Part shown: piece after piece, positions 1-64,000 of the stretch | How the letters are laid out: each line of letters opens with the position of its first letter | How positions within the stretch are numbered: the stretch's first letter is position 1 | Source of the DNA: an uncultured Fodinibius sp. | GTDB lineage: Bacteria > Bacteroidota > Rhodothermia > Balneolales > Balneolaceae | Length of the DNA stretch: 64,000 nt | NCBI GenBank assembly: GCA_913056235.1 | Contig: CAJXMW010000001.1 | Location: 1,364,001-1,428,000, forward strand | Reading direction: 5' to 3' | Notes under the pieces: generated by a model | Database searches by the model: none | Seen by the model: the letters and a program-made list of their open reading frames with translations, nothing else | What the model was told of the DNA's origin: nothing | Translations under genes and position numbers: made by a program

Positions 1-807
1 CTTGAAGTCGTGGTCCCACAGGTAGCTGAGAAAAAGCAGGTGCAGCTCAATGCTGTGTTCCATACGGTGGGCGCGATCTTGCAGGGTGATGCCTGTTTCC
101 TCTTCTGACTCCAAGAGCTGGTTGATTGCTTGTTGATCCCGTCTAATAGTGTCCAGAGGTAGTTCAAAGTCTTTGTTAACCAATACAAAAGGAGAGTTCT
201 TGTATATCTCCGGATACAACCCGGCGTAGTGAGAGGTTGCTATGAGCACTACGCGTTTGGGTTGCAAATTTTTGATAGGAGCAAAAGCCTGCACATAACT
301 TTCGAGAGCCACCCGCGGATCGATATGTGGGGCATACAGGGCTTTGGCAGATTCGGCAGTGGTTCTGTTTTCGGTATGCTTGGTAAAGGCCTCATCGAGA
401 TAGTTTCGAAGTTCGCTGGGTTCTGCCGGATAGGATTTTCCGGCTGTTACCGACGAATGTAGTTTAGATTCTTCGTAGGAGGCTTCCTGTTCTTCAGCAT
501 GAGCTTGAAAGTGATCCGATGAGAGTAGTCGGTGTTTGTCAAGAAACTGGATGAATTCAAGTAGCTGATCCGGGTTGACCTCTTCGCTCATTTGTGGCTT
601 CAGGTCTTCGATGCTTTTTTGTCCATCAAGCAGCGAGAGCAGCGAATGTACTTCGCGGTGCAGGGCCAGGTCGTCAGTGGCATAACCGCGCTCGTCGTGA
701 AAGTAAAGGTAGGAGTTACCGTTTTCTTCAATGGGAATAATTTGCAGGTCGCGGCGGACGCGGGGAATGGGATCCGTCTTGGAGTTGAACAATTGGTTAG
801 TACTCAT
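1..807 (-). CDS. AmmeMemoRadiSam system protein B (MEMO1 family), partial
   Basis: This is an open frame of 269 codons that runs off the left edge of the window, so the C-terminus is missing. A region around residues 110-170 reads SSVTAGKSYPA, then APHIDPRVALESY, then KRVVLIATSHYAG. That order (a 'GxxYP' start, a PHID/PHAG turn, then a hydrophobic strand ending in SH) is characteristic of the MEMO1-like protein B of the AmmeMemoRadiSam group, whose molecular activity is not settled. The N-terminal ~100 residues look like a separate small domain. The ATG lies one base beyond the stop of nth, so the two genes are probably co-transcribed leftward. The family call is from memory of the motif, not a search. 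Confidence 0.6.
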   Translation of the reverse strand, partial: MSTNQLFNSKTDPIPRVRRDLQIIPIEENGNSYLYFHDERGYATDDLALHREVHSLLSLLDGQKSIEDLKPQMSEEVNPDQLLEFIQFLDKHRLLSSDHFQAHAEEQEASYEESKLHSSVTAGKSYPAEPSELRNYLDEAFTKHTENRTTAESAKALYAPHIDPRVALESYVQAFAPIKNLQPKRVVLIATSHYAGLYPEIYKNSPFVLVNKDFELPLDTIRRDQQAINQLLESEEETGITLQDRAHRMEHSIELHLLFLSYLWDHDFK

Positions 808-808
808 A

Positions 809-1522
809 TTATTCAGCGGCTTCTCTCATTTCTTGGCATTCGCAGTAGATTCCGTAATTCTTGCAGAGGGGATGATCGGGCGGTTCAGAAATGCGGGCCT
901 TGCAGGCGTTGCGGCCGTGATGAATCATCAGGTGCGATAGGTTGGTCCAGTGCTCACGGGGAAAAAGTGCCATCAGATCCCGCTCAATTTTGTCAGTATT
1001 CTTTTCATGTTCGGTCAGTCCATATCGGTTGGCAAACCGGCGGACGTGGGTATCTACCACAACACCCACATTGATGTTAAATGCATTGCCCAGCACTACA
1101 TTGGCTGTTTTGCGCGCCACCCCGTAGAGCTCCAACAGGTCGTCCATATTCTGCGGGACTTCGCCATCGTGTTTTTCTGTAATAATTTGTGAAGAGCGCT
1201 TCAGTGCCTTGGCCTTGTTGCGGTAGAATCCTGTGGACCGGACGAGCTCCTGGAGTTCTTTGTCAGGCGCTTCAGCCATCAGTTCGGGCGTAGGATAAGC
1301 CTCAAACAAATCGGGCGTTGTTTTGTTGACGCGTACATCGGTACATTGCGCACTCAAGATGGTGGCACAGAGTAACTCAAAGGGATTTCGGTGATCCAGC
1401 GCACAGTGCGGATTCGGGTAGTGTTCGTAAAGTGTATCCAGTATTTCCCGGGCTCGCTGTTTTTCAGCGTCTGTTTTCTCGGGAAGTTTGGGCAGATCTT
1501 CGTACTGTTTTGTTTTAGCCAT
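809..1522 (-). CDS. nth: endonuclease III (DNA glycosylase/AP lyase)
   Basis: A base-excision repair glycosylase that removes oxidised pyrimidines and cleaves the abasic site. The 237-residue protein has the HhH-GPD core: the helix-hairpin-helix ELYGVARKTANVVLG carries the expected catalytic lysine (K138), and VVDTHV supplies the catalytic aspartate (D157). The C-terminal iron-sulfur cysteines are present but oddly spaced, at 207, 220, 227 and 229 (C-X12-C-X6-C-X1-C), instead of the usual C-X6-C-X2-C-X5-C. The cluster may therefore be remodelled or lost. Transcribed leftward, divergent from the MFS gene and directly upstream of the MEMO-like gene. Confidence 0.92.
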   Translation of the reverse strand: MAKTKQYEDLPKLPEKTDAEKQRAREILDTLYEHYPNPHCALDHRNPFELLCATILSAQCTDVRVNKTTPDLFEAYPTPELMAEAPDKELQELVRSTGFYRNKAKALKRSSQIITEKHDGEVPQNMDDLLELYGVARKTANVVLGNAFNINVGVVVDTHVRRFANRYGLTEHEKNTDKIERDLMALFPREHWTNLSHLMIHHGRNACKARISEPPDHPLCKNYGIYCECQEMREAAE

Positions 1523-1692
1523 GTATCAAAGGAATTTCTTTTTGATCTGAAAATTTAAAACAGCAGGGAGTAATACAATAATTTTATTTTTTAGACTAAG
1601 AAAATGTAAATGATCAGAAGGTAGTTGGGTGGACACATCCGGTAAAATTGCCTTACCTTTCGTGTCATTTTAACAACGGAACGATCTGATTC

Positions 1693-2967
1693 ATGTCTGT
1701 AAACAAACAAAAGGCGAAGAAGCTCATTTCCAGTACCTATGCCTGGCTGGTCCTGGCTTTGTTAACCCTGATTTATATTTCCAGCTTTGTTGACCGGCAA
1801 ATTATTGCCGTGCTGGCCCCTCAGATTCAGCAGGATTTGTCGCTCAGTAATTTCCAGGTGGGCATTTTGTACGGAACCGCCTTTTCGTTTGTCTATGCTG
1901 TGTGCGGCATCCCGATGGGAAGGCTGGCTGATCTTTATTCTCGAAAGCTGATGATCGTGGTTGGGTTGGTGGTCTGGAGTCTGATGACCTTCATAAGCGG
2001 TTTTGCTACTTCGCTAACGTTTCTGATCGTGGCCCGTTTTTTCGTGGGGATCAGCGAGTCGGCTTTGAGTCCGGCCGTTTATTCGCTATTGGCTGATTAC
2101 TTTAAGCCCAAACAGCGGGGCACGGTGTTTTCAATTTATGCGGCGGGCATTTTTGTGGGCATTGGTGTAGCATTTCTGGGAGGCGGATCAATTGCCCAAG
2201 TCTATGGCTGGCGGACTTCCCTGATGGCGGTAGGTGTGCCGGGATTACTGATTGCTGTTATCGGTTGGTTTCTGATTAAAGAAATTCCCCGGGGGGCCAC
2301 GCAAACCGATGCCCGTTACGATCTGGAATCTAGTTTTGGGGATGTACTTCGCTATATCCTGAAAAAGAAAACGGTAATTTTTCATTTCCTAGGCTTCTCG
2401 TTTTTAGCTTTTACTGGCTACACCATTCTGGGCTTTGTTGGCATTGTCTTGAAAGACATCCACAATGCCGCTTCGCTGACGCCACAATACGGTTGGTTTA
2501 TGCTGGCGACGGGACTCAGCGTGATGGTTTCCGGTAAGACGGCCGACTGGCTGGCTAGCAAGTGGGGCGGATCCTACCGTTTTGTGCTTGGGATGGTAGC
2601 AGGATTGGTATGTCTTCCTCTGTACTATTTTGGACTTTTTGCTGAATCAGCTACTACCGCGCTGATCTTGATTGGGCTGGCAAACGTGATCTCATCATCC
2701 TACAACGGGGTGGCGGCGGCTATTCTGCAGTACTTGGTTAAGCCAAATATGCGGGCACTAGCCGGTGGGTTGTATCTGTTTATTATAAGCGTGATTGGAT
2801 TCGGTGTCGGACCGCCCCTTACCGGCTGGCTGATGGATACGGTATTTACCGGCCATTACGGTCCCGCTAAAGCGTTGATGTTGGTGTTTAGCAGTTGTGG
2901 AATACTGGCCAGTATCTGTTTTTGGAAGGCGATGGGGACTTATCAAGATGATGTCGAAATTGAATAG
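1693..2967 (+). CDS. MFS transporter (spinster-like)
   Basis: A 424-residue integral inner-membrane protein with about twelve hydrophobic segments. The first helix contains SSFVDRQIIAVLAPQIQ and the loop after helix 2 contains GRLADLYSRK, the major facilitator 'GxxxDxxxRR'-type signature. The loop after helix 3 and helix 4 (VARFFVGISESALSPAVYSLLADYF) resemble spinster-like and aromatic/organic-acid MFS members. The substrate cannot be told from the sequence. A single-gene unit, divergent from nth; the 170-bp gap between them should hold both promoters. Confidence 0.85.
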   Translation: MSVNKQKAKKLISSTYAWLVLALLTLIYISSFVDRQIIAVLAPQIQQDLSLSNFQVGILYGTAFSFVYAVCGIPMGRLADLYSRKLMIVVGLVVWSLMTFISGFATSLTFLIVARFFVGISESALSPAVYSLLADYFKPKQRGTVFSIYAAGIFVGIGVAFLGGGSIAQVYGWRTSLMAVGVPGLLIAVIGWFLIKEIPRGATQTDARYDLESSFGDVLRYILKKKTVIFHFLGFSFLAFTGYTILGFVGIVLKDIHNAASLTPQYGWFMLATGLSVMVSGKTADWLASKWGGSYRFVLGMVAGLVCLPLYYFGLFAESATTALILIGLANVISSSYNGVAAAILQYLVKPNMRALAGGLYLFIISVIGFGVGPPLTGWLMDTVFTGHYGPAKALMLVFSSCGILASICFWKAMGTYQDDVEIE

Positions 2968-2995
2968 AACGCGGATGGTATGATACAGGATACAA

Positions 2996-3006
2996 GATTC
3001 AGGATT
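2996..3006. repeat. left inverted repeat of the four-helix-bundle gene
   Basis: GATTCAGGATT, preceded by further CAGGAT-type words (ACAGGATAC at 2986-2994). Its exact inverted copy is at 3469-3479 on the other side of the gene at 2999-3373. The repeat slightly overlaps the 3' end of that gene. Confidence 0.6.
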
Positions 3007-3373
3007 TGCTTTTGTGCCCTTTTTCTACTGATTCGATAAATTGATATAGTTTTTTACCAAGTAGGTTTAATTGCTGGGAGATATTTTTAAAGACTTTTTC
3101 ATTCCTCAAAGAATTTGTTTCAAAAAGTGTTTCTAAATGATCTTTTGTCTCATCAACGGAAGACTGGGCATAGATCAAAAATCTAATAAAATCTTGTTTA
3201 TACCGTCTTCTACCATATCCTTCAACAATGTTTGAACGTATGGATTTTGATGAGCGACGGATTTGGCTGCCGGTTTCATACAATTCAAAGTTTGGTAGAT
3301 CCATTGTCATTGTATGGATGTCGATGACAACCTCTCTTGATAGTTGCCAGATCTTTAGCTTTTTATAACTCAT
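2999..3373 (-). CDS. four-helix bundle protein (S23/23S intervening-sequence protein family)
   Basis: A 124-residue helical protein with the landmarks of the S23/avd-like four-helix-bundle family: an N-terminal [16 protein letters not shown] helix, then [19 protein letters not shown], then an acidic/amphipathic helix [14 protein letters not shown]. Members are found inside 23S rRNA intervening sequences, in diversity-generating retroelements, and as free-standing genes in Bacteroidota genomes. Their free-standing role is unknown. Here the gene sits alone between the MFS gene and pntB and is flanked by an 11-bp inverted repeat plus extra CAGGAT words. That suggests a small mobile or previously mobile unit. 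Confidence 0.8.
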
Positions 3374-3468
3374 GGTCTTTTTATGTGTAAGACCGAGTTA
3401 CCAATAATTCCTTACAAATTGATTTCACCATGGGGAGAGAAGGCTTGCATCTGGCATCCTGCAACCTG

Positions 3469-3479
3469 AATCCTGAATC
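3469..3479. repeat. right inverted repeat of the four-helix-bundle gene
   Basis: AATCCTGAATC, the exact reverse complement of 2996-3006. It reaches into the stop codon of pntB (3478-3480), so if the unit inserted here it landed at the very end of pntB. Confidence 0.6.
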
Positions 3480-4899
3480 AGACTTCATCCAACGATTTAG
3501 CCAGGGCCTGCAGCGAATCTTTTGCATCACCAAAGAACATTTGATTCGACTCTTCATAGAAGAGCGGATTGTCGATGCCGGCAAAACCAGGGCTCAAGCT
3601 CCGTTTAAAGATAATCGTTCGATCAGCTTCGTCGACGTTCATGACGGGCATGCCGTAAATGGGACTGCCCGGCTCGGTTTTGGCTACCGGATTTACCACA
3701 TCGTTGGCGCCGATAATCAGTACCACATCTGTTGATTTGAACTCGGGGTTGATTTGCTCCATATCGTAAAGCTGATCGTAGGGCACGTCTGCCTCGGCCA
3801 GTAGTACGTTCATGTGTCCCGGCATGCGTCCAGCCACGGGGTGAATGCCGTATTTAACTTCCACGCCCCGTTTTTCCAGCTTGTCGACGACTTCTTTGAG
3901 TGCATGTTGGGCCTGGGCTACAGCCAATCCATAACCGGGGACGATAGCTACTTTTTTTGCGTAGGCACATTGTAGTGCCACATCATCAGGCGTAGTTTCG
4001 CGCACCGTTTTGTCGGTATCGGCCGCGGGGCCAGAACCCGATCCACCGTCTCCGCCAAAAGCGCCAAAAAGCACGTTGGTTAACGTACGATTCATCGCCT
4101 GGCACATGATGTTTGTGAGAATGAGTCCTGCAGCACCAACCAACGCACCACTGATAATTAGCAGGTTGTTGTTGATGACAAAGCCGGCCATCGAAGCAGC
4201 CAGTCCCGAGTAGGAGTTCAGCAGCGAAATGACCACCGGCATATCGGCCCCGCCAATGGGGATGACCGTGAGAATACCCAGCAATAACGCAATGCCAAAC
4301 AACAGCCAGAAAATAAGTTGACTGGCGGGATCATACGCAAGCCAACCCACGAGTCCCAATGTGCCAAGTGTCAGCAAGGCATTAAAAATGTTGTGACCCG
4401 GAAAGGTGATGGGGTTGCCGCTGATAAATCCCTTGAGTTTACCAAAGGCAATAAAACTGCCGGTAAAAGTGATAGAGCCAATTAGAATACTAAGGCCAAT
4501 AGTTACTAAATCCTGGGTTGCAAAAGCTGCAGGATCGACGGCACGGCTGAATTCCCCCCATGCGACAAGGGCAGAGGCGCCTCCCCCAAACCCATTGAAG
4601 ATAGCGACCATTTCGGGCATTGCGGTCATCTCGACTTTTTTGGCTGCAAACATACCAATAGCGCTGCCTACCACGATGCCGCCAATAATGTATTCGAACG
4701 ACAATATTTGTTGATCAAATAGGGTAACAACGACGCCAATCAGCATGCCAAGAGCCGCCAGCTGATTACCGGAGCGGGCTGTAGCCGGTGATCCAAGCCG
4801 TTTAATCCCAAAAATAAATATACCCGTAGCAACTAAATAAATAAGCTGGATGATGTTGGGTAGTACCGCCTGTATGGATGGAGGTAAAAAGTTACTCAT
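3478..4899 (-). CDS. pntB: NAD(P) transhydrogenase subunit beta
   Basis: The 473-residue membrane and NADP-binding subunit of proton-translocating transhydrogenase, which couples proton re-entry to hydride transfer from NADH to NADP+. The first ~280 residues are a series of transmembrane helices (domain II). After a charged linker rich in D/T, the soluble domain III begins at KKVAIVPGYGLAVAQAQHA, the NADP-binding fold, with GIHPVAGRMPGHMNVLLAEA and VVLIIGANDVVNP following as in other PntB proteins. Last gene of a leftward three-gene operon; it overlaps pntAB by 8 bp. Confidence 0.95.
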   Translation of the reverse strand: MSNFLPPSIQAVLPNIIQLIYLVATGIFIFGIKRLGSPATARSGNQLAALGMLIGVVVTLFDQQILSFEYIIGGIVVGSAIGMFAAKKVEMTAMPEMVAIFNGFGGGASALVAWGEFSRAVDPAAFATQDLVTIGLSILIGSITFTGSFIAFGKLKGFISGNPITFPGHNIFNALLTLGTLGLVGWLAYDPASQLIFWLLFGIALLLGILTVIPIGGADMPVVISLLNSYSGLAASMAGFVINNNLLIISGALVGAAGLILTNIMCQAMNRTLTNVLFGAFGGDGGSGSGPAADTDKTVRETTPDDVALQCAYAKKVAIVPGYGLAVAQAQHALKEVVDKLEKRGVEVKYGIHPVAGRMPGHMNVLLAEADVPYDQLYDMEQINPEFKSTDVVLIIGANDVVNPVAKTEPGSPIYGMPVMNVDEADRTIIFKRSLSPGFAGIDNPLFYEESNQMFFGDAKDSLQALAKSLDEV

Positions 4900-5185
4900 C
4901 GTTTTTATCTTTCTTTTTGAACATTTCGAGCATGCGGTCGGTTACCATAAACCCACCTACTACGTTGATGGTGGCAAACACAATGGCCGCAAAGCCGATG
5001 ATTTGTGCGGTTTGGTTGTCGGTTTGTCCTGCTACAATAAGAGCACCGAGAATGGTAATCCCTGAAATAGCATTGGCACCCGACATCAGAGGGGTATGTA
5101 GCGTGGGTGGAACTTTTGAGATAAGTTCGAAGCCCACAAATGAAGCCAGCACAAAAATGAATAGATTAAATATGAGTCCTGACAT
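4892..5185 (-). CDS. pntAB: NAD(P) transhydrogenase alpha subunit, membrane part
   Basis: A 97-residue protein with about three hydrophobic helices (first FNLFIFVLASFVGFELI; second NAISGITILGALIVAGQT; third IIGFAAIVFATINVVGGFMV). This is the membrane part of the transhydrogenase alpha chain, encoded separately from the soluble part as in three-gene pnt operons such as that of Rhodospirillum. Overlaps pntB by 8 bp, implying coupled translation. Separated from pntAA by 117 bp holding a palindromic repeat. Confidence 0.92.
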   Translation of the reverse strand: MSGLIFNLFIFVLASFVGFELISKVPPTLHTPLMSGANAISGITILGALIVAGQTDNQTAQIIGFAAIVFATINVVGGFMVTDRMLEMFKKKDKNDE

Positions 5186-5209
5186 GGTTAGTTAACTATT
5201 AGATTGAGG

Positions 5210-5293
5210 TGTCATCTCGACCAGCGGGAGAGATCTTTGTTTGATACTAAGTTTTGATAAAAACGAAGATTTCTCACTACGTTCGAAATGACA
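5210..5293. repeat. intergenic palindromic repeat inside the pnt operon
   Basis: TGTCATCTCGA (5210-5220) is mirrored by TCGAAATGACA (5283-5293), a 10-of-11 match as an inverted repeat. Inner portions also pair: GAGAGATCTT near 5228 with AAGATTTCTC near 5266. This layout (TGTCATNTCGA ... GAGATCTT ... AAGATTTCTC ... TCGAAATGACA) is a type of dispersed stem-loop common in Bacteroidota intergenic DNA. It lies between pntAA and pntAB and would be transcribed as a hairpin in the operon mRNA. Confidence 0.75.
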
Positions 5294-5302
5294 GACCTAT
5301 TT

Positions 5303-6445
5303 TTAATTATCCTTAAGCATTGGGCTTATAATTTCGCCCTGGTGCGTGATAGTTGTTTTTAATGTAATCTCATCCTCAAAATCGAATTGCGGGTCACCGT
5401 CTTTCAGTAAATGATTTAGCAGCGATAGCATATTTTTGGAATACAGCTGGCTGGCATGATAAGCAAGCATGCTGGGCACGTTCAGCGGCCCCATTACTTT
5501 TACCTCATTAACCAGCTTGGTTTCTCCCGCTTCAGTGAGTTCGCAGTTTCCGCCCTGTTCGGCAGCTAAATCTACAATAACAGCTCCGGGATGCATATCT
5601 TGCACCATTTCTTTAGTTACCAACAGTGGCGCCGGCTTTCCAGGGATAAGTGCCGTAGTGATAATAATATCTGATTTCTTTGCGTGTTCATGAATCACTT
5701 GGCGCTGGCGCTCTTGTTTATCCTCGGCCTGCTCTTTGGCATAGCCGCCCTCGGTTTCGGAGTCGTCGTCAAGGTCGGGAACTTCCACGAATGAAGCTCC
5801 CAGACTTTCTACCTGTTCTTTTACAGCAGGTCGAATATCAAAAGCTTCGACCACGGCTCCCAGCCGCTTGGCGGTAGCAATAGATTGCAGGCCCGCAACG
5901 CCGGCGCCTAGCACTAATACTTTGGCAGGAGCAATAGTTCCGGCCGCGGTCATCATCATTGGCAGGTAGCGGTCCAGTTCGTTGGCGCCGATAAGGGCAG
6001 CTTTGTAGCCGGATATCGAGCTCATTGATGAAAGGGCGTCCATGCTTTGGGCCCGTGAGATACGCGGGATAGCATCCATTCCCAAAGCAGTAATGTTTTG
6101 CTCCTTAAGTAGTTCAACTGTTTTCTCATTTTGCAGGGCCCACAAGAAGCAGATGAGCACGCTTCCGGACTTCATCTTCATAAGATCTTCTTCGGCAGGT
6201 GTCTGTATACTGATCAGGATATCAGATTCTGACAAGAGTTGGTCCCGATCAGAGCAGATTGTTGCACCTGACTCTTCATAAGTTTCATCCAGATAATTTG
6301 ATGCCAGTCCCGCATCACTTTGTATCCATACATCCAAGCCCTTATCAACAAGTTTGGATACGGTTTCTGGCACTAGTGCTACGCGTTGTTCGTGTTCAGC
6401 CGTCTCTTTTGGTATACCAACAATCACTTTTTGATCTCCAGCCAA
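5303..6445 (-). CDS. pntAA: NAD(P) transhydrogenase alpha subunit, soluble part
   Basis: The 380-residue NAD(H)-binding subunit (domain I), related to alanine dehydrogenase. It begins with VIVGIPKETAEHEQRVALVPETV, the typical N-terminal signature of the AlaDH/PNT family. The Rossmann nucleotide loop is VLVLGAGVAGLQSIATAKRLGA, and the mobile-loop and 'IITTALIPGKPAPLLVT' segment follows. The initiation codon at 6443-6445 is TTG with no evident Shine-Dalgarno. First gene of the leftward pnt operon. Divergent from trxB across ~200 bp. Confidence 0.94.
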   Translation of the reverse strand: MAGDQKVIVGIPKETAEHEQRVALVPETVSKLVDKGLDVWIQSDAGLASNYLDETYEESGATICSDRDQLLSESDILISIQTPAEEDLMKMKSGSVLICFLWALQNEKTVELLKEQNITALGMDAIPRISRAQSMDALSSMSSISGYKAALIGANELDRYLPMMMTAAGTIAPAKVLVLGAGVAGLQSIATAKRLGAVVEAFDIRPAVKEQVESLGASFVEVPDLDDDSETEGGYAKEQAEDKQERQRQVIHEHAKKSDIIITTALIPGKPAPLLVTKEMVQDMHPGAVIVDLAAEQGGNCELTEAGETKLVNEVKVMGPLNVPSMLAYHASQLYSKNMLSLLNHLLKDGDPQFDFEDEITLKTTITHQGEIISPMLKDN

Positions 6446-6652
6446 TTAAAGTTGAATCGTAACTTATAGAAAAGTGTCAGTATTACAAATCCTAAATTGA
6501 GTAAGAATTATTCTACTGAGCATATCTACCAACATCAAAGTAAGGATAAATTAATTGAGCCTATACATGTTATAGAAAATATCGACTCAATCCTTTGACT
6601 TAATTTTTGTACCTTTACACGAAAGTAAAAGACAAATTTTGACGATTATAAA

Positions 6653-7621
6653 ATGGAAGATATTGTAGGAAAGACGTTTGACGTTGTCATCATCGGAAGT
6701 GGTCCGGCCGGGCTCACGGCGGCACTGTATGCAGCTCGGGCTGATTTGAATCCAATTGTGTTTGAAGGCCCCGAACCCGGTGGACAGCTGATGCAAACGA
6801 CAGATGTTGAAAACTATCCCGGATATCCCGAAGGCGTAATGGGACCGCAAATGATGAAAGATTTTCGCGAGCAGGCTAAGCGCTTTGGAGCCGATTGCCG
6901 CTATGAAATGGTTACCGACATCGAGTTTGATGATCGGCCATATAAGATGGAAATTGGCGAAGAATATACAATCTATGCCAAGGCTATTATTATTTCCACC
7001 GGTGCATCGGCCAAATGGCTGCAGCTTGAGAGTGAACAGCGACTGCGCGGTAAGGGCGTGTCGGCGTGTGCCACTTGTGATGGTGCTTTTTTCCGTGATC
7101 AGCATGTGATTGTTGTGGGCGGTGGCGATACGGCCATGGAAGAGGCAACCTTTTTGACCAAATTTGCCAGCAAAGTTACGGTACTACATCGCCGTCAAGA
7201 ACTGCGTGCATCAAAGGCGATGCAAACCCGGGCTTTTGCCGATGATAAGATCGAATTTATGTGGGATACCGAGCTCAAGGAAGTGCACGGCGAAGAGGCT
7301 GTGGATGGGGTAACGGTATTCAATAACGAAACCGGCGAAGAAACAACTCTTGATGATGTGACCGGCGTATTTATTGCCATTGGCCACAAGCCTAACACGG
7401 ATCTGTTCAAAGGAGTATTGGAGATGGATGATGTAGGGTACTTGCAAACAAAAGGGCAGTCAACCAAAACAAACATGCCCGGCATATTTGCCTCAGGTGA
7501 TGCCACGGACAAGGTATATCGTCAGGCAGTGACGGCAGCAGGTACCGGTTGTAAGGCTGCGCTGGATGCCGAGCGATTCCTGGCCGAAGCAGAAGTGCGC
7601 GAAAAAGCAGTAGCTGAATAA
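6653..7621 (+). CDS. trxB: thioredoxin reductase
   Basis: An NADPH-dependent flavoenzyme that reduces thioredoxin in the cytoplasm. The 322-residue length is normal. FAD-binding GSGPAGLTAALYAARA lies near residues 15-30, the redox-active disulfide CATC is followed by DGAFF (around residue 140), the NADPH loop is VVGGGDTAMEEA, and the C-terminal FAD motif is GIFASGDATDKVYRQ. It has no Shine-Dalgarno. Convergent with the DUF4342 gene; an imperfect palindrome lies between the two 3' ends. Confidence 0.96.
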   Translation: MEDIVGKTFDVVIIGSGPAGLTAALYAARADLNPIVFEGPEPGGQLMQTTDVENYPGYPEGVMGPQMMKDFREQAKRFGADCRYEMVTDIEFDDRPYKMEIGEEYTIYAKAIIISTGASAKWLQLESEQRLRGKGVSACATCDGAFFRDQHVIVVGGGDTAMEEATFLTKFASKVTVLHRRQELRASKAMQTRAFADDKIEFMWDTELKEVHGEEAVDGVTVFNNETGEETTLDDVTGVFIAIGHKPNTDLFKGVLEMDDVGYLQTKGQSTKTNMPGIFASGDATDKVYRQAVTAAGTGCKAALDAERFLAEAEVREKAVAE

Positions 7622-7624
7622 TTC

Positions 7625-7685
7625 AGTAAGCAGTGATCAGTTTGCAGTGGACAGTTTGAAGGGCTGCCCACTGCAACTGCCTACT
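7625..7685. repeat. imperfect palindrome between convergent genes
   Basis: The left half carries AGTAAGCAGT and TTGCAGTGGACAG; the right half carries CTGCCCACTGCAACTGCCTACT-type sequence, which is the reverse complement with a 7-base insertion. It could fold as a bidirectional terminator or be a dispersed REP-like element. It reaches the stop codon of the DUF4342 gene. Confidence 0.55.
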
Positions 7686-8112
7686 CTTCTTCGTTCTTTT
7701 TGCCAACGGTTTTATCCGTTTTCCCTTCTTGGTTTGAGGATGATTCATTTTCACTATCCTCTTCTTCGTCTCTTATTTCAATGAATTCAGCTTCGACCTC
7801 GTACTCATCTTCTTCGGTCTCCTCTTCGGGATAGCGTTCTACAATCACTTTCACGTCATTCATAAAAAGTACAAACATGCTGATGGCTGAAATTACCGGA
7901 GCAAGAGCAGTAACAACGGTGAGTCCCCCCACGCCAATAGTAAGCTGTGACTGAAATAGCGTTTTACCCTTCTTGTCCTTGATGACAATCCGCCGGGCAT
8001 TGCCTTCTTTAACCAATTTTTTAACCTGGCTGATGATTTCCGAGGTCGTACCTTTAACTTCTTCAGTAAAGGTTTTTCGAGAGTTTGAAGTATTCATAAT
8101 ATTGCTGCTCAT
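7681..8112 (-). CDS. DUF4342 domain-containing protein
   Basis: About 143 residues from the ATG at 8112 (a TTG at 8121 is a weaker choice). The segment ISQVKKLVKEGNARRIVIKDKKGKTLFQ followed by LTIGVGGLTVVTALAPVISAI matches the DUF4342 pattern: a short amphipathic helix, a basic strand, and one hydrophobic stretch (~60-85) that may be a membrane helix. The C-terminal third is a highly acidic, low-complexity tail rich in E, D and S. Function unknown. A monocistronic leftward gene between trxB and comM. Confidence 0.75.
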   Translation of the reverse strand: MSSNIMNTSNSRKTFTEEVKGTTSEIISQVKKLVKEGNARRIVIKDKKGKTLFQSQLTIGVGGLTVVTALAPVISAISMFVLFMNDVKVIVERYPEEETEEDEYEVEAEFIEIRDEEEDSENESSSNQEGKTDKTVGKKNEEE

Positions 8113-8221
8113 TGATTCCAAAGCTACTTTGAAGTATTAAAATCATAAAGAACTGTAAGGATTTATCAGTTCTAAGGTCATACTACGTAAAAGACAATGC
8201 AAAGATTCATCAGGAGAACAT

Positions 8222-9069
8222 ATGCTTTCACGCGTTTATTGCGCTTCCACCATTGGTGTTGATGCCCGTCTTATCGAGGTAGAAACAAATATGTCCTCGG
8301 GAATGCCCAAGTATTTTTTGGTGGGATTGCCGGACCGTGCCGTTAGCGAATCCAGCGATCGTATCGAGGCAGCACTTAAGAATTCCAACGCAGAATTTCC
8401 GAAAGGTCGGATTACTGTGAACCTGGCGCCGGCCGATCTACCCAAAGAGGGCAGTGCCTTTGATTTACCTATCGCGGTTACATTGCTAAACGTATCCGGT
8501 CAGATTAAAACCGAAAAGCTAGAGGATACCTTGATTTTGGGAGAGCTGGCCTTGGATGGTAAGCTGAGAGCCGTCAATGGCGTGTTGCCGATGGCCGTAC
8601 AGGCTCGCGATCAAGGGTTGGAAAATATGATTGTGCCAGCCGAAAATGGCCCTGAAGCCGCGGTGGTTGACGGGCTGGACGTATATTCGTTCGAGCATCT
8701 GACCGAAGTTATGGAGTGGCTTAAAAATGAGAACTCCCACGACCCTCTTGATGTAGATGTCGATGCGATGTTCAGCCGAAATAGAGAGGGGGAGATTCTT
8801 GATTTCAGTGATGTTCGCGGTCAGGAAGCGGTAAAACGCGCCCTTGAGGTCGCAGCAGCTGGAGGGCACAATGTAATTATGGTTGGGCCACCCGGTTCGG
8901 GCAAGACGATGATGGCACGCCGACTGCCTACAATTTTACCTCCACTTACACTGGATGAAGCGTTGGAAACGACAAAAATACATTCGGTAGCGGGACTTCT
9001 GCCGGGAGGTAAGGCCTTGGTCACCAATCGTCCGTTCCGTTCACCGCATCATACGGTTTCTGATGTTGC
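8222..9069 (+). pseudogene. comM: comM (YifB-like Mg-chelatase/AAA+ helicase), 5' part, split by prophage
   Basis: The N-terminal 283 codons of ComM/YifB, the AAA+ branch-migration helicase that helps integrate single-stranded DNA during natural transformation. It has the Lon-like N-terminal domain (from [15 protein letters not shown] to the [10 protein letters not shown] region) and the Walker A motif [16 protein letters not shown]. The frame then crosses the phage junction and ends at TGA 9077-9079 after three phage-encoded residues. The other part lies at 48955-49656. Joining the halves at GATGTTGC gives an uninterrupted reading frame of 1,542 bases (513 codons plus stop), the normal family length. 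The gene is broken in the lysogen and restored on precise excision. Confidence 0.93.
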
Positions 9070-10743
9070 GCTCTGTTGATAGGTGGTATCATCAATCTCA
9101 ACTCTTTTATGTGAATCACCTTTTTCTGGTTCGAAATCTCCTGAGAATGGATCTATGTCAGCTTCATCTTCAATAATTGGATACCTGAAATAGAAATCTA
9201 CAATGTAGTGTTCTTCTTCATCATCATAGTCAACCATTATTTTATCAATGTGTTGACGTAACAGGTCTCTTTTTCTCTCCTGTGAAATATCATCTGATTG
9301 CCATCTTTTAACTTCTTCAACAAATTCATCAATCCAGTTAATAGTTTCCTCTTCTTCATCAACTAACGAGAGATAAGATGTGAGTCTTTTTATTTTACCT
9401 GACTTCTCTTGAATATCACTTGTCAGTGATTTCTTTTTACTTTTGAACTGATCCTTTTCTAAAGCATTATCTAAGTACAAGTCTAATAATCTCTGCTTTT
9501 TATCTTCCAGTACTTTAAGCTCATTTCTAAGGTTTGAAATCTGAGATTCTAATTTGTCTTTATCAGAGACCGATTCATTTTCTTCAAGTACTTTCTGTTT
9601 GAACTTTTTATAGACTAGGTAAGAGTTGGTGAATATTTCAAGAAAAGTTTCCCAAACAAATTTATTCATCTTGTCAATGTTGGGAGAGGGTAACTGACAA
9701 GGTCCTTCGTTTTTATGTCTTACAGCTTTTCGTTTTCGAGCGCAATAATATGACCGTTGATCTGATTTAATTTTACCTAATAGTTTAGCATCATATTCTT
9801 CATGTCTTTTACAAAACAGTAATCCCTTCAGGAGATAGAAATGTTTAGTCCGGTTCCCTTTGTGATGGAATCGTTTATTGTCCTCCATTCTTTGTTGCAG
9901 TTTCTCCCACCGGCTTTCAGAAATGATAGCTGGGAAATCGTAAACTTTACCGCCGACTTTCCTAACTCCTTTTCGTAGTTCAGATTCGAGTATTCCTCTA
10001 ACTACATTATCTCTCCATACCATTTCTTCAGTATTGACTTTCTGAGTACCATCATCTCTATCATACTCAACGTACCCTTTATCAATAGACTTAGCTGAAT
10101 TGGTAGGTATGTTATTATCATTTAACCAGTTTACTATATCCCTGATCGACTTACCTTTGTGGATCATGTTGACCATCTGTTTGTATATCTCAGCTTGATC
10201 TTTATCAATGATCACTAGTCCGTCATCGTCTCTTTTATAACCGTACGGTACTTGAACACCTTGCCACTTTCCTTTTTCGTAGGATTCTTCCAGACCCGAC
10301 TTTATTCTCTTAGCCATATTATTTCTTTCAAACTCATATACCTTATTGAGTATACCTGATATGAGCTGGTCCATTGGATCAGATAAGTCTTTAGGCTCTC
10401 CCTTATCTCCGACCCAAAGTTTGACATCATTTTCGACAAACTCTCTCCTCAGCCACTCGCTCCAAAACGATTTACGAGAAAGACGAGAATATTCGTAAAC
10501 GAAAAGATGCTTACAATTTCCTTTTTGAATCTGCCGATGAAGTTTAGGGAAAGCTTCTCTTTCCATCGGTTCAGTTGTACCTGAGATAGCTCCTTCATTG
10601 AAAATCTTTACGTCTCTGAACCCATGTTGGTCAGCTAACTTCTCAGCTTTCCTTTTCTGGAATTGGAGGGAATTACCTTCATCGGATTGCTTTTCTGTAG
10701 AGACTCTTAGATAGGCATAGAGAGTTTCATTGGAATAATTCAT
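9049..10743 (-). CDS. int: large serine recombinase (phage integrase)
   Basis: A 564-residue site-specific recombinase for integration into comM. The N-terminal catalytic domain opens with [20 protein letters not shown], with nucleophile serine S15. A recombinase domain follows, then a zinc-ribbon-like part with cysteines around [17 protein letters not shown] and GPCQLP, and a long coiled coil ([19 protein letters not shown]). The last four codons before the stop come from host comM DNA: the core is inside the gene and the stop is at 9049-9051. In the excised circle the frame would run through attP and stop at 48870, replacing three residues by 27. Confidence 0.94.
9062..9069. other. attL core
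   Basis: GATGTTGC, shared exactly with attR at 48955-48962. Flanking bases differ on both sides, so the visible core is 8 bp. It lies inside the comM frame (Ser-Asp-Val-Ala codons) and also inside the 3' end of the integrase gene on the other strand. Confidence 0.85.
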
Positions 10744-10814
10744 AGTGATGATGTTTGTTTAAAATGGTTACTTGACGGTCCGTAATTTTATACCACATAT
10801 CAAAAACCAGTATT

Positions 10815-10843
10815 AAAAAAGCGAAGCCTTTCGACTCCGCTTT
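10815..10843 (-). terminator. rho-independent terminator (leftward)
   Basis: On the minus strand AAAGCGGAG and CTTCGCTTT pair (one mismatch) around an 8-base loop, followed by a run of six T. It sits just downstream of the gene at 10857-11429 and upstream of int. Confidence 0.7.
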
Positions 10844-10856
10844 AAATTGTAATTTA

Positions 10857-11429
10857 TTAATCTGAGAATGTATGAATGTAAGGTAATAACCGTTTTCTAA
10901 TTTTAGGTACAATCATACTATGGTGTTTTACCAATTCCGTGTTGTATCCTAAATAAGGAGCTCCTTCAATACACAAAGTGAACTGATTAGTTTTATTAGA
11001 ACAAATAATTATTCCAATTTGTAATGCGAGTTCAGGGTGTGAAAGTTCAGGTTCTGCTAAATTAGGATTATCTTCAGCGTTTTTTCTAATTCTAGTTTTC
11101 CAAGCAGTATCATCTGCTAGGTCTATTTTATAATTGGTTTTATATCTGGTCCCTTTATTTCCACTGTATACTTCTGATAAGCCTGTATGTTTATCAAAGT
11201 CTTGGTTTTCAATCTTAGTTACGTATTTGTTGACTAAAGACGTCTGTCTTCCATCAGGCTTATCAAAATGACCAATATAATCCTCATCTCTTTCTATACG
11301 ATGAAAGTAATTTAGATCGTCTTTGTGTATATCTAGTAAAATTTCAACTGACTCTATAGCTTCATTGAGATATTTTAAAGGTTGGTTTTTGAGTTGCTCT
11401 TGATAGTTTTTTGATTGAATATTATTCAT
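10857..11429 (-). CDS. phage hypothetical protein (190 aa)
   Basis: An unrecognised soluble protein. It is rich in charged and polar residues, with no clear membrane segment; a hydrophobic strand (LALQIGIIICS) lies near residue 145. It is read leftward with the 11503-11763 gene and ends at a good terminator, so it belongs to the left-end early or lysogenic transcript. A role in the lysogeny switch is possible only by position; no helix-turn-helix is apparent. Confidence 0.6.
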   Translation of the reverse strand: MNNIQSKNYQEQLKNQPLKYLNEAIESVEILLDIHKDDLNYFHRIERDEDYIGHFDKPDGRQTSLVNKYVTKIENQDFDKHTGLSEVYSGNKGTRYKTNYKIDLADDTAWKTRIRKNAEDNPNLAEPELSHPELALQIGIIICSNKTNQFTLCIEGAPYLGYNTELVKHHSMIVPKIRKRLLPYIHTFSD

Positions 11430-11473
11430 AATAGTGTTTGTTAATTTTGAATTATAGGTATTAGAAAGGAAGT

Positions 11474-11495
11474 GGTGAGGCCATAAGGCCCCACC
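11474..11495 (-). terminator. hairpin between two leftward small genes
   Basis: GGTGAGGCC and GGCCCCACC (8 of 9 pairs) around the loop ATAA. There is no strong T run on the minus strand, so it may attenuate transcription or protect mRNA rather than terminate fully. Confidence 0.45.
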
Positions 11496-11502
11496 GGATA
11501 TT

Positions 11503-11763
11503 TTAATTTTGAGAAGCTCTTTCAGCTTCCCACCGAGTACTGAAGTACCGACTACCTTTATATAATCGGTGCATATCCTTCTCCTGCCACAACGGACGAG
11601 AAGTTCCTCTGAGATCCCACATCTCGTGAAATTGTTTATTTCCCTTTTCCAGAAACTCTTCGATGGCTTCTGGGCGAGTTTCTTTTATTATTTCGTTCAA
11701 TGCAGGATCGAGATATTCAACTAATTTATAGACAGTTTCAGCCTGTGTTATTTTATTTTTCAT
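11503..11763 (-). CDS. phage hypothetical protein (86 aa)
   Basis: A small charged protein with no recognised domain. It opens with KNKITQAETVYKLVEYLDPALNEIIKE-like amphipathic helical sequence, and ends in a basic/aromatic segment (RLYKGSRYFSTRWEAERASQN). First gene of a leftward transcript that starts next to the repeated 9-bp motif array at 11780-11981, so it may be the gene controlled by that array. Confidence 0.55.
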   Translation of the reverse strand: MKNKITQAETVYKLVEYLDPALNEIIKETRPEAIEEFLEKGNKQFHEMWDLRGTSRPLWQEKDMHRLYKGSRYFSTRWEAERASQN

Positions 11764-11779
11764 AGTTGTTTTGAGCTTT

Positions 11780-11981
11780 ATTTAAAAGTTTAATTTAAAC
11801 GGGCATTATGGGTGCCCTGACGCTCTTTTAAATTCCCGACCAGGTATACCAATGTGTGATTGATATAGTTTTGGGGTGAAAAATTTAAAAGAACTACTTT
11901 TAAATATGAGCAGGGGATGGCAAAAGGCGTTTTGATTTAACCTTTTTTAACCCTTTTAGTTACCTAAAACGGCTTTTAAAT
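11780..11981. promoter_or_regulatory. array of five copies of a 9-bp motif (candidate operator region)
   Basis: ATTTAAAAG occurs at 11780-11788 and 11883-11891; its reverse complement CTTTTAAAT is at 11825-11833, 11897-11905 and 11973-11981. The middle two form a perfect 9+9 palindrome around AACTA. This lies in a 357-bp gene-free stretch (11764-12120) between leftward genes, where no gene could be supported. A short GGGCA/TGCCC hairpin lies near 11800-11816. The layout is what a phage repressor or control protein operator would look like, but A+T richness makes chance copies easier. Confidence 0.45.
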
Positions 11982-12120
11982 TGTATGAGGGCCTATTCTA
12001 AAAAATAGGTAGTAGGTGAGGTTTATTTTTTAACTGGCAAGCTGGTAGAAATTGTGCGTGCTTACTTAGTAAATGGCCCAATAGTTAAGGAGGGCAGGTA
12101 ATGATCGGGACTGATATTGG

Positions 12121-12507
12121 TTAAAGTTCGTTTAGCTTTTTATAAAATTCTTCCGCCGATAAATCGTTTATGGAAATATCTCTACCCCCAGTCGCAGGTG
12201 CGACGAAAGAAAATTTTTCTTCTCCCTCTGGACTTACAAACAATTTAAGTTCAAAGAGTTCCTCTTCTTTTTTGTTTTCGAGTTTAACTAAACCACGTGC
12301 TGTATATACAGCATCAACAGAATCACCCATATTTGGATTGGGATTTTTTGTAATTATCTCATGAACCTTTTCTAAATTGCCGATTTCTAAACCGTTCTTC
12401 CATTTCACTGTATTAAGGATTTCGTCGACTTTTTCTTTCATCACTAACAAAGCCTCTATCGGTGTTTTTCCTGATCGAGGTTTGTAATAGGTAGTTATCT
12501 TGATCAT
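12121..12507 (-). CDS. phage hypothetical protein (128 aa)
   Basis: A small soluble protein of unknown family. It has a basic N-terminus (KITTYYKPRSGKTPIEALLVMKEKVDEIL), an Asn-rich turn (TKNPNPNMGDSVD), and an acidic C-terminal helix (LSAEEFYKKLNEL). It runs leftward, divergent from the winged-helix gene at 12688. Position in the control region is compatible with a regulatory role, but no motif supports one. Confidence 0.55.
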   Translation of the reverse strand: MIKITTYYKPRSGKTPIEALLVMKEKVDEILNTVKWKNGLEIGNLEKVHEIITKNPNPNMGDSVDAVYTARGLVKLENKKEEELFELKLFVSPEGEEKFSFVAPATGGRDISINDLSAEEFYKKLNEL

Positions 12508-12625
12508 TCGAATCTATTTAGTTGTAATAATTGATAGGTAAAATGTATCAGATAACTAAAAAATATTGTGGTTAAAATCTATTCATTACTATTTATAAAT
12601 GAATTTAAACCACCTCAAACTACTA

Positions 12626-12687
12626 CCATCATCACACACAAAGAGATTTTATTTAGGCTCTTGCAACTTACATACGTGTGATGATGG
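12626..12687. promoter_or_regulatory. 12-bp perfect inverted repeat upstream of the winged-helix gene
   Basis: CCATCATCACAC (12626-12637) and GTGTGATGATGG (12676-12687) are exact reverse complements, 38 bases apart. The right arm abuts the ATG at 12688. It could be an operator for autoregulation or a 5'-UTR stem that hides the start codon. Confidence 0.5.
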
Positions 12688-13575
12688 ATGTGGGTGTTAG
12701 CAAGGGCCTTTTCTATTTTAACACACTATATTATCATTTTGACTCACACAACCTTTAACATACCAGTCCAACTCGGCCGGGAGCTTCTTCGGGATAAGAA
12801 GTATATCGAAGCTCGTCTTTGGTTAGCAGCTAAAGCGGTACACGGCGCGTATGTACCTAAAGAGGATTTGGATAGGAAAGCGATTGCTGACCTATGTGGA
12901 GTTACTGTTCAAGGGACATACAAAACTTTTAAAAAGTTACTCGATTTGAATTGGATTGGTGAGGATGAGAAATGTTATTATTTCCATTCTATTAAATCGT
13001 TGTGTGAATGTTACTACAAGGTTCAGAGTCGAAAGGTATTTGAACTTGATATAGAAAAAGACCTAGCTGATTTACAAACAGTATTGTTTGATGTCAGTGT
13101 TAAGGATGTTGTTATAAATCGAAAGCATGGGATGAAATTTGGGTCATCCGTATCGAGTGCTGATGAGGTTTACAAGATCCAAGATTACGAATCAACTACT
13201 GTTAGTGAATCTTATCTTTCCGATAAGCTAGGCATCTCTGAAAACATGGTCCATCGTCTTAAGCATAAAGCTCAGGACTTAGGACTTATGAAAATAATCT
13301 CCAATAAACGAAAAGTATCAGGTGGAGAAAAAGCTTATTTCCATGAAATGTGTCCTTACAAAATGTGGGACTACATTGATGATACTTACATCAACTTAAC
13401 TGATGACCTATACAGTTTTGCTAGATTCAAGAAAAGCAGCAGGTATAAAAGCCTGAATATTGGTGATCAACCTAATGTGGAAAATAAAGTTGATGATAGT
13501 TGGAAGAGAGAATGGGAAAGCTTTGCTAAAAAATTCGGAGAAGGAGAGGTGGCTGAAGAGTTCTTAACTCTTTAA
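12688..13575 (+). CDS. winged-helix DNA-binding protein, candidate replication initiator or regulator
   Basis: A 295-residue protein with two helix-turn-helix-like stretches: DRKAIADLCGVTVQGTYKTFKKLLDLNWI (about 62-90) and VSESYLSDKLGISENMVHRLKHKAQDLGL (about 170-200). Both resemble tandem winged helices of DnaD-like or initiator proteins. The first ~22 residues are hydrophobic and poorly conserved in style, so the true start may be a later non-ATG codon; no other ATG occurs before residue 143. It is the only rightward gene in the control region, next to a 12-bp inverted repeat. Because no helicase or primase is visible, it is the best candidate for the phage replication/regulator gene. Confidence 0.55.
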   Translation: MWVLARAFSILTHYIIILTHTTFNIPVQLGRELLRDKKYIEARLWLAAKAVHGAYVPKEDLDRKAIADLCGVTVQGTYKTFKKLLDLNWIGEDEKCYYFHSIKSLCECYYKVQSRKVFELDIEKDLADLQTVLFDVSVKDVVINRKHGMKFGSSVSSADEVYKIQDYESTTVSESYLSDKLGISENMVHRLKHKAQDLGLMKIISNKRKVSGGEKAYFHEMCPYKMWDYIDDTYINLTDDLYSFARFKKSSRYKSLNIGDQPNVENKVDDSWKREWESFAKKFGEGEVAEEFLTL

Positions 13576-13626
13576 AAATATAAAGGGAATATATTTGGGT
13601 TTTATGCTATGTGATGTAAACAGAAA

Positions 13627-14352
13627 CTAATTTAATACACTGGGATCTATAAGTGATTTCATATCCTCAATAAATTCTTCCTCATTCATTTTCTTAGTCG
13701 GTATTCTTAATTCATCTTGAAATCCAACAAATGGATGAGTATCAGGTATTAAGTGAGATTGTTTTGAAGTGATAAAAATCCAATAGAACCCAAAAGCCAC
13801 AAAATAAAGGCAATTTAAATCTTCAGCTTTTGATGGAAATCTTGTTCTGAAAGGAGGAGTGATTAACCTTTGGTTAAATTCTGTTCCTTCTAGTTTTAAT
13901 AAAGTGAAACAATATTTTTCAGGGGGACCTGGGTTTTCATTTTGAAGCATCTTCTTAATCTTAGGTCCATGTGGCCCAAGAGTGGTATCTTTATAAGTTG
14001 GGAGATTTGATTTGTGAGCCCTCCAAATAATAGATAAGCCAAACAACTTCAGTTTATCATAATCAAAATCTTTGATTGTTGTTCTTCTGTTAGAACTTTT
14101 CTTTTCCCAAATTTCCCTCAACAAATCAGCAGTGTAAGTTTCGTACTTATTAAATTGCTCCTCACAATCTCTACACAGTAGATACTCTCGGAATCCTTTT
14201 TGAATTGGTCTTGTTGGCAATCTAGGATTCGCTGAAACAGATATAAACGAATGTGATTCATCATATGTAGGCTTATATAAAAACTCTGGAAAAATATGTG
14301 AGTTGCAAAGTTTCTTCTCTTGGTCACATAGTTTACACTTCTTTTTGCTCAT
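13627..14352 (-). CDS. zinc-ribbon/HNH-like accessory protein
   Basis: A 241-residue protein. The N-terminus reads KKCKLCDQEKKLCNSHIFPEFLYKP and, 30 residues later, LLCRDCEEQFNKYE: two CxxC pairs bracketing a conserved SHIFPEF segment. This pattern is seen in a family of uncharacterised proteins that resemble HNH endonucleases (zinc-binding knuckle plus histidine). The rest is unremarkable. It runs against the late direction in the accessory block beside the restriction-modification pair, so a lysogenic-conversion or defence role is plausible but unproven. Confidence 0.55.
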   Translation of the reverse strand: MSKKKCKLCDQEKKLCNSHIFPEFLYKPTYDESHSFISVSANPRLPTRPIQKGFREYLLCRDCEEQFNKYETYTADLLREIWEKKSSNRRTTIKDFDYDKLKLFGLSIIWRAHKSNLPTYKDTTLGPHGPKIKKMLQNENPGPPEKYCFTLLKLEGTEFNQRLITPPFRTRFPSKAEDLNCLYFVAFGFYWIFITSKQSHLIPDTHPFVGFQDELRIPTKKMNEEEFIEDMKSLIDPSVLN

Positions 14353-14358
14353 AGTGAC

Positions 14359-14457
14359 TTAACTGGTTTTTCTTACTCTCTTATACCAAAATAGCAGAGT
14401 TGCTAATATTAAAGCTGATATTCCGATATAAATGTTGAACGTAATTATTGCAAACAT
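14359..14457 (-). CDS. 32-residue single-pass membrane protein
   Basis: A short frame encoding an N-terminal hydrophobic helix (FAIITFNIYIGISALILATL) followed by a basic tail WYKRVRKTS. A GATAGAG purine stretch precedes the ATG. The stop is six bases from the start of the 13627-14352 gene, consistent with an operon. The region from 14458 to 14669 holds no further gene. Small size makes this tentative. Confidence 0.4.
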   Translation of the reverse strand: MFAIITFNIYIGISALILATLLFWYKRVRKTS

Positions 14458-14669
14458 ACTACTCTATCATTAATGAAAATTATATGGTTGTTATTTAAAA
14501 TTATTTACCAAGAAATTCATACCTAATTTTTATTATTACTAATCTTTGGTGATACATATGTTGAACCTTAATAATGATCACACTACCTTCACTTCGCAAT
14601 GAATATCATATTTTTTTATAGATATTTTGAGAAAAGAATAACTGTTAAGCAATAAGTATTTTAGAGCTC

Positions 14670-15494
14670 ATGGATAGGAACCCATATTATTCAAATTCGA
14701 AAGGGGAATTTTATAAAGCAGATGTACTCGATTTTTTGAAAGATCTGGATGATAAATCTGTCGATTTAATAATTGTTGATCCCCCATATAATATTGAAAA
14801 GGCAAAGTGGGATTCTGTTGGAACTGTTGAGGAATATTCAGAGTGGTGCGAAAAATGGTTAAAAGAATTTGATCGGGTTTTAACTAAAAAGGGAACTGCT
14901 TATGTATTCGGTTATTCAGAAAACTTAGCTTATTTGAAAGTTAAAGGAGATCAAATATTCCCGAGATGTAAGTGGTTGGTGTGGCATTACACAAATAAAC
15001 CAAATCTTAGAAATGATTGGGGTAGGTCACATGAAAGTATTCTACACTTTAGAAAACACAAAGATTTTACATTTAATGTAGATGAAGTAAGAGTTCCTTA
15101 TAATGACCATACTTTAAATTATCCAGAGAGAGAAGATGGTAAGAGTAGTAATTTTGGCAGCAAGGAAAAATATAAATGGACCCCTCATCCTAAAGGGGCT
15201 CGACCACGAGATGTTCTAGAGATGGGAGTAATAAATAACGGAATGGAAGAAACTACTTCACATCCAACTCAAAAACCAGAAGGTTTAATTGAGAAACTTG
15301 TTCTAGCTTCCTCTAATGAAGATGATCTAGTTCTAGATCCTATGGCTGGCAGCGGGACAACTTTTGCTGTTTGTCAGAAGAACGATAGAAATTGGATTGG
15401 ATGTGAAAAAGAAGAAGAATATTGTGAGATTATAAAAGATAGAATAGAAGAAATAGAAGAAAAACAATCTCAAGCAACTTTAAACTTGGATTAG
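14670..15494 (+). CDS. beta-class DNA adenine/cytosine-N4 methyltransferase (type II modification)
   Basis: A 274-residue site-specific methyltransferase. Catalytic motif IV DPPYN is at residues 37-41, the conserved HPTQKP is at 199-204, and the AdoMet motif I DPMAGSGTT is at 224-232. The order (catalytic motif first) defines the beta class; DPPYN favours N6-adenine over N4-cytosine methylation. Convergent with the endonuclease gene and overlapping it by 4 bp. The pair would protect the lysogen and restrict unmodified incoming DNA. Confidence 0.88.
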   Translation: MDRNPYYSNSKGEFYKADVLDFLKDLDDKSVDLIIVDPPYNIEKAKWDSVGTVEEYSEWCEKWLKEFDRVLTKKGTAYVFGYSENLAYLKVKGDQIFPRCKWLVWHYTNKPNLRNDWGRSHESILHFRKHKDFTFNVDEVRVPYNDHTLNYPEREDGKSSNFGSKEKYKWTPHPKGARPRDVLEMGVINNGMEETTSHPTQKPEGLIEKLVLASSNEDDLVLDPMAGSGTTFAVCQKNDRNWIGCEKEEEYCEIIKDRIEEIEEKQSQATLNLD

Positions 15495-16390
15495 AGCATT
15501 TCCCAAAGATCATTTAAGATAAACTTATCAAATGTTAATAAACGTCCTTTGATATGCTTATCGTCATGGCCTCTTGGTAAATCAAAATAATAAATTCCGT
15601 CTAAAGGATTTGCATCATAGTTTGTAGTAAAAACTCTAGGAACAAATGTTTTTGCTACGCCTCTTTTACCCCTGCGTTGAATATCGTGATTGAACACAGC
15701 AATCATTTTAACTTTTTCGCCACAAGCACTTTCCAAATCTTTCTTATCACTAAAAACGTGTTTGAATCTATCTTTGGAAGAATATTTGATTGAACAGAAC
15801 ACTTCATCAGGGTCTACGTGTTGATCGCCGGATTTTACTGTATCGTGTGGACTTAAAACTAAATCAATTCGACTTTTACCATATGGTTGAATTTCTGCAG
15901 AGTGTGTGATTTGAGTTTTTTTAAGCAATGCTAAAATTAAGTCTCCAAATCTTTCACCTACATTTTTCTTAGCTCCTTGAGACTCTAATACAATATCTCC
16001 TGCAATTCCTAAAGATATGCTTAAGGTGTATAAAACAGAGTTGATTAAATTGGGGGAAATATCTGGAGCTTGAATATCGTTTGAGCTGGCAAATTCTTCA
16101 ATTTTAGCTATTAGTTTATTGAAATCTTCATCAAATTGATCTTTTTCAGATATATACAAGTTGGAATTGACCGGTCTTGTTTTGACAGGACGTGGTGAAA
16201 TATCCCACACAAAGAATTGATATTGGTCGTAAGTATTTGAAGAACTATTCAAAGTTATTATCTCCTCGTTGCTCAACAGGTCAAAAGTCTTCAATGTTAG
16301 TTCATAAAAGACTTCGATATCCGTTATTGGATGTCGTATTAGTTCTTCTAAATCTTCTTGAAGACTTTTGAACATACTGAGTTGTCCCAT
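15491..16390 (-). CDS. putative type II restriction endonuclease
   Basis: A 299-residue protein convergent with the methyltransferase and overlapping its 3' end. A likely PD-(D/E)xK core is AEIQPYGKSRIDLVLSP (D176), followed about 25 residues later by EVFCSIKYSSKDR. The lysine (K202) fits, but the position expected to be acidic is serine, as in some diverged enzymes. The identification rests mostly on pairing with the methyltransferase. The recognition site cannot be predicted. Confidence 0.65.
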   Translation of the reverse strand: MGQLSMFKSLQEDLEELIRHPITDIEVFYELTLKTFDLLSNEEIITLNSSSNTYDQYQFFVWDISPRPVKTRPVNSNLYISEKDQFDEDFNKLIAKIEEFASSNDIQAPDISPNLINSVLYTLSISLGIAGDIVLESQGAKKNVGERFGDLILALLKKTQITHSAEIQPYGKSRIDLVLSPHDTVKSGDQHVDPDEVFCSIKYSSKDRFKHVFSDKKDLESACGEKVKMIAVFNHDIQRRGKRGVAKTFVPRVFTTNYDANPLDGIYYFDLPRGHDDKHIKGRLLTFDKFILNDLWEML

Positions 16391-16613
16391 CTTTGATGAA
16401 ATTAAATTACACTTTGAAAAATTTATCAGACTAAAAACCGGTACATAGATAATTATTATGATTTTAACTTACAAGTGTTGTACAAAGTAGTCTTGAAATC
16501 GTAGATCTAATTTTCACTTGTAAATTTTAGTCAAAGAGGAGACTCAAGCTAACTTGAAGAACAGGAAGGCATTATATATAATACTTTAAATTCTAATCAA
16601 TAGAGGATCAGAT

Positions 16614-16775
16614 ATGGCACGTAGTAAATGGGAGTTTTATAAAGACAACAACGGAGAATACAGATGGCGTAAAAAAGCAGCTAATGGTAAAATAGTTGGA
16701 GCTTCATCAGAAGGATTTAGCTCTAGACAAGCAGCTGTGAATAACGCCAAGTTAAATGGCTATCAAGGATCGTAA
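16614..16775 (+). CDS. DUF1508 (YegP-like) small protein
   Basis: A 53-residue protein preceded by AGAGGA at a good distance. KWEFYKDNNGEYRWRKKAANG, then IVGASSEGFSSRQAAVNNA, is the single-repeat DUF1508 fold found in YegP-like proteins, whose role is unknown. It is divergent from the restriction enzyme gene across ~220 bp, which should hold promoters for both; the palindrome TTGTACAA lies there at 16478-16485. Confidence 0.7.
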   Translation: MARSKWEFYKDNNGEYRWRKKAANGKIVGASSEGFSSRQAAVNNAKLNGYQGS

Positions 16776-16787
16776 GAGTTATAAGAG

Positions 16788-16922
16788 TTAATCGTCTGAA
16801 GAGGAGTTCTTTCCACCTTGTTTTGAAGGCTTCGGAACCTTTAAGTCAGACAATTTATTCATACTTTTTTTGACATAATCCTTGTTCTTGTCAGTCAGTT
16901 TCTTTGATTTTTTATCACTCAT
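16788..16922 (-). CDS. 44-residue lysine-rich protein
   Basis: A short frame rich in K, S and D (start KKSKKLTDKNKDYVKKS, end GGKNSSSDD). It lies 12 bases downstream of the 16935-17333 membrane gene on the same strand. No recognised family; likely a disordered or nucleic-acid-binding peptide if expressed. Confidence 0.4.
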   Translation of the reverse strand: MSDKKSKKLTDKNKDYVKKSMNKLSDLKVPKPSKQGGKNSSSDD

Positions 16923-16934
16923 TTTTCTAGTGGT

Positions 16935-17333
16935 TTAAATTAAAAGTGTGACTCCTATACATGTTGTAAAACCGACACCGAAGAAAAAGGATGTGAGAGC
17001 AGTTATATCAAGCCACCCTAACAGGGAATCATGACCGACATTCTCTTCAGTAATCAATCTCTTCATGTAATCGGGATTTTTAGAAAATATTACTATTACG
17101 CTTAGAATATTAACGATGAAAGCAGTAAAAGCTAAAGCGTAAAATATAGTCTCTGAAGTTGTTAGAGCTTCTTTAAAGCTTAAAAGAGTGACTAGTAAAC
17201 CTATACCTCCAGATGATAGGGTAATAAGACTTTTATCTCTTTCAATACTATTAGTAATCCAGCCATTTATAACAGCCGATCTAAAAATCTCATCTTTTTC
17301 ATGAGAGTCGTTATTTTTTGAATCTTTACCCAT
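16935..17333 (-). CDS. membrane protein (132 aa)
   Basis: A predicted inner-membrane protein with three hydrophobic segments, near 35-55 (LITLSSGGIGLLVTLLSF), 65-85 (FYALAFTAFIVNILSVIVIF) and 112-132. A cytoplasmic N-terminus carries the sequence NGWITNSIERDKSLITLS, seen in many small uncharacterised membrane proteins. The ATG directly follows the palindrome TTGTACAA (17334-17341). It belongs to the accessory leftward cassette and may be a lysogenic conversion gene. Confidence 0.6.
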   Translation of the reverse strand: MGKDSKNNDSHEKDEIFRSAVINGWITNSIERDKSLITLSSGGIGLLVTLLSFKEALTTSETIFYALAFTAFIVNILSVIVIFSKNPDYMKRLITEENVGHDSLLGWLDITALTSFFFGVGFTTCIGVTLLI

Positions 17334-17422
17334 TTGTACAACTTAGGCTAATCCACCTGAACCAGCATTAGGATCTTAAGCTTTTGGAGATAAGTTGATA
17401 ATAAATTATTATGTAATACATA

Positions 17423-17441
17423 GTACACACATGTTGTGTAC
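17423..17441. promoter_or_regulatory. TGTAC-type palindrome
   Basis: GTACACA and TGTGTAC are exact inverted arms around CATGT. Related 8-mers TTGTACAA occur at 16478-16485 and 17334-17341, each upstream of an accessory gene. These could be sites for one regulator. Confidence 0.35.
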
Positions 17442-17474
17442 ATATGTAAAACAAGAAAATTAAGTTACTGAAGT

Positions 17475-17547
17475 GGAGCCTGGGGGAATCGAACCCCAAG
17501 AGACCGGGTGACAAACCCGACTCACTCGCTCCAAGAGTTCAGGCCCC
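17475..17547 (-). tRNA. tRNA-like gene, anticodon uncertain
   Basis: Seventy-three bases on the minus strand fold as a tRNA. The acceptor arms GGGGCCT/AGGCTCC pair at all seven positions (one G-U); the D arm CTC/GAG encloses a loop with GG; the T arm GGGG-TTCGATT-CCCC is canonical. The anticodon stem TCGGG/CCCGG leaves the loop TTTGTCA, giving anticodon TGT with a pyrimidine at position 37. A shifted reading gives GTC with a poor stem. It may be degenerate or modified in function. CCA is not encoded. Confidence 0.6.
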
Positions 17548-17565
17548 GTTCAGTAATTATTTCTG

Positions 17566-17596
17566 AGCCATCCAGTTACCGCTGGATGGCTTTTTT
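17566..17596 (+). terminator. strong rho-independent terminator
   Basis: AGCCATCCAG and CTGGATGGCT pair perfectly around a 6-base loop, followed by a T run. It reads rightward, although no clear rightward gene precedes it. It may insulate the late region from upstream transcription or end an unannotated rightward RNA. Confidence 0.75.
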
Positions 17597-17834
17597 ATTT
17601 CTTCCACATATCAACATAATAGATTGCAAACAGAATATCTTTACACGTTAAAAACCGACTTAAAATATAAAAGTGTATTTAAAAGAAGCTGACAACGATA
17701 CTGTTATATTATTACAGTTGTATTTTAGTTTCACCTTGTGCGAGTAACATCGCCTCTAATTTCTATTCATCAACATAAGGAATGGTGAAGTCTTACCGAA
17801 GGGAATTGTAATACACTTTTTACAATCGAGTGAT

Positions 17835-17873
17835 AAAATTGTAATTGCATTGTAAAAATTGTGAATGCATTCA
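17835..17873. repeat. 20-bp-period direct repeat pair
   Basis: AAAATTGTAATTGCATT (17835-17851) and AAAATTGTGAATGCATT (17855-17871) differ at two positions and are spaced exactly 20 bases apart, about two helical turns. Confidence 0.55.
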
Positions 17874-17989
17874 ACATTTGTCGAATAGATTCGACCGTTT
17901 AAATCATTTTGAGAGGGGATGCTGAAAATAGCCCACAATAACATTAAAGAATCCTAACATAAAAGTGGTTCTAAAAGTCCTGAAACAGT

Positions 17990-18036
17990 AAGTTTTCAAT
18001 TAAAAGTTTCATTGAAGTTTCAATTAAGTTTCATTC
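17990..18036. repeat. four AAGTTTCAWT iterons, three in perfect 11-bp register
   Basis: AAGTTTCATTG (18004), AAGTTTCAATT (18015) and AAGTTTCATTC (18026) follow head to tail every 11 bases. A fourth copy with one extra T starts at 17990. The spacing puts every unit on the same helix face, as for cooperative binding of an initiator or regulator. Confidence 0.65.
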
Positions 18037-18136
18037 GATTGTGCGAGCAATCAAATCAAACAGCTGTTTTTCTTTTTGGGCTGGTACTTATTAGTGGAAG
18101 ACAGAGAAGTCTTCAAGATATAAATACACTTCTTTG

Positions 18137-18230
18137 ACGGTGGCTTAGGTCGCGTGTTCGATTAGTGAACATCATAGATGTCCACGATATCTATTACACA
18201 TCTCCTTATTAATTAATCCTAAGCCACCGT
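18137..18230 (+). ncRNA. structured leader RNA candidate (three-way junction) before the late operon
   Basis: ACGGTGGCTTAGG (18137-18149) pairs perfectly with CCTAAGCCACCGT (18218-18230). Inside lie two smaller hairpins: GTTC/GAAC (about 18155-18169) and AGATGT/ACATCT (18176-18181 with 18198-18203). TCTTTTT follows the closing stem. The first late gene starts 27 bases later. It could be a terminator, an antitermination (put/nut-like) element or a regulatory leader. Confidence 0.5.
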
Positions 18231-18256
18231 TCTTTTTAATCAATCGGGAGAGACAA

Positions 18257-18448
18257 ATGAATTTTTATGAAAAGATTATAGCAGGGGTTTTACTTTCGTG
18301 GTGTTTCCAATTTGGAGCATCAATCTATTACGCCTTTCAAGGTAACTATCAGTGGTTAGTAGCAAATCTAATGAATGGTATCGGAGCAAAGTTAATCTAC
18401 GATGCTGCTAGAAAAGTGAATCAAACAGAAGAGAAGGATAGTGGATAA
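18257..18448 (+). CDS. small membrane protein, holin candidate
   Basis: A 63-residue protein with two hydrophobic segments (about 7-27 and 33-50) and a charged C-terminal tail (RKVNQTEEKDSG). It is the first gene of the late operon, with the leader GGGAGAGACAA before its ATG. It overlaps the next gene, with an amidase two genes downstream. That arrangement fits a class II holin, but small membrane proteins at 22320 and 26710 are alternatives. Confidence 0.5.
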   Translation: MNFYEKIIAGVLLSWCFQFGASIYYAFQGNYQWLVANLMNGIGAKLIYDAARKVNQTEEKDSG

Positions 18449-18740
18449 GAAATCAGTATTTGAGAAATTGAGTGAAGACGGAGTACCAGGTGCTAAAAGA
18501 ATGCATGAATTACTCGAAACAGCTTCTAGTCAAAGAGATTGGGTTCTTTTCCACAATTTCTTGATGACATGGATGAAATGGGAAAAGACTCTTAAAGAGG
18601 AAGACAGAGAGAAAATGTATGATCTAATGGATGATGAAATGGTTCAGATTTCAGCTGAGCTACAGAATCGTCCAATGGATTCTAGGAAGCTAGTAAAGAA
18701 GTGTCTCCGTCTTTATAACAAAATGGATTATCAACAATAG
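18441..18740 (+). CDS. late-operon hypothetical protein (99 aa)
   Basis: A helical, charged protein of unknown family, starting at GTG behind AGAGAAGG and overlapping the preceding gene by 8 bp. It ends CAA CAA TAG at 18738-18740. The amidase frame continues in the same phase directly after this stop, with only three codons between the TAG and the likely ATT start of the amidase. Confidence 0.55.
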   Translation: MDKKSVFEKLSEDGVPGAKRMHELLETASSQRDWVLFHNFLMTWMKWEKTLKEEDREKMYDLMDDEMVQISAELQNRPMDSRKLVKKCLRLYNKMDYQQ

Positions 18741-18749
18741 AGAAGTACG

Positions 18750-19238
18750 ATTGCATTTCCCAACGGTATAGTAGTACATAGCATGAGTGAGCATATCACT
18801 TATGAAGGCTCGTCTTGGAAAGCTATAGATTTTTTAGATCACATCGGTTTATCAATTCATATTTTCATCCACCCGGACGGTAAAGTAGAACCAATGGTTC
18901 CAACTACTGAAAAAGCTTTACATGCTGGTAAATCAAAACATAACGGACTAACAGGTTTAAATAACCATTTCTTAGGATTCGAATTGCTAGTCCAAGGAAA
19001 TAATAACTACTCAGAATTCTTAGATAAAATTGAGAAACCTGAGACTTATACAGATCAACAATTTAATTCAGCAGTCTTACTCACTCGAGTATGGATGGAA
19101 GCTTATAACATTAGTTCACGAAATGTGGTGAGACATTCTGATGTATCAGGAGACGATGAAAGAGGAAAAGGGAATGGTAAGAAAGATCCGGGTAAAGGAT
19201 TTAATTGGAACGAGTTTTTAAAACGTATTAAACAATAA
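18750..19238 (+). CDS. N-acetylmuramoyl-L-alanine amidase (amidase_2-type endolysin)
   Basis: A peptidoglycan amidase of the T7-lysozyme/PGRP fold used for lysis. From ATG 18783 it is 151 residues, but that start omits the first zinc histidine. The frame upstream reads AFPNGIVVHS, matching the usual strand 'IVIHHT', and is preceded by AGAGAAG. The likely start is therefore the rare codon ATT at 18750 (162 residues). Other features are HIFIHPDGKVEPMVP, the conserved HAGKSKHNG and FLGFELLVQ, the second zinc ligand in RHSDVSG, and KKDPGKGF, where D takes the third ligand place. TAG readthrough from the previous gene is a second possible route. Confidence 0.8.
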   Translation: MAFPNGIVVHSMSEHITYEGSSWKAIDFLDHIGLSIHIFIHPDGKVEPMVPTTEKALHAGKSKHNGLTGLNNHFLGFELLVQGNNNYSEFLDKIEKPETYTDQQFNSAVLLTRVWMEAYNISSRNVVRHSDVSGDDERGKGNGKKDPGKGFNWNEFLKRIKQ

Positions 19239-19255
19239 GATTCAGGAGAGAAGTA

Positions 19256-19795
19256 ATGTCAGAAAAGAAATACAGCTACGTAGATCTAGAAGAACTAATC
19301 ATATCAGCACAAAAATTTTTGAATCAAGGTGAATATGATAAGAAACTAGTCTTTTTAATCAGGTCGAATATTAAGGAGGCTAAAAATGCTTTAGAGCTTA
19401 TTCACGAAGATGTAAAGCAAGAAGATGAGTATTTACAAAAAGAACTTTCAGAAAACGAATATAAAAGGTTTTCAGAGTTTGAAGAAAAACGATCAAAACT
19501 ATTCACAACTAACAACTACAAAATCAGTGAAAGAGGTGATAATTGGGATCAGTTAGATCAAGAGAACAGGGATGAGATAACGGATGGTATAGCCGAGTTG
19601 CAATTGGAGTACGGTGAGTCTATTGAAGCAGCAAAAAGCGCCCTTCAGGAGGTAATGGAATACAATGAAAAGGTAAAGACTGAAAAAGTAGCCGAAATAG
19701 ATTTTAAAGAAATACCACTTGATCTCTTTCCTGATTCCCTAACTGGTTCTCAGCTACCAGATCCATTTATGGAATTTGTGGTAATGGGAGAATAG
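19256..19795 (+). CDS. late-operon helical protein (179 aa)
   Basis: A highly charged, mostly helical protein with coiled-coil-like stretches (DVKQEDEYLQKELSENEY; NRDEITDGIAELQLEYGES) and a hydrophobic C-terminus (LTGSQLPDPFMEFVVMGE). No recognised family. A clear GGAGAGAAGTA leader precedes the ATG. Lies between the endolysin and the sigma-factor genes. Confidence 0.6.
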   Translation: MSEKKYSYVDLEELIISAQKFLNQGEYDKKLVFLIRSNIKEAKNALELIHEDVKQEDEYLQKELSENEYKRFSEFEEKRSKLFTTNNYKISERGDNWDQLDQENRDEITDGIAELQLEYGESIEAAKSALQEVMEYNEKVKTEKVAEIDFKEIPLDLFPDSLTGSQLPDPFMEFVVMGE

Positions 19796-19797
19796 CT

Positions 19798-19956
19798 GTG
19801 GTATTAATCGGGGTCGAGTACGATAGCGGCTATGTAGCCAAAATTGACAAGCTAACACTCACTATAGACGGAAAAGAGTACGTGTCGAGTGGTGGTGAAT
19901 TAATAGGCGTGACAACAAAAGATACGTGGGAAGAAGAATTTGAGAGAGAAGTTTAG
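19798..19956 (+). CDS. 52-residue late protein
   Basis: A small frame beginning with GTG, with GGGAG eight bases upstream, and ending in TAG whose G is the first base of the sigma-factor start. The sequence (VLIGVEYDSGYVAKIDKLTL, then TIDGKEYVSSGGELIG) suggests a small beta-rich protein. Family unknown. The overlapped stop/start makes translational coupling to the sigma gene likely. Confidence 0.5.
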   Translation: MVLIGVEYDSGYVAKIDKLTLTIDGKEYVSSGGELIGVTTKDTWEEEFEREV

Positions 19957-20819
19957 TGTCAAAGAATTATTGGGATGAAGAAGTAAATGATGCAATTAAT
20001 GAATTCATTTCTAACAAAGACTTATCAGAGAGAGAATTAGCGCAATTATATACACATGAGATTCATCCAGCTTTTGAAACAGCTGCAGAGTCACTTGTAT
20101 ATAGAGATAATTTACATACTTCATCTAAGCTATCAGGGACAGAGCTTGTTAATAGAGGTATTGCAAAGGCTTATGAAGCTCTTAGAAAATCAAGAGAAGG
20201 TGTAGATGAAGACAAATATTTTGATCCAGAGAAAGGCAAATCATTTTCTTACTTCTCTGTTTCGATTAAGTGGCATTTAATTCAGTGTATCAACAAAGCT
20301 AATAGGAATAAGAATAATTTCTATTCAATGGATTCGTCTCCAAGCAACGTTGATTCAAAAGATTACTGGGATAGTAAGATTCATCAAGAAGCTATAAGTC
20401 AAACTAAGGATGAAATTGAGGTTACTATGTTCAGTGATCTACTCGAGACATTTCTTTCGTTTGTTGAGAGTAATGTAAACGATTTATGGATTAAGCCAGC
20501 ACGTCGAAGAACCGCTTTAGCTATTGTTGAATTCATTAGAGAGGGTAATCTCGGACAATTTCATTTGAGAAAAAGCCTAAGAAAGATCAGAAAAAAAGCA
20601 AATATCGAAGTTAATAACTACGCATTCACTTCAGTTCGAAAAGATATGCTAAAGATATATGAAAGGATTAAAAAGAAGTGGGAGAAAGACGGTAAAGTTG
20701 ATGAGGACACGATTATATGGATGAGACAAAAAGATTGGCCGGGATCTCCTTCATCTGAAGAACGAGAGAAAATAAAAGAACAGTATTACGAGCTACAGAA
20801 ACAAAGAGGGAATTTATAA
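19956..20819 (+). CDS. phage late sigma factor-like protein (T4 gp55 type)
   Basis: A 287-residue protein. LVNRGIAKAYEALRKS followed by YFDPEKGKSFSYFSVSIKWHLIQCINKANR matches the sigma region 2 pattern of T4 gp55-like late sigma factors, where FDPxKG.xFSYF is the most conserved stretch. The C-terminal part (170-285) is basic and helical and may hold further DNA contacts. Starts at GTG behind GAGAGAGAAG. The stop overlaps the bS21 start (TAATG). Expected to direct host core RNA polymerase to late promoters; five TATTTAT boxes in late gaps are candidate targets. Confidence 0.72.
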   Translation: MSKNYWDEEVNDAINEFISNKDLSERELAQLYTHEIHPAFETAAESLVYRDNLHTSSKLSGTELVNRGIAKAYEALRKSREGVDEDKYFDPEKGKSFSYFSVSIKWHLIQCINKANRNKNNFYSMDSSPSNVDSKDYWDSKIHQEAISQTKDEIEVTMFSDLLETFLSFVESNVNDLWIKPARRRTALAIVEFIREGNLGQFHLRKSLRKIRKKANIEVNNYAFTSVRKDMLKIYERIKKKWEKDGKVDEDTIIWMRQKDWPGSPSSEEREKIKEQYYELQKQRGNL

Positions 20820-21037
20820 TGGTAAGAGTATCAGTAGAAGTACGAGATGGTGATTGGGAAAAAGCACTGAGCATATTCCAATCTAAAGTAAAGGAGAGTG
20901 AAATTCTGTATAAGTACAAAGAGAATCAGAGATTCACTTCAAATACGAAGGAAAGACAAGATGCAGAACACGCTGCAAAAATGAGAGAGAAAGATAGACC
21001 AAAGTACTACCCGGGTCAGAAATTAGGAGAACAGTAA
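20819..21037 (+). CDS. rpsU-like: bS21-like ribosomal protein
   Basis: A 72-residue basic protein. VRVSVEVRDGDWEKALSIFQ, then SKVKESEILYKYKENQRF, follows the bS21 layout: a beta start 'VxVxDGdxxExAL', two helices with 'FkrkvkksgIl.eyr.rq.F'. The C-terminal half is longer and different (ERQDAEHAAKMREKDRPKYY). bS21 sits beside the anti-Shine-Dalgarno on the 30S subunit. Phage-encoded bS21 is known from other phages. The overlap TAATG with the sigma gene implies coupled production of the two. Confidence 0.7.
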   Translation: MVRVSVEVRDGDWEKALSIFQSKVKESEILYKYKENQRFTSNTKERQDAEHAAKMREKDRPKYYPGQKLGEQ

Positions 21038-21435
21038 TGCCTAAATCAATTAGTGACCTACGTAGAAAACGAAGACAGTCTAGCAAATCTCCTAAAACGC
21101 GAAGACAAATAGAGTCTGAGTGGTATCAATCGAAAGAGTGGAGAACTGTAAGAGAAGAATCCAGAAGAGAGCAGCGTCAGAAAGACGAAGATAGAATTAT
21201 ATCTGTATTTGAAGAACTTGAAAATGCTACTTCTAGTGATCTGTATGAGTTTCTGACTCATAAAAAACAGTATCCATTGTGTAATCATTGTTTAGAGGAA
21301 GGATTCATCACAGTGGGAAACGTTTGTGACCACATTATTCCGATAAAACGTGGTGGAGCTAAGTTAGACAAATCCAATTTGCAGTGGTTGTGTCACGATT
21401 GTCACGCTATAAAAAGTGGCAAAGAAGCTCATTAA
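21037..21435 (+). CDS. HNH endonuclease
   Basis: A 132-residue protein with a basic N-terminus and a C-terminal HNH domain: YPLCNHCLEEG, then VCDHIIPIKRGGAKLD, then LQWLCHDCHAIKSGKEAH. Both CxxC zinc pairs and the DH catalytic strand are present. In HK97-type phages HNH proteins near the terminase stimulate packaging cleavage; a homing role is less likely because of the short form. The ATG overlaps the bS21 stop (TAATG) and follows AGGAGAACAG. Confidence 0.85.
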   Translation: MPKSISDLRRKRRQSSKSPKTRRQIESEWYQSKEWRTVREESRREQRQKDEDRIISVFEELENATSSDLYEFLTHKKQYPLCNHCLEEGFITVGNVCDHIIPIKRGGAKLDKSNLQWLCHDCHAIKSGKEAH

Positions 21436-21528
21436 AATTATCCGACCGCTTTTTATTAGCCGCCTTCTATGTATTACTGAACACAGCTCAAAATGAGTGA
21501 CTAAAAGTTAAATAAAAGGAGTAATCAT

Positions 21529-22101
21529 GTGGAAGGTGATACACAACGAACGGAATTTGCATATATATGGACTAACAAGAAAACAAATAGATATTACGCA
21601 GGATCACACAAAGGAGATCCTGATGATGGATATATAGCCAGTAATAAAGATTTCTTAGCTAGGTATGAAAGGAATCCTCAGGACTGGAATAGAACAGTCG
21701 TTCTTTCAAAAGATTGCCGAAAATTAGAAGAAGCTTTTTTGAAAGCTGTTAACGCTTCTCAGGATTATAGGAGTTTTAATAGAGTAAACAGAGCTATAGC
21801 ACCAATGGACGATATTAGGGGTGAGGATCATTTTTTCTACGGAAAGAAAAGGCCTAAGCATTCAAAATGGATGAAAGAGAATCATCACAAGTATTGGAAA
21901 GGAAGACGTAGGAAAGATATCGAAGGGAATAATTTCGCTGGTAAGAGAGTAAGACATATCAAATCTGGTGAAGAATTTAAATCAATAACAGAAGCAGCTA
22001 AGCAGTTTGGATATTCAAGAGGTACTGTGTCGTTACACGTAAATGGTCATATACAGAAAAAGAAATTCGAATTCGTAAATGAGGAGCAAGGTGATAAATA
22101 A
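21529..22101 (+). CDS. GIY-YIG homing endonuclease-like protein
   Basis: A 190-residue protein. FAYIWTNKKTNRYYAGSHKG is a GIY-YIG-like catalytic start (YI..., then YYAGSHKG), and AFLKAVNASQDYRSFNR follows. The middle, GEDHFFYGKKRPKHSKWMKENH, is a NUMOD3-type basic motif. The C-terminus, KSITEAAKQFGYSRGTVSLHVNG, is a NUMOD1 helix-turn-helix. Starts at GTG behind AAAGGAG; an overlapping out-of-frame ATG two bases upstream is not used. A likely free-standing selfish nuclease inserted between late genes. Confidence 0.75.
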   Translation: MEGDTQRTEFAYIWTNKKTNRYYAGSHKGDPDDGYIASNKDFLARYERNPQDWNRTVVLSKDCRKLEEAFLKAVNASQDYRSFNRVNRAIAPMDDIRGEDHFFYGKKRPKHSKWMKENHHKYWKGRRRKDIEGNNFAGKRVRHIKSGEEFKSITEAAKQFGYSRGTVSLHVNGHIQKKKFEFVNEEQGDK

Positions 22102-22318
22102 TGAAGAGCTAAAGAGAAAAAAAGAACGTTGGTTATCGCTTCTCAATGATATACTGACTAGCAAATATAGTGAGAGTGAATGCAAAGAAATCCTGGAAGA
22201 AATGCGATCTCAATTGACAAACTACTCAGTAGAACAATACAGAGAGGTCGATAATAGAATAGACTTATCAGTAAAAGAGAAATTAAAACTACAATTCGAA
22301 GACTTGGAGAGAGAATAA
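22091..22318 (+). CDS. late-operon hypothetical protein (75 aa)
   Basis: A charged helical protein of unknown family. The frame is also open from ATG 22079, but AGGAG at 22082-22086 sits inside that longer version and at the right distance for GTG 22091. Overlaps the end of the GIY-YIG gene by 11 bp. Confidence 0.5.
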   Translation: MINNEELKRKKERWLSLLNDILTSKYSESECKEILEEMRSQLTNYSVEQYREVDNRIDLSVKEKLKLQFEDLERE

Positions 22319-22319
22319 A

Positions 22320-22610
22320 GTGAGTAGTGAAGAAAGCAACAAAGATATTAATTACAGTGATATAGTAGAGAACATACAGGGATTTGCATTGTGGCTTGTT
22401 AACGTATCAACAATGCTATGCTGTAGTCTGTTATTGCTACTGTTTACTGTTGGTGTAGGAGTGGAAGTAATAAAGGATATTGAGCACTTAGAATTGATGA
22501 ACTTCTCAGTATTCTATTTGTATTTGCTTCTAGGTTCAACTGTTAGCTTAGGACTTAATTGGCTGCTGACTTATATACAGAAAACGTTAATGCGTGGGGC
22601 CGAGAGCTAA
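22320..22610 (+). CDS. two-helix membrane protein
   Basis: A 96-residue protein with hydrophobic segments at about 24-46 (LWLVNVSTMLCCSLLLLLFTVG) and 60-84 (FSVFYLYLLLGSTVSLGLNWLL). GTG start after GGAGAGAGAATAAA. Another holin candidate; no family recognised. Confidence 0.55.
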   Translation: MSSEESNKDINYSDIVENIQGFALWLVNVSTMLCCSLLLLLFTVGVGVEVIKDIEHLELMNFSVFYLYLLLGSTVSLGLNWLLTYIQKTLMRGAES

Positions 22611-22660
22611 GCATTAATTCAAATTGATAAACTAAATAGGAATAAAGGTACAAGAGGGTA

Positions 22661-22999
22661 ATGGGATTGTTTAATTGGATGTTTGGATGCAAGGAAAGAG
22701 ATCATCATATCAAGACAGTAGAGTTCGGTATAAAAGAAATTGACAAGCCAACAAAAGACAATGCTGTACTGATAAGATATAAAGACGATGAGCACATAGA
22801 AGAACCTATCAGTGAAGGAGATGTACTCCAAGTAGACGATAAAGATGCACTAAGAATAGAAGACGTAGATGCAGGTAAAAGGATTACCATCAACAAGAGA
22901 GTACATAAAATAGTGTTTAAAGTGTTGAATGATGAAGAACCTATTAAAAATCTCATGACAGGAGATACACTCGAGTTGAATTGCACTGCTACCTACTGA
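22661..22999 (+). CDS. late-operon hypothetical protein (112 aa)
   Basis: A soluble protein with an N-terminal Trp/Cys/His cluster (LFNWMFGCKERDHH) and many acidic residues, probably beta-rich. Preceded by AGAGGG. No family recognised. About 200 bases without a gene follow, containing an AGAGT/ACTCT-type hairpin near 23004-23021 and TATAAAT near 23133. Confidence 0.5.
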   Translation: MGLFNWMFGCKERDHHIKTVEFGIKEIDKPTKDNAVLIRYKDDEHIEEPISEGDVLQVDDKDALRIEDVDAGKRITINKRVHKIVFKVLNDEEPIKNLMTGDTLELNCTATY

Positions 23000-23202
23000 C
23001 GAGAGTTGTCAACACTCTGATGAGTAGTGATTGTGTGCTGTGCTTTCAAATAGATTGACGGGGTCGTTTCTGTGAAAAATCTTGAACATAGGGCATGAAA
23101 AATCATAAAAACGGCGAATACCTATAAATCTTTCGACACCATAAGTATTTTTTCTCCCCAAAAATAGAGACGGCCAAGTTCACAAAAATCAAGAGAAGTA
23201 AG

Positions 23203-23550
23203 ATGAAAAGCATTTGGAACTACCTAAAATACATTCTTCTAATAATCGGTTCAGTACTCGGATACATCTTCATCTCCAATCGCAACATAGATGAAGAGAT
23301 CAAAGAGGTTGACAATAAGATTCAGGAGAATAAAAAGAAGGAAAAAGAGCTAACTGATAAGATCAAAAAGAAGAAAGAAGAGATTTCCAATACTGATTCA
23401 GATATCAAGAAAACTGAAAAGGAAATCAAAGAGACTGAAAAACAACTCAATCAAGTCAAAAAGAAAGTTGAGAAAGAGTCCATTAGAAAATCAGCTAAAC
23501 AGAAAGTGAAATATTTAAAAGAGTTTGCAAGGAGAGAGAAGAATGAATAA
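23203..23550 (+). CDS. membrane-anchored coiled-coil protein, spanin candidate
   Basis: A 115-residue protein: one N-terminal transmembrane helix (ILLIIGSVLGYIFIS) followed by a long, almost pure Lys/Glu coiled coil (from NIDEEIKEVDNKIQENKK to the C-terminus). This is the topology of an inner-membrane spanin subunit (Rz-like), which acts in outer-membrane disruption at lysis. The partner could be the 23721 protein. Leader CAAGAGAAGTAAG. Confidence 0.5.
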   Translation: MKSIWNYLKYILLIIGSVLGYIFISNRNIDEEIKEVDNKIQENKKKEKELTDKIKKKKEEISNTDSDIKKTEKEIKETEKQLNQVKKKVEKESIRKSAKQKVKYLKEFARREKNE

Positions 23551-23728
23551 AGAAGACAATCTATTTCCGGAGGATATTGAAATAGAAAATGACATATCAG
23601 AATCAAGTTTTTTTGAAGAAATCACACAACATCATTTACAGGTAATAAAAGAAAATGAAGTAGTTGGTCACGGGATTACAAGTTTGTCAGACAAAGTATT
23701 AGAGATCACGTTTAAAATTCATGTTTAA
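23543..23728 (+). CDS. late-operon hypothetical protein (61 aa)
   Basis: An acidic small protein. ATG 23543 follows GGAGAGAGAAGA directly, so an earlier in-frame TTG at 23525, which would lie before this leader, is rejected. Overlaps both neighbours by 8 bp. Family unknown. Confidence 0.5.
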   Translation: MNKEDNLFPEDIEIENDISESSFFEEITQHHLQVIKENEVVGHGITSLSDKVLEITFKIHV

Positions 23729-24107
23729 AAAAGCACTTCTAATATCAGCCTTTCTATTAATTCCTCTATTAGGATTCAGCCAATCTCAGGATTCTACATT
23801 TAGCTTCACTTCTACAGAGATAGATTCACTCTATTCTAAAGTGAGAACACTGCAAATAAACGACTCACTTAAAACGATTAAGCTGAGACAGCAGCAACAA
23901 TTAGTTACCCAGCTTAGAACGAAGATTTCACAGTATGAGGACCTAAATTCCCTTCAGGAGAGCAAGATTGACTTACTTGATAAAAGAATAGAGTTGAAGA
24001 CTGAGAAGAATGATCTATTACAGAAAAAGATAAATCGTAATAGATTCAAACATATTCTAATAGGATCAGGAGCAGGAATTCTTTTAGGAGTTCTCATAGC
24101 TCAATAA
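23721..24107 (+). CDS. secreted coiled-coil protein with C-terminal membrane helix
   Basis: A 128-residue protein: a signal peptide (KKALLISAFLLIPLLGFSQS), a coiled coil across about 30-100 (RQQQQLVTQLRTKISQYED and following heptads), and a C-terminal hydrophobic helix (HILIGSGAGILLGVLIA). Together with the 23203 protein it could form a periplasm-spanning lysis complex, or be a unimolecular spanin-like variant without a lipobox. The organisation is suggestive only. Confidence 0.5.
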   Translation: MFKKALLISAFLLIPLLGFSQSQDSTFSFTSTEIDSLYSKVRTLQINDSLKTIKLRQQQQLVTQLRTKISQYEDLNSLQESKIDLLDKRIELKTEKNDLLQKKINRNRFKHILIGSGAGILLGVLIAQ

Positions 24108-24139
24108 AAAAATAACCCGGCCAAGTTCTTTTTCTGAGA

Positions 24140-24147
24140 TATTTATT
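24140..24147 (+). promoter_or_regulatory. candidate late promoter box
   Basis: TATTTATT in the gap before terS, 33 bases upstream of its ATG. One of five near-identical boxes in late intergenic gaps. Confidence 0.4.
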
Positions 24148-24179
24148 CATTGAAAATGACAATTCATAAGAGAGATTAA

Positions 24180-24542
24180 ATGGTGACTCTAGAAGTACGT
24201 GAAATACCCGATACACCGCAGGTGTTAGAAGACGATGAGTATTGGAACTATTATTGCCAACAACTTCAGGACGAAGGACGACTTTACAAGAAAGATCTTT
24301 CAGCTATCAAAACACTTTGTTTTTGGGAAGAGGAAAGAGACAAACTTTTAGAGACTATTAAAGAGGAAGGACTTACTGAAAAGGCTGGTTCTAAAATCAG
24401 ACGGAATGGTGCTCATACAACAATTGAAAAGGTAGAGAGATCAATCAAATCACTTCGAAAGGAATTAGATGTAGCACCTCATTGGTCTTCAGATTCAAAA
24501 GAAAATAACAACGGTTATAAGATTCCTGATAAGAATTTTTAA
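24180..24542 (+). CDS. terS: terminase small subunit (P27-like)
   Basis: A 120-residue protein with the P27-type layout: an acidic start (EDDEYWNYYCQQLQDEGRLYK), a helix DLSAIKTLCFWEEERDKL, and KAGSKIRRNGAHTTIEKVERSIKSLRKEL near the C-terminus, where P27 proteins carry the 'NP...A.....L..L...LGLTP' region. It recognises phage DNA for packaging by TerL. Leader ATAAGAGAGATTAA. Separated from terL by three tRNA genes, which is unusual. Confidence 0.75.
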   Translation: MVTLEVREIPDTPQVLEDDEYWNYYCQQLQDEGRLYKKDLSAIKTLCFWEEERDKLLETIKEEGLTEKAGSKIRRNGAHTTIEKVERSIKSLRKELDVAPHWSSDSKENNNGYKIPDKNF

Positions 24543-24548
24543 TGACTA

Positions 24549-24622
24549 GGGGGTGTAGCTCAAATGGCGAGAGCATCTGGTTTGCAATCAGAGGGCTGTA
24601 GGTTCGAGTCCTATCATCTCCA
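24549..24622 (+). tRNA. tRNA-Ala (TGC)
   Basis: Acceptor GGGGGTG/CATCTCC (two G-U pairs), anticodon arm TCTGG-TTTGCAA-TCAGA with anticodon TGC, T loop TTCGAGT. CCA is not encoded. Lies between terS and terL, reading GCA codons, which are common in the late genes. Confidence 0.85.
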
Positions 24623-24627
24623 CACTT

Positions 24628-24701
24628 GCTCCTAAAGCATTTATTCGGATGATGTTCTGTCTTGTAAACAGAGGAATTCGGTTCAATTCCGAATAGGAGC
24701 T
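24628..24701 (+). tRNA. tRNA-Thr (TGT)
   Basis: Acceptor GCTCCTA/TAGGAGC pairs perfectly. Anticodon arm TCTGT-CTTGTAA-ACAGA gives TGT. T arm TTCGG-TTCAATT-CCGAA. Only five bases separate it from the tRNA-Ala. Confidence 0.88.
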
Positions 24702-24707
24702 CAACAA

Positions 24708-24782
24708 GCGGAATTGGTATAGCTTGGTCTATTACTCCTGACTTCCAATCAGGCGACACCGGTTCAAATCCGGTATTCCGCT
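24708..24782 (+). tRNA. tRNA-Gly (TCC)
   Basis: Acceptor GCGGAAT/ATTCCGC pairs perfectly. Anticodon arm CCTGA-CTTCCAA-TCAGG gives TCC. T loop TTCAAAT. Ends 26 bases before the terL start. Confidence 0.88.
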
Positions 24783-24808
24783 CATTAGTTAATCAAGAGA
24801 GAAGGATA

Positions 24809-26695
24809 TTGTCAGATGAAATTATTGAATGTGGTATTGATGAGATAGATCAATACACAAGAGATGTATTGTCAGGAGAGATTCCTACCTGTAAACACAC
24901 TCGTTTAGCAGTTGAGAGAAATCAAAAAGACTTAGCTAAACAGAGAGATCCTGACTATCCATATTATTTCAATGATAAAGCAGCAAAGCACTTCTTTAAT
25001 TTCTGTGAAAAGCACGTTAAACACTACGAATCATCGTTTAGAGGTGAGCCTTTCAAGCTCGAACCATTCCAGAAATTCATTTTAGGCAACATTTTTGGGT
25101 GGTTAGAAAAGGATAAACAGCATATAAGACGTTTTAGAACTGCCAATATCTTCATGGGTAAGAAGCAGGGAAAGAGTTTCATGGCTGCTGTTATAGCTCT
25201 TTATATGCTTTGCTTTGATGGCGAAGGTGCTCCACAGGTCTATTCTGTTGCTAAAAACAGGATGCAAGCTATCAAACTTTCATTTAGAGCCGCTTTAAAG
25301 ATTAGAAAGTGGTCTCCATTGATTAAGAGACTTACCGATAGCAAAGAAGCGACTCATAACACTCAGATTAAATGTGAAGAGACTGATGGATTCTTTGAAC
25401 CACTTACTTCTAATCCAGAGGCTACAGATGGTTTTTCAGTTCATTGTGCAATTCTTGATGAAATTAAAGATTTAACTGATCCAAGCATTCAATCAATCCT
25501 TTCTGATGGTACAGCAGCACGACCAAATTCGTTAGTACTCAACATTACTACTGCTGGCCCAAATACTAACTCTCTAGGATATGAAGTTTACGAAGATTCT
25601 AAAGATGTACTTCAAGGAAAGTATGATTTAGAGAATTGCTTCTGCATTATTTACGAAGCAGATGAAGATGACCTAAAGAATTGGGATACAGAAGAGGTTT
25701 GGAGAAAAGCTAATCCGAACTTTGGGGTTTCAGTTTCTAAAAGTTATTTCGAGAGGAAAGTAAAAGCTGCTAAAGGCAATCTTAGAAAGAAAAATGATTT
25801 TTTAACTAAGCATCTTAACGTATGGAGTAAGTCATCTACTGGATGGTTAGATATTACAAAGTGGGATGATTGTTATAAAGATGTATCGATTGAAGATGTA
25901 GAGCATCTTCCAGCAATAATGACTTTTGACCTTTCAAGTAAACTTGACTTAACAGTAGTTCAACTCACCTTTTTTGAAGGATCATCAATAGCTGATTTAA
26001 AATTGTATCCATTTACATTCAGCTACCTTCCTGAGAAAAGATTTACAAAGGATAGCGGAGAGAGCAATGACCGTTACTTGCAAAAACTCAAAGAATGGAG
26101 AGAAAAGAGTCATATAATTCCTTGTGGTGAGAAAGAAATAGCACCTTTAGATGTTAAAGACGATATACTCGACTTATATCACAAGTATGATGTCCGACAA
26201 ATTGGATATGACCCTTCAGAAGCTCATGCTATCATTAATTTACTCGAGAGAGACAATATTTTAGATCCTGAAAAGGATATGATCGAAATACCAATGGGAT
26301 TTAAAAACTTTTCGGAGGGTACGAAGACTTTAGAAGGGATGATCCTGTCTGAAAGAGTAGTTAACACTGGAAATCCTGTTTTAAGGTGGTGTTTAGAGAA
26401 TACTCAGATCAAAATTGATCATAAAGACAGAATCAGGCCAGTAAAAGAGAGTAACGATGAAAAAATAGATGCTTCTGTGTGCTTAATAATGGCTGTAATC
26501 ACATATATATGGACGATAGACGGTCAAGATACAGGAGTTTCATCGTGGATAGATAGGGCAAAAGACGAAGAAAAGTTACTAGAAAAAGAAAAATTCATCG
26601 AAGAAGACGACGAAAAAGAGCAGGAAAAAGACGACGAACAACCTGAAGAACGCCGTAAAAGAGCGGTTTCATCATGGGTAGATCGTTATTCATAA
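24809..26695 (+). CDS. terL: terminase large subunit
   Basis: A 628-residue packaging motor. The ATPase domain has a Walker A variant GKKQGKS (117-123) in FMGKKQGKSFMAAVIALYML, and Walker B AILDEIKDL with D217/E218. The motif III-like stretch LVLNITTAGPNTNSLGYEVYED follows. The C-terminal RNase H-like nuclease starts at PAIMTFDLSSKLDLTVVQL. Of the Terminase_1/HK97 group. The C-terminal ~50 residues are a very acidic linker ending in SSWVDRY. Starts at TTG 24809 behind AAGAGAGAAGGA. Confidence 0.93.
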   Translation: MSDEIIECGIDEIDQYTRDVLSGEIPTCKHTRLAVERNQKDLAKQRDPDYPYYFNDKAAKHFFNFCEKHVKHYESSFRGEPFKLEPFQKFILGNIFGWLEKDKQHIRRFRTANIFMGKKQGKSFMAAVIALYMLCFDGEGAPQVYSVAKNRMQAIKLSFRAALKIRKWSPLIKRLTDSKEATHNTQIKCEETDGFFEPLTSNPEATDGFSVHCAILDEIKDLTDPSIQSILSDGTAARPNSLVLNITTAGPNTNSLGYEVYEDSKDVLQGKYDLENCFCIIYEADEDDLKNWDTEEVWRKANPNFGVSVSKSYFERKVKAAKGNLRKKNDFLTKHLNVWSKSSTGWLDITKWDDCYKDVSIEDVEHLPAIMTFDLSSKLDLTVVQLTFFEGSSIADLKLYPFTFSYLPEKRFTKDSGESNDRYLQKLKEWREKSHIIPCGEKEIAPLDVKDDILDLYHKYDVRQIGYDPSEAHAIINLLERDNILDPEKDMIEIPMGFKNFSEGTKTLEGMILSERVVNTGNPVLRWCLENTQIKIDHKDRIRPVKESNDEKIDASVCLIMAVITYIWTIDGQDTGVSSWIDRAKDEEKLLEKEKFIEEDDEKEQEKDDEQPEERRKRAVSSWVDRYS

Positions 26696-26709
26696 AGTAG
26701 AGAGAGACA

Positions 26710-26907
26710 ATGAGTGAAGATTTTAAGAAGAAAGTTAAATCAAGAAAACTAATAATAGCTGGAATCTTATTTGCAACCTCTACAGTGTTGCTTGTAACAG
26801 GTAATGCTGAATTCTCAGGTTGGTCTAGCTTTAATCAATGGGTATTTGGTTTATATGCAGCCGGGAACGTAGGGGAGCATCTGAAGGACGCTATGAAAGA
26901 GAAATAA
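26710..26907 (+). CDS. small membrane protein (65 aa)
   Basis: Two hydrophobic segments, near 14-31 (IIAGILFATSTVLLVTG) and 40-55 (WVFGLYAAGNVGEHL). Leader AGAGAGAGACA directly before the ATG. Sits between terL and portal. Family unknown; a holin is possible. Confidence 0.55.
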   Translation: MSEDFKKKVKSRKLIIAGILFATSTVLLVTGNAEFSGWSSFNQWVFGLYAAGNVGEHLKDAMKEK

Positions 26908-26933
26908 AAGTCCTATACCAGTCTTATATCAAA

Positions 26934-26941
26934 TATTTATT
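26934..26941 (+). promoter_or_regulatory. candidate late promoter box
   Basis: TATTTATT in the gap before the portal gene, 34 bases upstream of its ATG. The same spacing as the box before terS. Confidence 0.4.
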
Positions 26942-26975
26942 CCCAGCTAGCTAGACAAATAAGAGAGAATAAATT

Positions 26976-28361
26976 ATGCCGAGTATTTTTGGTAATGCTG
27001 TTCAAAAGCATTTCAATCAGGACAGCTCAAATTTAAAGAATCCAGAACCATGGTTAGGAAATTTAGTAGGAGGTAGTAACTCAGCAGGAGTTTCTGTAAA
27101 TGAAAGAACTGCACTTGAACTCTCACCTTATTTCAATGCAGTTAATTTAATTAGTGATCACTGTGCTCAGCACCCTTTCTTTGTGATCCAAAAAGATTAC
27201 AGTACGAATAATATTGAAGTTCTTGCTGATCATAATATCACCAAATTGATTCAGCATGAACCAGCTCCTTTCTTAGACGGATTCCAATTCAGAAAATTGA
27301 TGACACTATGGAAATTGAATTGGGGAAATGCTTATTCATTGATCGAGAGAAACGGATCTGGACTTAGAATTAATACAGTAAATGATAAGAAGTTCAAAAA
27401 TCAGCCTAGAAATGAAGTGGTTAAACTTCATCCAAAGAAGCCATGGGAAACGACTGTCATTTTTGACAAAGAAAAGAAACAAAAACTATTCAAGTTCAAA
27501 GATGAAGACGGTCTCTTTAAACCACGAGATGTAATTCACTTAAAGCAGTTCTCAACTGATGGTATAGTTGGAAGATCAATAATTGACTATGCAGCCGATC
27601 GGTTTAGTGGTCATTTAGCTACTGAAAAGTACGGAGAGAAATTCTATAAGAACGGTACACACATGGGAGGAATCCTAACAGTAGCTGAAGATTGGGGACG
27701 AAATGCTGAGAATGCTAATAAGATTAAATCAGCTATCCGTAGAGAATTGAGAAATGTTTACGGTGGTGAACCTAACTGGCACAACATCGGAATTTTTGAT
27801 AAAGGTGATAAGATAGATTATCAGAACCTTACACTCCCTGCAGATGAAGCTCAGTTAATTGAACGCTCTAAGTTTTCAATTGAAGATGTAGCACGTTGGA
27901 CAGGTGTTCCAGTTTCCAAATTGAAGGGAGACCAAAACACTTCTTATAACACAAGAGAATTTGAAGCACTTGATTTCATTCAGGACGGACTTATGCCAAG
28001 ACTTGAAGTTTGGCAACAAGAACTCCGCCGTAAGCTTCTTAGTGAAGAAGAGAAAAAAGAAGGATATCAAATCTTAATTGATATTAAGAAGCTTGAAAAA
28101 GCAGATCTCAAATCTACTGCTGAGTACTTAGCAAAGTTAGTTGATAGAGCAATCATGACTCCTAACCAAGCTCTTGAGTTCTTAGATATGGACACTTACG
28201 AAGGTGGTGATATTCACTTAATGCAACGAAATATGACCACGCTCGAGAATTTTGAAGAAGAAGGTAATCAGACAGATACAGAGGTTGTTGATAACTTTGC
28301 TAACAAATTGAAAGAGACAATAGAGCAACCGAAGGCACATACTAACGGACACTCAAGGTAA
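26976..28361 (+). CDS. portal protein (HK97 family)
   Basis: A 461-residue dodecameric DNA-entry ring protein. Typical landmarks: RTALELSPYFNAVNLISDHCAQHPFFV near residue 45, MTLWKLNWGNAYSLIERNG, and the conserved WTGVPVSKLKGDQNTSYNT followed by REFEALDFIQDGLMPRLEVWQQEL. Order terL-portal-protease-capsid is canonical. Leader ATAAGAGAGAATAAATT. Confidence 0.93.
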   Translation: MPSIFGNAVQKHFNQDSSNLKNPEPWLGNLVGGSNSAGVSVNERTALELSPYFNAVNLISDHCAQHPFFVIQKDYSTNNIEVLADHNITKLIQHEPAPFLDGFQFRKLMTLWKLNWGNAYSLIERNGSGLRINTVNDKKFKNQPRNEVVKLHPKKPWETTVIFDKEKKQKLFKFKDEDGLFKPRDVIHLKQFSTDGIVGRSIIDYAADRFSGHLATEKYGEKFYKNGTHMGGILTVAEDWGRNAENANKIKSAIRRELRNVYGGEPNWHNIGIFDKGDKIDYQNLTLPADEAQLIERSKFSIEDVARWTGVPVSKLKGDQNTSYNTREFEALDFIQDGLMPRLEVWQQELRRKLLSEEEKKEGYQILIDIKKLEKADLKSTAEYLAKLVDRAIMTPNQALEFLDMDTYEGGDIHLMQRNMTTLENFEEEGNQTDTEVVDNFANKLKETIEQPKAHTNGHSR

Positions 28362-28392
28362 AATAATTCCTTTAAGCTGAGTGTCCGGCGGG

Positions 28393-28400
28393 TATTTATA
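28393..28400 (+). promoter_or_regulatory. candidate late promoter box
   Basis: TATTTATA in the gap before the protease gene. A possible hairpin (ACGATG/CATCGT) follows around 28410-28432. Confidence 0.35.
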
Positions 28401-28459
28401 TGGTAGAAAACGATGGCTGTGAGAGGCATCGTCTACTTGCAATTCAATAGAGAGACAAA

Positions 28460-29368
28460 TTGAGCAATACTAGACCATTTCATCTTGAAATTCGTCAAGA
28501 AGAAAATGAATCTGGCGAGATAGTTGCCGAGATCGACATTGAAGGGACTATTGGAGAGGATTTCTTTTCTGATGATGAAGGCAATACTGCAGAACTATTA
28601 AGAGAACAACTCAGAGAGATATCAGCTGTTGATGCTGGTAAGATCGATGTCAATATCAGATCCCTTGGTGGTGATGTTGGCCACGGTTTAGCCATTCATG
28701 ACTTGCTTGCAGAAGCAGATGCTAGAGTAACAACTAATGTGAAAGGATTAACAGCTTCTGCAGCAACAATCATAGCACAAGCTGGCGATGTACGAAAGAT
28801 GTCAGACAATGCTATGTATCTGGTTCATAGAACGTGGACCATGATTAGTGGTAACGCTAATGACATGGAGTCAGCTCAGGGAGACCTGACGAAAATGGAT
28901 AAGAACGCAGCTAAGGTTTATGCAAAGCGTTCTGGTAAAGATGCTGACTTCTTCTTGGATCTAATGAATGAAGATGGTGGTGATGGTCGCTGGCTTAGTG
29001 CTGAAGAAGCAAAGGAATTTGGATTGATCGACGAAATCACTGAGCCACTTGAAATGGCTGCTCAAGTAGACGAGACAGTATTTGCAAATCTAGGACTCAA
29101 AACTCCGGAGAATGATAACCAGGTAAACGCCGACAGTGAAGTGAAGCTGTATCTGGAAGGAGGATATGACAAAATCAGAGCAACAGTTGAGAAGGACATT
29201 AAAAACGAAATAGAGACAAAAGAAGAAGCTCTGAAATTCTTCGGATTCGAGTCAGAAGAATCTACAACGGTTACAGACGAAAAAGAAAAAGAAGCTAATC
29301 ATCAAGGCTACAGCGTGGCAGCGCGCGAACGGACGTTGTGGCTGCTTAATAAAAAGAGAGAGAGTTAA
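28460..29368 (+). CDS. ClpP-like head maturation protease
   Basis: A 302-residue S14-type serine protease that processes the prohead. IDIEGTIG starts the fold and VNIRSLGGDVGHGLAIHDLL follows. The nucleophile S100 lies in KGLTASAATIIA and the histidine H123 in AMYLVHRTW. The C-terminal ~90 residues are an acidic/charged extension (ENDNQVNADSEVKLYLEGG...), perhaps scaffold-like. Start is TTG at 28460 behind ATAGAGAGACAAA; the stop overlaps the capsid start. Confidence 0.9.
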   Translation: MSNTRPFHLEIRQEENESGEIVAEIDIEGTIGEDFFSDDEGNTAELLREQLREISAVDAGKIDVNIRSLGGDVGHGLAIHDLLAEADARVTTNVKGLTASAATIIAQAGDVRKMSDNAMYLVHRTWTMISGNANDMESAQGDLTKMDKNAAKVYAKRSGKDADFFLDLMNEDGGDGRWLSAEEAKEFGLIDEITEPLEMAAQVDETVFANLGLKTPENDNQVNADSEVKLYLEGGYDKIRATVEKDIKNEIETKEEALKFFGFESEESTTVTDEKEKEANHQGYSVAARERTLWLLNKKRES

Positions 29369-30666
29369 TGAATAAAGTTAAACAAGCAATCGAAGAACGT
29401 AACGATGCTTTAGACACTCTTGAGCGCATCCACAACGAAAATCCGCAAGGTGAATTAGATGAAGATGCACAAAAAGAGTGGGACGAAGCACAAGAAATAG
29501 TTAATGAAAAAGAAGCGTTTCTTGATCGACAAGAAACAATTGACAATTCAAAGGATTACAGCGCTAATGTAATTCGTGAGCAAAGTAAGGGTGAAGAAGA
29601 AACTCTTAATAAGTTCAAGTTTTCTGAAGCTATTGCATATGCACAACAACCTAATAGTATTGAAACCTACAAAGCTGGATACTATGAGGAAATGAGTCAG
29701 GAAGCTGAAAAGGAAATGAAAAGCTCTGGTATTACACCAGAAGGAAACAGTGTTTCAATTCCTTATAACGTACTCACAAATAAATTCAGTAATGATCTTA
29801 CGGTTGGTACTGAAGGTGACGATGTTGTTGATACTAAATTTGGAGGCTGGATTGATACATTAAAAGAAAGTCTCGTATTCAGTGACATCGGTGGTAACGG
29901 TGCTCGAATAATGACGGGTCTTGAGCAAGATCAACACTTCCCACGTAGAACTAACCGAGGAAAAGGTAATTGGGAAGGTGAAAATGACGATTCTCAAGAA
30001 CACACACCTTCATATGACAATGTTAAGATGTCTCCAAAGCGTCTTGCATTGCAAGTTGACGTTTCAAATCAAATGATTCGTCAAACACGTCCTGACATTG
30101 AACAAATGATTCAGGAAGATCTGTTGCTAGAAGCTAAGTTGAATCTTGAAGGTGTAGCAATTGCTTCAGCTTCTGCTGCTTCTCCGGAAGGTATCTTGGA
30201 TATCGGCGGAAATAGCGATCTTTCAACTGGTTCTGGTTCGTTGCTCACATGGGATAAAGTTGTAAACCTAGAAACTCAAGTAGCTGAAAATGATGCCCTT
30301 ATGGGATCTGTTGCTTACTTGACTAACAACAAAGTTCTTGGTGAGTTGAAGACAATCGTTAAAGAATCTGGTGAGGCTAGATATCTTTACAACGATACAA
30401 CAGGACGTATGAACGGATATGAAGTTGCTCGTACAAACTTGGTTCCATCCGACCTTACAACAGGTGGTGGTTCTAGCTTGTCAGCACTCATATTTGGTAA
30501 CTTCCGTGACTTGCTAATCGGTCAGTGGGGAGGAATTGAAATACTTAGAAATCCTTACTCACAAGCAGGTAAAGGAATTACAGAGATTCACATGAACATG
30601 TATGCAGATGTAGCAGTCCGTAGAGACGAAAGCTTTGCATACTATGCAGACGTGACAACAAGCTAA
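29368..30666 (+). CDS. major capsid protein (HK97 fold) with N-terminal scaffold domain
   Basis: A 432-residue capsid protein. The first ~90 residues are charged coiled coil (delta/scaffold domain, cleaved by the protease). The body carries GGWIDTLKESLVFSDIGGNGARIM, then KMSPKRLALQVDVSNQMIRQ, and ends with a segment around IFGNFRDLLIGQWGGIEILRNPYS and VAVRRDESFAYYADVT, typical of HK97-type coat proteins. Leader AAAAGAGAGAGAGTTA. Followed by a rho-independent terminator, which fits high expression. Confidence 0.93.
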   Translation: MNKVKQAIEERNDALDTLERIHNENPQGELDEDAQKEWDEAQEIVNEKEAFLDRQETIDNSKDYSANVIREQSKGEEETLNKFKFSEAIAYAQQPNSIETYKAGYYEEMSQEAEKEMKSSGITPEGNSVSIPYNVLTNKFSNDLTVGTEGDDVVDTKFGGWIDTLKESLVFSDIGGNGARIMTGLEQDQHFPRRTNRGKGNWEGENDDSQEHTPSYDNVKMSPKRLALQVDVSNQMIRQTRPDIEQMIQEDLLLEAKLNLEGVAIASASAASPEGILDIGGNSDLSTGSGSLLTWDKVVNLETQVAENDALMGSVAYLTNNKVLGELKTIVKESGEARYLYNDTTGRMNGYEVARTNLVPSDLTTGGGSSLSALIFGNFRDLLIGQWGGIEILRNPYSQAGKGITEIHMNMYADVAVRRDESFAYYADVTTS

Positions 30667-30705
30667 TATTTCTTAGTACATGAGGTAATTGAATATTATC
30701 TCCTG

Positions 30706-30747
30706 AAGGGAGCAGTCACATTTAAAAGGCTGTTCCCTTCTTTTTTT
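30706..30747 (+). terminator. terminator after the capsid gene
   Basis: AAGGGAGCAG (30706-30715) pairs with CTGTTCCCTT (30730-30739) with one G-U, followed by CTTTTTTT. Confidence 0.8.
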
Positions 30748-30762
30748 AGGGGTAATGAAATC

Positions 30763-30783
30763 AGATAGATTTCATATCTATCT
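30763..30783. promoter_or_regulatory. 8-bp perfect hairpin/operator upstream of the LamG gene
   Basis: AGATAGAT and ATCTATCT pair perfectly around TTCAT, between the capsid terminator and the next gene. Could be an operator or a 5'-UTR stem. Confidence 0.4.
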
Positions 30784-30810
30784 TAAACTATATCAAGAGA
30801 GAGCAAGACT

Positions 30811-32550
30811 GTGGCTGTTAATGGCTCTAGATACTTTTCTGTAACTATAGATCATAATCAAGTACCAAATAATAATCAGAATGGGTTTCCTGTATACCTT
30901 GATTTATCTGATTTGGGAAGTGGTCATGGGTTTTGGTCTAATGTAGATCCAAATGGTGATGATATTCGTGTAGTTGATTCAGGATCTCAAGCTGAAGTTC
31001 CGTTTGAAGTAGTTTCTGTTGACACAACAAATAATACAGGTGAAATACATTTCAAAGGTGATTTAAGTCATACTAGTGATACAGAGTTTCTGGTTTATTA
31101 TGATTCCTCAGATCAGCCTTATGATCCAACTGGTTCTTATGGTCGTGATAATGTGTGGACTGATTATCTAGCTGTTTGGCACATGGACCAAGATCCATCT
31201 TCTACCAACCAAATTGACTCTACAGGAAACGGTTATGATTTATCAGCAGGATCAGGTTTGGATTCCTCAAATTTGGTTGACTCAAAGATAGGTAGAGGAA
31301 TCAGATTTGATAGAACTACTAATGATTATTTACTACAGAATAATTGGGATGCGATAGACGGGAATCCTTCTTTCAGTATTACTCTATGGGAACAAACTAA
31401 CGGTAGTACGGACAATTATGCTGGATTTTTCCATTCAGCGGATCTCAATGGAAATGGTCATCTTCAGCTAGGTAGAGAAGGTAGTAATCCATATCTGAGA
31501 GCTAATACAGATCCTGGTAGAGTAAGAGCACTTACTGGAAACGCATATGATGATAGTTGGCATCTCGTTGCTCTTACATATAGTGGTGGTAGTTCATGGA
31601 CTGCTGCACCACAAGGTGGTGGGGTAAGGATGTATACAGATGCAAGTGAAGTCGATTACAATACAGATAGTAACGGAACACCTACCATAAATCCCGGAAA
31701 TTTATATGTGGGTAAAAATAATCCTGATACACCATTAGGTGGTGCATGGCCCGGAGAATTCAATGGAGTTATTGATGAATTAAGACTTGCGAGCATTGTA
31801 TTTGATTCTTGGAGATTACAAACAGAATATAATAATCAGAATTCTCCATCATCTTTTTATACGCTTAGCAGTGAAGTAACTCTAGCAGTTACAATCCAAG
31901 CTTCTTTTGGAATTTCACAAACCAATCAAGTATCACAAAATAATAAAGCTACGAGTGGAGCTTCTGTAAGTGTAGATCAACAATCTACAATTCAGGAAGG
32001 TTCTGCTGCTTCAGCTGATGATGCATTAAGCCTATCTCAACTATCTACAATATTAGACTCATCAAAAGTTAGCGCTACAGCTAATATCAATATTGATTCA
32101 GTTCAAAGTATAGATTCAAACGGAATAGCTACGATACAAGCCACATTATCACAAGCTCTTGTAAATGCTATTAATTCTGATGGTTCTAAGTTGATTACAG
32201 CTTCATTTTCAGTATCAAGCCAATCTATAATTAGCCAATCTAATAAAGCAACGACAGATGGTAGTGTAAATCTATCAATGCAGACTGTTTTCTCAGTCTT
32301 ATCTAATGCTTTTGCTAGTACAGACATTTCTATGTCATCGGTTCAGTCGTTCATGGTGGTAGGAAACACTGCCAAAGTAACGCTAACCGATGGACGTACA
32401 CTTACAATTAAGCTTGAAAACAGAACTATAACACCTGAAAAGGAAAATAGGACAAATACAGTACCAGGTTCTAAATCGAGAAAGATGAAAATAGATAAAG
32501 AAGACAGAACAGTTAAAATTGACGAAGAAAATAGGTCAAGCGGTGGCTAA
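30811..32550 (+). CDS. DUF2341/LamG-domain protein, candidate capsid decoration or head fibre
   Basis: A 579-residue protein. Residues ~1-100 (YFSVTIDHNQV ... FPVYLDLSDL ... FLVYYDSSDQPY) look like DUF2341. Residues ~105-345 are a LamG/concanavalin-like fold (YLAVWHMDQD, NPSFSITLWEQ, DSWHLVALTY, FNGVIDELRLASI). Residues ~350-510 consist of about seven serine/glutamine-rich repeats of ~20 residues. The C-terminus has four E(N/D)RT/S repeats (ENRT, ENRT, EDRT, ENRS). Position after the capsid suggests surface display on the head; adhesion to polysaccharide is inferred from LamG. Starts at GTG behind CAAGAGAGAGCAAGACT. Confidence 0.7.
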   Translation: MAVNGSRYFSVTIDHNQVPNNNQNGFPVYLDLSDLGSGHGFWSNVDPNGDDIRVVDSGSQAEVPFEVVSVDTTNNTGEIHFKGDLSHTSDTEFLVYYDSSDQPYDPTGSYGRDNVWTDYLAVWHMDQDPSSTNQIDSTGNGYDLSAGSGLDSSNLVDSKIGRGIRFDRTTNDYLLQNNWDAIDGNPSFSITLWEQTNGSTDNYAGFFHSADLNGNGHLQLGREGSNPYLRANTDPGRVRALTGNAYDDSWHLVALTYSGGSSWTAAPQGGGVRMYTDASEVDYNTDSNGTPTINPGNLYVGKNNPDTPLGGAWPGEFNGVIDELRLASIVFDSWRLQTEYNNQNSPSSFYTLSSEVTLAVTIQASFGISQTNQVSQNNKATSGASVSVDQQSTIQEGSAASADDALSLSQLSTILDSSKVSATANINIDSVQSIDSNGIATIQATLSQALVNAINSDGSKLITASFSVSSQSIISQSNKATTDGSVNLSMQTVFSVLSNAFASTDISMSSVQSFMVVGNTAKVTLTDGRTLTIKLENRTITPEKENRTNTVPGSKSRKMKIDKEDRTVKIDEENRSSGG

Positions 32551-32599
32551 AAATAATAGTTATTCAATAGAGAAATGATCATTTCAAGAGAGAGATTTG

Positions 32600-33118
32600 A
32601 TGAAAGAACAGTTAAGGCACTTAACTAAACAAGAAAGAATTTGGACTTGGGAATGCTACGATCCAAATGATCAGCTAAAATGGATTGAGATTTTTGTTAA
32701 TACAACAGTTGATGAAGGACTTAATGATATTCTGGATAAGTACTGGAAAGGTTCATCTTATACAGCACAACATTATGTAGGATTGACAGATGGTTCACCT
32801 ACATTTGCTGCTGGTGATACGATGAGTTCTCATTCAGGATGGACTGAAGTAACAGCTTATGATGAATCAAATAGGATTGATCTTACAGCTGGACTTGGAA
32901 GCGTTTCAGGTCAAAGCGTAAATAATTCTGGTAACAAAGCCACATTCACAATCAATTCTGATAACACTACAATTGGTGGTGGATTCATTGCTACTGATAA
33001 TACTAAAGGTGGCAGTTCAGGAATATTGATTGGTGGAGGTTCATTTTCATCTGATAAGACAATTGGTTCAGGTGATACGCTAGAGGTAACAGTCACAATA
33101 AGTGAGGCTAGTGGATAA
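32600..33118 (+). CDS. head-region hypothetical protein (172 aa)
   Basis: It resembles phage proteins found beside decoration proteins. The N-terminus has WTWECYDPNDQLKWIEIFVNTTVDEG, the middle AQHYVGLTDGSPTFAAGDTMSSH SGWTEVTAYD-like sequence, and the C-terminus FIATDNTKGGSSGILIGGGSFSS. The body is rich in Ser, Thr and Gly and probably all beta. Likely a virion surface component. ATG 32600 follows AAGAGAGAGATTTG; a TTG one codon upstream is also open. Confidence 0.55.
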   Translation: MKEQLRHLTKQERIWTWECYDPNDQLKWIEIFVNTTVDEGLNDILDKYWKGSSYTAQHYVGLTDGSPTFAAGDTMSSHSGWTEVTAYDESNRIDLTAGLGSVSGQSVNNSGNKATFTINSDNTTIGGGFIATDNTKGGSSGILIGGGSFSSDKTIGSGDTLEVTVTISEASG

Positions 33119-33405
33119 TGACTACTGTTTTCCTAAAAGATAAGGATGAATTATTAGACTATTCTGAAGATTGGTCTGATGAGTTAGGTAGTGCAACTAT
33201 AAGCACATCTACTTGGATTATCACTCCGACTACTCAACCGTCATTAGATATTGTGACTAATTCAGAAGCACAGACTGATACTGGTACTTCAGTTAAACTT
33301 GAAGGAGGAAGGAATCGGACTTTATATACTGTGACTAATCGAGTAACAACAAGTGATAGTCTTACTTTAGATAGATCTTTTGAGCTATTGATTGTAGAGA
33401 GATAA
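33118..33405 (+). CDS. head-region hypothetical protein (95 aa)
   Basis: A small Ser/Thr-rich, probably beta-sandwich protein coupled to the previous gene by a TAATG overlap. Segments TTVFLKDKDELLDYSEDW and TSTWIITPTTQPSLDIVT are seen; it looks like a small head-associated protein. Not assigned to a family. Confidence 0.5.
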   Translation: MTTVFLKDKDELLDYSEDWSDELGSATISTSTWIITPTTQPSLDIVTNSEAQTDTGTSVKLEGGRNRTLYTVTNRVTTSDSLTLDRSFELLIVER

Positions 33406-33418
33406 AAAGAGAGAGTTA

Positions 33419-34060
33419 ATGCATTTCAATTACTTCAAACATTACTACCACGATTGGTATGATCATAAATATACTGAGTTACCAATTGAGATAATTTCAG
33501 AGCCTGAGGATGAGCCTGTTAAGTTTGATCACGTAAAAACTTATTTCAGAGAAGATCGGTCAATAGAAGATGCTTTGATAAACTCTTTAGCTATTGCAGC
33601 TAGAGAAAATTTAGAAAGATATACTGGTTGGCGTCTGATCAATACAGATTTACGAATGCATTTGAAAGGGTTTGACAATGTAAGAATACCTAATAAACCG
33701 CTTTCTGGATCAGTAACTGTGAAATATGATGATTCAAGTGGAAACGAACAGACTCTTTCGAGTTCTGAGTATTCAACTTACAGTCAAGAGAGACTTGCAA
33801 GAATAGATTTTCACGGTGATAGCTTACCTGATTTTGACGATGGAGATGACAACGATTACCCAGTACGTATTGAATTTACAATCGGTTATGGATCTAGTGC
33901 TTCAGATGTTCCAGAACGTTGGAAATCAGCTATAAAGTTATTAGCGATGATTTATTGGAGAAGAGACGTTCCTATGGAAGAGACTCAGAATATTAATCCA
34001 ATGGAAATATCAGTGCTTCGTTCACTAATTGAACCATACATCATAGGGAGATTTCACTAA
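33419..34060 (+). CDS. head-tail connector protein (gp6/phiE125 gp8-like)
   Basis: A 213-residue adaptor that sits under the portal. EDRSIEDALINSLAIAARENLERYTGWRL is the helical signature. The strand pairs KPLSGSVTVKYDDSSG and PVRIEFTIGYGSSASDVPERWK, and the helix SAIKLLAMIYWRRD, follow as in the 'phiE125 gp8' family. Order with the next gene (head closure) supports it. Confidence 0.85.
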   Translation: MHFNYFKHYYHDWYDHKYTELPIEIISEPEDEPVKFDHVKTYFREDRSIEDALINSLAIAARENLERYTGWRLINTDLRMHLKGFDNVRIPNKPLSGSVTVKYDDSSGNEQTLSSSEYSTYSQERLARIDFHGDSLPDFDDGDDNDYPVRIEFTIGYGSSASDVPERWKSAIKLLAMIYWRRDVPMEETQNINPMEISVLRSLIEPYIIGRFH

Positions 34061-34407
34061 TGCAAAATCGGGAGTTTAGAGAGAGAATCACTTTTGAAAA
34101 ACCGTCCCAATCTCAGAAACCTAACGGTGAAGTAAAAAAATCTTGGTCAAAAATAGATAACAGCGCAACTGTTTGGGCTAAAGCTACACCCGGTAGTGTT
34201 GGTGAGGACTATACAGCAGACAATAAAGCTGCTTCTAAGAACTATAAATTTACTATCAGGCATAGAACTGATATAGATGAATCACTTAGAATTGATTGGG
34301 ATAATCGTTACTGGGACATAAGATCAGTAGATCCATATTACAGCGAAGGGCAAAATAAGCTAATTAGAATTGAAGCTGATTTTATGGAGAACAAGCAGTA
34401 TGACTAA
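34060..34407 (+). CDS. head closure / head-tail adaptor protein (SPP1 gp16-like)
   Basis: A 115-residue small beta protein. FRERITFEKPSQSQKPNGEVKK, then ATVWAKATPGSVGEDY, then KFTIRHRTDIDESLRIDWDNRYWDIRSVDP is the typical head-tail joining (HTJ) layout. Overlaps the connector stop by one base (TAATG) and the next gene by 8 bp. Confidence 0.85.
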   Translation: MQNREFRERITFEKPSQSQKPNGEVKKSWSKIDNSATVWAKATPGSVGEDYTADNKAASKNYKFTIRHRTDIDESLRIDWDNRYWDIRSVDPYYSEGQNKLIRIEADFMENKQYD

Positions 34408-34630
34408 CATCTTAACAGAAATTGGAGAACCGTTTAAAGTGTATTTCGGAGCAGCAACCAATTACGCTGTGTGTGCTTATAATTTCCTTTTTAACAGCGG
34501 TGGGCTTAAACCAACGTTAGATCTATTACTTCTTGGAATTAACATCTTAGTAGGAATAGCAGTTTTGGTTTACACCTTTTATGGAATAAAAAATCGTAAG
34601 AAAAAGAACGAGAACATGAACGATGAGTAA
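34400..34630 (+). CDS. single-helix membrane protein (76 aa)
   Basis: ATG 34400 follows GGAGAACAAGCAG; an earlier in-frame ATG (34370) lies before that leader and is less likely. One hydrophobic helix (about 40-64, LDLLLLGINILVGIAVLVYTF) then a basic/acidic tail. A membrane protein among connector genes is unusual. Function unknown. Confidence 0.5.
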   Translation: MTNILTEIGEPFKVYFGAATNYAVCAYNFLFNSGGLKPTLDLLLLGINILVGIAVLVYTFYGIKNRKKKNENMNDE

Positions 34631-34982
34631 AGAAAAAATTACAGTAAGATTTGGTGATGAAGTACCTAATGTAAGATATATGCCAAATCACTACGTAAAG
34701 CTTGAGCCTGAGCAAGCATATAAGTTTATGATTGAAGGATATTGTAAACAGTATGATCCAGTTAAAAAAGAAGAGAGTTTGCCAATATTAGATGAAGATT
34801 TTCCGGGAAGAGATAAATTGTTTGATGCAGGAATTTATACAGACGATCAAGTAAAAAAGGACTTAAATAATCTGAAAGAAGTAAATGGTATTGGACCTAA
34901 AACCTATAAAGATATCAAAGACAGATTCAGTGCAGAGAGAGTGATGAAAATTCAGGAAAAAGCTAGAGAGAATACTGAGTAA
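34623..34982 (+). CDS. phage protein with helix-hairpin-helix (119 aa)
   Basis: The N-terminal part (ITVRFGDEVPNVRYMPNHYVKLEPEQAY) resembles small phage head-tail 'Rho termination-like/FI' type proteins, and the C-terminal LNNLKEVNGIGPKTYKDIKDRF is a helix-hairpin-helix (VNGIGPKT). A non-specific DNA contact near the head-tail joint is possible. Overlaps the previous gene by 8 bp. Confidence 0.55.
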   Translation: MSKEKITVRFGDEVPNVRYMPNHYVKLEPEQAYKFMIEGYCKQYDPVKKEESLPILDEDFPGRDKLFDAGIYTDDQVKKDLNNLKEVNGIGPKTYKDIKDRFSAERVMKIQEKARENTE

Positions 34983-34986
34983 CGAG

Positions 34987-34994
34987 TATTTATC
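34987..34994 (+). promoter_or_regulatory. candidate late promoter box before tRNA-Trp
   Basis: TATTTATC, eight bases upstream of the tRNA gene. So close that it would start transcription at or inside the tRNA; it could instead be a coincidence or processing-related. Confidence 0.3.
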
Positions 34995-35002
34995 TATTAG
35001 AT

Positions 35003-35076
35003 AACTGGTTAGTGTAATCTGGCTATCACGGTGGATTCCAAACCCACAAATGAGGGTTCAAATCCTTCACCAGTTG
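35003..35076 (+). tRNA. tRNA-Trp (CCA)
   Basis: Acceptor AACTGGT/ACCAGTT pairs perfectly. Anticodon loop TTCCAAA gives CCA, inside stem GTGGA/CCCAC with one A-C mismatch next to the loop. T arm GAGGG-TTCAAAT-CCTTC. Lies between head-tail genes, away from the tRNA trio. Confidence 0.8.
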
Positions 35077-35175
35077 CAATAAAACCCTTCTAACTTTATA
35101 AGTCATAAGCAACTACAGCTAGTATAATTTGGGCGTGGCAGAAACGAAATTTGAAAGTCTAAGAGAGAATATACG

Positions 35176-35670
35176 GTGGCTGGGAAACCATTTGTGGAAG
35201 TTGACAAAAAGGAATTCAATGATGCACTTCAGACTCTTTCTGATATGGAAGAGGCTATAGATGATTCTTGGATAAAGAGAACTCTTAGGCGAAAACTTGG
35301 ACCAATGGAAAGTGAAATGAAGCGAAAGGTTCTGAGTAATTTCGGTTCAGAAAGACTTGCTTCAGTTATTGGTATTACAACAGCTAAGAAAAGAATTAAA
35401 AGTAGTGTTGGTGCTAAAGTCGGAGTTGTTAAAAACGATGCTTCTCTTTTTCCAGAAATATCATCTTTCGGACTAGCAAGTATACTTGAATACGGTACTG
35501 TTGAGAGGTTTAGACGTATTGAGAAGATGGGTGTAATAACTGGAAGAGTTAGTACCGGGCGAGTTAAACCTAATCCTTATTTGAGACCTACCTACGATAA
35601 AAAATTACCTGATGTTATAAAGGAATTTGAGAAGAGCGTAGAGAGAAAAGTACAGAAAGAAGCTAACTAG
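35176..35670 (+). CDS. HK97 gp10-like tail completion protein
   Basis: A 164-residue protein. The N-terminal helix FNDALQTLSDMEEAIDD, the basic part KAKKRIKSSVGAKVG-like sequence, ASILEYGTVERFRR ('EyGt..r') and the ending VKPNPYLRPTYDKKLPDVIKEFEKSV match the gp10 family, where P.P(F/Y)LRPA is diagnostic. Starts at GTG behind CTAAGAGAGAATATACG. Confidence 0.85.
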   Translation: MAGKPFVEVDKKEFNDALQTLSDMEEAIDDSWIKRTLRRKLGPMESEMKRKVLSNFGSERLASVIGITTAKKRIKSSVGAKVGVVKNDASLFPEISSFGLASILEYGTVERFRRIEKMGVITGRVSTGRVKPNPYLRPTYDKKLPDVIKEFEKSVERKVQKEAN

Positions 35671-35679
35671 AGAAGTAAT

Positions 35680-36060
35680 GTGGATGAAGCACTATATCAA
35701 CTTATTCAATCAAAAACACCTATTACTGATATCATCGGTGGTAGGTTCTATCCTTTAATTAGACAAGGTAACTCCGTACCAGCTGCTACATATCGTAAGA
35801 TTCCATCAATGAGAGAGTACAATTATGATGGAGAGATAAATCTACAATTTCAAAATTACGATTGTCACTTCTACGCTAGCGACTACGGGGTTCTTCAGAA
35901 TTTAGTTGAAACCTTTTCTAACGAAATATCTGAGAGCTCTGGTTCATACGGGGGCAAGCAAATCGATTATGTATGGACTTCAGAGTTTGGTCATGACGAT
36001 TACTTGGAAGAGCAAGAGCTCTACACAGACATGATCGAGATAAAAATAGCTTTTAATTAG
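35680..36060 (+). CDS. tail terminator-like protein (DUF3168)
   Basis: A 126-residue protein. MDEALYQLIQSKTPITDIIGGRFYPL, then AATYRKIPSMREYNYDGEIN, then LQNLVETFSNEIS is the DUF3168 layout of neck/tail-terminator proteins in siphophages. Starts at GTG 35680 behind TAGAGAAGTAAT; an overlapping out-of-frame ATG is present two bases upstream. Confidence 0.8.
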   Translation: MDEALYQLIQSKTPITDIIGGRFYPLIRQGNSVPAATYRKIPSMREYNYDGEINLQFQNYDCHFYASDYGVLQNLVETFSNEISESSGSYGGKQIDYVWTSEFGHDDYLEEQELYTDMIEIKIAFN

Positions 36061-36072
36061 CCCCAAACCGAA

Positions 36073-36080
36073 TATTTATT
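36073..36080 (+). promoter_or_regulatory. candidate late promoter box
   Basis: TATTTATT in the gap before the tail tube gene, 35 bases upstream of its ATG, matching the spacing of the boxes before terS and portal. Confidence 0.4.
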
Positions 36081-36115
36081 ATCGCAATAAGAAATCAATC
36101 AAGAGAGAATTTACT

Positions 36116-36535
36116 ATGTCACAAGAAGCTAAACTTGGAAGAGAACTAAAGTTCTTCTGGAACGATACTGAAGTAGGAGGTTTGACTTCCGTCGGATTCA
36201 ATGTAGATGGAAATGTCGTTGATATTTCCTCTTATGATAGTGGTGACTTCACTGATTATACAGCTGGACGTAAGGACTGGTCTATTTCATTGTCATGCGT
36301 TCATGAAGAATTTGTTTCCGGATCACAACAATCAGAAATCATATCTGACTTCATTGATAACAACGTATCTGGATCAGCGAAGTTTGGTCCATCAACACCT
36401 TCAGGAAGTGACGTTACATATTCTGGCGACGCTTTTGTAACAAACTTTTCTATCGATGCTAGTGATGATGAACGAATTGAGTCATCATTTGAACTTCAGG
36501 GATCAGGCGTTCTCACGCGAAATGTAGGAACTTAA
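36116..36535 (+). CDS. major tail (tube) protein
   Basis: A 139-residue protein. LGRELKFFWNDTEVGGLTSVGFNVDGNVVDISSYDSG, then AGRKDWSISLSCVHE, then YSGDAFVTNFSIDASDDERIESSFELQGSGVL is the TP901-1/phi13-type tail tube pattern. Position between the terminator-like protein and the tail chaperones is canonical. Confidence 0.88.
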   Translation: MSQEAKLGRELKFFWNDTEVGGLTSVGFNVDGNVVDISSYDSGDFTDYTAGRKDWSISLSCVHEEFVSGSQQSEIISDFIDNNVSGSAKFGPSTPSGSDVTYSGDAFVTNFSIDASDDERIESSFELQGSGVLTRNVGT

Positions 36536-36563
36536 TCTAACTTTAAAATTCAGGAGATAATTT

Positions 36564-36923
36564 ATGGCAATACCAGTACAAAAAGTAACGATTAATGGTA
36601 AACAGTATCCTTTTCACTTAGGCATTGGTGCAATGAGAATTGTAGCAATGAAAACAGGTCAGGGGAATTACAAACTCACTGAGCTGGATAAGTTGATGGA
36701 AGAATCATCAATGGAAAGCTTAGGGGTAATTGTTTGGGCCGGACTTAAATCTGGTGCAGCAAAACAAGAAGAAGATTTTGATATGTCTATTGAGGACGTA
36801 GAAGAAATCTTAATTGAAGATCCTCCAGCAATGGATAACCTCTTAAACAAGACTGAAGAAGCAGCTGAAGAAATTGAAGATGCTGAAGAGGGAAACCAAG
36901 AAAAGGGAAACGACGAAAGTTAA
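36564..36923 (+). CDS. tail assembly chaperone (gpG-like)
   Basis: A 119-residue protein between tail tube and tape measure. The N-terminal small domain (VQKVTINGKQYPFHLGIGAMR) and a long helical part (LDKLMEESSMESLGVIVWAGLKSGA) precede an acidic Lys/Glu/Gly-rich tail. Near its end two in-frame G GGA AAC heptamers allow a -1 ribosomal shift into the following frame. Leader CAGGAGATAATTT. Confidence 0.85.
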   Translation: MAIPVQKVTINGKQYPFHLGIGAMRIVAMKTGQGNYKLTELDKLMEESSMESLGVIVWAGLKSGAAKQEEDFDMSIEDVEEILIEDPPAMDNLLNKTEEAAEEIEDAEEGNQEKGNDES

Positions 36924-37264
36924 CTCTAAATTTTTTAGAGGAAATTGCTTTCGGAAAGTTAGGGATGAGTCCCAAGGACTTATACGATTTACGTTGTGAT
37001 CCGACTATTTATCAGCTGATGAATGCGGTAAAAGGACACAATGAAGATCTTGAGTTTATGTATAAAAGTGTGTTTGAAGCTGCGAGATTAAATGCGCACT
37101 TCACACCATATACTAAAGAACAGTCTAAATACATCAGTAGACACAAGTTTCCTTGGGAGAGTGATAAGGATAGGTCAGGTATGAGAAACGAGAGAGGCGT
37201 TCTCAGCTATGATAAGATGAGACCACTCTTTGATATGATCAGTAAAGATAAAGGTGAAGCTTAA
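36887..37264 (+). CDS. tail assembly chaperone, -1 frameshift extension (gpT-like)
   Basis: The downstream frame is open from 36887; an ATG at 36965 has no purine leader, so the product is expected as the C-terminal half of a frameshift fusion. FLEEIAFGKLGMSPKDLYDLRC has the 'G.SP.....L' signature of GT-type chaperones, followed by a helical/charged end (RHKFPWESDKDRSGMRN). The fusion binds the tape measure protein during tail assembly in lambda-like phages. Confidence 0.8.
   Translation, partial: RGKPRKGKRRKLTLNFLEEIAFGKLGMSPKDLYDLRCDPTIYQLMNAVKGHNEDLEFMYKSVFEAARLNAHFTPYTKEQSKYISRHKFPWESDKDRSGMRNERGVLSYDKMRPLFDMISKDKGEA
36890..36911 (+). other. programmed -1 frameshift site, duplicated slippery heptamer
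   Basis: GGGAAAC occurs twice in the zero frame as G GGA AAC, at 36890-36896 and 36905-36911. The second overlaps A AAG GGA (36902-36908), also slippery. The -1 frame is open from 36887 to 37264, so a shift at either copy gives a 233-residue fusion. Confidence 0.8.
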
Positions 37265-37293
37265 TCACTTCTTAAACTTTCAAATTTAGCACT

Positions 37294-37333
37294 AAGGCTC
37301 TTCAGTTAGTTACAAGATTGGAGAGCCTTTTTA
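37294..37333 (+). terminator. terminator-like hairpin before the tape measure gene
   Basis: AAGGCTCT pairs with AGAGCCTT around a 20-base loop, followed by TTTTTA. Moderate strength. Confidence 0.55.
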
Positions 37334-37361
37334 TTTAGCAATTCATCAAGAGAGAGATTTA

Positions 37362-39734
37362 ATGAGTACAGACAGAAGAGTAACGTTTCTGATCGGAGCG
37401 AATGCAGAGAAGTTTCGAAAAGAAATTAACAATGCTCAAAAGAAAATGAGACGGTTCGGTCGTAAGATGCAGCGAATCGGCTCAAGCATGACCCAGAATT
37501 TTACAGTTCCTTTGGGTATTGCTGCTGGTGCTTCACTTAAAGCTGCAGCTGATTTTGAAAAACTAAGAGTACAATTAGAGACTCTTACAGGTTCTGCTGA
37601 AAAAGGTTCTAAAGCTTTTGAGCGTTTAAAGAAGTTTTCTGCAGGTACTCCTTTCCAATTAAAGAATCTTGTTAAAGCTAATAACACTTTAATGGGATTC
37701 GGTAGAACAACTCAAGAAGCCTATAAAGACCTTCAATTACTTGGTGATGTAGCTGCTGTAACTGGTGGTGATCTACAGGCAATTACTGTAGCATTTGGTC
37801 AATCTGCAGCTGAAGGAAGGTTAATGACAAGAGATATACGTCAGCTTATTAACCAAGGTGTACCAGCTATTAAGATCTTAGCTGAGTCAATGGGAGTTGC
37901 TCAGAGTTCAGTTCTGGATCTTGCTTCACAGGGTGAGATAAGTTTCCGTGATTTACGAGAAGCTATGAAGATGGCTACTGAACAAGGAGGAATGTTTGCT
38001 AACGGTACAGAGCAACTTGCAAACACGCTTCATGGTGTATTCTCTACACTCAAAGATAACGTTATGATTGCTTTGGGTGAGATTGGTAATTCAATGGTCG
38101 AGACATTCGATCTAAAAGGACTTGCTAGAAGTTTTATTGATAATCTGAAAGCATTCACAAAGTGGTTTGGAAATCTATCTGATGAAGCTAAAAGGATGGG
38201 ATTCGGAATTGCTACACTACTTGCTGCAGGCGGTCCTGTGTTAACGGCTCTGGGAGCATTTTCAGCAGCCTTAGGAGCTATTTCATTTCCAGCTACTGCT
38301 ATTGTTGCAGGTGTTGCTACAGCAGCAACCATGATCATCAAACACTGGGATGATATAGTTCAGTACTTCACAACTGGTGACGGTGCAGGAGTATGGAAGT
38401 CTCTTAAAACACTTGTTTCTAGTGTTGTTGATGCTATACAAAGACTTTGGGGTGCATTTGGTGATGATATCACAAGTAACACTAAGGAAATGTTTAACAT
38501 TGTAGCTCAAGTTCTCAGAACAGCATTCAATGGTATTTCAGTACTCATTGACACTTTTACAGGAAGATGGATAACTGATTGGGAAGGATATAGTGAAGAT
38601 ACAGCTCAAGTATTTAGAGATACTTTCGGTCAAGATGGTAGTCTTCAAATAATCATGGAGTCTTTCTTAATGTGGGCTCGTAATAATTGGGCGGTCAGGT
38701 TAGCATATAGTGTTGGTACAGGTATTGGTAATCTGATGTTAGATGCTTTACGGGAAGTTGGAGCAATGGATAGTGATGTAGAAATACCGAGTATAAGTGA
38801 ATCTATTGCTAGAAGCATCAGTTCAAGAAGAGCTAAAAGAGATTTAAGAAGAGCTAAGCAAGAATTACTGGAAGAGGCAAAACCCGAAGATAAAATAATT
38901 GAGCCAGAAATTGATGTCTCACTTCCTGATGATGCTAAAGTCAGTGATAGAAAATTATGGAATCTCGATGCTGATAACCTAGAATATGCTTCAGTTAAAG
39001 TGCAAGAGCTAGGTACTACTGCTCAGAAGAATGGGCAAAAAATCGAGGACTCTCTGAGTGGAATGACTGCTGAGTTAGATCATTCTAAATCAGCTTGGGA
39101 AGTCGCTACTCAAGGTATTAAATCCAATTGGGAACAATTCTTACAGGACTTCAAAGAAGTAGGCGGAGAATTTTCAAAATTCATGGCTAGCCAATTAACA
39201 TCAGCAGTTAGTTCATTTGCAACATCAGTTGGTAAACAAATAGCTGGTGTAGGAAATGAATTTCAAACAGCCTTTGAAAAGATTTTAGTAATGGTAGCTG
39301 ACTTCGCTGTCCAACTTGGTAAAATATTAATCTCTATTGGTTCTGCTATGTTGCTTACTGGTATACTTTCAGGACCAGGTGGAGCTTATTTAGCTGCAGG
39401 TGGAGCGTTAGTTGCGTTAGGTACAGCTGCTAAAGCATCAATTAAAAAGAAAGCACAAAAAAGAAAAGAAAGACAACAAGAGCGTCAGGGAATGGCTTTT
39501 GGTGGTGTTGTACCTCCGGGATTCCCAAATGACTCTTATCCAGCTATGCTTACATCTGGTGAGAAAGTTGTTCCTCCACCAAAGAAACTTCCAAATCAGG
39601 CTTCAGGAGGAGGTGCTTCTAGGAGAGATATGCAAAAAGCTATGGAGGCAGCTCTCGATAAAGTCGATTGGAGACTTAGAGGTCCTGATATTGTGAAGTC
39701 TTATAAACGAACTCAATCATCTACTCTACGATAA
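37362..39734 (+). CDS. tail tape measure protein
   Basis: A 790-residue protein that sets tail length. The start (EINNAQKKMRRFGRKMQRIG), then FEKLRVQLETLTGSAEKGSKAF, GTPFQLKNLVKANNTLMGFG, DIRQLINQGVPAIKILAESM and LHGVFSTLKDNVMIALGE follow the conserved tape-measure N-terminal domain. Hydrophobic segments lie at about 280-320 and 650-690. The C-terminal stretch AFGGVVPPGFPNDSYPAMLTSGE(K/R)V is also typical. Short for a tape measure, implying a tail on the order of 100 nm. Leader CAAGAGAGAGATTTA. Confidence 0.92.
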   Translation: MSTDRRVTFLIGANAEKFRKEINNAQKKMRRFGRKMQRIGSSMTQNFTVPLGIAAGASLKAAADFEKLRVQLETLTGSAEKGSKAFERLKKFSAGTPFQLKNLVKANNTLMGFGRTTQEAYKDLQLLGDVAAVTGGDLQAITVAFGQSAAEGRLMTRDIRQLINQGVPAIKILAESMGVAQSSVLDLASQGEISFRDLREAMKMATEQGGMFANGTEQLANTLHGVFSTLKDNVMIALGEIGNSMVETFDLKGLARSFIDNLKAFTKWFGNLSDEAKRMGFGIATLLAAGGPVLTALGAFSAALGAISFPATAIVAGVATAATMIIKHWDDIVQYFTTGDGAGVWKSLKTLVSSVVDAIQRLWGAFGDDITSNTKEMFNIVAQVLRTAFNGISVLIDTFTGRWITDWEGYSEDTAQVFRDTFGQDGSLQIIMESFLMWARNNWAVRLAYSVGTGIGNLMLDALREVGAMDSDVEIPSISESIARSISSRRAKRDLRRAKQELLEEAKPEDKIIEPEIDVSLPDDAKVSDRKLWNLDADNLEYASVKVQELGTTAQKNGQKIEDSLSGMTAELDHSKSAWEVATQGIKSNWEQFLQDFKEVGGEFSKFMASQLTSAVSSFATSVGKQIAGVGNEFQTAFEKILVMVADFAVQLGKILISIGSAMLLTGILSGPGGAYLAAGGALVALGTAAKASIKKKAQKRKERQQERQGMAFGGVVPPGFPNDSYPAMLTSGEKVVPPPKKLPNQASGGGASRRDMQKAMEAALDKVDWRLRGPDIVKSYKRTQSSTLR

Positions 39735-39766
39735 AAGAACTATTCATCAATTAACGGAGAAGTTAT

Positions 39767-42700
39767 GTGGCATACGGAGTTAAATATAGAGCCACTCATA
39801 ACAGTAATACAGGCCAAACTTCCACAAAGTATGAAATAGAAATACTTGAAAAGAATTTTAGTGGCACTTTAACAGAAGTAAAGGGACATGGTCCTGAAGG
39901 AATCTTCAAATTAAACTATGACAAGATAGACATTGAAGATCCTTATTCAGATCCAATTCAAAAGGGTCGTCTCGAATTCTTTTTATCAATAGGAGGTAGT
40001 ACTTCCTATGATGGAGTTGCTATACTTGATGAAATATTCCATGCTGATGAAAGCGAATATAGATTAAGACTTAAAAAAAATGGGACCGTTGTTTGGACTG
40101 GATCAGTATTAGGTGATCTACTTAAATATCCTGAAGGGAAATATACCTATTCAGGAACTATTGTAGCTAAAGACTTAACTAGGCTTTCAGGTTTCGACTT
40201 TCCTCTCGTTGATCAACGCAAGAGAATAATTGATACAATTTCTAGGATCTTAAAAGATCTTGGCTACGGACTAGATATCTACACTTACACTTCTTGGACC
40301 GAAGATAATATATCTTCCTCTGATGATTACTTAAATCAAATATACAACGATGAAAAAGCTTTCAGACAGTTTGCTAATAATGGTGATGAGACTGATCAAC
40401 CAATTACAAACGAGAAAGCTTTAGAGCAGATACTTAAAAATCATGGATTAATTCTACGACAAGAAGATAATGCTTGGAGATTATATCAACTGTCAGCTCT
40501 CGAAGATCCTACTTCTGTTGATTGGTATAGATATGATTCTACAGGTACGCAACAAGCTTCTGGTACTTCTGATTTAACTGTAGATATTGAGTCTATTGAC
40601 ACTCATATCAAACCCGGAAGTACAAATAACTTCATAAGCGCTTTACAAGAAGCTAAAGCTAGATTTGAGCATAGAACTACAGTCTCAAATATCCAGTTTC
40701 CATCTTCTGTTATAGTTTCAGGCAACCAGACTAAAGACTTTACTCAATACATCAATACAGATGGTACGCAAAATATAGTATTGGGTGGAGATATTAGCGC
40801 TAAAATGACTTCTTCCCAAGAAACTGCTACAGCTTCTATTGCTTTGGGTGCTGCTGGTTATTGGTGGGATGATATTAACAATAAATGGACTGGTTCCTTC
40901 ACATATAACAATGTTGATCTTACGTCAGGTCACATTGATCCTGATTACCGAAATTTTATTGGTAGTGTAGATTATACTACTGAAAATCTTCCTAGTGATG
41001 CTGATGGTACATTAACAGTACGATTCAGAGGCGCTTTAGGTGAGACTATATCTTCAGAAGAGACATTTTATGGCGGTTGGGAAATATCGGTATTAAATGC
41101 ATCAGTAGAAGAAGGAAATAATACTGCTATTGAGTATGAATTAATCCAATCAGGAGATTATTCGAAGAAATATGAAACGGATAAACTTTGGTTTGGTGAT
41201 GGTCCAACTGGTTATTCTCCTGGTGCTCTTTCAACAGATGCTTCAGGATCTACTTTAACAAATGATTCTTGGAAGAGAAAAGGAGCTCCGTCTTCTTCAA
41301 ACTTCTTTAATGTACTACTATCAGAATTAATAGATACTCAACGTTCTACAAATAGAAATCTAGAAGCTGATATTAGAGGTCAATATTCTTCTACTGACTT
41401 AATCAGTTACAGTGGTAGTAATCTGTTCTTTATGGGTGGTAGTCTTACAGGACAGAATAATGAGTGGGATGCTGATTTCTTAGAATATACTGTTAAGACA
41501 GGATCAGATGTATTTAATGTCATTTATAAAAATAGTGATGAAGGTGAATCCGGTGGTGGATCAGCTACTCAAAGTTCTACAACTGATGGTGGAGTTTCAT
41601 TCTCTACAGGTGATTCACGTTGGGTAAATGTTACTGGTGATGTTATTTCAGGCAAGCTATCAGTTAATGATGTATTGAGTGCAAATAAGAGATTAGATGT
41701 AGATGATATTAGAATTGATGGTAATGTAATTTCATCTACTTCAGGTGATATCACTATAAATCCAGCTGGTAATCTTTATATCAGTGGAGATACAATTGAG
41801 ATTGATAAAGAGCTTACTACAACTGATAACACAGTTGTCTTGAATAGTGGTGAATCTGGATCAGGAGTTACAGCTGGATCATCTGGAATAGAGGTAGACA
41901 GAGGTTCACTACCATACTATAAATTCATGTTTCGTGAATCTGATGATGCTTTTGTAATCGGTAAATCAGGTTCACTTCAAACTGTTGCTACAAGACAAAA
42001 TTCTCCTGTCAATCAAGGTGTAGCATATTGGAACGGTTCATTAAATCGGTTCGATACTAACTCATCACTAACATTTAATGGTTCGCAACTTTCATTACCT
42101 ACACTTTCTTCTACTGGAAATGTAATAGTTGGTGGTGTACTAGATCTTCAAAGTGGAAAACTAATAAACCTCAATGAGATTGAAGGTCGTGGTGATGATA
42201 AGATTGAAATTTATAATGCTTCAGGAGCAAGTAATTCAAGAACTTACTTAGAATTATATGGTAATGAGTCAGGAAAAGTAGGCCAAGCTCATTTAGGTGG
42301 TAATAGTATTCATTTCTTTACAGGAGTTACTGATTCTTCTGTAGGCTCAAATGATATCACATTCAACTCTAACGGTACTGCAACTTTTAGAAATGATTTA
42401 ATATATCATACTAAGTTTACGTCTGATGACTATACATCAGGTATCCTAGGAGCAGGATCAATTCTTGATAACGATGCTTCCGGCGGTTCTTTCTTTGAAG
42501 TTGATAACATGAGAGTACGAAATGAATTTCGTGCTCACATTTTCATGAAAGATGTCTTGAGAGTATCAAATGGTCAAAGAGTTGGTACTGATTCCGCACA
42601 AGTACATGAAGATGTAACACTTTCTGATAATACTGCAGGACAGACTATCAAAATTGATTCAGGTCTTGGAAATGCTACATTTTCAGTCGGTGATTTGATT

Positions 42701-45322
42701 TGGGCTAAGTCAATGTCTGATGATGGAGGTACTATCTATGGTGTAAAAGCTGAGATAACTTCTATAGATACTTCTCCATCGGACCATACAGTATTGACTG
42801 TTGATACATCAAATGGTGGTAACGGAGGTTCAATAAAAGACGGTGACGTAATAGCTAGAGTATCAGGAGGATACTTATTTGAAGATGCCTCTAGTCAATA
42901 TAGTCCATTCTATGATGTTTATGATGGTGTTTCAACTTGGACTGATTTTCAAAGTACAGATAAATTAAAAGCTCGATATGGTAATTTAGCAGGAGCGCCA
43001 AACTTATCAGATGGAACAAGTCCTTCAGGGTATGGACTTTATTCTGAAAATATATTCTTAGAAGGTACAATAGTTACTGATAATGGTAGGATCGGTGGAT
43101 GGACAATTAATTCATCAAATATTACAGGAGGTAACTTAACACTTAATTCTTCAGGACAGATTGTTAATAGTACACAAATCAATTCTACTAATGCTTATCA
43201 GTTAAACAATGATGGTTCAGGTCATTTAGCTGGTGGAGAAATTAGTTGGAGTAATACAGGTAACGTAACATTTGGTTCTTCAGTAACTCTTTCATGGTCT
43301 TCTGTAACTGATGATGGAAGTAAACCTGCTGATAATGCTGATGTTACTTCTAATAATACAGCAGCAAATATTTCAGGTCAGGGAGCACTTGCTACTCAAA
43401 ATGATGCTGATTGGCAAACACAAGTAACTGGTACTGGTAAGCCTTCAGATAATGCTACAGTTGGTGCTGATTGGAATAGTAACTTATCAAATATTCCAAC
43501 AAATCTTGATAGCTTAGGTGATATACCAACTTACATTAACTCAACTTCTATATCATCAACTACAATCACTTCACCTACAATTGCAGGTAATAACGGGGTA
43601 TTTAACGGTTATATAGCTGTTAATGCTTCTTCTCCAATGATTATCGGTTCAGATGCTGGTGGATCTGGTAATCACGGAATTTACTTCTCTTCAAATGGTG
43701 ATCATTGGTACGATGATGAAAGATTCCAAGTCGGTGGTTCAAATGGAATTTCCTATACAGGATCAGGTAATGTTCAAATAGGAACTGGAGCTGACTTTGC
43801 TGGTACGCTTACAGCACCGGATGGTAATATAAGTGGATGGACTATTAATACTTCTAATTTAACCTCTCCTGATGGTTCAACGGCTGAGATACACTTGCAA
43901 GATGCTTCTGAAACCAGATTGAAGATAGGTTCTGAAGCTACACTCCCATCTACAGTTGATTTAAGTTTTGAGTCAGATCCAGGAGGTACTACAGTAGCAT
44001 TTACTGGTGGTGGTTCACAAACTAATACAGCTTCGGATTTCAATAGTAGCGTCATTGCTGGAACTTTTAATACTTCTAAACAAGTAGAGGTTAATTGGAG
44101 TATTACTGATAATAGTTCTTCAGGTATTCCAGAATGGTCAGTTAAAATACAAGGATATAATGGTTCGTCTTGGGAAGATGTTCCGGATACACAAATCTCT
44201 GGAGCTGGTGACAGTTCAAGAACACAATATGCAACACTCTCTGATTATGAAGATGGTAGATTAATATTAACTGTAAGTGCCAGAAAACCAGAAGATGATA
44301 CAAACGTATCCTTGAATTATGACAGCGTAAAGCAATATGATGTAGAAACCGTTATTAACAAATACGGTATTTTCTCTAGACTCTCACCAAATACAGTAAA
44401 AGCTCTTGGTGACTCAGCAGGTGGTAGTGAACTTGCAGTTCCAGTAAGTTCTGTCTTTGGTAGAACAGGAGATATAACTGCTCAGTCAGGAGACTATAGT
44501 ATATCTCAAATCAGTAATGCTAATCCTTCTAATTGGGATACAGCTTATATTGAAAGAGGATCTCAAATTGCTGGTACTAACTTATCATGGGATGGTTCTC
44601 AATTAAATGCTACTACTGGAACTGACACAAACTATTACTTAACAGGATTATCGTTTGATACAGGTAATGGTGTATTGACAGCTACAGTTAATGGTGCATC
44701 TAACGTTACTGAAGATTTAGATGGTCGATATTACAGGAGCGGTGACAGTGCAAACTTTAACATGATAAATCTTTCAAACCATGAAATTGGTGATTATTCA
44801 ACCGGTGGTGATATCTTCCACGATGAGAGTGCAGGGCTTTACGTAGTTAGTTCGAATATAGGAGGATCTGGTGCAGCTCTTTGTTGGACAAGTGATAACT
44901 TTAGTGCTGGTTCAAATCTTTCAGTTAGCTATGATAGTGAAGATGAGCCAACTCTTAGTGTTGTAAACAGCCCAACATTTTCAGGACAAGTTACATGGGG
45001 TTCTGATATACGATTGAAGGATAATATCACTTCAATCAAAGATTCTTCTGAGATACTAAAACAGTTAAATGGTAGAAGATACACTCGTAATGATAGAGAG
45101 GGTGAGGCTGAAATAGGTTTTATTGCTCAAGAGGTAAATAGAATCCTACCTGAAGCAATAAGAATCCCAGAAAATGAAGATGAGATGTGGTCAATGAATA
45201 CAGTTCCAATTACTGCTCATTTAGTCGAAGGATTTAAGGATCATGAATCTCGTATAGATAAGCTTGAAAAAGAAAATGCTAGATTAAGAGAGAGATTAAG
45301 AAATCATGGCATTACCGGATAG
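39767..45322 (+). CDS. giant tail/receptor-binding protein with C-terminal peptidase S74 chaperone
   Basis: 1,851 residues, the only large protein after the tape measure, so it must combine distal tail, baseplate hub and fibre functions. Residues ~1-300 are tail-hub-like (IEILEKNFSGTLTEVKG, VVWTGSVLGDLLKYPEG, FANNGDETDQPITNEKALEQIL). Residues ~300-1,740 are Ser/Thr/Gly/Asn-rich beta repeats. Residues ~1,745-1,851 are the S74 intramolecular chaperone (SDIRLKDNITSI, IGFIAQEVNRILPEAI), which trimerises and cuts itself off. A coiled-coil end (LEKENARLRERLR) closes it. Starts at GTG 39767 behind CGGAGAAGTTAT. Confidence 0.85.
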   Translation: MAYGVKYRATHNSNTGQTSTKYEIEILEKNFSGTLTEVKGHGPEGIFKLNYDKIDIEDPYSDPIQKGRLEFFLSIGGSTSYDGVAILDEIFHADESEYRLRLKKNGTVVWTGSVLGDLLKYPEGKYTYSGTIVAKDLTRLSGFDFPLVDQRKRIIDTISRILKDLGYGLDIYTYTSWTEDNISSSDDYLNQIYNDEKAFRQFANNGDETDQPITNEKALEQILKNHGLILRQEDNAWRLYQLSALEDPTSVDWYRYDSTGTQQASGTSDLTVDIESIDTHIKPGSTNNFISALQEAKARFEHRTTVSNIQFPSSVIVSGNQTKDFTQYINTDGTQNIVLGGDISAKMTSSQETATASIALGAAGYWWDDINNKWTGSFTYNNVDLTSGHIDPDYRNFIGSVDYTTENLPSDADGTLTVRFRGALGETISSEETFYGGWEISVLNASVEEGNNTAIEYELIQSGDYSKKYETDKLWFGDGPTGYSPGALSTDASGSTLTNDSWKRKGAPSSSNFFNVLLSELIDTQRSTNRNLEADIRGQYSSTDLISYSGSNLFFMGGSLTGQNNEWDADFLEYTVKTGSDVFNVIYKNSDEGESGGGSATQSSTTDGGVSFSTGDSRWVNVTGDVISGKLSVNDVLSANKRLDVDDIRIDGNVISSTSGDITINPAGNLYISGDTIEIDKELTTTDNTVVLNSGESGSGVTAGSSGIEVDRGSLPYYKFMFRESDDAFVIGKSGSLQTVATRQNSPVNQGVAYWNGSLNRFDTNSSLTFNGSQLSLPTLSSTGNVIVGGVLDLQSGKLINLNEIEGRGDDKIEIYNASGASNSRTYLELYGNESGKVGQAHLGGNSIHFFTGVTDSSVGSNDITFNSNGTATFRNDLIYHTKFTSDDYTSGILGAGSILDNDASGGSFFEVDNMRVRNEFRAHIFMKDVLRVSNGQRVGTDSAQVHEDVTLSDNTAGQTIKIDSGLGNATFSVGDLIWAKSMSDDGGTIYGVKAEITSIDTSPSDHTVLTVDTSNGGNGGSIKDGDVIARVSGGYLFEDASSQYSPFYDVYDGVSTWTDFQSTDKLKARYGNLAGAPNLSDGTSPSGYGLYSENIFLEGTIVTDNGRIGGWTINSSNITGGNLTLNSSGQIVNSTQINSTNAYQLNNDGSGHLAGGEISWSNTGNVTFGSSVTLSWSSVTDDGSKPADNADVTSNNTAANISGQGALATQNDADWQTQVTGTGKPSDNATVGADWNSNLSNIPTNLDSLGDIPTYINSTSISSTTITSPTIAGNNGVFNGYIAVNASSPMIIGSDAGGSGNHGIYFSSNGDHWYDDERFQVGGSNGISYTGSGNVQIGTGADFAGTLTAPDGNISGWTINTSNLTSPDGSTAEIHLQDASETRLKIGSEATLPSTVDLSFESDPGGTTVAFTGGGSQTNTASDFNSSVIAGTFNTSKQVEVNWSITDNSSSGIPEWSVKIQGYNGSSWEDVPDTQISGAGDSSRTQYATLSDYEDGRLILTVSARKPEDDTNVSLNYDSVKQYDVETVINKYGIFSRLSPNTVKALGDSAGGSELAVPVSSVFGRTGDITAQSGDYSISQISNANPSNWDTAYIERGSQIAGTNLSWDGSQLNATTGTDTNYYLTGLSFDTGNGVLTATVNGASNVTEDLDGRYYRSGDSANFNMINLSNHEIGDYSTGGDIFHDESAGLYVVSSNIGGSGAALCWTSDNFSAGSNLSVSYDSEDEPTLSVVNSPTFSGQVTWGSDIRLKDNITSIKDSSEILKQLNGRRYTRNDREGEAEIGFIAQEVNRILPEAIRIPENEDEMWSMNTVPITAHLVEGFKDHESRIDKLEKENARLRERLRNHGITG

Positions 45323-46532
45323 TGGACAATTAGATACATCTGACGTTTATCAAGAACGGTGGGGAGATGGTTCATCACCTTCAGGTACGTATACACTCGA
45401 GCAAATTCAAGAAGATTGGAACTTACCTGAAACACCTAATGATACTTCAATATTTTATGGAAAGGGCAGACCTGTAGTTTGGGTTGATGAAGTTGGACAT
45501 AGTGAAACAACTATTGAAGCTACTGCTGATGTAATTACAAGTGGGGGATACAGTGGTGCAGGTGATACAGAATATCGCTACGGCGTAAAAAAGGATTCAG
45601 ATAGTAGTTGGAGTTGGACTTCTGTTTCAAGTGTTTCAGCAACTTATGAAGGAGATTTAACGAATCATACCTTTACAAACTTAACTCCTGATACCAATTA
45701 CGATTTAGCTGTTCAGTCACGCAATATACATAACAACGGAGATTGGATAATAGACACAAATGTAACAGCTATATACACTGATCAGGATGCTCCACAAAAC
45801 GTACAAGTAACTCAAAATGGAGATTATGCTGATGTAACTTGGGACGATCCTCCTTCAGGCAATCCAGCTAACGGATATAGAATTAAAAAACCTGACGGTA
45901 CTACATCTGATGTTGGTTCATCAGCTAATAGCTTATCAGATGTTGTTTGTGGAGATTATGTTGCATCAGGAGAAACAGGAAACGTCAGTTATGACGTAAA
46001 AGCATTAGGCCAACACAGTGATTCTCAATACGTAACTGATTCTGCAAACTTCGATTGTACTACATTCTGCTTAACTGAAGGAACAGAGGTAACAGTGATT
46101 AAAGAGAATAAGAAAATAGAAGACTTAGAAGAAGGTGATAAACTTCTCGGTGCTGATATTAAGAATCTAAACGATGATAACAGACCGTTGCAGCTCTATG
46201 AATGGTCTTCTGACGAACTTCTTGCAGACGACGATATAGCCGTTATTAAGAGTATCTATCCACGTAAGGTTCTTGAAACTATCAGAATTAATGATGGTCT
46301 ACTAGAAGCTTCAAGAGAGCACTCTCAGCTTATCAAAAGAGATGGTGAATGGAAGTTTGTACGAATGAGAAACGTGCAAGTTGGTGATATTTTAAGAGAT
46401 CAAAATGGAAATGATATTCCAATAGAAAAAGTAGAAGTGATTAATGAAAAGAAAACAGTTTATCGCCTAACTCTTGAAGAACCAGTCCACACGTTCTACG
46501 GAAATGGAATTCTAACACACAATGTGAAATAA
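45306..46532 (+). CDS. tail-associated protein with fibronectin-like domain and C-terminal Hint (intein-like) domain
   Basis: 408 residues. The first ~60 (SGQLDTSDVYQERWGDGS) look tail-fibre related. Residues ~70-245 form one or two fibronectin-III-like modules (TFTNLTPDTNYDLAVQSR, then DAPQNVQVTQNGDYADVTW). Residues 255-408 are a Hint domain: C255 in FCLTEGTEVTVI, IEDLEEGDKLLG, the SREHSQLIKRDGEW strand (block B-like H), VQVGDIL, and the ending YGNGILTHN406-VK. Cys first and His-Asn last are self-cleavage residues. Only two residues follow the Asn, so N-terminal cleavage or ligation to another nucleophile is more likely than splicing. Overlaps the fibre gene by 17 bp. Confidence 0.8.
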   Translation: MALPDSGQLDTSDVYQERWGDGSSPSGTYTLEQIQEDWNLPETPNDTSIFYGKGRPVVWVDEVGHSETTIEATADVITSGGYSGAGDTEYRYGVKKDSDSSWSWTSVSSVSATYEGDLTNHTFTNLTPDTNYDLAVQSRNIHNNGDWIIDTNVTAIYTDQDAPQNVQVTQNGDYADVTWDDPPSGNPANGYRIKKPDGTTSDVGSSANSLSDVVCGDYVASGETGNVSYDVKALGQHSDSQYVTDSANFDCTTFCLTEGTEVTVIKENKKIEDLEEGDKLLGADIKNLNDDNRPLQLYEWSSDELLADDDIAVIKSIYPRKVLETIRINDGLLEASREHSQLIKRDGEWKFVRMRNVQVGDILRDQNGNDIPIEKVEVINEKKTVYRLTLEEPVHTFYGNGILTHNVK

Positions 46533-46533
46533 G

Positions 46534-46851
46534 ATGTATGAAGTTAGTGATTCAGATTTAGGAACGAAGAAAGGAATTATAGCTACACAAGATATTCCTT
46601 TAGGTTCTGATATTGGAGTTTGGGTAACAAATGATCCATCTAAAGCATATCGTTATCTAGTAAGAGGTAAGTGGTGGGAGACAGCTGAACTCGGTCGTTA
46701 TTGCAACCACTCAGACTCTCCTAATACTGATTATAAAGTTGAAAACGGAGAGCTTGTTATCGTATCAAAAGGGATTCAAAAAGGAGATGAGATACTAGTA
46801 AGTTATTGGTGGTGTAAAAAAGAAACTGGTTTTAAGAGTCCGTACCTATAA
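46534..46851 (+). CDS. SET-domain protein (putative protein-lysine methyltransferase)
   Basis: 105 residues: a minimal SET domain. KKGIIATQDIPLGSDIGVW is the opening 'G.G..A...I..G', LGRYCNHSDSPNTDYKVENG contains the NHS-type AdoMet/substrate pseudoknot, and IVSKGIQKGDEILVSYWW carries the final I..GdEi...Y. No pre/post-SET cysteine clusters. It starts one base after the Hint gene's stop with no separate leader, so it is made together with that protein. The substrate is unknown; a tail or Hint protein or a host protein are options. Confidence 0.82.
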   Translation: MYEVSDSDLGTKKGIIATQDIPLGSDIGVWVTNDPSKAYRYLVRGKWWETAELGRYCNHSDSPNTDYKVENGELVIVSKGIQKGDEILVSYWWCKKETGFKSPYL

Positions 46852-46855
46852 AAAA

Positions 46856-46880
46856 GCCTGTCAGTTTAGAACTGACAGGC
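46856..46880. terminator. terminator between convergent phage operons
   Basis: GCCTGTCAGTT and AACTGACAGGC pair perfectly over 11 bp around TAG. Six A precede it on the plus strand (T6 for leftward transcription). Ends the late operon and the leftward right-end cassette. Confidence 0.85.
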
Positions 46881-46908
46881 TCTTCGGAACTGATTGTGGA
46901 AGGCAGAT

Positions 46909-47394
46909 TCAGTTCCTTTGATATGAAACATCTGTTGTTTTTGGATATGAAGTTGCAATCTGTTTCATCTTATTCCAAGCTTGTGGTGCAATTGAAACTC
47001 CGGGCAAACCACTTGCGCTTGAATCTCCACCTTTAACTATTTCAAATTTTCCTAAAGTGTTTGATGATCCAGTTCCAGTTATTCTGATAACAGAAGATGA
47101 ATTAGATTCCATTATTGATACATCCAAAGAATATTGAGCATTAATCTCATTCATACTTCTCATAGAGGTTTTAAAAACCTTTAACGATTCATCAGTATTC
47201 TCAAAGCCAAATCCTTTTGAACTTAAATACTGAGCAAAATTTTGATAAGCTTCTTGAGGGGACTGATCTACTTTTAGTAGAATCGTATCAGCTTTATCCA
47301 TTGGTGTATTAGACGGACCTTCTGGTGGTAATGATGAAGTAGTAGCACATCCACTAATAACTACTACTAAAAATATTACGATTAGTTTTTTCAT
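46909..47394 (-). CDS. phage-encoded lipoprotein
   Basis: 161 residues from the ATG at 47394, which follows AGGAGATAAAATT; a longer open frame exists but has no leader. Signal peptide KKLIVIFLVVVISGCATTSS with the lipobox ISGC. The mature part is soluble, with YQNFAQYLSSKGFGFEN and beta-rich middle sequences, similar in style to small bacterial lipoproteins of unknown role. A surface lipoprotein expressed from a prophage may alter host envelope properties (for example superinfection exclusion); that role is inferred only from location. Confidence 0.65.
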   Translation of the reverse strand: MKKLIVIFLVVVISGCATTSSLPPEGPSNTPMDKADTILLKVDQSPQEAYQNFAQYLSSKGFGFENTDESLKVFKTSMRSMNEINAQYSLDVSIMESNSSSVIRITGTGSSNTLGKFEIVKGGDSSASGLPGVSIAPQAWNKMKQIATSYPKTTDVSYQRN

Positions 47395-47522
47395 AATTTT
47401 ATCTCCTTGATTAATGTTATTTACACTTTCGTTAGTACGATCACCCTCTACTACCAAAAGATCAACGGCTATTGATAAGTAGGAGCACTAATCAGGAAAC
47501 AGGAAGGATTTCTCAAAAGAAA

Positions 47523-47550
47523 AACCTGAGCTCGGTCAAAAGCTCAGGTT
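47523..47550 (-). terminator. terminator (leftward)
   Basis: AACCTGAGCT and AGCTCAGGTT pair perfectly around an 8-base loop. On the minus strand it is followed by TTTTTCTTTT. Ends the radC-containing transcript. Confidence 0.8.
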
Positions 47551-47575
47551 CATATGATAAGGAGTATGTTGGTCG

Positions 47576-47869
47576 CTAAGCTTCGTCAGAATCGATTGCG
47601 TAAATATATATCTTCGATTCGTCTTCAGTTTTCATTGTCCGTAGTTTAATTTCAGGACGTTCTTCTTCACGATTATATTGAGAAGCAAGAGACTGGATAT
47701 AATCGATTCGAGTATCTTCACCAGGCTCAATCTCTAAAGCACCTTCACCCGGTTGAATCTCATCAAACTTAGCATACATCTGAGATTTGATGCTATTAGG
47801 ATCTTTTCGTGATTTCTGTTTCTTAACTTCTTCGAACTTTTCTTGATCTACTTTTTTAACTGAACTCAT
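47576..47869 (-). CDS. phage hypothetical protein (97 aa)
   Basis: A strongly charged protein (start SSVKKVDQEKFEEVKKQKSRK; middle EIEPGEDTRIDYIQSLASQYN; end TMKTEDESKIYIYAIDSDEA). No family recognised. Follows radC on the same transcript. Confidence 0.5.
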   Translation of the reverse strand: MSSVKKVDQEKFEEVKKQKSRKDPNSIKSQMYAKFDEIQPGEGALEIEPGEDTRIDYIQSLASQYNREEERPEIKLRTMKTEDESKIYIYAIDSDEA

Positions 47870-47894
47870 AACTTTAACCTTTAGTTGTGATTGA

Positions 47895-48368
47895 TTAGTT
47901 GATTAAGTCTCGCTCTCGCATTGACGTATAGCTACCTTCCGAAATGATTAAATGGTCGACAACAGTAATTCCTAATAATTTACCTGACTCTACTATTCTG
48001 TTTGTTAGATTCTTATCAGCTTTGGAAGGGTCTAAATTTCCGCTAGGGTGGTTATGTGCTAGAAGTACTGAATGAGCATCTGCTAATAATGCTATTCTCA
48101 TTATCTCAGCTGGATCAACTATTGTAGCTGTAGATCCTCCTTGTGATATCAAAGCGTAACCTGTCACCACTTTTTGTGAATTCATTAGCACTATATAGAA
48201 GGACTCCTTTCTGGCTATTTGGTCGTTCCAGATTTTTCTGAGAAATGGAATTGCAAAATCAGGTCCTGTAATGACTACTGGCTCTAGATCAGTACGTGCT
48301 TTATACTTTAAGGAGAGTTCGTTGACTACAGCGTATTCAAACTCAAGTTGTTTCTTTGAATCACTCAT
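47895..48368 (-). CDS. RadC-like JAB/MPN domain protein
   Basis: About 157 residues. TGYALISQGGSTATIVDPAEIMRIALLADAHSVLLAHNHPSG, then PSKADKNLTNRI, then ITVVDHLIIS is the RadC fold with the JAMM metal motif HNHPSG-(7)-D. The N-terminal helix-hairpin-helix of chromosomal RadC is missing, as in phage and plasmid versions. Despite its name the role in DNA repair is unproven; anti-restriction cassettes often carry such genes. ATG 48368 overlaps the previous stop by 8 bp; a farther ATG at 48380 is possible. Confidence 0.85.
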   Translation of the reverse strand: MSDSKKQLEFEYAVVNELSLKYKARTDLEPVVITGPDFAIPFLRKIWNDQIARKESFYIVLMNSQKVVTGYALISQGGSTATIVDPAEIMRIALLADAHSVLLAHNHPSGNLDPSKADKNLTNRIVESGKLLGITVVDHLIISEGSYTSMRERDLIN

Positions 48369-48549
48369 TGAGATATGCAATTTCGTTATGAATGACTTCG
48401 ATAGCTTCGATCTCTCCTAACCATTCTTTTGTACCGTCAGGATAAGCTATCTCATAATTGTTGTTATCGTCCCAATCAGTGATTTCGATATCGGACTTAT
48501 GAATAAGTTTGAAAATTTCGAGTCCTGATTTAATCTCTTCGTGTGTCAT
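48361..48549 (-). CDS. phage hypothetical protein (62 aa)
   Basis: A small acidic protein (LEIFKLIHKSDIEITDWDDNN, IAYPDGTKEWLGEIEAIEVIH). No recognised family. First gene of the leftward right-end cassette, translationally coupled to radC. Confidence 0.5.
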   Translation of the reverse strand: MTHEEIKSGLEIFKLIHKSDIEITDWDDNNNYEIAYPDGTKEWLGEIEAIEVIHNEIAYLNE

Positions 48550-48954
48550 CTTTCTAACCTTTTATTAACCTTTAATCTCTACGGAGACCTTCGGGAAAAT
48601 TTTACAGCGAGAGCAAACGATTTACCGAGATTATTTTCCACTTCGGACTACGGGGAAAAGCACCAAAAAACGCTGTTAAAATCGCCGTTTATAGTATGTA
48701 TTCGTGTCCCGTGGATTGGGTTAGAAAGGTTGGCTGTAGGATGGTATGGCTAAGATGCTCTACCCGAAATGGATATATTGAAATAAGAGAAACCGCTGAG
48801 AACTAAATCATTTAAATTCAATTCTCAGCGGTAAATTTCAGTTCTAAACGATCCAAACAAGCTCAGCTGTCAGAAAGGCCGGATCTGTTTTTTATCTGGT
48901 TTAAACGATTCTTTAAATTCAAACGAGCTACCCCCTAACAATTGATGCGTAACA
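48550..48954. other. right-end non-coding region with 11-bp inverted repeat
   Basis: No supported gene in the integrated form. It should hold the promoter of the leftward cassette. ACCGCTGAGAA (48792-48802) and TTCTCAGCGGT (48832-48842) form an 11-bp stem with a 29-base loop. The segment 48870-48954 would be the 3' end of int in the excised circle. Confidence 0.5.
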
Positions 48955-48962
48955 GATGTTGC
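48955..48962. other. attR core
   Basis: GATGTTGC, identical to attL at 9062-9069. From here the comM frame resumes as Asp-Val-Ala-Leu-Val-Gly-Gly-Gly. Confidence 0.85.
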
Positions 48963-49656
48963 TTTGGTGGGTGGTGGCAGTATTCCAATGCCAGGCGAAA
49001 TATCAATGGCGCACAATGGCGTATTGTTTTTGGATGAGCTACCGGAGTTTAAACGCAGTGCCCTGGAGGTTATGCGTCAACCGCTGGAAGACGGTTCGGT
49101 AAGTATTTCCCGAGCACGGATGAGCGTAAGTTATCCCAGTCGCATTATGCTGGTAGCTTCGATGAACCCGTCGCCTACTGGGGATTGGTACGATGCGGCT
49201 GATCCAGCAGGAGCATCACCTTCGCAAATGCAGCGTTATCTGAGTAAAATAAGTGGCCCAATGTTGGATCGTATTGATCTACATATCGAGGTGCAGAAAG
49301 TGAGTTACGATGAATTATCCAGCAAGTCGAAGGGCGAATCATCGGCGGCCATTCGACAGCGGGTAATACAAGCCCGAGAGGTCCAAAGTAAGCGTTTTAT
49401 GGGTATTGATGGGGTTTACTGCAACGCACAAATGAACACAAAAATGTCAAGGAAAATTTGTACGCTTGATGATGCCAGTTCCCAGATGTTAAAAAAGGCT
49501 ATTACTTCTCTCGGGCTTTCCGCGCGCGCGTACGATCGTATATTAAAAGTATCACGTACGATAGCCGATTTGGAGCGATCCGAGTCGATTCAGTCAAATC
49601 ATATTGCAGAAGCTATTCAGTACCGCAGCTTAGACCGTGAAGGGTGGTTGGGATAA
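48955..49656 (+). pseudogene. comM: comM 3' part, split by prophage
   Basis: The rest of ComM: VGGGSIPMPGEISMAHNG, Walker B GVLFLDELPEF, then PSRIMLVASMNPSPTGDW (sensor), and the C-terminal AAA+ lid and DNA-binding region ending DREGWLG. It has no own start signal (only TTG/GTG codons inside the conserved region), so it is presumably silent while the prophage is integrated. Confidence 0.93.
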
Positions 49657-50067
49657 ATTGATGCAATTCAGGGTATTATCTGTTCTTTAGTGACAGATGA
49701 TGGGCATTAAGCAGTACAGGTATTAATAGCTCCCATGTGCTTAGCCAAACAAGTAGCAGATATTTTTTATTCCCGAACAGAGTATTGCTCCAGGTAACTT
49801 TCCTATTAAAAAGTAAGTTGGTTTAAAAAGAAGATACCATCTAATTAAGTTTGGGATCTGCTTTTATAAACTATTTTTATTTCTAATTGATAAAAATTAC
49901 ATTAAGGCACAACGGTTTAGCTCATAGGTATATTGTGCTTGTGAGCTGCTCTTTATGAGGATTTAGGGCTTATTAGATGGTTTCTTAAAAGTCAGGGCAT
50001 TTTATTGTCTTGACCCCATCGTTCAGCTCTATCATTAAACCATTAATAATTAATATGAGGGTTATAT
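49657..50067. other. non-coding region before the SusC gene
   Basis: About 410 bp with no supported gene. It should contain the promoter of the SusC/SusD operon; I could not place a convincing Bacteroidota-type -33/-7 promoter. A comM-end terminator is not obvious. Confidence 0.4.
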
Positions 50068-53000
50068 ATGCTTAGAAAGTTACTTTCCACGGCAATAGTA
50101 TGTCTCCTCGCTATTGGAACTGCCTTTGCGCAGTCTGGTAGTTTGAGTGGGACGGTTACTGATGCCCAATCAGGTGAAGTATTACCCGGGGCTAATGTTG
50201 TAATACAAGATTTACAACGTGGTGCTCCTGTAAATGCTGAGGGGGAATATGAGATTACTGATATTCCTGCCGGCACTTACACGGTAAACGTTACCTTTAT
50301 TGGGTATAACGAATCTTCCAAGACAGTCGAAATTTCTGCTGGAGAAAGCGTTACATTGAATTTTGCGCTTCAAGGCGGTGTCGACTTGGGAGAGGTCGTT
50401 GTTACTGCTCTTGGACAAGAGCAGAGTGAGTCTTCCATTTCATTTTCTTCACAGTCAGTTAGTGAAGATCAGCTAAATGTTGCACAGGAGACCAACGTAA
50501 AAAATAGTCTTGCTGGCAAGGTTGCTGGTGTTCAGATTGTTGGTCAGGCTGGCTCTAAACTTGGTTCTTTCGGTGATATCCGAATTCGGGGAGCTATTTC
50601 TCTGACTGAGGATCTTTCCGAACCGCTTTACATTGTTGATGGCGTTCCGGTGAACAATCCGAACATCATTGACATGAAAGACGTCCAAAACGTTAATGTC
50701 CTTAAGGGACCAAACGCAACGGCGCTGTATGGACAGCGTGGTGAAAATGGCGTTGTTATTATCTCTACCAAGCAGTCTGCTGAAACGGGCGTTAGCGTTG
50801 AGCTGACGAACTCTTTTACTTATGAACAGGTTGCCTACTTGCCCAACTACCAGAATCAATATGGGCAGGGTTATCTCGGAGAAGCTGAATTCCAAACCTT
50901 TAACTATGATCCGAGCAGGCACGTTCCTTATTTCGAGGCTCTTGATGGCAAAACTAAATTGTCATACTACTGGGCTGATGAAAGTTGGGGACCCAAGTTC
51001 GACGGTACGCAATATGCTCCTTGGTATTCTTGGTTCCCGGACAGTCCGTATTACGGTGAGACAATTGCTTGGGAATCACAGCCTAATAACGTCAAGAATT
51101 TCTTCGACAGTGGCATGACCAATAAAGGTGGATTTGCCATTAATGCAACGGGTGAGAAGTATTCTGGCCGCATTTCGTACAGTAACCTGCAGCAGTCGGG
51201 GCTGATTCCATATTCTGACCTTGGGAAACACTTTATGAGTGGGCGGTTCCGTTACGATGTTACGGATGACTTCAACGTTGGTGTCAATCTTAAGTACACC
51301 CTGCAGGAAGTAAATGGTGATGTCCGTTCTGATGGATATGCAAACCCAACGTCTGGTTCTTTTAACCAGTGGTTCGGTCGACAGCTTAATGTTAAGCGTC
51401 TTAAAGAACTGAAGGATCTTACTACTCCGGCAGGTACTCAGGCTAACTGGAACTGGTGGGGGCCCGATGGAAGCTTCCCTTATTCTGGAAGTCCTTCGAA
51501 CAGTGCTTTGCACAATCGCGGACTCAAGTCACCAACTTTCTGGTTCAATCCTTATAAGTGGCAGGATGACTATAAGATCACTCGTGACCGTAACAACTTA
51601 CTGCTGAACCTTGATGCTAGCTACCAGATCAACGATCAGTTTGAGGTTACGGCTAGCAGTAATGTCAGTCAGGAAGATTATCACCGCAGGTATGAAGTAC
51701 CTTATACCTTCCAGTATTCTTCTGACCAAAGCGGGTTGCTTTACAATCACTATGTAAACAGCTTCGGTGAACGTCAGTATACACAAACGGAGTACAACCA
51801 CTCAGCTCGTGTGAACTATAAGTCTGAGTTCGGAGATATTTCCGTTGAAGCATTCGGTGGTGCCTCTGCACGTATAGAACACTACAACCGCCTGCAGGCT
51901 GATATGTCGCAAGGAAACTACCAGAGTGGTGGTTTGAATATTCCGAATGTCTATTCCTTCAGTAACTCTAAAGAGCGTATTGTTCCAACTGAAGAAGACT
52001 GGGATAAGCGCGTCTACAGTATGTATGCAAAAGCCACAGTAGGCTACAAGAATTACTTGTATCTTGATGGTTCTTATCGTCAGGATTGGAGTTCTGCCCT
52101 GCCATCAAGTAACAATGGTTATGGTTATCCTTCTGTTGGATTGTCGTTCGTATTCAGTGACCTGATCGACTTTGATGAGCTATCGTACGGTAAGGTCCGT
52201 GCCGGTTGGGCTCAGGTCGGTGACGACGTAGGTGCCGAGGATATTCTTACAAGCTTTGCTCTTGATGATAATCCTTACACCAATCCTGCAACAGGAAATT
52301 CACAACCGTTGTTGTACACTGATGCGACCCGCGTAGATCCAAATATTAAACCAGCGCTTAACACTTCCATTGAAGTTGGTTTTGACGTGCGATTCTACAA
52401 TGATCGTATTGGGTTAAATGCTACATACTACAATGAGGAGCGCAAGGACGAAATTATTCCTGTAACGCTCTCTTCTTCTAATGGTGTTAGTGGTTACTTA
52501 ACCAACGCCGGTTCAACTGAGCGTGAGGGTGTCGAGCTTTCGCTTAACGGTGTGCCGGTTCAAACGCAAAACTTCCGTTGGGATGTAACAGTTAACTGGG
52601 CTACCAACCAAACCACGGTAACCTCACTGCCACGTGACCTTAATTCCTTTGTCGTGGATAATACAACAGCCACTTTCGGTTTTGTAAATATTGTTCAGGT
52701 TCTGGACAAAGAGTGGGGACAGTTAAGAGGTGCCGCTATCAAACGTAATGATGCTGGTCAGCCGGTAATTAATCCTAGTAATGGCTTGTACCAGATAGAG
52801 CAAAATCATGACTATGGTAGCGTGCTGCCAGATTGGACAGGAGGAATTGTTAATACATTTTCCTATAAAAATCTGAGCCTTACGGCAGCTCTTGACTTCC
52901 AGAAAGGCGGACAATTCTTCTCCCTTTCTGAACAATGGGGTTGGAGCAGTGGTTTGTACGAAGAAACTGCTGGTACCAATGACAAAGGTAATCTCAAGCG

Positions 53001-53376
53001 TGATCCGGTCTCCGAAGGCGGTGGTGTTCATGTAATAGGTGTTGACGGTAGCGGCAATCAAATTGATCGTTATGTTGATGCCAATGCATACTACAGTCAG
53101 TGGAGTGCCAACGATTTGGCTGAACCTTTCGTCCATCCTGCAGACTATATTAAAGTCAGAGCTCTTAAGTTAAATTACAGCTTACCGAAGGAGTGGATTG
53201 GTAATTTCCTTAACTCTGCTTCTATTGGTGTAGTTGCAAATAATGTATGGATGATTGCAGTTCACCCTGAAAATAATCACGGCTGGGATCCTTCTGAGTT
53301 GTCTCAGACTTATGGTGAAAACGGGCAACTTCCCGGCACCAGAAGTTATGGCGTAGATTTAAAAGTAACCTTTTAA
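50068..53376 (+). CDS. SusC/RagA-family TonB-linked outer-membrane transporter
   Basis: 1,102 residues. Signal peptide (KLLSTAIVCLLAIGTAFAQS), carboxypeptidase-like domain (GSLSGTVTDAQSGEVLPGANV), TonB-box region, plug with the SusC signatures VKNSLAGKVAGVQIVGQAGS, then IRIRGAISL and PLYIVDGVPVNN, followed by LKGPNATALYGQRGENGVVII. The remainder is a 22-strand beta barrel ending in YGVDLKVTF. It imports large nutrients together with its SusD partner 12 bases downstream. The substrate is not known. Confidence 0.95.
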   Translation: MLRKLLSTAIVCLLAIGTAFAQSGSLSGTVTDAQSGEVLPGANVVIQDLQRGAPVNAEGEYEITDIPAGTYTVNVTFIGYNESSKTVEISAGESVTLNFALQGGVDLGEVVVTALGQEQSESSISFSSQSVSEDQLNVAQETNVKNSLAGKVAGVQIVGQAGSKLGSFGDIRIRGAISLTEDLSEPLYIVDGVPVNNPNIIDMKDVQNVNVLKGPNATALYGQRGENGVVIISTKQSAETGVSVELTNSFTYEQVAYLPNYQNQYGQGYLGEAEFQTFNYDPSRHVPYFEALDGKTKLSYYWADESWGPKFDGTQYAPWYSWFPDSPYYGETIAWESQPNNVKNFFDSGMTNKGGFAINATGEKYSGRISYSNLQQSGLIPYSDLGKHFMSGRFRYDVTDDFNVGVNLKYTLQEVNGDVRSDGYANPTSGSFNQWFGRQLNVKRLKELKDLTTPAGTQANWNWWGPDGSFPYSGSPSNSALHNRGLKSPTFWFNPYKWQDDYKITRDRNNLLLNLDASYQINDQFEVTASSNVSQEDYHRRYEVPYTFQYSSDQSGLLYNHYVNSFGERQYTQTEYNHSARVNYKSEFGDISVEAFGGASARIEHYNRLQADMSQGNYQSGGLNIPNVYSFSNSKERIVPTEEDWDKRVYSMYAKATVGYKNYLYLDGSYRQDWSSALPSSNNGYGYPSVGLSFVFSDLIDFDELSYGKVRAGWAQVGDDVGAEDILTSFALDDNPYTNPATGNSQPLLYTDATRVDPNIKPALNTSIEVGFDVRFYNDRIGLNATYYNEERKDEIIPVTLSSSNGVSGYLTNAGSTEREGVELSLNGVPVQTQNFRWDVTVNWATNQTTVTSLPRDLNSFVVDNTTATFGFVNIVQVLDKEWGQLRGAAIKRNDAGQPVINPSNGLYQIEQNHDYGSVLPDWTGGIVNTFSYKNLSLTAALDFQKGGQFFSLSEQWGWSSGLYEETAGTNDKGNLKRDPVSEGGGVHVIGVDGSGNQIDRYVDANAYYSQWSANDLAEPFVHPADYIKVRALKLNYSLPKEWIGNFLNSASIGVVANNVWMIAVHPENNHGWDPSELSQTYGENGQLPGTRSYGVDLKVTF

Positions 53377-53388
53377 CACTTATTATAT

Positions 53389-54897
53389 ATGAAGAACTTT
53401 CGATATATATTATCTTCGATTGTACTCCTTGCGGTTGTCTTCACCGCGTGTGATACCGTAGATTTCGGTGACACAAACGTTGATGACGATTCCGTTACGG
53501 AAGCAAATACTGAAGGGTTGATGGCGGGCGCAATGAACCGCTATGCTACCCTTGCGGGTGGTGCATACCTTTCGACACCAACATTATATGCACAGTATCA
53601 ATCTCAGGCTGTTTATACGAGTGCACAGCGTTATGGTGCTTCTCCCTCAAGTTGGGACGGATACTACGTGCAAACGTTGAGTAATCTCAATGAGATCATT
53701 GAGATTACCACAGCTGATGAGGTTGACGAAATTACCAAATCTTATGGTGCTCCAGTTAATCAGGCCAACGTTGCCGAACTGATGAGTGTACTTATCTGGA
53801 AGCGCGTTACTGATACTTGGGGGCCCGTACCTTATACCAATGCTCTTGGTAAAGGAGAAACCTTGACACCTGAATACACTGATCAGGAAACGATTTATAA
53901 AGACCTGATTAGTCGTGCTAAATCTGCTCGAGATGCATTAAATGCGAGTCTCGACGGACCTACTGGTGACGCTTTTTATGGCGGCGATGTTAATAAGTGG
54001 AAGAGATTTGCAAATTCTTTCATCTTAAACCTCTCAATGCAGTTGTCTAAAAAGTATCCTGGTGCCAGTGGTTATGCAGCTACTGAATTCAGTTCTGCTC
54101 TTAGCAACGGTGCAGGTCTTATTGAGAACATTGATCAGGAGATGTGGTATGACTATGCCAATCAGTCTGGCATGGAAAATCCCTTCTCGCTGTATCGTGG
54201 TGCTGACTACTTCTTCTCTGAACCGTTAGATCGCGCGATGCGAGGTATTTCGGATGGAAGTGTTATTGATTATTCAAATGATCAATATGATGACCGTCTT
54301 AATGTGTTCTCATCTGACACCAGTCTTCCTGGTCGTCCTTATGGCTATGAGTCACTTTCCGGCGGTTCGTACTCGTCTATGAGTGAACGCGTCAGAGGTA
54401 CCGCTGGTACGCTGCCATATTTTACTGCAGCAAAAACATACTTGCTGCGAGCAGAAGCTGCTGAGCTTGGATGGACGAGCGAAAATTCAAGCAATATGCT
54501 ACAAAATGGCATTGAGATGTCATATGCAACTGTAGAGGCGCATTGGGATGATGGTGACTCCAGCACTGGAATGTTGCAATCTGATGGTACGCAATATGCG
54601 TTAGACCGAATTGCTGATGCTGCTACTTCAGGTGCAAGCATGCGACAGGTTATTAATGAAGAGATCTGGATTGCTGTATACCCAATGGGGTATCAGGCTT
54701 GGTCTAACTGGAGAAGGACCGATTACCCGGGACTTCAACCAGCACCTGATGCTATTAACAATGGTGAAATTCCACGGAGATTTATTTATCCGGGGAATGA
54801 ATCTGGTGTAAATAGTCAAAGTTACAATAGTGCCTTGGACATGCTCTCACCGAGCGAAGATGGCATTAACTCCAGATTCTGGTGGGATCAGCAGTAA
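53389..54897 (+). CDS. SusD/RagB-family outer-membrane lipoprotein
   Basis: 502 residues. Signal peptide with the lipobox VFTAC (RYILSSIVLLAVVFTACDT), so it is anchored at the outer membrane. Helical TPR-like body with VAELMSVLIWKRVTDTWGPVPYTNAL, RAKSARDALNASLDGPTGDAFYGGDVNKWKRFANSFILNL and WSNWRRTDYPGLQPAP, as in the SusD-like group. It forms the lid of the adjacent SusC barrel. No Shine-Dalgarno. Followed by a strong terminator. Confidence 0.94.
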   Translation: MKNFRYILSSIVLLAVVFTACDTVDFGDTNVDDDSVTEANTEGLMAGAMNRYATLAGGAYLSTPTLYAQYQSQAVYTSAQRYGASPSSWDGYYVQTLSNLNEIIEITTADEVDEITKSYGAPVNQANVAELMSVLIWKRVTDTWGPVPYTNALGKGETLTPEYTDQETIYKDLISRAKSARDALNASLDGPTGDAFYGGDVNKWKRFANSFILNLSMQLSKKYPGASGYAATEFSSALSNGAGLIENIDQEMWYDYANQSGMENPFSLYRGADYFFSEPLDRAMRGISDGSVIDYSNDQYDDRLNVFSSDTSLPGRPYGYESLSGGSYSSMSERVRGTAGTLPYFTAAKTYLLRAEAAELGWTSENSSNMLQNGIEMSYATVEAHWDDGDSSTGMLQSDGTQYALDRIADAATSGASMRQVINEEIWIAVYPMGYQAWSNWRRTDYPGLQPAPDAINNGEIPRRFIYPGNESGVNSQSYNSALDMLSPSEDGINSRFWWDQQ

Positions 54898-54927
54898 CGT
54901 TCTGACTCACTTGATAATATAGATTCT

Positions 54928-54965
54928 AAAGCCCCTTCCAGAGATGGAAGGGGCTTTTATTTTTT
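54928..54965 (+). terminator. terminator of the SusC/SusD operon
   Basis: AAAGCCCCTTCC and GGAAGGGGCTTT pair perfectly over 12 bp around AGAGAT, followed by TATTTTTT. Confidence 0.9.
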
Positions 54966-55005
54966 GTAGTTTGAAAACTATTATAGCAATCGTCAATGAC
55001 AGTAA

Positions 55006-57456
55006 TTGAAAAAATACACTTTGTCACAGTACGCTGAAATTGTATTCCCTACGGCCGTCAGGCATCCTTTTACGTATGAATTAGCGAAAAACTATCAAAA
55101 AGAAGCACAGATAGGTAAGCGTGTTTGGGTACCCCTACAAAAGAAAAATGCGATCGGTTTAATTGTTGATATCCACCAATCTAAACCCAACTTTAATACG
55201 CGTCCAGTTCGCAAGATACTGGATGATACACCCGTTCTTTCGGAGGAATTGTTAAAGTTAACGAAATGGATCTACCGCTTTTATTACTGTGGATGGGGAG
55301 AAGCTATACAGGCAGCGTTGCCGGTGGGACTTAATTTCTATTCTGAGAAAAAACTACGAGCAACAAACGGGGATGTGCCAAATCATCTCAACGAAAATAA
55401 GCGCCAAATTATACGAGACATACATGAGGAAGACTCTTATCCGTTGGCAGAAGCTCAAAAGCGTTGGGATGATACCGTCATTGATAAGCTGATTGGGCAA
55501 AAGCTGTTGGAAGTCTGGGAGGAACCGGTGACCAAGATGGATCCGAGTACCGATAATTTGTGGGATTGGACGACCAATAAAGCCCAAAAAGAGGCAGAAA
55601 GGCTGGTAAAGGAACATCAGGAATCCGGGAAGATGTACAAGTGGATACGCGCGCTGCAGCTATTAACCGGATTTGATCTGCCCGAATTCCAAAAAGAATT
55701 AACGAAACACGATTTACTGGAATATTACACGCTGCAGCGAATTCGTGAGGAGGGTCTTATTGATTGCAAAGAAGTTGAGACGATCAATCTGGGTATGAAG
55801 CTCGAATATGATCCCACGCAGCTTAAGACCCTAAATGAAGAGCAGCAAAGGGCTTTTCAAGAAATTGAAGATGTATTGAACAAAAACCAGTATCAGAATT
55901 TTCTTTTGTATGGTATCACGGGAAGTGGTAAAACAGAGGTTTATATCCATGCATTGAAGAAAGCGTTGGAACAAGGCAAAGGTGGATTGGTTTTAGTACC
56001 CGAAATTGGATTAACGCCACAAATAGTTCGACGATTTCACATGATTTTTGGAGATGATATCGCGGTGTTACACAGCAGGCTGACCAACCGAGAGCGTTAT
56101 GATGCGTGGCGGGCTCTGCAAAAAGGCGAAAAGCGTATCGCCATTGGGGCACGGTCAGCGGTGTTTGCACCAGTACAGAATTTGGGTCTTGTGGTTGTTG
56201 ATGAGGAACATGATGCATCCTACAAACAAGAAGACCCGGCCCCGCGGTATCACGGACGAGATGTAGCTATTATTAGGGGGCATATCAATGATGCGGCTGT
56301 AGTGTTAGGGTCGGCAACGCCCAGCATGGCTTCGCTCCATGGCTCCAAAAAAGGAAAGAGTACCTTCATGGAGCTCACGAACCGGCCTTTTGATGCAAAA
56401 CTGCCTGAGGTAAAAGTACTTGATATGAAACAATATCGCTCGGCTATGAAAGGGCCAATTGCAGTTCCGGTTTATGAAGCTATTGATGAGGCTCTCCAGA
56501 ATGATGAGCAAGCTATTTTGTTATATAATCGCCGGGGATTTTCTTCTTACTTGCAGTGCGAAACATGTGGCGAAATACCCGAGTGTCCCAACTGTTCAGT
56601 AAGCTTGACCTTTCACAAATCGAAGAAACAACTCCGATGCCATTATTGTGGATATGCACAACGACAACCACGGCGCTGCAAAGAATGTGGGAATGATTCT
56701 GTGGCACCCCAAGGCAGTGGCACGCAGCAGCTGGAATCTCAAATAGGTGAATTATTTCCAGGTGCCGAAATACTACGCATGGACTTTGACACAACCTCCG
56801 GAAAGGATGCACATGCCAATATCCTTAAAAAGTTTGGCCGCAAAGAGGCCGATATTTTAGTAGGTACGCAAATAGTAGCTAAAGGTATGGATTTCCCGGA
56901 TGTTACGGTCGTAGGTGTTATTGATGCCGATACTGAACTTGCGTTTCCGTCATTCCGATCGGGAGAGCGGATGTATCAGCTGTTAAGCCAGGTGGCAGGC
57001 CGTTCGGGCCGATCTGAAAAGGAAGGCAGGGTATTCTTTCAAACCTGGCAGCCCGATCATCCCGCAATAAAAATGGCCAAGGAGCACGACTACAAATCAT
57101 TTGCCCGGCAAGAACTGGCGTTTCGAAAGATGCTACAATATCCCCCATATTCACGTTTGATCCGTTTCGTTTTTAAAGGTAAAAAGGAGAGACGGGTACA
57201 AAAGGTTGCCGAAACGTTCACTACTTCGTTAACGGAGGTTTTGGGCGGACTGGATTCGGTGCTGGGGCCATCGCCTTCAGCTATTTCAAAAATGCAGAAA
57301 TTCTACCGCTGGGAAAGTTTCGTAAAAATTAATCCAGCTAATGGGGCCGGTGCCATCGAGCAGATGCTGGATAATACCTTTGCTCATTATGATGATCATA
57401 AGCCAAGGGGGGCAAGTTCGGTACGGATCAACGTAAATGTAGATGCGTTAGAATAA
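55006..57456 (+). CDS. priA: primosomal protein N' (replication restart helicase)
   Basis: An 816-residue superfamily 2 helicase. The N-terminal 3'-DNA-binding domain includes AKNYQKEAQIGKRVWVPLQKK. Walker A is YGITGSGKTEVYIHALKKAL, the DEEH box lies in VVVDEEHDASYKQEDPAPRYH, and zinc cysteines are in CETCGEIPECPNCSVSL and LRCHYCGYAQ and CKECG. Motif V/VI is ILVGTQIVAKGMDFP and SQVAGRSGRSEKEGRV. The TTG at 55006 comes directly after an in-frame stop, so it is the earliest possible start. Confidence 0.95.
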   Translation: MKKYTLSQYAEIVFPTAVRHPFTYELAKNYQKEAQIGKRVWVPLQKKNAIGLIVDIHQSKPNFNTRPVRKILDDTPVLSEELLKLTKWIYRFYYCGWGEAIQAALPVGLNFYSEKKLRATNGDVPNHLNENKRQIIRDIHEEDSYPLAEAQKRWDDTVIDKLIGQKLLEVWEEPVTKMDPSTDNLWDWTTNKAQKEAERLVKEHQESGKMYKWIRALQLLTGFDLPEFQKELTKHDLLEYYTLQRIREEGLIDCKEVETINLGMKLEYDPTQLKTLNEEQQRAFQEIEDVLNKNQYQNFLLYGITGSGKTEVYIHALKKALEQGKGGLVLVPEIGLTPQIVRRFHMIFGDDIAVLHSRLTNRERYDAWRALQKGEKRIAIGARSAVFAPVQNLGLVVVDEEHDASYKQEDPAPRYHGRDVAIIRGHINDAAVVLGSATPSMASLHGSKKGKSTFMELTNRPFDAKLPEVKVLDMKQYRSAMKGPIAVPVYEAIDEALQNDEQAILLYNRRGFSSYLQCETCGEIPECPNCSVSLTFHKSKKQLRCHYCGYAQRQPRRCKECGNDSVAPQGSGTQQLESQIGELFPGAEILRMDFDTTSGKDAHANILKKFGRKEADILVGTQIVAKGMDFPDVTVVGVIDADTELAFPSFRSGERMYQLLSQVAGRSGRSEKEGRVFFQTWQPDHPAIKMAKEHDYKSFARQELAFRKMLQYPPYSRLIRFVFKGKKERRVQKVAETFTTSLTEVLGGLDSVLGPSPSAISKMQKFYRWESFVKINPANGAGAIEQMLDNTFAHYDDHKPRGASSVRINVNVDALE

Positions 57457-57607
57457 ATAATGATTTCGGTACAGCGCATTGAGACATGAAATGCAAGATA
57501 CCAGAAAAGGTGTATATTTAGTACGAATGTAGCTCGCTTGCATTCTGTTTAATAAATTCGATTATTGTACCGATAGAACACTGTTTATTAATAATAACGA
57601 GGTACCT

Positions 57608-59566
57608 ATGGGCGAATCACGGGTGAAACTAGCTGACAGTCAGGAAGAGGTACAACGCTTCATGAAGTATGTGCTAAAGGATCTTCGGGCGTTGGATCGT
57701 ATGCTTGAAGAGGAAGACTGGTTTGAGACCTCTCCCATACGCATCGGGGCTGAACAGGAGCTCTGTTTGGTTGATCAACAAGCAAAGGCCTGGCCTCATA
57801 ACATGGAGGTGTTGGACAAGCTGCGGGAAGCCGAGGAGGGGTCGTACACTACAGAGTTCGCCAAGTTTAACCTCGAAATAAATATGGCTCCGCTGGAATT
57901 TACAGGTGATTGCCTTTCCCAGATGGAGCAAAATCTGCAGGAGAAAGTTGACAAGGTGCGATCGGTTACAGAAGAGCTGGGAGGCGAAATCTTGTTGACC
58001 GGCATTCTTCCGACGATTCGTAAGATGGATGTAGATCTAAAAAATATGACTCCTTTGCAGCGCTACCGGGCCCTTTGCCAGGCCATTGACAAGTTGCGGG
58101 GCGGCGATTTCGACCTGCGTATTCAGGGTATGGATGAACTGTTGATGAAGTTCGATTCTCCCCTGCTGGAGGCTTGCAATACCGGCTTTCAGGTACACTT
58201 GCAAGTTGGTCCTCAGGATTTTGTGCAGAAATACAACATTGCCCAGCTGGTAACAGCGCCCGTATTGGCGGCAACAGTGGGCTCTCCGATCCTTTTTGGA
58301 AAGCGTTTATGGAGCGAAACGAGGATAGCTCTGTTCCAACAGTCTGTGGATACCCGCACGGTGGGCGATCATCTTCGTGAGAGTAGCCCGCGTGTGACTT
58401 TTGGTAATCAATGGGTAGATGAGAGTATATTGGAAATTTTTCAGGAAGATACGGCCCGCTACAGGGTGATGCTCAGCTCTGAGGTAACCGAAGATGTAGA
58501 AAAACTGCTGGACGAAGGTACGCCCCCAGAGTTAAGGGCACTTCAGGTGCACAACGGAACAGTCTATCGCTGGAATCGTCCCTGTTATGGAATTACCGAC
58601 GGCAAAGCTCATCTGCGCATTGAAAATAGAGTTTGTCCGTCGGGTCCTACGGTTACCGACGAGGTGGCTAATTCAGCTTTCTGGTTGGGCCTGATGAATA
58701 AAATGGAGGACTATCATCCCAGGGTATCTGAGGAAATGAATTTTGATGATGCACGGATGAATTTTGTGGCAGCGTCAAAAATGGGACTCGATACCAAGTT
58801 TCGCTGGTTCGATGATACCCGGGTCAATGCCGTCGATCTGATCACCGAAGAATTGCTGCCCATTGCCAAAGAGGGGTTGCAGGAAGCTAATGTTTCTGAC
58901 AGTGATATTGATGAATATCTGGGCCTCATCAACCAGCGAGTAGAAGCGGGGCAGACGCCGTCGTATTGGATGATCAATAACTATTCATCACTGATGAAAG
59001 AGAACGACTCTAAAGAGCAGACTCTTGCGGCTATAACAACAGCGATGATCAAGAATCAGAAGAAAGGAGAGCCGGTCCACAAGTGGGGACGAGTGCGCAT
59101 GGAAGATCTCGAACACTGGAAACCCTCCAGTCTCATTGTGGAAGAGTTTATGACTACTGATCTATTTACGGTTCAGAAGGACGATATTTTGGAATTCGTG
59201 GCTAATTTGATCGATTGGCGTCGCATACGGTATGTTCCTGTGGAAGACGACAAAAAGCATCTTGTTGGGTTGGTAACCATGCGGATGATTTTCAACGCGT
59301 ATTCCAATAACGTGAATCATGATGAGGAAGTTGTTGAGTCGGTGGAAGATATCATGATTGAAAATCCTATTACTATTCATCCGGAGGCATCCATTATGGA
59401 GGCAATGGATATTATGGATACCCAAAAAATAGGCTGCCTGCCTGTGGTTAAAAACAACCGTTTGGTTGGAATTATTACTGAGCAAAATTACATGAAAATA
59501 GTAGGACGACTACTAAAAGTATTACATTCGAATAAAGAATCTGATGAACAATCTGGCGACGACTGA
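57608..59566 (+). CDS. GCS2-family carboxylate-amine ligase fused to a CBS-domain pair
   Basis: 652 residues. Residues ~35-500 belong to the glutamate-cysteine ligase type 2 superfamily: IRIGAEQELCLVDQQAKAWP, FNLEINMAPLEFTGDCL, then STGFQVHLQVGPQDF-like and ATVGSPILFGKRLWSETRIALFQQ. Residues ~515-640 hold two CBS motifs (VEEFMTTDLFTVQKDDILEFV and VEDIMIENPITIHPEASIMEAMDIM, with QKIGCLPVVKNNRLVGIIT). CBS pairs often sense adenine nucleotides. Shares 23 bp with the AstE-like gene, so the two products likely act in one pathway. The substrate is unknown. Confidence 0.85.
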   Translation: MGESRVKLADSQEEVQRFMKYVLKDLRALDRMLEEEDWFETSPIRIGAEQELCLVDQQAKAWPHNMEVLDKLREAEEGSYTTEFAKFNLEINMAPLEFTGDCLSQMEQNLQEKVDKVRSVTEELGGEILLTGILPTIRKMDVDLKNMTPLQRYRALCQAIDKLRGGDFDLRIQGMDELLMKFDSPLLEACNTGFQVHLQVGPQDFVQKYNIAQLVTAPVLAATVGSPILFGKRLWSETRIALFQQSVDTRTVGDHLRESSPRVTFGNQWVDESILEIFQEDTARYRVMLSSEVTEDVEKLLDEGTPPELRALQVHNGTVYRWNRPCYGITDGKAHLRIENRVCPSGPTVTDEVANSAFWLGLMNKMEDYHPRVSEEMNFDDARMNFVAASKMGLDTKFRWFDDTRVNAVDLITEELLPIAKEGLQEANVSDSDIDEYLGLINQRVEAGQTPSYWMINNYSSLMKENDSKEQTLAAITTAMIKNQKKGEPVHKWGRVRMEDLEHWKPSSLIVEEFMTTDLFTVQKDDILEFVANLIDWRRIRYVPVEDDKKHLVGLVTMRMIFNAYSNNVNHDEEVVESVEDIMIENPITIHPEASIMEAMDIMDTQKIGCLPVVKNNRLVGIITEQNYMKIVGRLLKVLHSNKESDEQSGDD

Positions 59567-60497
59567 TTTTGCAACCGAACTTTCAGAGAAACGGATAATC
59601 GGATCCATTGAAGGTGATCCGGGTGGACCGACTGTGGTTGTACTGGCTGGAATGCACGGCAATGAGCCGGCTGGCGTTTCGGCTGCCACCAATATCCTGA
59701 ATAAGCTGAAAGGGGTAGGTCCTTCAATTAATGGCCAGTTATTGTTAATAAGAGCCAATATTTGCGCTCTGGAGCAGGGGGTTCGGTATATTGATGAGGA
59801 TATGAATCGGCTTTGGTTTCCTTCAATTATTGAAAACCTACGGGAAGCGCCAGAGGAACAAATTGAGTCCAGCGAACGTATTGAGATAAAGCAGTTGCTG
59901 ACTATTTTTGATCGGCTAAAGGCTCAATCAGATCAACCTGTTATCTTGGCTGATCTACATACTTTTTCGGCTGATGGATATATGTTTACCATCTCGAGTA
60001 CCGATCCCCGCCAGCGCCAGCTGCTGGCCAACCTGCAAGTGCCTATGGTATTTGGAATCGGTGAATCGCTGAGGGGCACGGCTTTGCGTTATTATCAGAA
60101 ACAGGGCTTTATTTCTTTTGGATTGGAAGGCGGTCAACATCAACATGAATTGACCGAAGGTAATATTACATCAGCGCTGATGCTGTTGCTGCAGGCGGTG
60201 GGATGTATCCAGCAGCAATATGTTTCAGAAATACGAGATTACCGGCAGTATCTGAAAGGTCAAACAAAGCATCTGCCTGTTGAAACAGAATTGGTGTATC
60301 AGCATATAATTGAACCGGGTGATGACTTTAAAATGCGACCCGGCTACCAAAATTTTCAGCCCGTTAAAAAAGGCGAATGGCTGGCGAATGACAAGGACGG
60401 AAAAATTGTAGCTCGCTGCGACGGATATATTTTGATGCCGCTATATCAAAGTCAGGGCAATGATGGGTTTTTTATAATCAAAGAGCACGAGAGTTAA
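59544..60497 (+). CDS. succinylglutamate desuccinylase/aspartoacylase-family zinc hydrolase
   Basis: 317 residues of the AstE/AspA (M14-like) family: VVVLAGMHGNEPAGVSAA supplies the zinc H and E, ADLHTFSADG supplies the third H, and FISFGLEGGQH is the distal catalytic E region. The C-terminal 80 residues are a small beta domain. It would deacylate an N-acyl amino acid or amide. Overlap with the GCS2-CBS gene suggests that one makes and the other breaks, or both process, a gamma-glutamyl-like compound. Confidence 0.85.
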   Translation: MNNLATTDFATELSEKRIIGSIEGDPGGPTVVVLAGMHGNEPAGVSAATNILNKLKGVGPSINGQLLLIRANICALEQGVRYIDEDMNRLWFPSIIENLREAPEEQIESSERIEIKQLLTIFDRLKAQSDQPVILADLHTFSADGYMFTISSTDPRQRQLLANLQVPMVFGIGESLRGTALRYYQKQGFISFGLEGGQHQHELTEGNITSALMLLLQAVGCIQQQYVSEIRDYRQYLKGQTKHLPVETELVYQHIIEPGDDFKMRPGYQNFQPVKKGEWLANDKDGKIVARCDGYILMPLYQSQGNDGFFIIKEHES

Positions 60498-60571
60498 CTT
60501 TTTTTGTTATTTTAACTCGCTTTGCAATTTGCCGGAAGGTGAGAAATAACTCCCATCAATAGTAATAGGTT

Positions 60572-61423
60572 ATGCAAGATTACCAATTTGTAGATGGCAC
60601 GCGGTTGTCATCGGTAATAGAGGCACTCATATTTGCAAGTCCCGAGCCCATATCTGAAAGTAAGATTTGTGAAATTATTGCCAAGGGCGAAGAGAATTTG
60701 GGGCTTGAAACTGAGGCCGTTGAGCCATTTGTGGAAAAACTGAATCAGCGGTACGAAGAAAATGGTTTGGCATTCCGAATTGAGTATGTGGCCGGTGGTT
60801 ACACATTTTCTACAAAGAAACGATACGAGGAGTGGCTGAGTATCTTTCAGCACGAAAATGCTTATCGAAAGCTGTCGCAGTCAGCGATTGAGACGCTGGC
60901 GATTGTGGCCTACAAGCAGCCGGTCACCAAACCCGAAGTAGATGACATCCGCGGGGTGGATTCGGGGTATATCCTGCGTCAATTGTTAGAGAAGGTATTG
61001 ATCGAGGTCTCCGGCCGGCTGGATGCCCCTGGCAAGCCGCTGCTGTATGAAACTACGAAGCACTTTTTGAAGCATTTTGGAATTAATTCAATAGATGAAC
61101 TGCCGAAGCCGCGTGAAATTGACGAGATCCTTAAGGATGATGATATGGCTGAGCACCGTCAGTTTTTGTTTGACCGGCAGCTGGAGCTTAAAGAACTGGA
61201 GGATAAGGTCGAAGATGAAGATACCCGTGATACCGCTCTCTCACTGATTGAGGCAGTCGAGAAAATTGATGAAGAGGAGGTGCCCGACCTAGAGGAATAT
61301 ACGGCCGATGAATTGCAGCTGGATGATGAGGCCGAAGAGCATGATGATACAGAACAACAGAAATTAGAATCCGAAGAGCAGCAAAATTCTGCAGAAGATA
61401 ACTTAGATGATGAAGAGGAATAG
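60572..61423 (+). CDS. scpB: segregation and condensation protein B
   Basis: 283 residues. The condensin accessory protein with two winged helices: SSVIEALIFASPEPISESKICEI, then YTFSTKKRYEEWL, and SQSAIETLAIVAYKQPVTKPEVDDIRGVDS followed by KHFLKHFGINSIDELP. The last ~100 residues are a long, very acidic tail (many E and D), longer than in most family members. Overlaps rluB by 17 bp. scpA is not in the window. Confidence 0.93.
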   Translation: MQDYQFVDGTRLSSVIEALIFASPEPISESKICEIIAKGEENLGLETEAVEPFVEKLNQRYEENGLAFRIEYVAGGYTFSTKKRYEEWLSIFQHENAYRKLSQSAIETLAIVAYKQPVTKPEVDDIRGVDSGYILRQLLEKVLIEVSGRLDAPGKPLLYETTKHFLKHFGINSIDELPKPREIDEILKDDDMAEHRQFLFDRQLELKELEDKVEDEDTRDTALSLIEAVEKIDEEEVPDLEEYTADELQLDDEAEEHDDTEQQKLESEEQQNSAEDNLDDEEE

Positions 61424-62207
61424 AAAGAACAGGAATAATGAACCTCAGCACGAGGTTGATCAAAATTATAACAAGGACGAAAAAATTCGACTTAACAAGT
61501 ATATTGCCCACTGTGGCTTTTGTTCGCGGCGTGATGCCGATGATTATATTGCGGCAGGCAAGGTCAAGGTGAACGGGGAGGTCACCACCCAGATGGGCGA
61601 AAAAGTGCAACGCACCGACAAGGTGGAGGTCGATGGGCAGACGCTCAGCCTGGAAAGCTTTGTGTACATCCTCTTGAATAAGCCCAAAGATACTATCACC
61701 ACCACCGACGATCCCCGAGGTCGTGATACGGTGATGGATAAGATTCAGGATGCGACGGGCAAGCGCGTGTATCCGGTGGGTCGGCTCGACCGGCACACCA
61801 TGGGGCTGTTGATTTTGACCAACGATGGTGATCTGGCCAACCGGCTGATGCATCCCAGCTACCAGGTGCGTAAGACCTATGAAGTGGAAACAGAGCGCAG
61901 ACTCAAAGACGATGAGCTTCAGAAGTTGAATCAAGGAATTGAGCTTGAGGATGGAGAGGCGCAGGCCCACAACATTGCGCGGACGCCCGATGGCTTTGTG
62001 ATGTCTATTTTCGAGGGACGGAATCGGCTGGTCCGGCGAATGGTAGAATATTTTGGAACCGAAGTGAGCAAGCTGAAACGCATCGAGTACGCCGGCCTAA
62101 CGCTCGATGATGTGCGGATGGGGCGCTGGCGCTATCTCAAAGAGGGTGAAATAAATGCGCTTCGCAAAATGGTAAAACTCGACACGCTGGACTTCAATAA
62201 AAATTAA
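61407..62207 (+). CDS. rluB: 23S rRNA pseudouridine synthase (RluB/RsuA family)
   Basis: 266 residues. N-terminal charged tail, then an S4 RNA-binding domain (IRLNKYIAHCGFCSRRDADDYIAAGKVKVNG), then the synthase domain with the catalytic aspartate in VGRLDRHTMGLLILTNDGDLANRLMHP and the C-terminal motif IFEGRNRLVRRMVEYFG. Likely modifies helix 89/90 region of 23S rRNA. Translated from within the scpB 3' end. Confidence 0.93.
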   Translation: MMKRNRKNRNNEPQHEVDQNYNKDEKIRLNKYIAHCGFCSRRDADDYIAAGKVKVNGEVTTQMGEKVQRTDKVEVDGQTLSLESFVYILLNKPKDTITTTDDPRGRDTVMDKIQDATGKRVYPVGRLDRHTMGLLILTNDGDLANRLMHPSYQVRKTYEVETERRLKDDELQKLNQGIELEDGEAQAHNIARTPDGFVMSIFEGRNRLVRRMVEYFGTEVSKLKRIEYAGLTLDDVRMGRWRYLKEGEINALRKMVKLDTLDFNKN

Positions 62208-62305
62208 AAGATTAGTGTGTCCTTCTGAATTCACTTAGATCTATACGTGTAAGTTTCAGGATCTACACAGCGTAAATAAATTCTATTGAAATTGTTCCTA
62301 GTCTT

Positions 62306-63181
62306 ATGACGTACAGTAACATTATCAAAACTTCTGGTTCGGTTTCATCTACTGAAGACTTGGCTATTTATTATGATCTGTACGAGCCTTCTGGCCACTC
62401 CCACAGGCAGTTTCCACTTATTATTTTTCTGCATGGATTTAAAGGATTCAAAGACTGGGGCGCTTTTCCGGATGCCTGTGCGGAGCTCAGCACAAAAGGA
62501 TTTGCTGTGTTGGCAATGAACTTTTCGCTGAATGGCGTAGGTGAAAGCATGACCGAGTTTGATCAGCTGGATCTGTTTGCTCGAGAAACGCTGAGCCAGG
62601 ATTTGGACGATGTGGGAACTGTTATTCAAGCGCTGAAAAGCGGTAAAATTGAAACTGACAGCGCCGAAATAGATACCGATGCCATAGGCTTGATTGGACA
62701 CTCTCGCGGCGGTCATACAGCTGTTTCCGCAGCTGCAGAATATGATGAGGTAGCCTGCTTGGTTACATGGTCGGCGGTTGCAGACTACAACGCCCACTGG
62801 AGCGACCAAATGATTGCAGACTGGAAAGAGAAGGGCGTCACAGATATTAAAAATGGCCGTACGGGACAGATTATGCCTGTCAAGGATGTGGTCTATAAAG
62901 ATGCACAAGAAAATGCCGACCGTTTAATGGCGGTCAAGCGCGTCCGGGAGCTGTCAATTCCGGCCCTTTTTGTGCATTCAAAAGGCGACCAGGGAGTATC
63001 CTATGGTGATGCCGAAAAGCTCTACCGAAATTGTGGTTCTTCTGAGAAAGAAATCAAGCTGCTGCCAGATTCTGGACATACGTTCGGAACGGCTCATCCG
63101 TTTGAAGATGAGGAATTTCCTGAAGCCTTTCAGCAGGTGTTTGATAAGACATCTGCGTGGTTTGAAGATCACCTGCAATAA
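62306..63181 (+). CDS. alpha/beta hydrolase (dienelactone hydrolase-like)
   Basis: 291 residues. FPLIIFLHGFKGFKDWGAFPDAC carries the oxyanion HG, GLIGHSRGGHTAVSAA is the nucleophile elbow (Ser in GHSRGG), LFVHSKGDQGVSYGDAEKL gives the acid, and LLPDSGHTFGTAHPF gives the histidine. No signal peptide, so cytoplasmic. The substrate cannot be predicted. A probable operon with the TPR gene 30 bases downstream. Confidence 0.9.
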   Translation: MTYSNIIKTSGSVSSTEDLAIYYDLYEPSGHSHRQFPLIIFLHGFKGFKDWGAFPDACAELSTKGFAVLAMNFSLNGVGESMTEFDQLDLFARETLSQDLDDVGTVIQALKSGKIETDSAEIDTDAIGLIGHSRGGHTAVSAAAEYDEVACLVTWSAVADYNAHWSDQMIADWKEKGVTDIKNGRTGQIMPVKDVVYKDAQENADRLMAVKRVRELSIPALFVHSKGDQGVSYGDAEKLYRNCGSSEKEIKLLPDSGHTFGTAHPFEDEEFPEAFQQVFDKTSAWFEDHLQ

Positions 63182-63211
63182 CACGAGTATCTTGGCAGTT
63201 ACCAGAATATA

Positions 63212-64000
63212 ATGACCGTAAAATCCTTTCGACATATTTTTGCCCTGTTGCTCTTGCTGTTGATGGCAGTTCCTTCACAAGCGCAGGTGCCAGAGCTTAT
63301 CAACAATCCCCAATTTCGGCCGGATGCCAAAGCTGCCGTTGATTCCATTTATAATTTTAATTTTGCGGGTGCCGATAAGGTGATGGCGCCGTGGAAAAAC
63401 CGGTATCCCAATCATCCGTTGTGGCAGCTGTTGGACGGCATGAAGTTTTGGTGGAAGGTACTATCAGATTTGGAAGATACCTCTCACGATGAGCGCTTTT
63501 ACACGTTGATGAAAAAGGCTGATTACCGGGCGGGCAAGCTGTTGCACCGACAACCCAACCATGCCGATGCCCTGCTGATTCGTGCCATTGCTAACGGTTA
63601 CCTGGCGCGTCAATATGCCAATAGAAGTGAGTGGGTAACCAGCGTGAACTATGGGCGCAAAGCGATGAATGCTCATCAAAATCTTTCCCAGCAACAGCCC
63701 GGGCTCGAGGACCTAAAGCTGGCTGAAGGGCTGAAATTGTATTATTCGGCCTACCTTCCCGAAGCGTATCCTATCGTTAAAACCATTTCGTGGGCTTTGC
63801 CTGATGGTGATAAGAAAGAGGGGCTTGCCCTCATCCACCAGGCTTCGCGACAAGCCGTCTTTGCCAGCGCTGAAGCAACCTATTTTTTGGGGAACATCAA
63901 CTACAATTATGAGGATAACTATGCAGAAGCAGTAGAGAGTTTTGAGAGACTTTACGAGCAATATCCCCGTAATAACTACTATGCTCGCATTTTAGCCAAA
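63212..64000 (+). CDS. secreted TPR-repeat protein, partial
   Basis: 263 codons visible, open to the window edge. Signal peptide (FRHIFALLLLLLMAVPSQAQ) then tandem helical repeats, e.g. DALLIRAIANGYLARQYANR and EATYFLGNINYNYEDNYAEAVESFERLYEQYPRN, the last being a clear TPR. Likely periplasmic or outer-membrane associated. Role unknown. Confidence 0.8.
   Translation, partial: MTVKSFRHIFALLLLLLMAVPSQAQVPELINNPQFRPDAKAAVDSIYNFNFAGADKVMAPWKNRYPNHPLWQLLDGMKFWWKVLSDLEDTSHDERFYTLMKKADYRAGKLLHRQPNHADALLIRAIANGYLARQYANRSEWVTSVNYGRKAMNAHQNLSQQQPGLEDLKLAEGLKLYYSAYLPEAYPIVKTISWALPDGDKKEGLALIHQASRQAVFASAEATYFLGNINYNYEDNYAEAVESFERLYEQYPRNNYYARILAK

Follow-up and report, generated by a model that had tools for sequence, protein, structure and literature searches.

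Genomic context of the prophage

The window (the whole stretch of 64,000 nucleotides that was analysed) contains a prophage of 39,893 bp (~39.9 kb) which splits the host gene comM, and deleting the insert, as recomputed from the sequence, gave an uninterrupted 513-aa ComM. The features of the two prophage ends are as follows:

8222..9069, plus strand: 5' part of host comM, codons 1 to ~282, core included; the joined frame is the 513-aa ComM with Pfam ChlI and Mg_chelatase domains
9062..48954: prophage with tailed phage genes for terminase, portal, capsid protease, major head and tape measure
9062-9069: attL core GATGTTGC, 8 bp, with a GA dinucleotide as the likely crossover
9049..10743, minus strand: int, large serine integrase; in the integrated state 564 aa, i.e., 561 phage codons plus ETV from comM antisense
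9076..9088: int-side attP half-site arm TTGATAGGTGGTA (symmetry search), over the minus-strand int codons TTYQQ
48792..48832, minus strand: intrinsic terminator with an 18-pair stem and a T-rich tail, 38 nt beyond the tail stop TGA
48870..48954, minus strand: tail segment of 27 codons and a TGA, contiguous with int in the circular phage alone
48929..48941: other attP half-site arm TACCCCCTAACAA, read as the tail residues LLGG when the phage is circular
48955-48962: attR core GATGTTGC, 8 bp
48955..49656, plus strand: 3' part of host comM in the joined frame

The head and tail gene set of the phage is normal, and the genes examined are full-length. Apart from these, the prophage carries a DNA methyltransferase gene adjoining a match to a type II restriction enzyme (PADLOC REase_II, E 3.5e-20; window 14670-16390), which together form a phage-borne restriction-modification pair, five tRNA genes (Thr, Ala, Thr, Gly and Trp; window 17473-17547, 24549-24783 and 35003-35077), and a phage-borne DNA-repair family protein (phrog_10276, probably RadC-like; window 47895-48380, minus strand). 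The IMG/VR contig L002 proved to be the window DNA itself and no independent copy.

Taken alone, the 8-bp repeat is weak evidence for an att site; the open frame of the comM 5' part extends past it in the window, to 9079. In the joined sequence, the core is surrounded by imperfect inverted arms, TACCACCTATCAA towards int and TTGTTAGGGGGTA opposite, with 13 of 22 positions complementary in the symmetry search (P=0.019 vs. shuffles). The comM frame was uninterrupted (516-539 codons) in 10 of the 11 other members of the genus examined, and in the remaining one (G227) it was cut at a codon other than that of the window. Since comM is rebuilt exactly, is intact in 10 of 11 congeners, and inverted arms lie around the core, the predicted attP junction is secure as a prediction, and GA on the comM strand is likely the crossover dinucleotide. 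Short att sites with inverted arms about a non-palindromic dinucleotide, as seen here, are what would be expected of a large serine integrase.

Two C-termini of the integrase

In the integrated state, the int frame ends with ...SATS-ETV*, whereby ETV and the stop are comM read backwards. When the right phage end is joined to the core, the same 561 codons are followed by 27 tail residues, VTHQLLGGSSFEFKESFKPDKKQIRPF, and a TGA at 48870-48872, which makes 588 aa in the circular form. A preliminary description of this locus had placed the 8-bp core inside the int frame, with the last codons and the stop taken from host comM, and had counted 27 extra codons and about 588 versus 564 residues; the recomputed coordinates agree, and the figures were reproduced. 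Its statement that the integrase C-terminus differs between the circular and the integrated phage describes a real arrangement, which recurs in other elements (see below). The term truncation, used there for the effect of integration, found no support in this phage. Pfam detected the N-terminal resolvase domain (PF00239, E 1.8e-25) and the Recombinase domain (PF07508, E 4.4e-15), and residues 9-537 match the conserved integrase profile phrog_95, the match ending 24 residues before the switch point and lying entirely in the shared part, so that no recognisable integrase domain is missing from either form. Because phrog_95 ends at 537 and the two domains lie far upstream, integration of the window phage swaps a non-conserved terminus and removes no known functional part. 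In large serine recombinases a zinc ribbon and a coiled coil belong to the long C-terminal region; a zinc-ribbon match was not found by Pfam in this integrase, only the Cys/His spacing.

Both attP half-sites of the window phage are coding: one overlaps int codons present in both forms, the other the codons at the start of the tail. In the prophage state, no phage gene lies upstream of the terminator (48832-48792) on its strand, and only after circularisation can this terminator act on int. The presence of an 18-pair terminator past the tail stop suggests a genuine gene end, the long frame then being the transcription unit of the circle.

Properties of the 27-residue tail

The suggestion of the preliminary description that the tail controls stability or directionality of recombination found no support in the window phage. 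A Pfam search of the 27 residues gave no domain and no double HTH, an ssrA-like AA ending is absent from both forms (the circular one ends with KKQIRPF, the integrated one with SETV), and the tail length is not above chance, as an equally long or longer open frame was kept in 20% of the dinucleotide-shuffled versions of the right end (P about 0.2). Moreover, the tail of the closest relative is unrelated. A reading of either end as an ssrA degradation tag was rejected on these sequences, neither having an AA-type tag. Past the tail stop no relic HTH was found, and the terminator follows within 38 nt. The AlphaFold model of the integrase had a mean pLDDT of 53, which is too poor for judging the tail.

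The search for close relatives of the window integrase in IMG/VR and genome contigs yielded only the same DNA, and the tail comparison is therefore based on the only relative found, a distant one (G224), from a genome of another family of the same phylum. Its integrase is 29% identical to that of the window phage and is its sister in the tree (support 99/96). The 11.7-kb element of G224 is inserted into the same comM codon but oriented the other way round, with attP, again inside the int frame, having clearer arms than in the window (15/21). The G224 int does not end before the core but crosses it, with 570 aa in the integrated and 603 aa in the joined state, so that a long form, which the preliminary description had proposed to look for in related phages, is predicted there too, albeit with an unrelated tail. 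As the layout is common to the window/G224 branch and the tail sequence is not, a dispensable tail is favoured, and the 27 residues of the window phage are probably dispensable. What counts against this is the terminator-bounded end, which may point to the long form as an evolved product with a useful tail.

Occurrence of attP within integrase genes

About 30 serine integrases were recovered when 394 genomes of the phylum were searched with a profile. Wherever the int 3' end faces comM, the frame runs into comM (7 of 7: the window, G224, G392, G047, G172, G120 and G126), while in an eighth comM insertion (G099) it is the int 5' end that faces the gene. Ten further int frames of this survey overlap a tRNA gene read antisense; a tRNA pattern search for the far ends of the tRNA-Asn elements found none. 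Judging from these frames, an attP overlapping the int 3' end is common and no peculiarity of the window phage. The record of phage R4, tried as a control, has no annotated attP.

The comM gene itself is struck by serine-recombinase elements at at least two codons (~281 and ~353) and is also interrupted at a third one (~221, Walker A). Two of these sites are occupied on a single contig (L073, 2700-3950), and a Rhodothermaeota contig (L108) has three consecutive comM 3' fragments resembling a tandem array of inserted elements.

Elements with a helix-turn-helix tail

Four elements with both ends available are located in comM codon ~353 (NPCPCG), and in each of them the int frame continues through attP:

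G392 (L024 + L070): int open frame of 505 aa integrated, 648 aa joined; a second HTH end (L085) is present and the pairing of ends is uncertain, the frame being the same with either
G047 (L026 + L069): int open frame of 526 aa integrated, 673 aa joined; the two ends are on different contigs
G172 (L035 + L068): int open frame of 508 aa integrated, 647 aa joined
G126 (L032 + L057), in the other orientation: int of 501 aa integrated, 642 aa joined

This lineage forms a tree branch separate from the window phage. Its tail, lost on integration, has 147-152 residues (~150 aa) with two HTH_3 domains in each of the three tails tested with Pfam (E 2.7e-17 to 7e-23), and the G126 tail was detected by a profile built from the other three. 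The dN/dS values, where computable, were 0.13-0.47 for the linker and 0.20-0.30 for the rest, the compared copies including L085, which is not in comM. Integration thus severs a conserved DNA-binding module in the HTH lineage, for which a function depending on the state of the element is likely, and the idea of control over stability or directionality would fit this lineage better than the window phage. A role of the HTH tail as an excision directionality factor is unlikely, since the fusion is present when integration is wanted; autoregulation or binding to attP seems more plausible.

In G254 (L079, 391-1959), the HTH end of an inserted element is in frame with comM codons 1-352, forming a 523-aa open frame. 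In two of three elements (L074 and L076), comM antisense provides an in-frame ATG directly before the HTH domain stranded after integration. One genome (G039; L077, L086 and L090-L096) has about ten copies of a PALPFC-type HTH gene.

The loss of the HTH tail can also be followed in Paenibacillus phage Harrison (L072), which was sequenced as an isolated phage and has a single integrase of 695 aa that carries two HTH segments at its C-terminus. Two Paenibacillus larvae proviruses from IMG/VR (L103 and L104) are identical to Harrison over the first 1,627 bases of int, and past this base their DNA reads as comM (CGYLSAEHETQGCTC), giving a 560-aa integrase. The Harrison attP is symmetric with a TG centre and lies inside the int frame; in the tree, the phage is placed on a long branch. 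At the level of DNA, the comparison of virion and matching proviruses is an independent confirmation of tail loss on integration. In publications on these Paenibacillus phages, the gene is called just recombinase or integrase, and attP is unmentioned.

Interpretation of the integrase-attP overlap

The arrangement in the window is probably that of a temperate tailed phage with a compact int-attP module, in which both integrase forms would be active and the tail itself would have hardly any function or none. The compaction of the serine-integrase module would consist in an attP lying within the 3' end of the phage's int. While the phage is a free circle, the int frame would proceed across the core and the far attP half-site, gain 27 codons and be closed by the terminator; on integration at GA, within the comM codon for D (in SDVALVGGG), the tail codons and the terminator would be exchanged for three comM antisense codons (ETV*). 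With both forms being presumed active recombinases, a lysogen would still make an integrase usable for excision. The first third of the tail would be set by the attP half-site, and the overlap of int and attP would be tolerated since the C-terminus is unneeded.

The tail might instead alter the activity, stability or directionality of the integrase, with one form made by the circle for integration and another by the lysogen. The terminator right after the tail is meaningful only in the circle, what the HTH lineage loses is a genuine domain subject to purifying selection (dN/dS about 0.13-0.47), and a fusion to a recombination directionality factor (RDF) alters the behaviour of phiC31 integrase (PMC6511857), all of which would agree with such a switch. 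However, the window tail has no domain, no AA-type tag, a length expected by chance and no similarity to the G224 tail, and for this phage we consider the switch unlikely. Even less credence can be given to a decayed prophage or a crossover located elsewhere, in which case the long frame would never exist: the window circle is a predicted joining, L002 being the same DNA, but comM is exactly rebuilt, the arms are inverted at the core and the examined phage genes are full-length. The att site inside the integrase gene is also what is seen in the archaeal SSV type, where integration destroys the enzyme and locks the element in. This is the most improbable explanation here, as the enzymes of the archaeal elements are tyrosine recombinases that become separated from their catalytic domain (PMC8371274), whereas the window integrase keeps all conserved domains in one frame.

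Beyond the compact module with a dispensable tail preferred for the window phage, a wider proposal can be put forward only tentatively and with some doubt, namely a widespread class of bacterial serine integrases in which attP within int acts as a physical sensor of state. The integrase of the circle would be fused to a double HTH (or a short tail), integration would cut this domain off and strand it at the far end, and regulation or direction of the integrase would thus depend on integration. The HTH form was recognised in the DNA of five elements from two phyla; its regulatory role is presumptive. A serine-integrase phage can have not one 'integrase' but two, a different protein in the free and in the integrated state. 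Annotation based on prophages may consequently carry a wrong integrase C-terminus, and tool builders who clone from prophages may get a shortened form. The HTH lineage offers a ready and testable case of a DNA-binding domain lost through integration, with neither a repressor nor a degradation tag involved.

Comparison with known systems

The literature search gave no description of a bacterial serine-integrase gene that contains attP, nor of an integrase-HTH tail lost on integration, and the integrase-HTH switch appears undescribed in the searchable literature; subscription papers were mostly outside its reach, and priority is unsure. The window integrase resembles the large serine integrases of the TP901-1, A118, phiC31 and Bxb1 type in its Resolvase and Recombinase domains, inverted-arm attP and two-base crossover, and A118 also targets a competence-related gene, comK, as the window phage does with comM (PMC3556126). 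It differs from them in that attP is in the 3' coding end of int and the protein changes upon integration.

In the integration-dependent immunity of mycobacteriophages, attP is in the repressor gene and a degradation tag is involved (PMC9934374). The analogy with this switch, drawn in the preliminary description, is apt for the layout, as in both cases attP is within a phage frame and the 3' end of the gene is removed by integration (PMC9934374), but it does not extend further: the gene in the window encodes an integrase and not a repressor, and the ssrA-like AA tag is absent. The suicidal integrases of SSV1, pTN3 and pT26-2, described as archaea-only, also have the att site in the integrase gene (PMC8371274); those are tyrosine recombinases split into inactive parts, while the window enzyme is a serine recombinase losing only a terminal tail.

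The synthetic phiC31 integrase-RDF fusion demonstrated that a protein attached to its C-terminus can determine in which direction a serine integrase works (PMC6511857); the extension there is engineered, whereas that of the window phage is natural and present in circular DNA only. The integrase-(HTH)2 elements (Harrison/Paisley, and the Bacteroidota elements in comM codon ~353) share with the window phage the comM target, an attP inside int and the swapped C-terminus, and differ from it in the comM codon, the tree branch and the tail, which has ~150 aa with two HTH_3 domains in comparison with 27 residues without HTH.

Follow-up and report, generated by a model that had tools for sequence, protein, structure and literature searches.

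Does a phage that carries a sigma factor candidate beside a homologue of the ribosomal protein bS21 redirect both transcription and translation when it turns to its late genes? This question is raised by a prophage in the window (the whole stretch of 64,000 nucleotides that was analysed), where the two genes adjoin. Chen et al. had already proposed in 2022, for lake phages of Bacteroidetes that encode bS21, that such a protein acts in favour of late phage mRNAs in Bacteroidota (PMC9723584), and the published proposal of bS21 steering ribosomes to phage mRNAs came without a cis-acting signal to test. The prophage adds to this a sigma partner, a temperate carrier of 40 kb and a candidate cis signal, consisting of AGAGAGA leaders that precede late genes, are absent from early genes and are rare in host genes. 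The phage that carries this candidate signal is small and integrated and has a sigma gene linked to bS21, and its host group is largely without Shine-Dalgarno (SD) sequences at gene starts. No report of a sigma-bS21 pair or of a GA leader was found in the open-access literature.

The prophage and its late block

The prophage is inserted in comM, which is linked to natural transformation and whose N-half (8222-9079) and C-half (48964-49656) flank it, and the short core GATGTTGC is shared by both prophage ends. PHROGs matches were obtained for TerL, portal, protease, capsid, tape measure and tail fibre, and an identical phage is present as an IMG/VR contig. The large ORF adjoining the left end is a candidate serine integrase, on account of an N-terminal serine-recombinase motif of 10 residues that was read by eye. 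The late genes form one rightward block on the plus strand, in the order endolysin, sigma, bS21, HNH endonuclease, homing-endonuclease-like ORF, tRNAs, TerL, portal, protease, capsid and tail, which places the sigma and bS21 genes a few kb upstream of TerL (Table 1). The prophage holds five tRNA genes: Ala, Thr and Gly follow one another directly before TerL (24549-24783), a tRNA-Trp lies among the neck genes (35003-35077) and a second tRNA-Thr is on the minus strand (17473-17547). A gene for a DNA N6/N4-methylase (14670-15494) is located in the left, early part.

Table 1. Coordinates of the prophage, its main genes and the leaders of its late genes within the window
Feature	Position	Strand	Remarks
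Prophage, HK97-type siphovirus, ~40 kb	9062..48960	.	inserted in comM
Serine-type integrase/recombinase, large, 564 aa (candidate)	9049..10743	-	adjoins left end; motif read by eye
Amidase endolysin	18783..19238	+	Pfam Amidase_2 5e-17; upstream in same rightward block
Small ORF, 52 aa	19798..19956	+	shares 1 nt with sigma gene (TAGTG)
gp55/sigma-70-type phage sigma factor candidate, 287 aa	19956..20819	+	GTG start; family profiles and model
Phage bS21 homologue, 72 aa	20819..21037	+	ATG start; Pfam 32.8 bits; TAATG overlap with sigma gene
HNH endonuclease	21037..21435	+	Pfam HNH 1.4e-9, PHROG HNH 2.7e-15; TAATG overlap with bS21
Homing-endonuclease-like ORF, NUMOD-type end	21529..22101	+	PHROG 5.9e-8; Pfam NUMOD1 below cut-off
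Terminase large subunit (TerL)	24809..26695	+	PHROG 4.1e-135; first packaging gene past cassette
AGAGAGA leader of TerL	24796..24802	+	
AGAGAGAGA leader of ORF 26710	26699..26707	+	
AGAGAGA leader of portal	26962..26968	+	
AGAGAGA leader of head protease	28449..28455	+	
AGAGAGAGAG leader of major capsid protein	29355..29364	+	
AGAGAGAG leader of ORF 30811	30796..30803	+	
AGAGAGAGA leader of ORF 32597	32587..32595	+	
AGAGAGAG leader of head-tail adaptor	33408..33415	+	
AGAGAGA leader of ORF 35176	35162..35168	+	
AGAGAGA leader of major tail protein	36102..36108	+	
AGAGAGAGA leader of tape measure	37349..37357	+	
AGAGAGAGA leader of ORF 45306	45287..45295	+	

The host belongs to the Balneolaceae, with Fodinibius/Aliifodinibius as nearest named relatives by ComM, and retains its own bS21 gene elsewhere, separate from the prophage copy. 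It lies outside the class Bacteroidia, and its ribosome is not of the Bacteroidia type.

Like the phages of Chen et al., the prophage has its bS21 gene near packaging and structural genes; those phages, however, are large (up to 331 kb), had no detected integrases and encode bS21 on the reverse strand, whereas here a 40-kb integrated siphoprophage carries it on the same strand as, and overlapping, a sigma gene, together with GA leaders and with no aromatic residue at position 54 (PMC9723584). In the survey of Mizuno et al. (2019), only 3 of the 1,310 viral genomes or contigs that encode bS21 showed temperate signatures, and cultivated phages possessing bS21 or HPF were larger than 130 kb, in contrast to the small integrated carrier described here (PMC6375957). 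Further prophage bS21 genes were looked for in 129 genomes of the order and none was recognised, two other genomes giving partial second matches only.

The sigma factor candidate and the phage bS21

The coordinates first given for the sigma ORF (19956-20819) and the bS21 ORF (20819-21037) proved correct, and the two ORFs have one base in common within TAATG. This overlap is real, but the special pairing that had been read into it did not stand: one-base overlaps occur at six late-region junctions (19956, 20819, 21037, 29368, 33118 and 34060), five of them elsewhere, and it was therefore regarded as ordinary packing and rejected as a mark of special coupling. The adjacency of the two genes was seen only here. 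At 80 viral sigma loci and at 19 bS21 loci it did not recur, the identical phage aside, and the two genes lie far apart in LR756508 (a huge phage), in the 223-kb record of L148 and in the Microcystis phage Mel-JY01.

Family profiles and a structure model indicate, with high but not complete confidence, that the 287-aa ORF, which contains FDPEKGKSFSYF, encodes a gp55/sigma-70-type protein, in line with the first identification. The protein itself gave no direct sigma match in Pfam, PHROG or NCBIfam; divergent sigma members can miss such profiles. By tblastn, distant relatives were retrieved from LR756508, from Mel-JY01 and, weakly, from the Rhodothermus phage RM378; their alignment in turn retrieved 80 viral loci, with E-values inflated by the presence of these targets in the profile itself, bringing the viral family to at least 84 members. 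Sigma70_r2 was matched by 13 of 37 aligned relatives (best 1.3e-5), as was the PHROG sigma family phrog_1740 (13/37), and three matched phrog_234, ‘late sigma’. The profile searches advised at the outset thus recovered bS21 directly and the sigma only by way of its relatives. The genome contigs yielded no sigma relatives, a 51-residue match in L004 being taken as a chance match in an unrelated ORF.

The AF2 model of the sigma has a mean pLDDT of 76, rising to about 90 for the greater part of residues 11-112. It resembles T4 gp55 (7d7c_F) with a VIA Z of 9.9 at 3.1 Å over 109 residues (21% identity), a score to be read with the caveat that chance alone can give helical folds a middling Z. Almost all of the PDB entries that VIA lists for the model are sigma factors. 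Foldseek gave no significant E-value against the PDB; its viral matches comprised an unnamed protein first and then several named sigma factors (prob 1.00). The candidate shares with T4 gp55 the fold of sigma region 2, a motif of the FDPEKG..FSYF type and the late-region position, but differs in its length of 287 aa and in a C-terminal helical part (helices 181-245) that falls on region 4 only when the full-length structures are superposed, with an rmsd of about 20 Å. Also in contrast to T4, no T4-type late promoters were recognised before the late operons. Apart from the GA leader, the intergenic gaps of the late region hold no shared late-promoter motif, host-type -33/-7 promoters gave no match in the prophage, and its TATAAAT occurrences are not placed before late operons; the choice of late promoters by the sigma, which the initial annotation had inferred, thus found no matching motif.

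The bS21-like identity of the 72-aa protein was confirmed by Pfam Ribosomal_S21 (PF01165; E 5.5e-8, 32.8 bits, cut-off 27), with residues 5-56 aligned to profile positions 1-53 of 55. Because the score fell below the cut-off of the NCBIfam S21p equivalog (24.9 vs 28.95 bits), the protein is filed as a divergent bS21 homologue and not as an equivalog. Its model has helices at 13-26, 29-38 and 42-58, with a mean pLDDT of only 66.8. The KP(S/T) motif is lost (TSNT, compared to TKPS in host bS21) and the net charge is +3 vs +12 in the host protein; to judge by these replacements, contacts with the ribosome (rRNA binding) may be altered or weakened. The divergent C-terminus pointed out earlier is present but unremarkable, because the bS21 C-termini of phages and bacteria diverge generally (PMC9723584). 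A small tree, moderately supported and with long branches, places the window bS21 together with LR756508 (89/89) and L147/L149 (84/89) and separates it from the bS21 of Balneolaceae. The bS21 of L148, on the 223-kb contig, is the same as that of L147, and both large records of this clade, LR756508 and L148, also encode the sigma. Mel-JY01 encodes the sigma too, with a bS21 that falls elsewhere in the tree.

AGAGAGA leaders and the role of the cassette

The supposition that phage mRNAs are led by purines was borne out in a stronger form than the one claimed: the late genes have a specific (AG)n leader, mostly 2-10 nt ahead of the start codon. GAGAG occurs 4-20 nt before the start of 18 of 37 late genes vs 7 of 309 host genes and none of 9 early genes, fractions that are approximate because gene starts were assigned by a simple ORF picker. 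The background of GAGAG in the same region is 3.3%, and shuffling of each late leader gave a mean of 1.5 and a maximum of 7 against the 18 observed; the comparison of late with early genes (Fisher p=0.007) rests on only nine early genes. Throughout the late block AGAGAG is found 52 times on the coding strand vs 3 times on the other, 24 of the 52 lying at most 17 nt from a start. AGAGA without GG precedes 12 of the 21 genes from TerL on, compared to 4 of 309 host genes and 1 of 127 genes near the portals of three same-order prophages, where no bS21 is seen.

A weaker form of the same pattern is present in LR756508, the huge phage with a sister bS21, where AGAGA stands in 20 of 229 leaders vs a background of 2.4% (binomial 9e-7). 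GA leaders were not seen in G129 and Mel-JY01, and since G129 has bS21 and sigma, this pair does not require such leaders. Candidate GA leaders picked by DNA pattern in three viral contigs (L259, L218 and L232), in which no bS21 or sigma was found, were set aside, since most of them include GG and resemble ordinary SDs.

Our preferred reading, which we hold tentatively and place a little below an even chance, takes the cassette for a late-stage switch, in which the sigma would act as late regulator and bS21 would tilt initiation in favour of late mRNAs with GA leaders. Once the prophage is induced, the gp55/sigma-70-type protein would join the core of host RNA polymerase and bring it to late phage promoters; its role as late regulator is likely from homology and position. 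Many siphophages keep their late regulator between the lysis and packaging genes, as the sigma is placed here. The phage bS21, probably co-transcribed, would then replace host bS21 on the 30S platform, bS21 being an exchangeable protein located close to the mRNA and to the 3' end of 16S rRNA. Such entry into ribosomes is plausible by analogy with another phage bS21, which enters E. coli ribosomes (PMC6375957). In a third step, 30S subunits with phage bS21 would favour late mRNAs with the AGAGAGA leader over the SD-poor, A/T-rich leaders of the host, a speculative link given by a correlation that one phage shows, that LR756508 partly supports and to which G129 is a counter-example. With a sigma factor, its own bS21 and AGAGAGA leaders that host genes lack, the phage may thus take over transcription as well as translation at the late stage. 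A phage-specific translation channel, in which AGAGAGA would be a non-SD initiation signal preferred by 30S subunits with phage bS21 while the sigma makes those mRNAs simultaneously, so that one cassette would switch both layers of gene expression, we consider unlikely.

It is quite possible, if clearly short of probable, that the sigma is the late regulator while bS21 plays no part in selectivity and restores the supply of bS21 or competes with the host protein, and jointly that the AGAGAGA leaders are degenerate purine-rich ribosome binding sites read by ordinary host ribosomes. Such ordinary reading is possible since GA-rich leaders pair moderately with the anti-SD (about -6 kcal/mol): AAGAGAGAGA can form a bulged duplex with CUCCUUUU at about -5.9 kcal/mol, late leaders have a mean pairing energy of -5.7 vs -3.5 kcal/mol for host genes, and same-order prophages without a phage bS21 likewise out-pair the leaders of the host. 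Yet the GA leaders hardly out-pair their own shuffles against the anti-SD tail (about -5.8 vs -5.4 kcal/mol), unlike those of G024, which clearly do (-6.1 vs -4.3), so the AGAGAGA motif is not optimised for anti-SD pairing; moreover, most GA leaders are without GG, their exact (AG)n order goes far beyond composition, and a same-genus 16S rRNA contains neither CUCUC nor UCUCU. Late leaders as canonical SDs were rejected, with AGAGA without GG dominating from TerL on and pairing little above shuffles. An altered anti-SD in the host group was likewise discarded, the canonical GGATCACCTCCTTT being present in one same-genus and two same-family genomes (host 16S rRNA is absent from the assembly). 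SD-like leaders were observed in two of three same-order prophage portal regions; across these regions (L187-L189; G024 and G084, no bS21) they amount to 29% vs a background of 3-4%, in SD-poor hosts.

The phage bS21 might instead serve mainly in host shut-off, ribosomes that contain it initiating poorly on host mRNAs with phage mRNAs less affected. We regard this as rather improbable: ribosomes with a pelagiphage bS21 kept only about 5% activity and the window bS21 deviates from the conserved KPS motif and is much less basic than the host's, but that E. coli-based assay concerned a foreign host and another bS21 protein (PMC6375957). Very improbable, finally, is a hitchhiking cassette, in which mobile endonucleases would have brought sigma, bS21, HNH and the homing-like ORF in from a large phage and bS21 would serve no present function: two endonuclease-like ORFs directly follow bS21, its closest relatives are in large phages and the adjacency with the sigma is confined to this phage, but all reading frames are intact, the bS21 gene lies within a tight overlapping string and an HNH ORF near the terminase is a common phage packaging arrangement.

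bS21 and the anti-Shine-Dalgarno in Balneolales

In Flavobacterium johnsoniae, Tyr54 of bS21 stacks on the 16S tail and changes in bS21 shift the use of SDs (PMC9976891); the Bacteroidetes-phage bS21 proteins of Chen et al. keep this Tyr54 or have it swapped for another aromatic-ring residue (PMC9723584). At the corresponding position, in an ungapped reading by F. johnsoniae numbering, the phage bS21 has Met and the host bS21 Arg, and none of the Balneolales bS21 proteins read has an aromatic residue there. Tyr54, the residue of the anti-SD-hiding pocket in Bacteroidia, is therefore lacking in both host and phage, and the pocket that the initial annotation invoked for Bacteroidota ribosomes does not carry over directly. 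Freeing of the anti-SD by loss of Tyr54 in the phage protein relative to the host was rejected for the same reason, the host also being without the aromatic residue.

The host resembles F. johnsoniae in its SD-poor gene starts, where SDs of at least 4 nt are no commoner than at any ATG, and many related Balneolaceae resemble it in having an extended SD before rpsU; in contrast to F. johnsoniae, this SD is absent in the host and 11 genus mates. Across the loci compared (L012-L041, L001 and L400-L410), rpsU is preceded by an extended SD of about -12 to -14 kcal/mol in most of the Balneolales sampled but not in the host and these genus mates, which extends the signature of bS21 autoregulation beyond Bacteroidia and Chlorobia. 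Given this strong extended SD in many Balneolaceae, a variant mechanism may let bS21 control access to the anti-SD in the order. Outside the prophage, a 37.5-kb viral contig (L154, IMGVR_UViG_2830120999_000001) carries a bS21-like ORF with a Tyr near position 54 and a low net charge.
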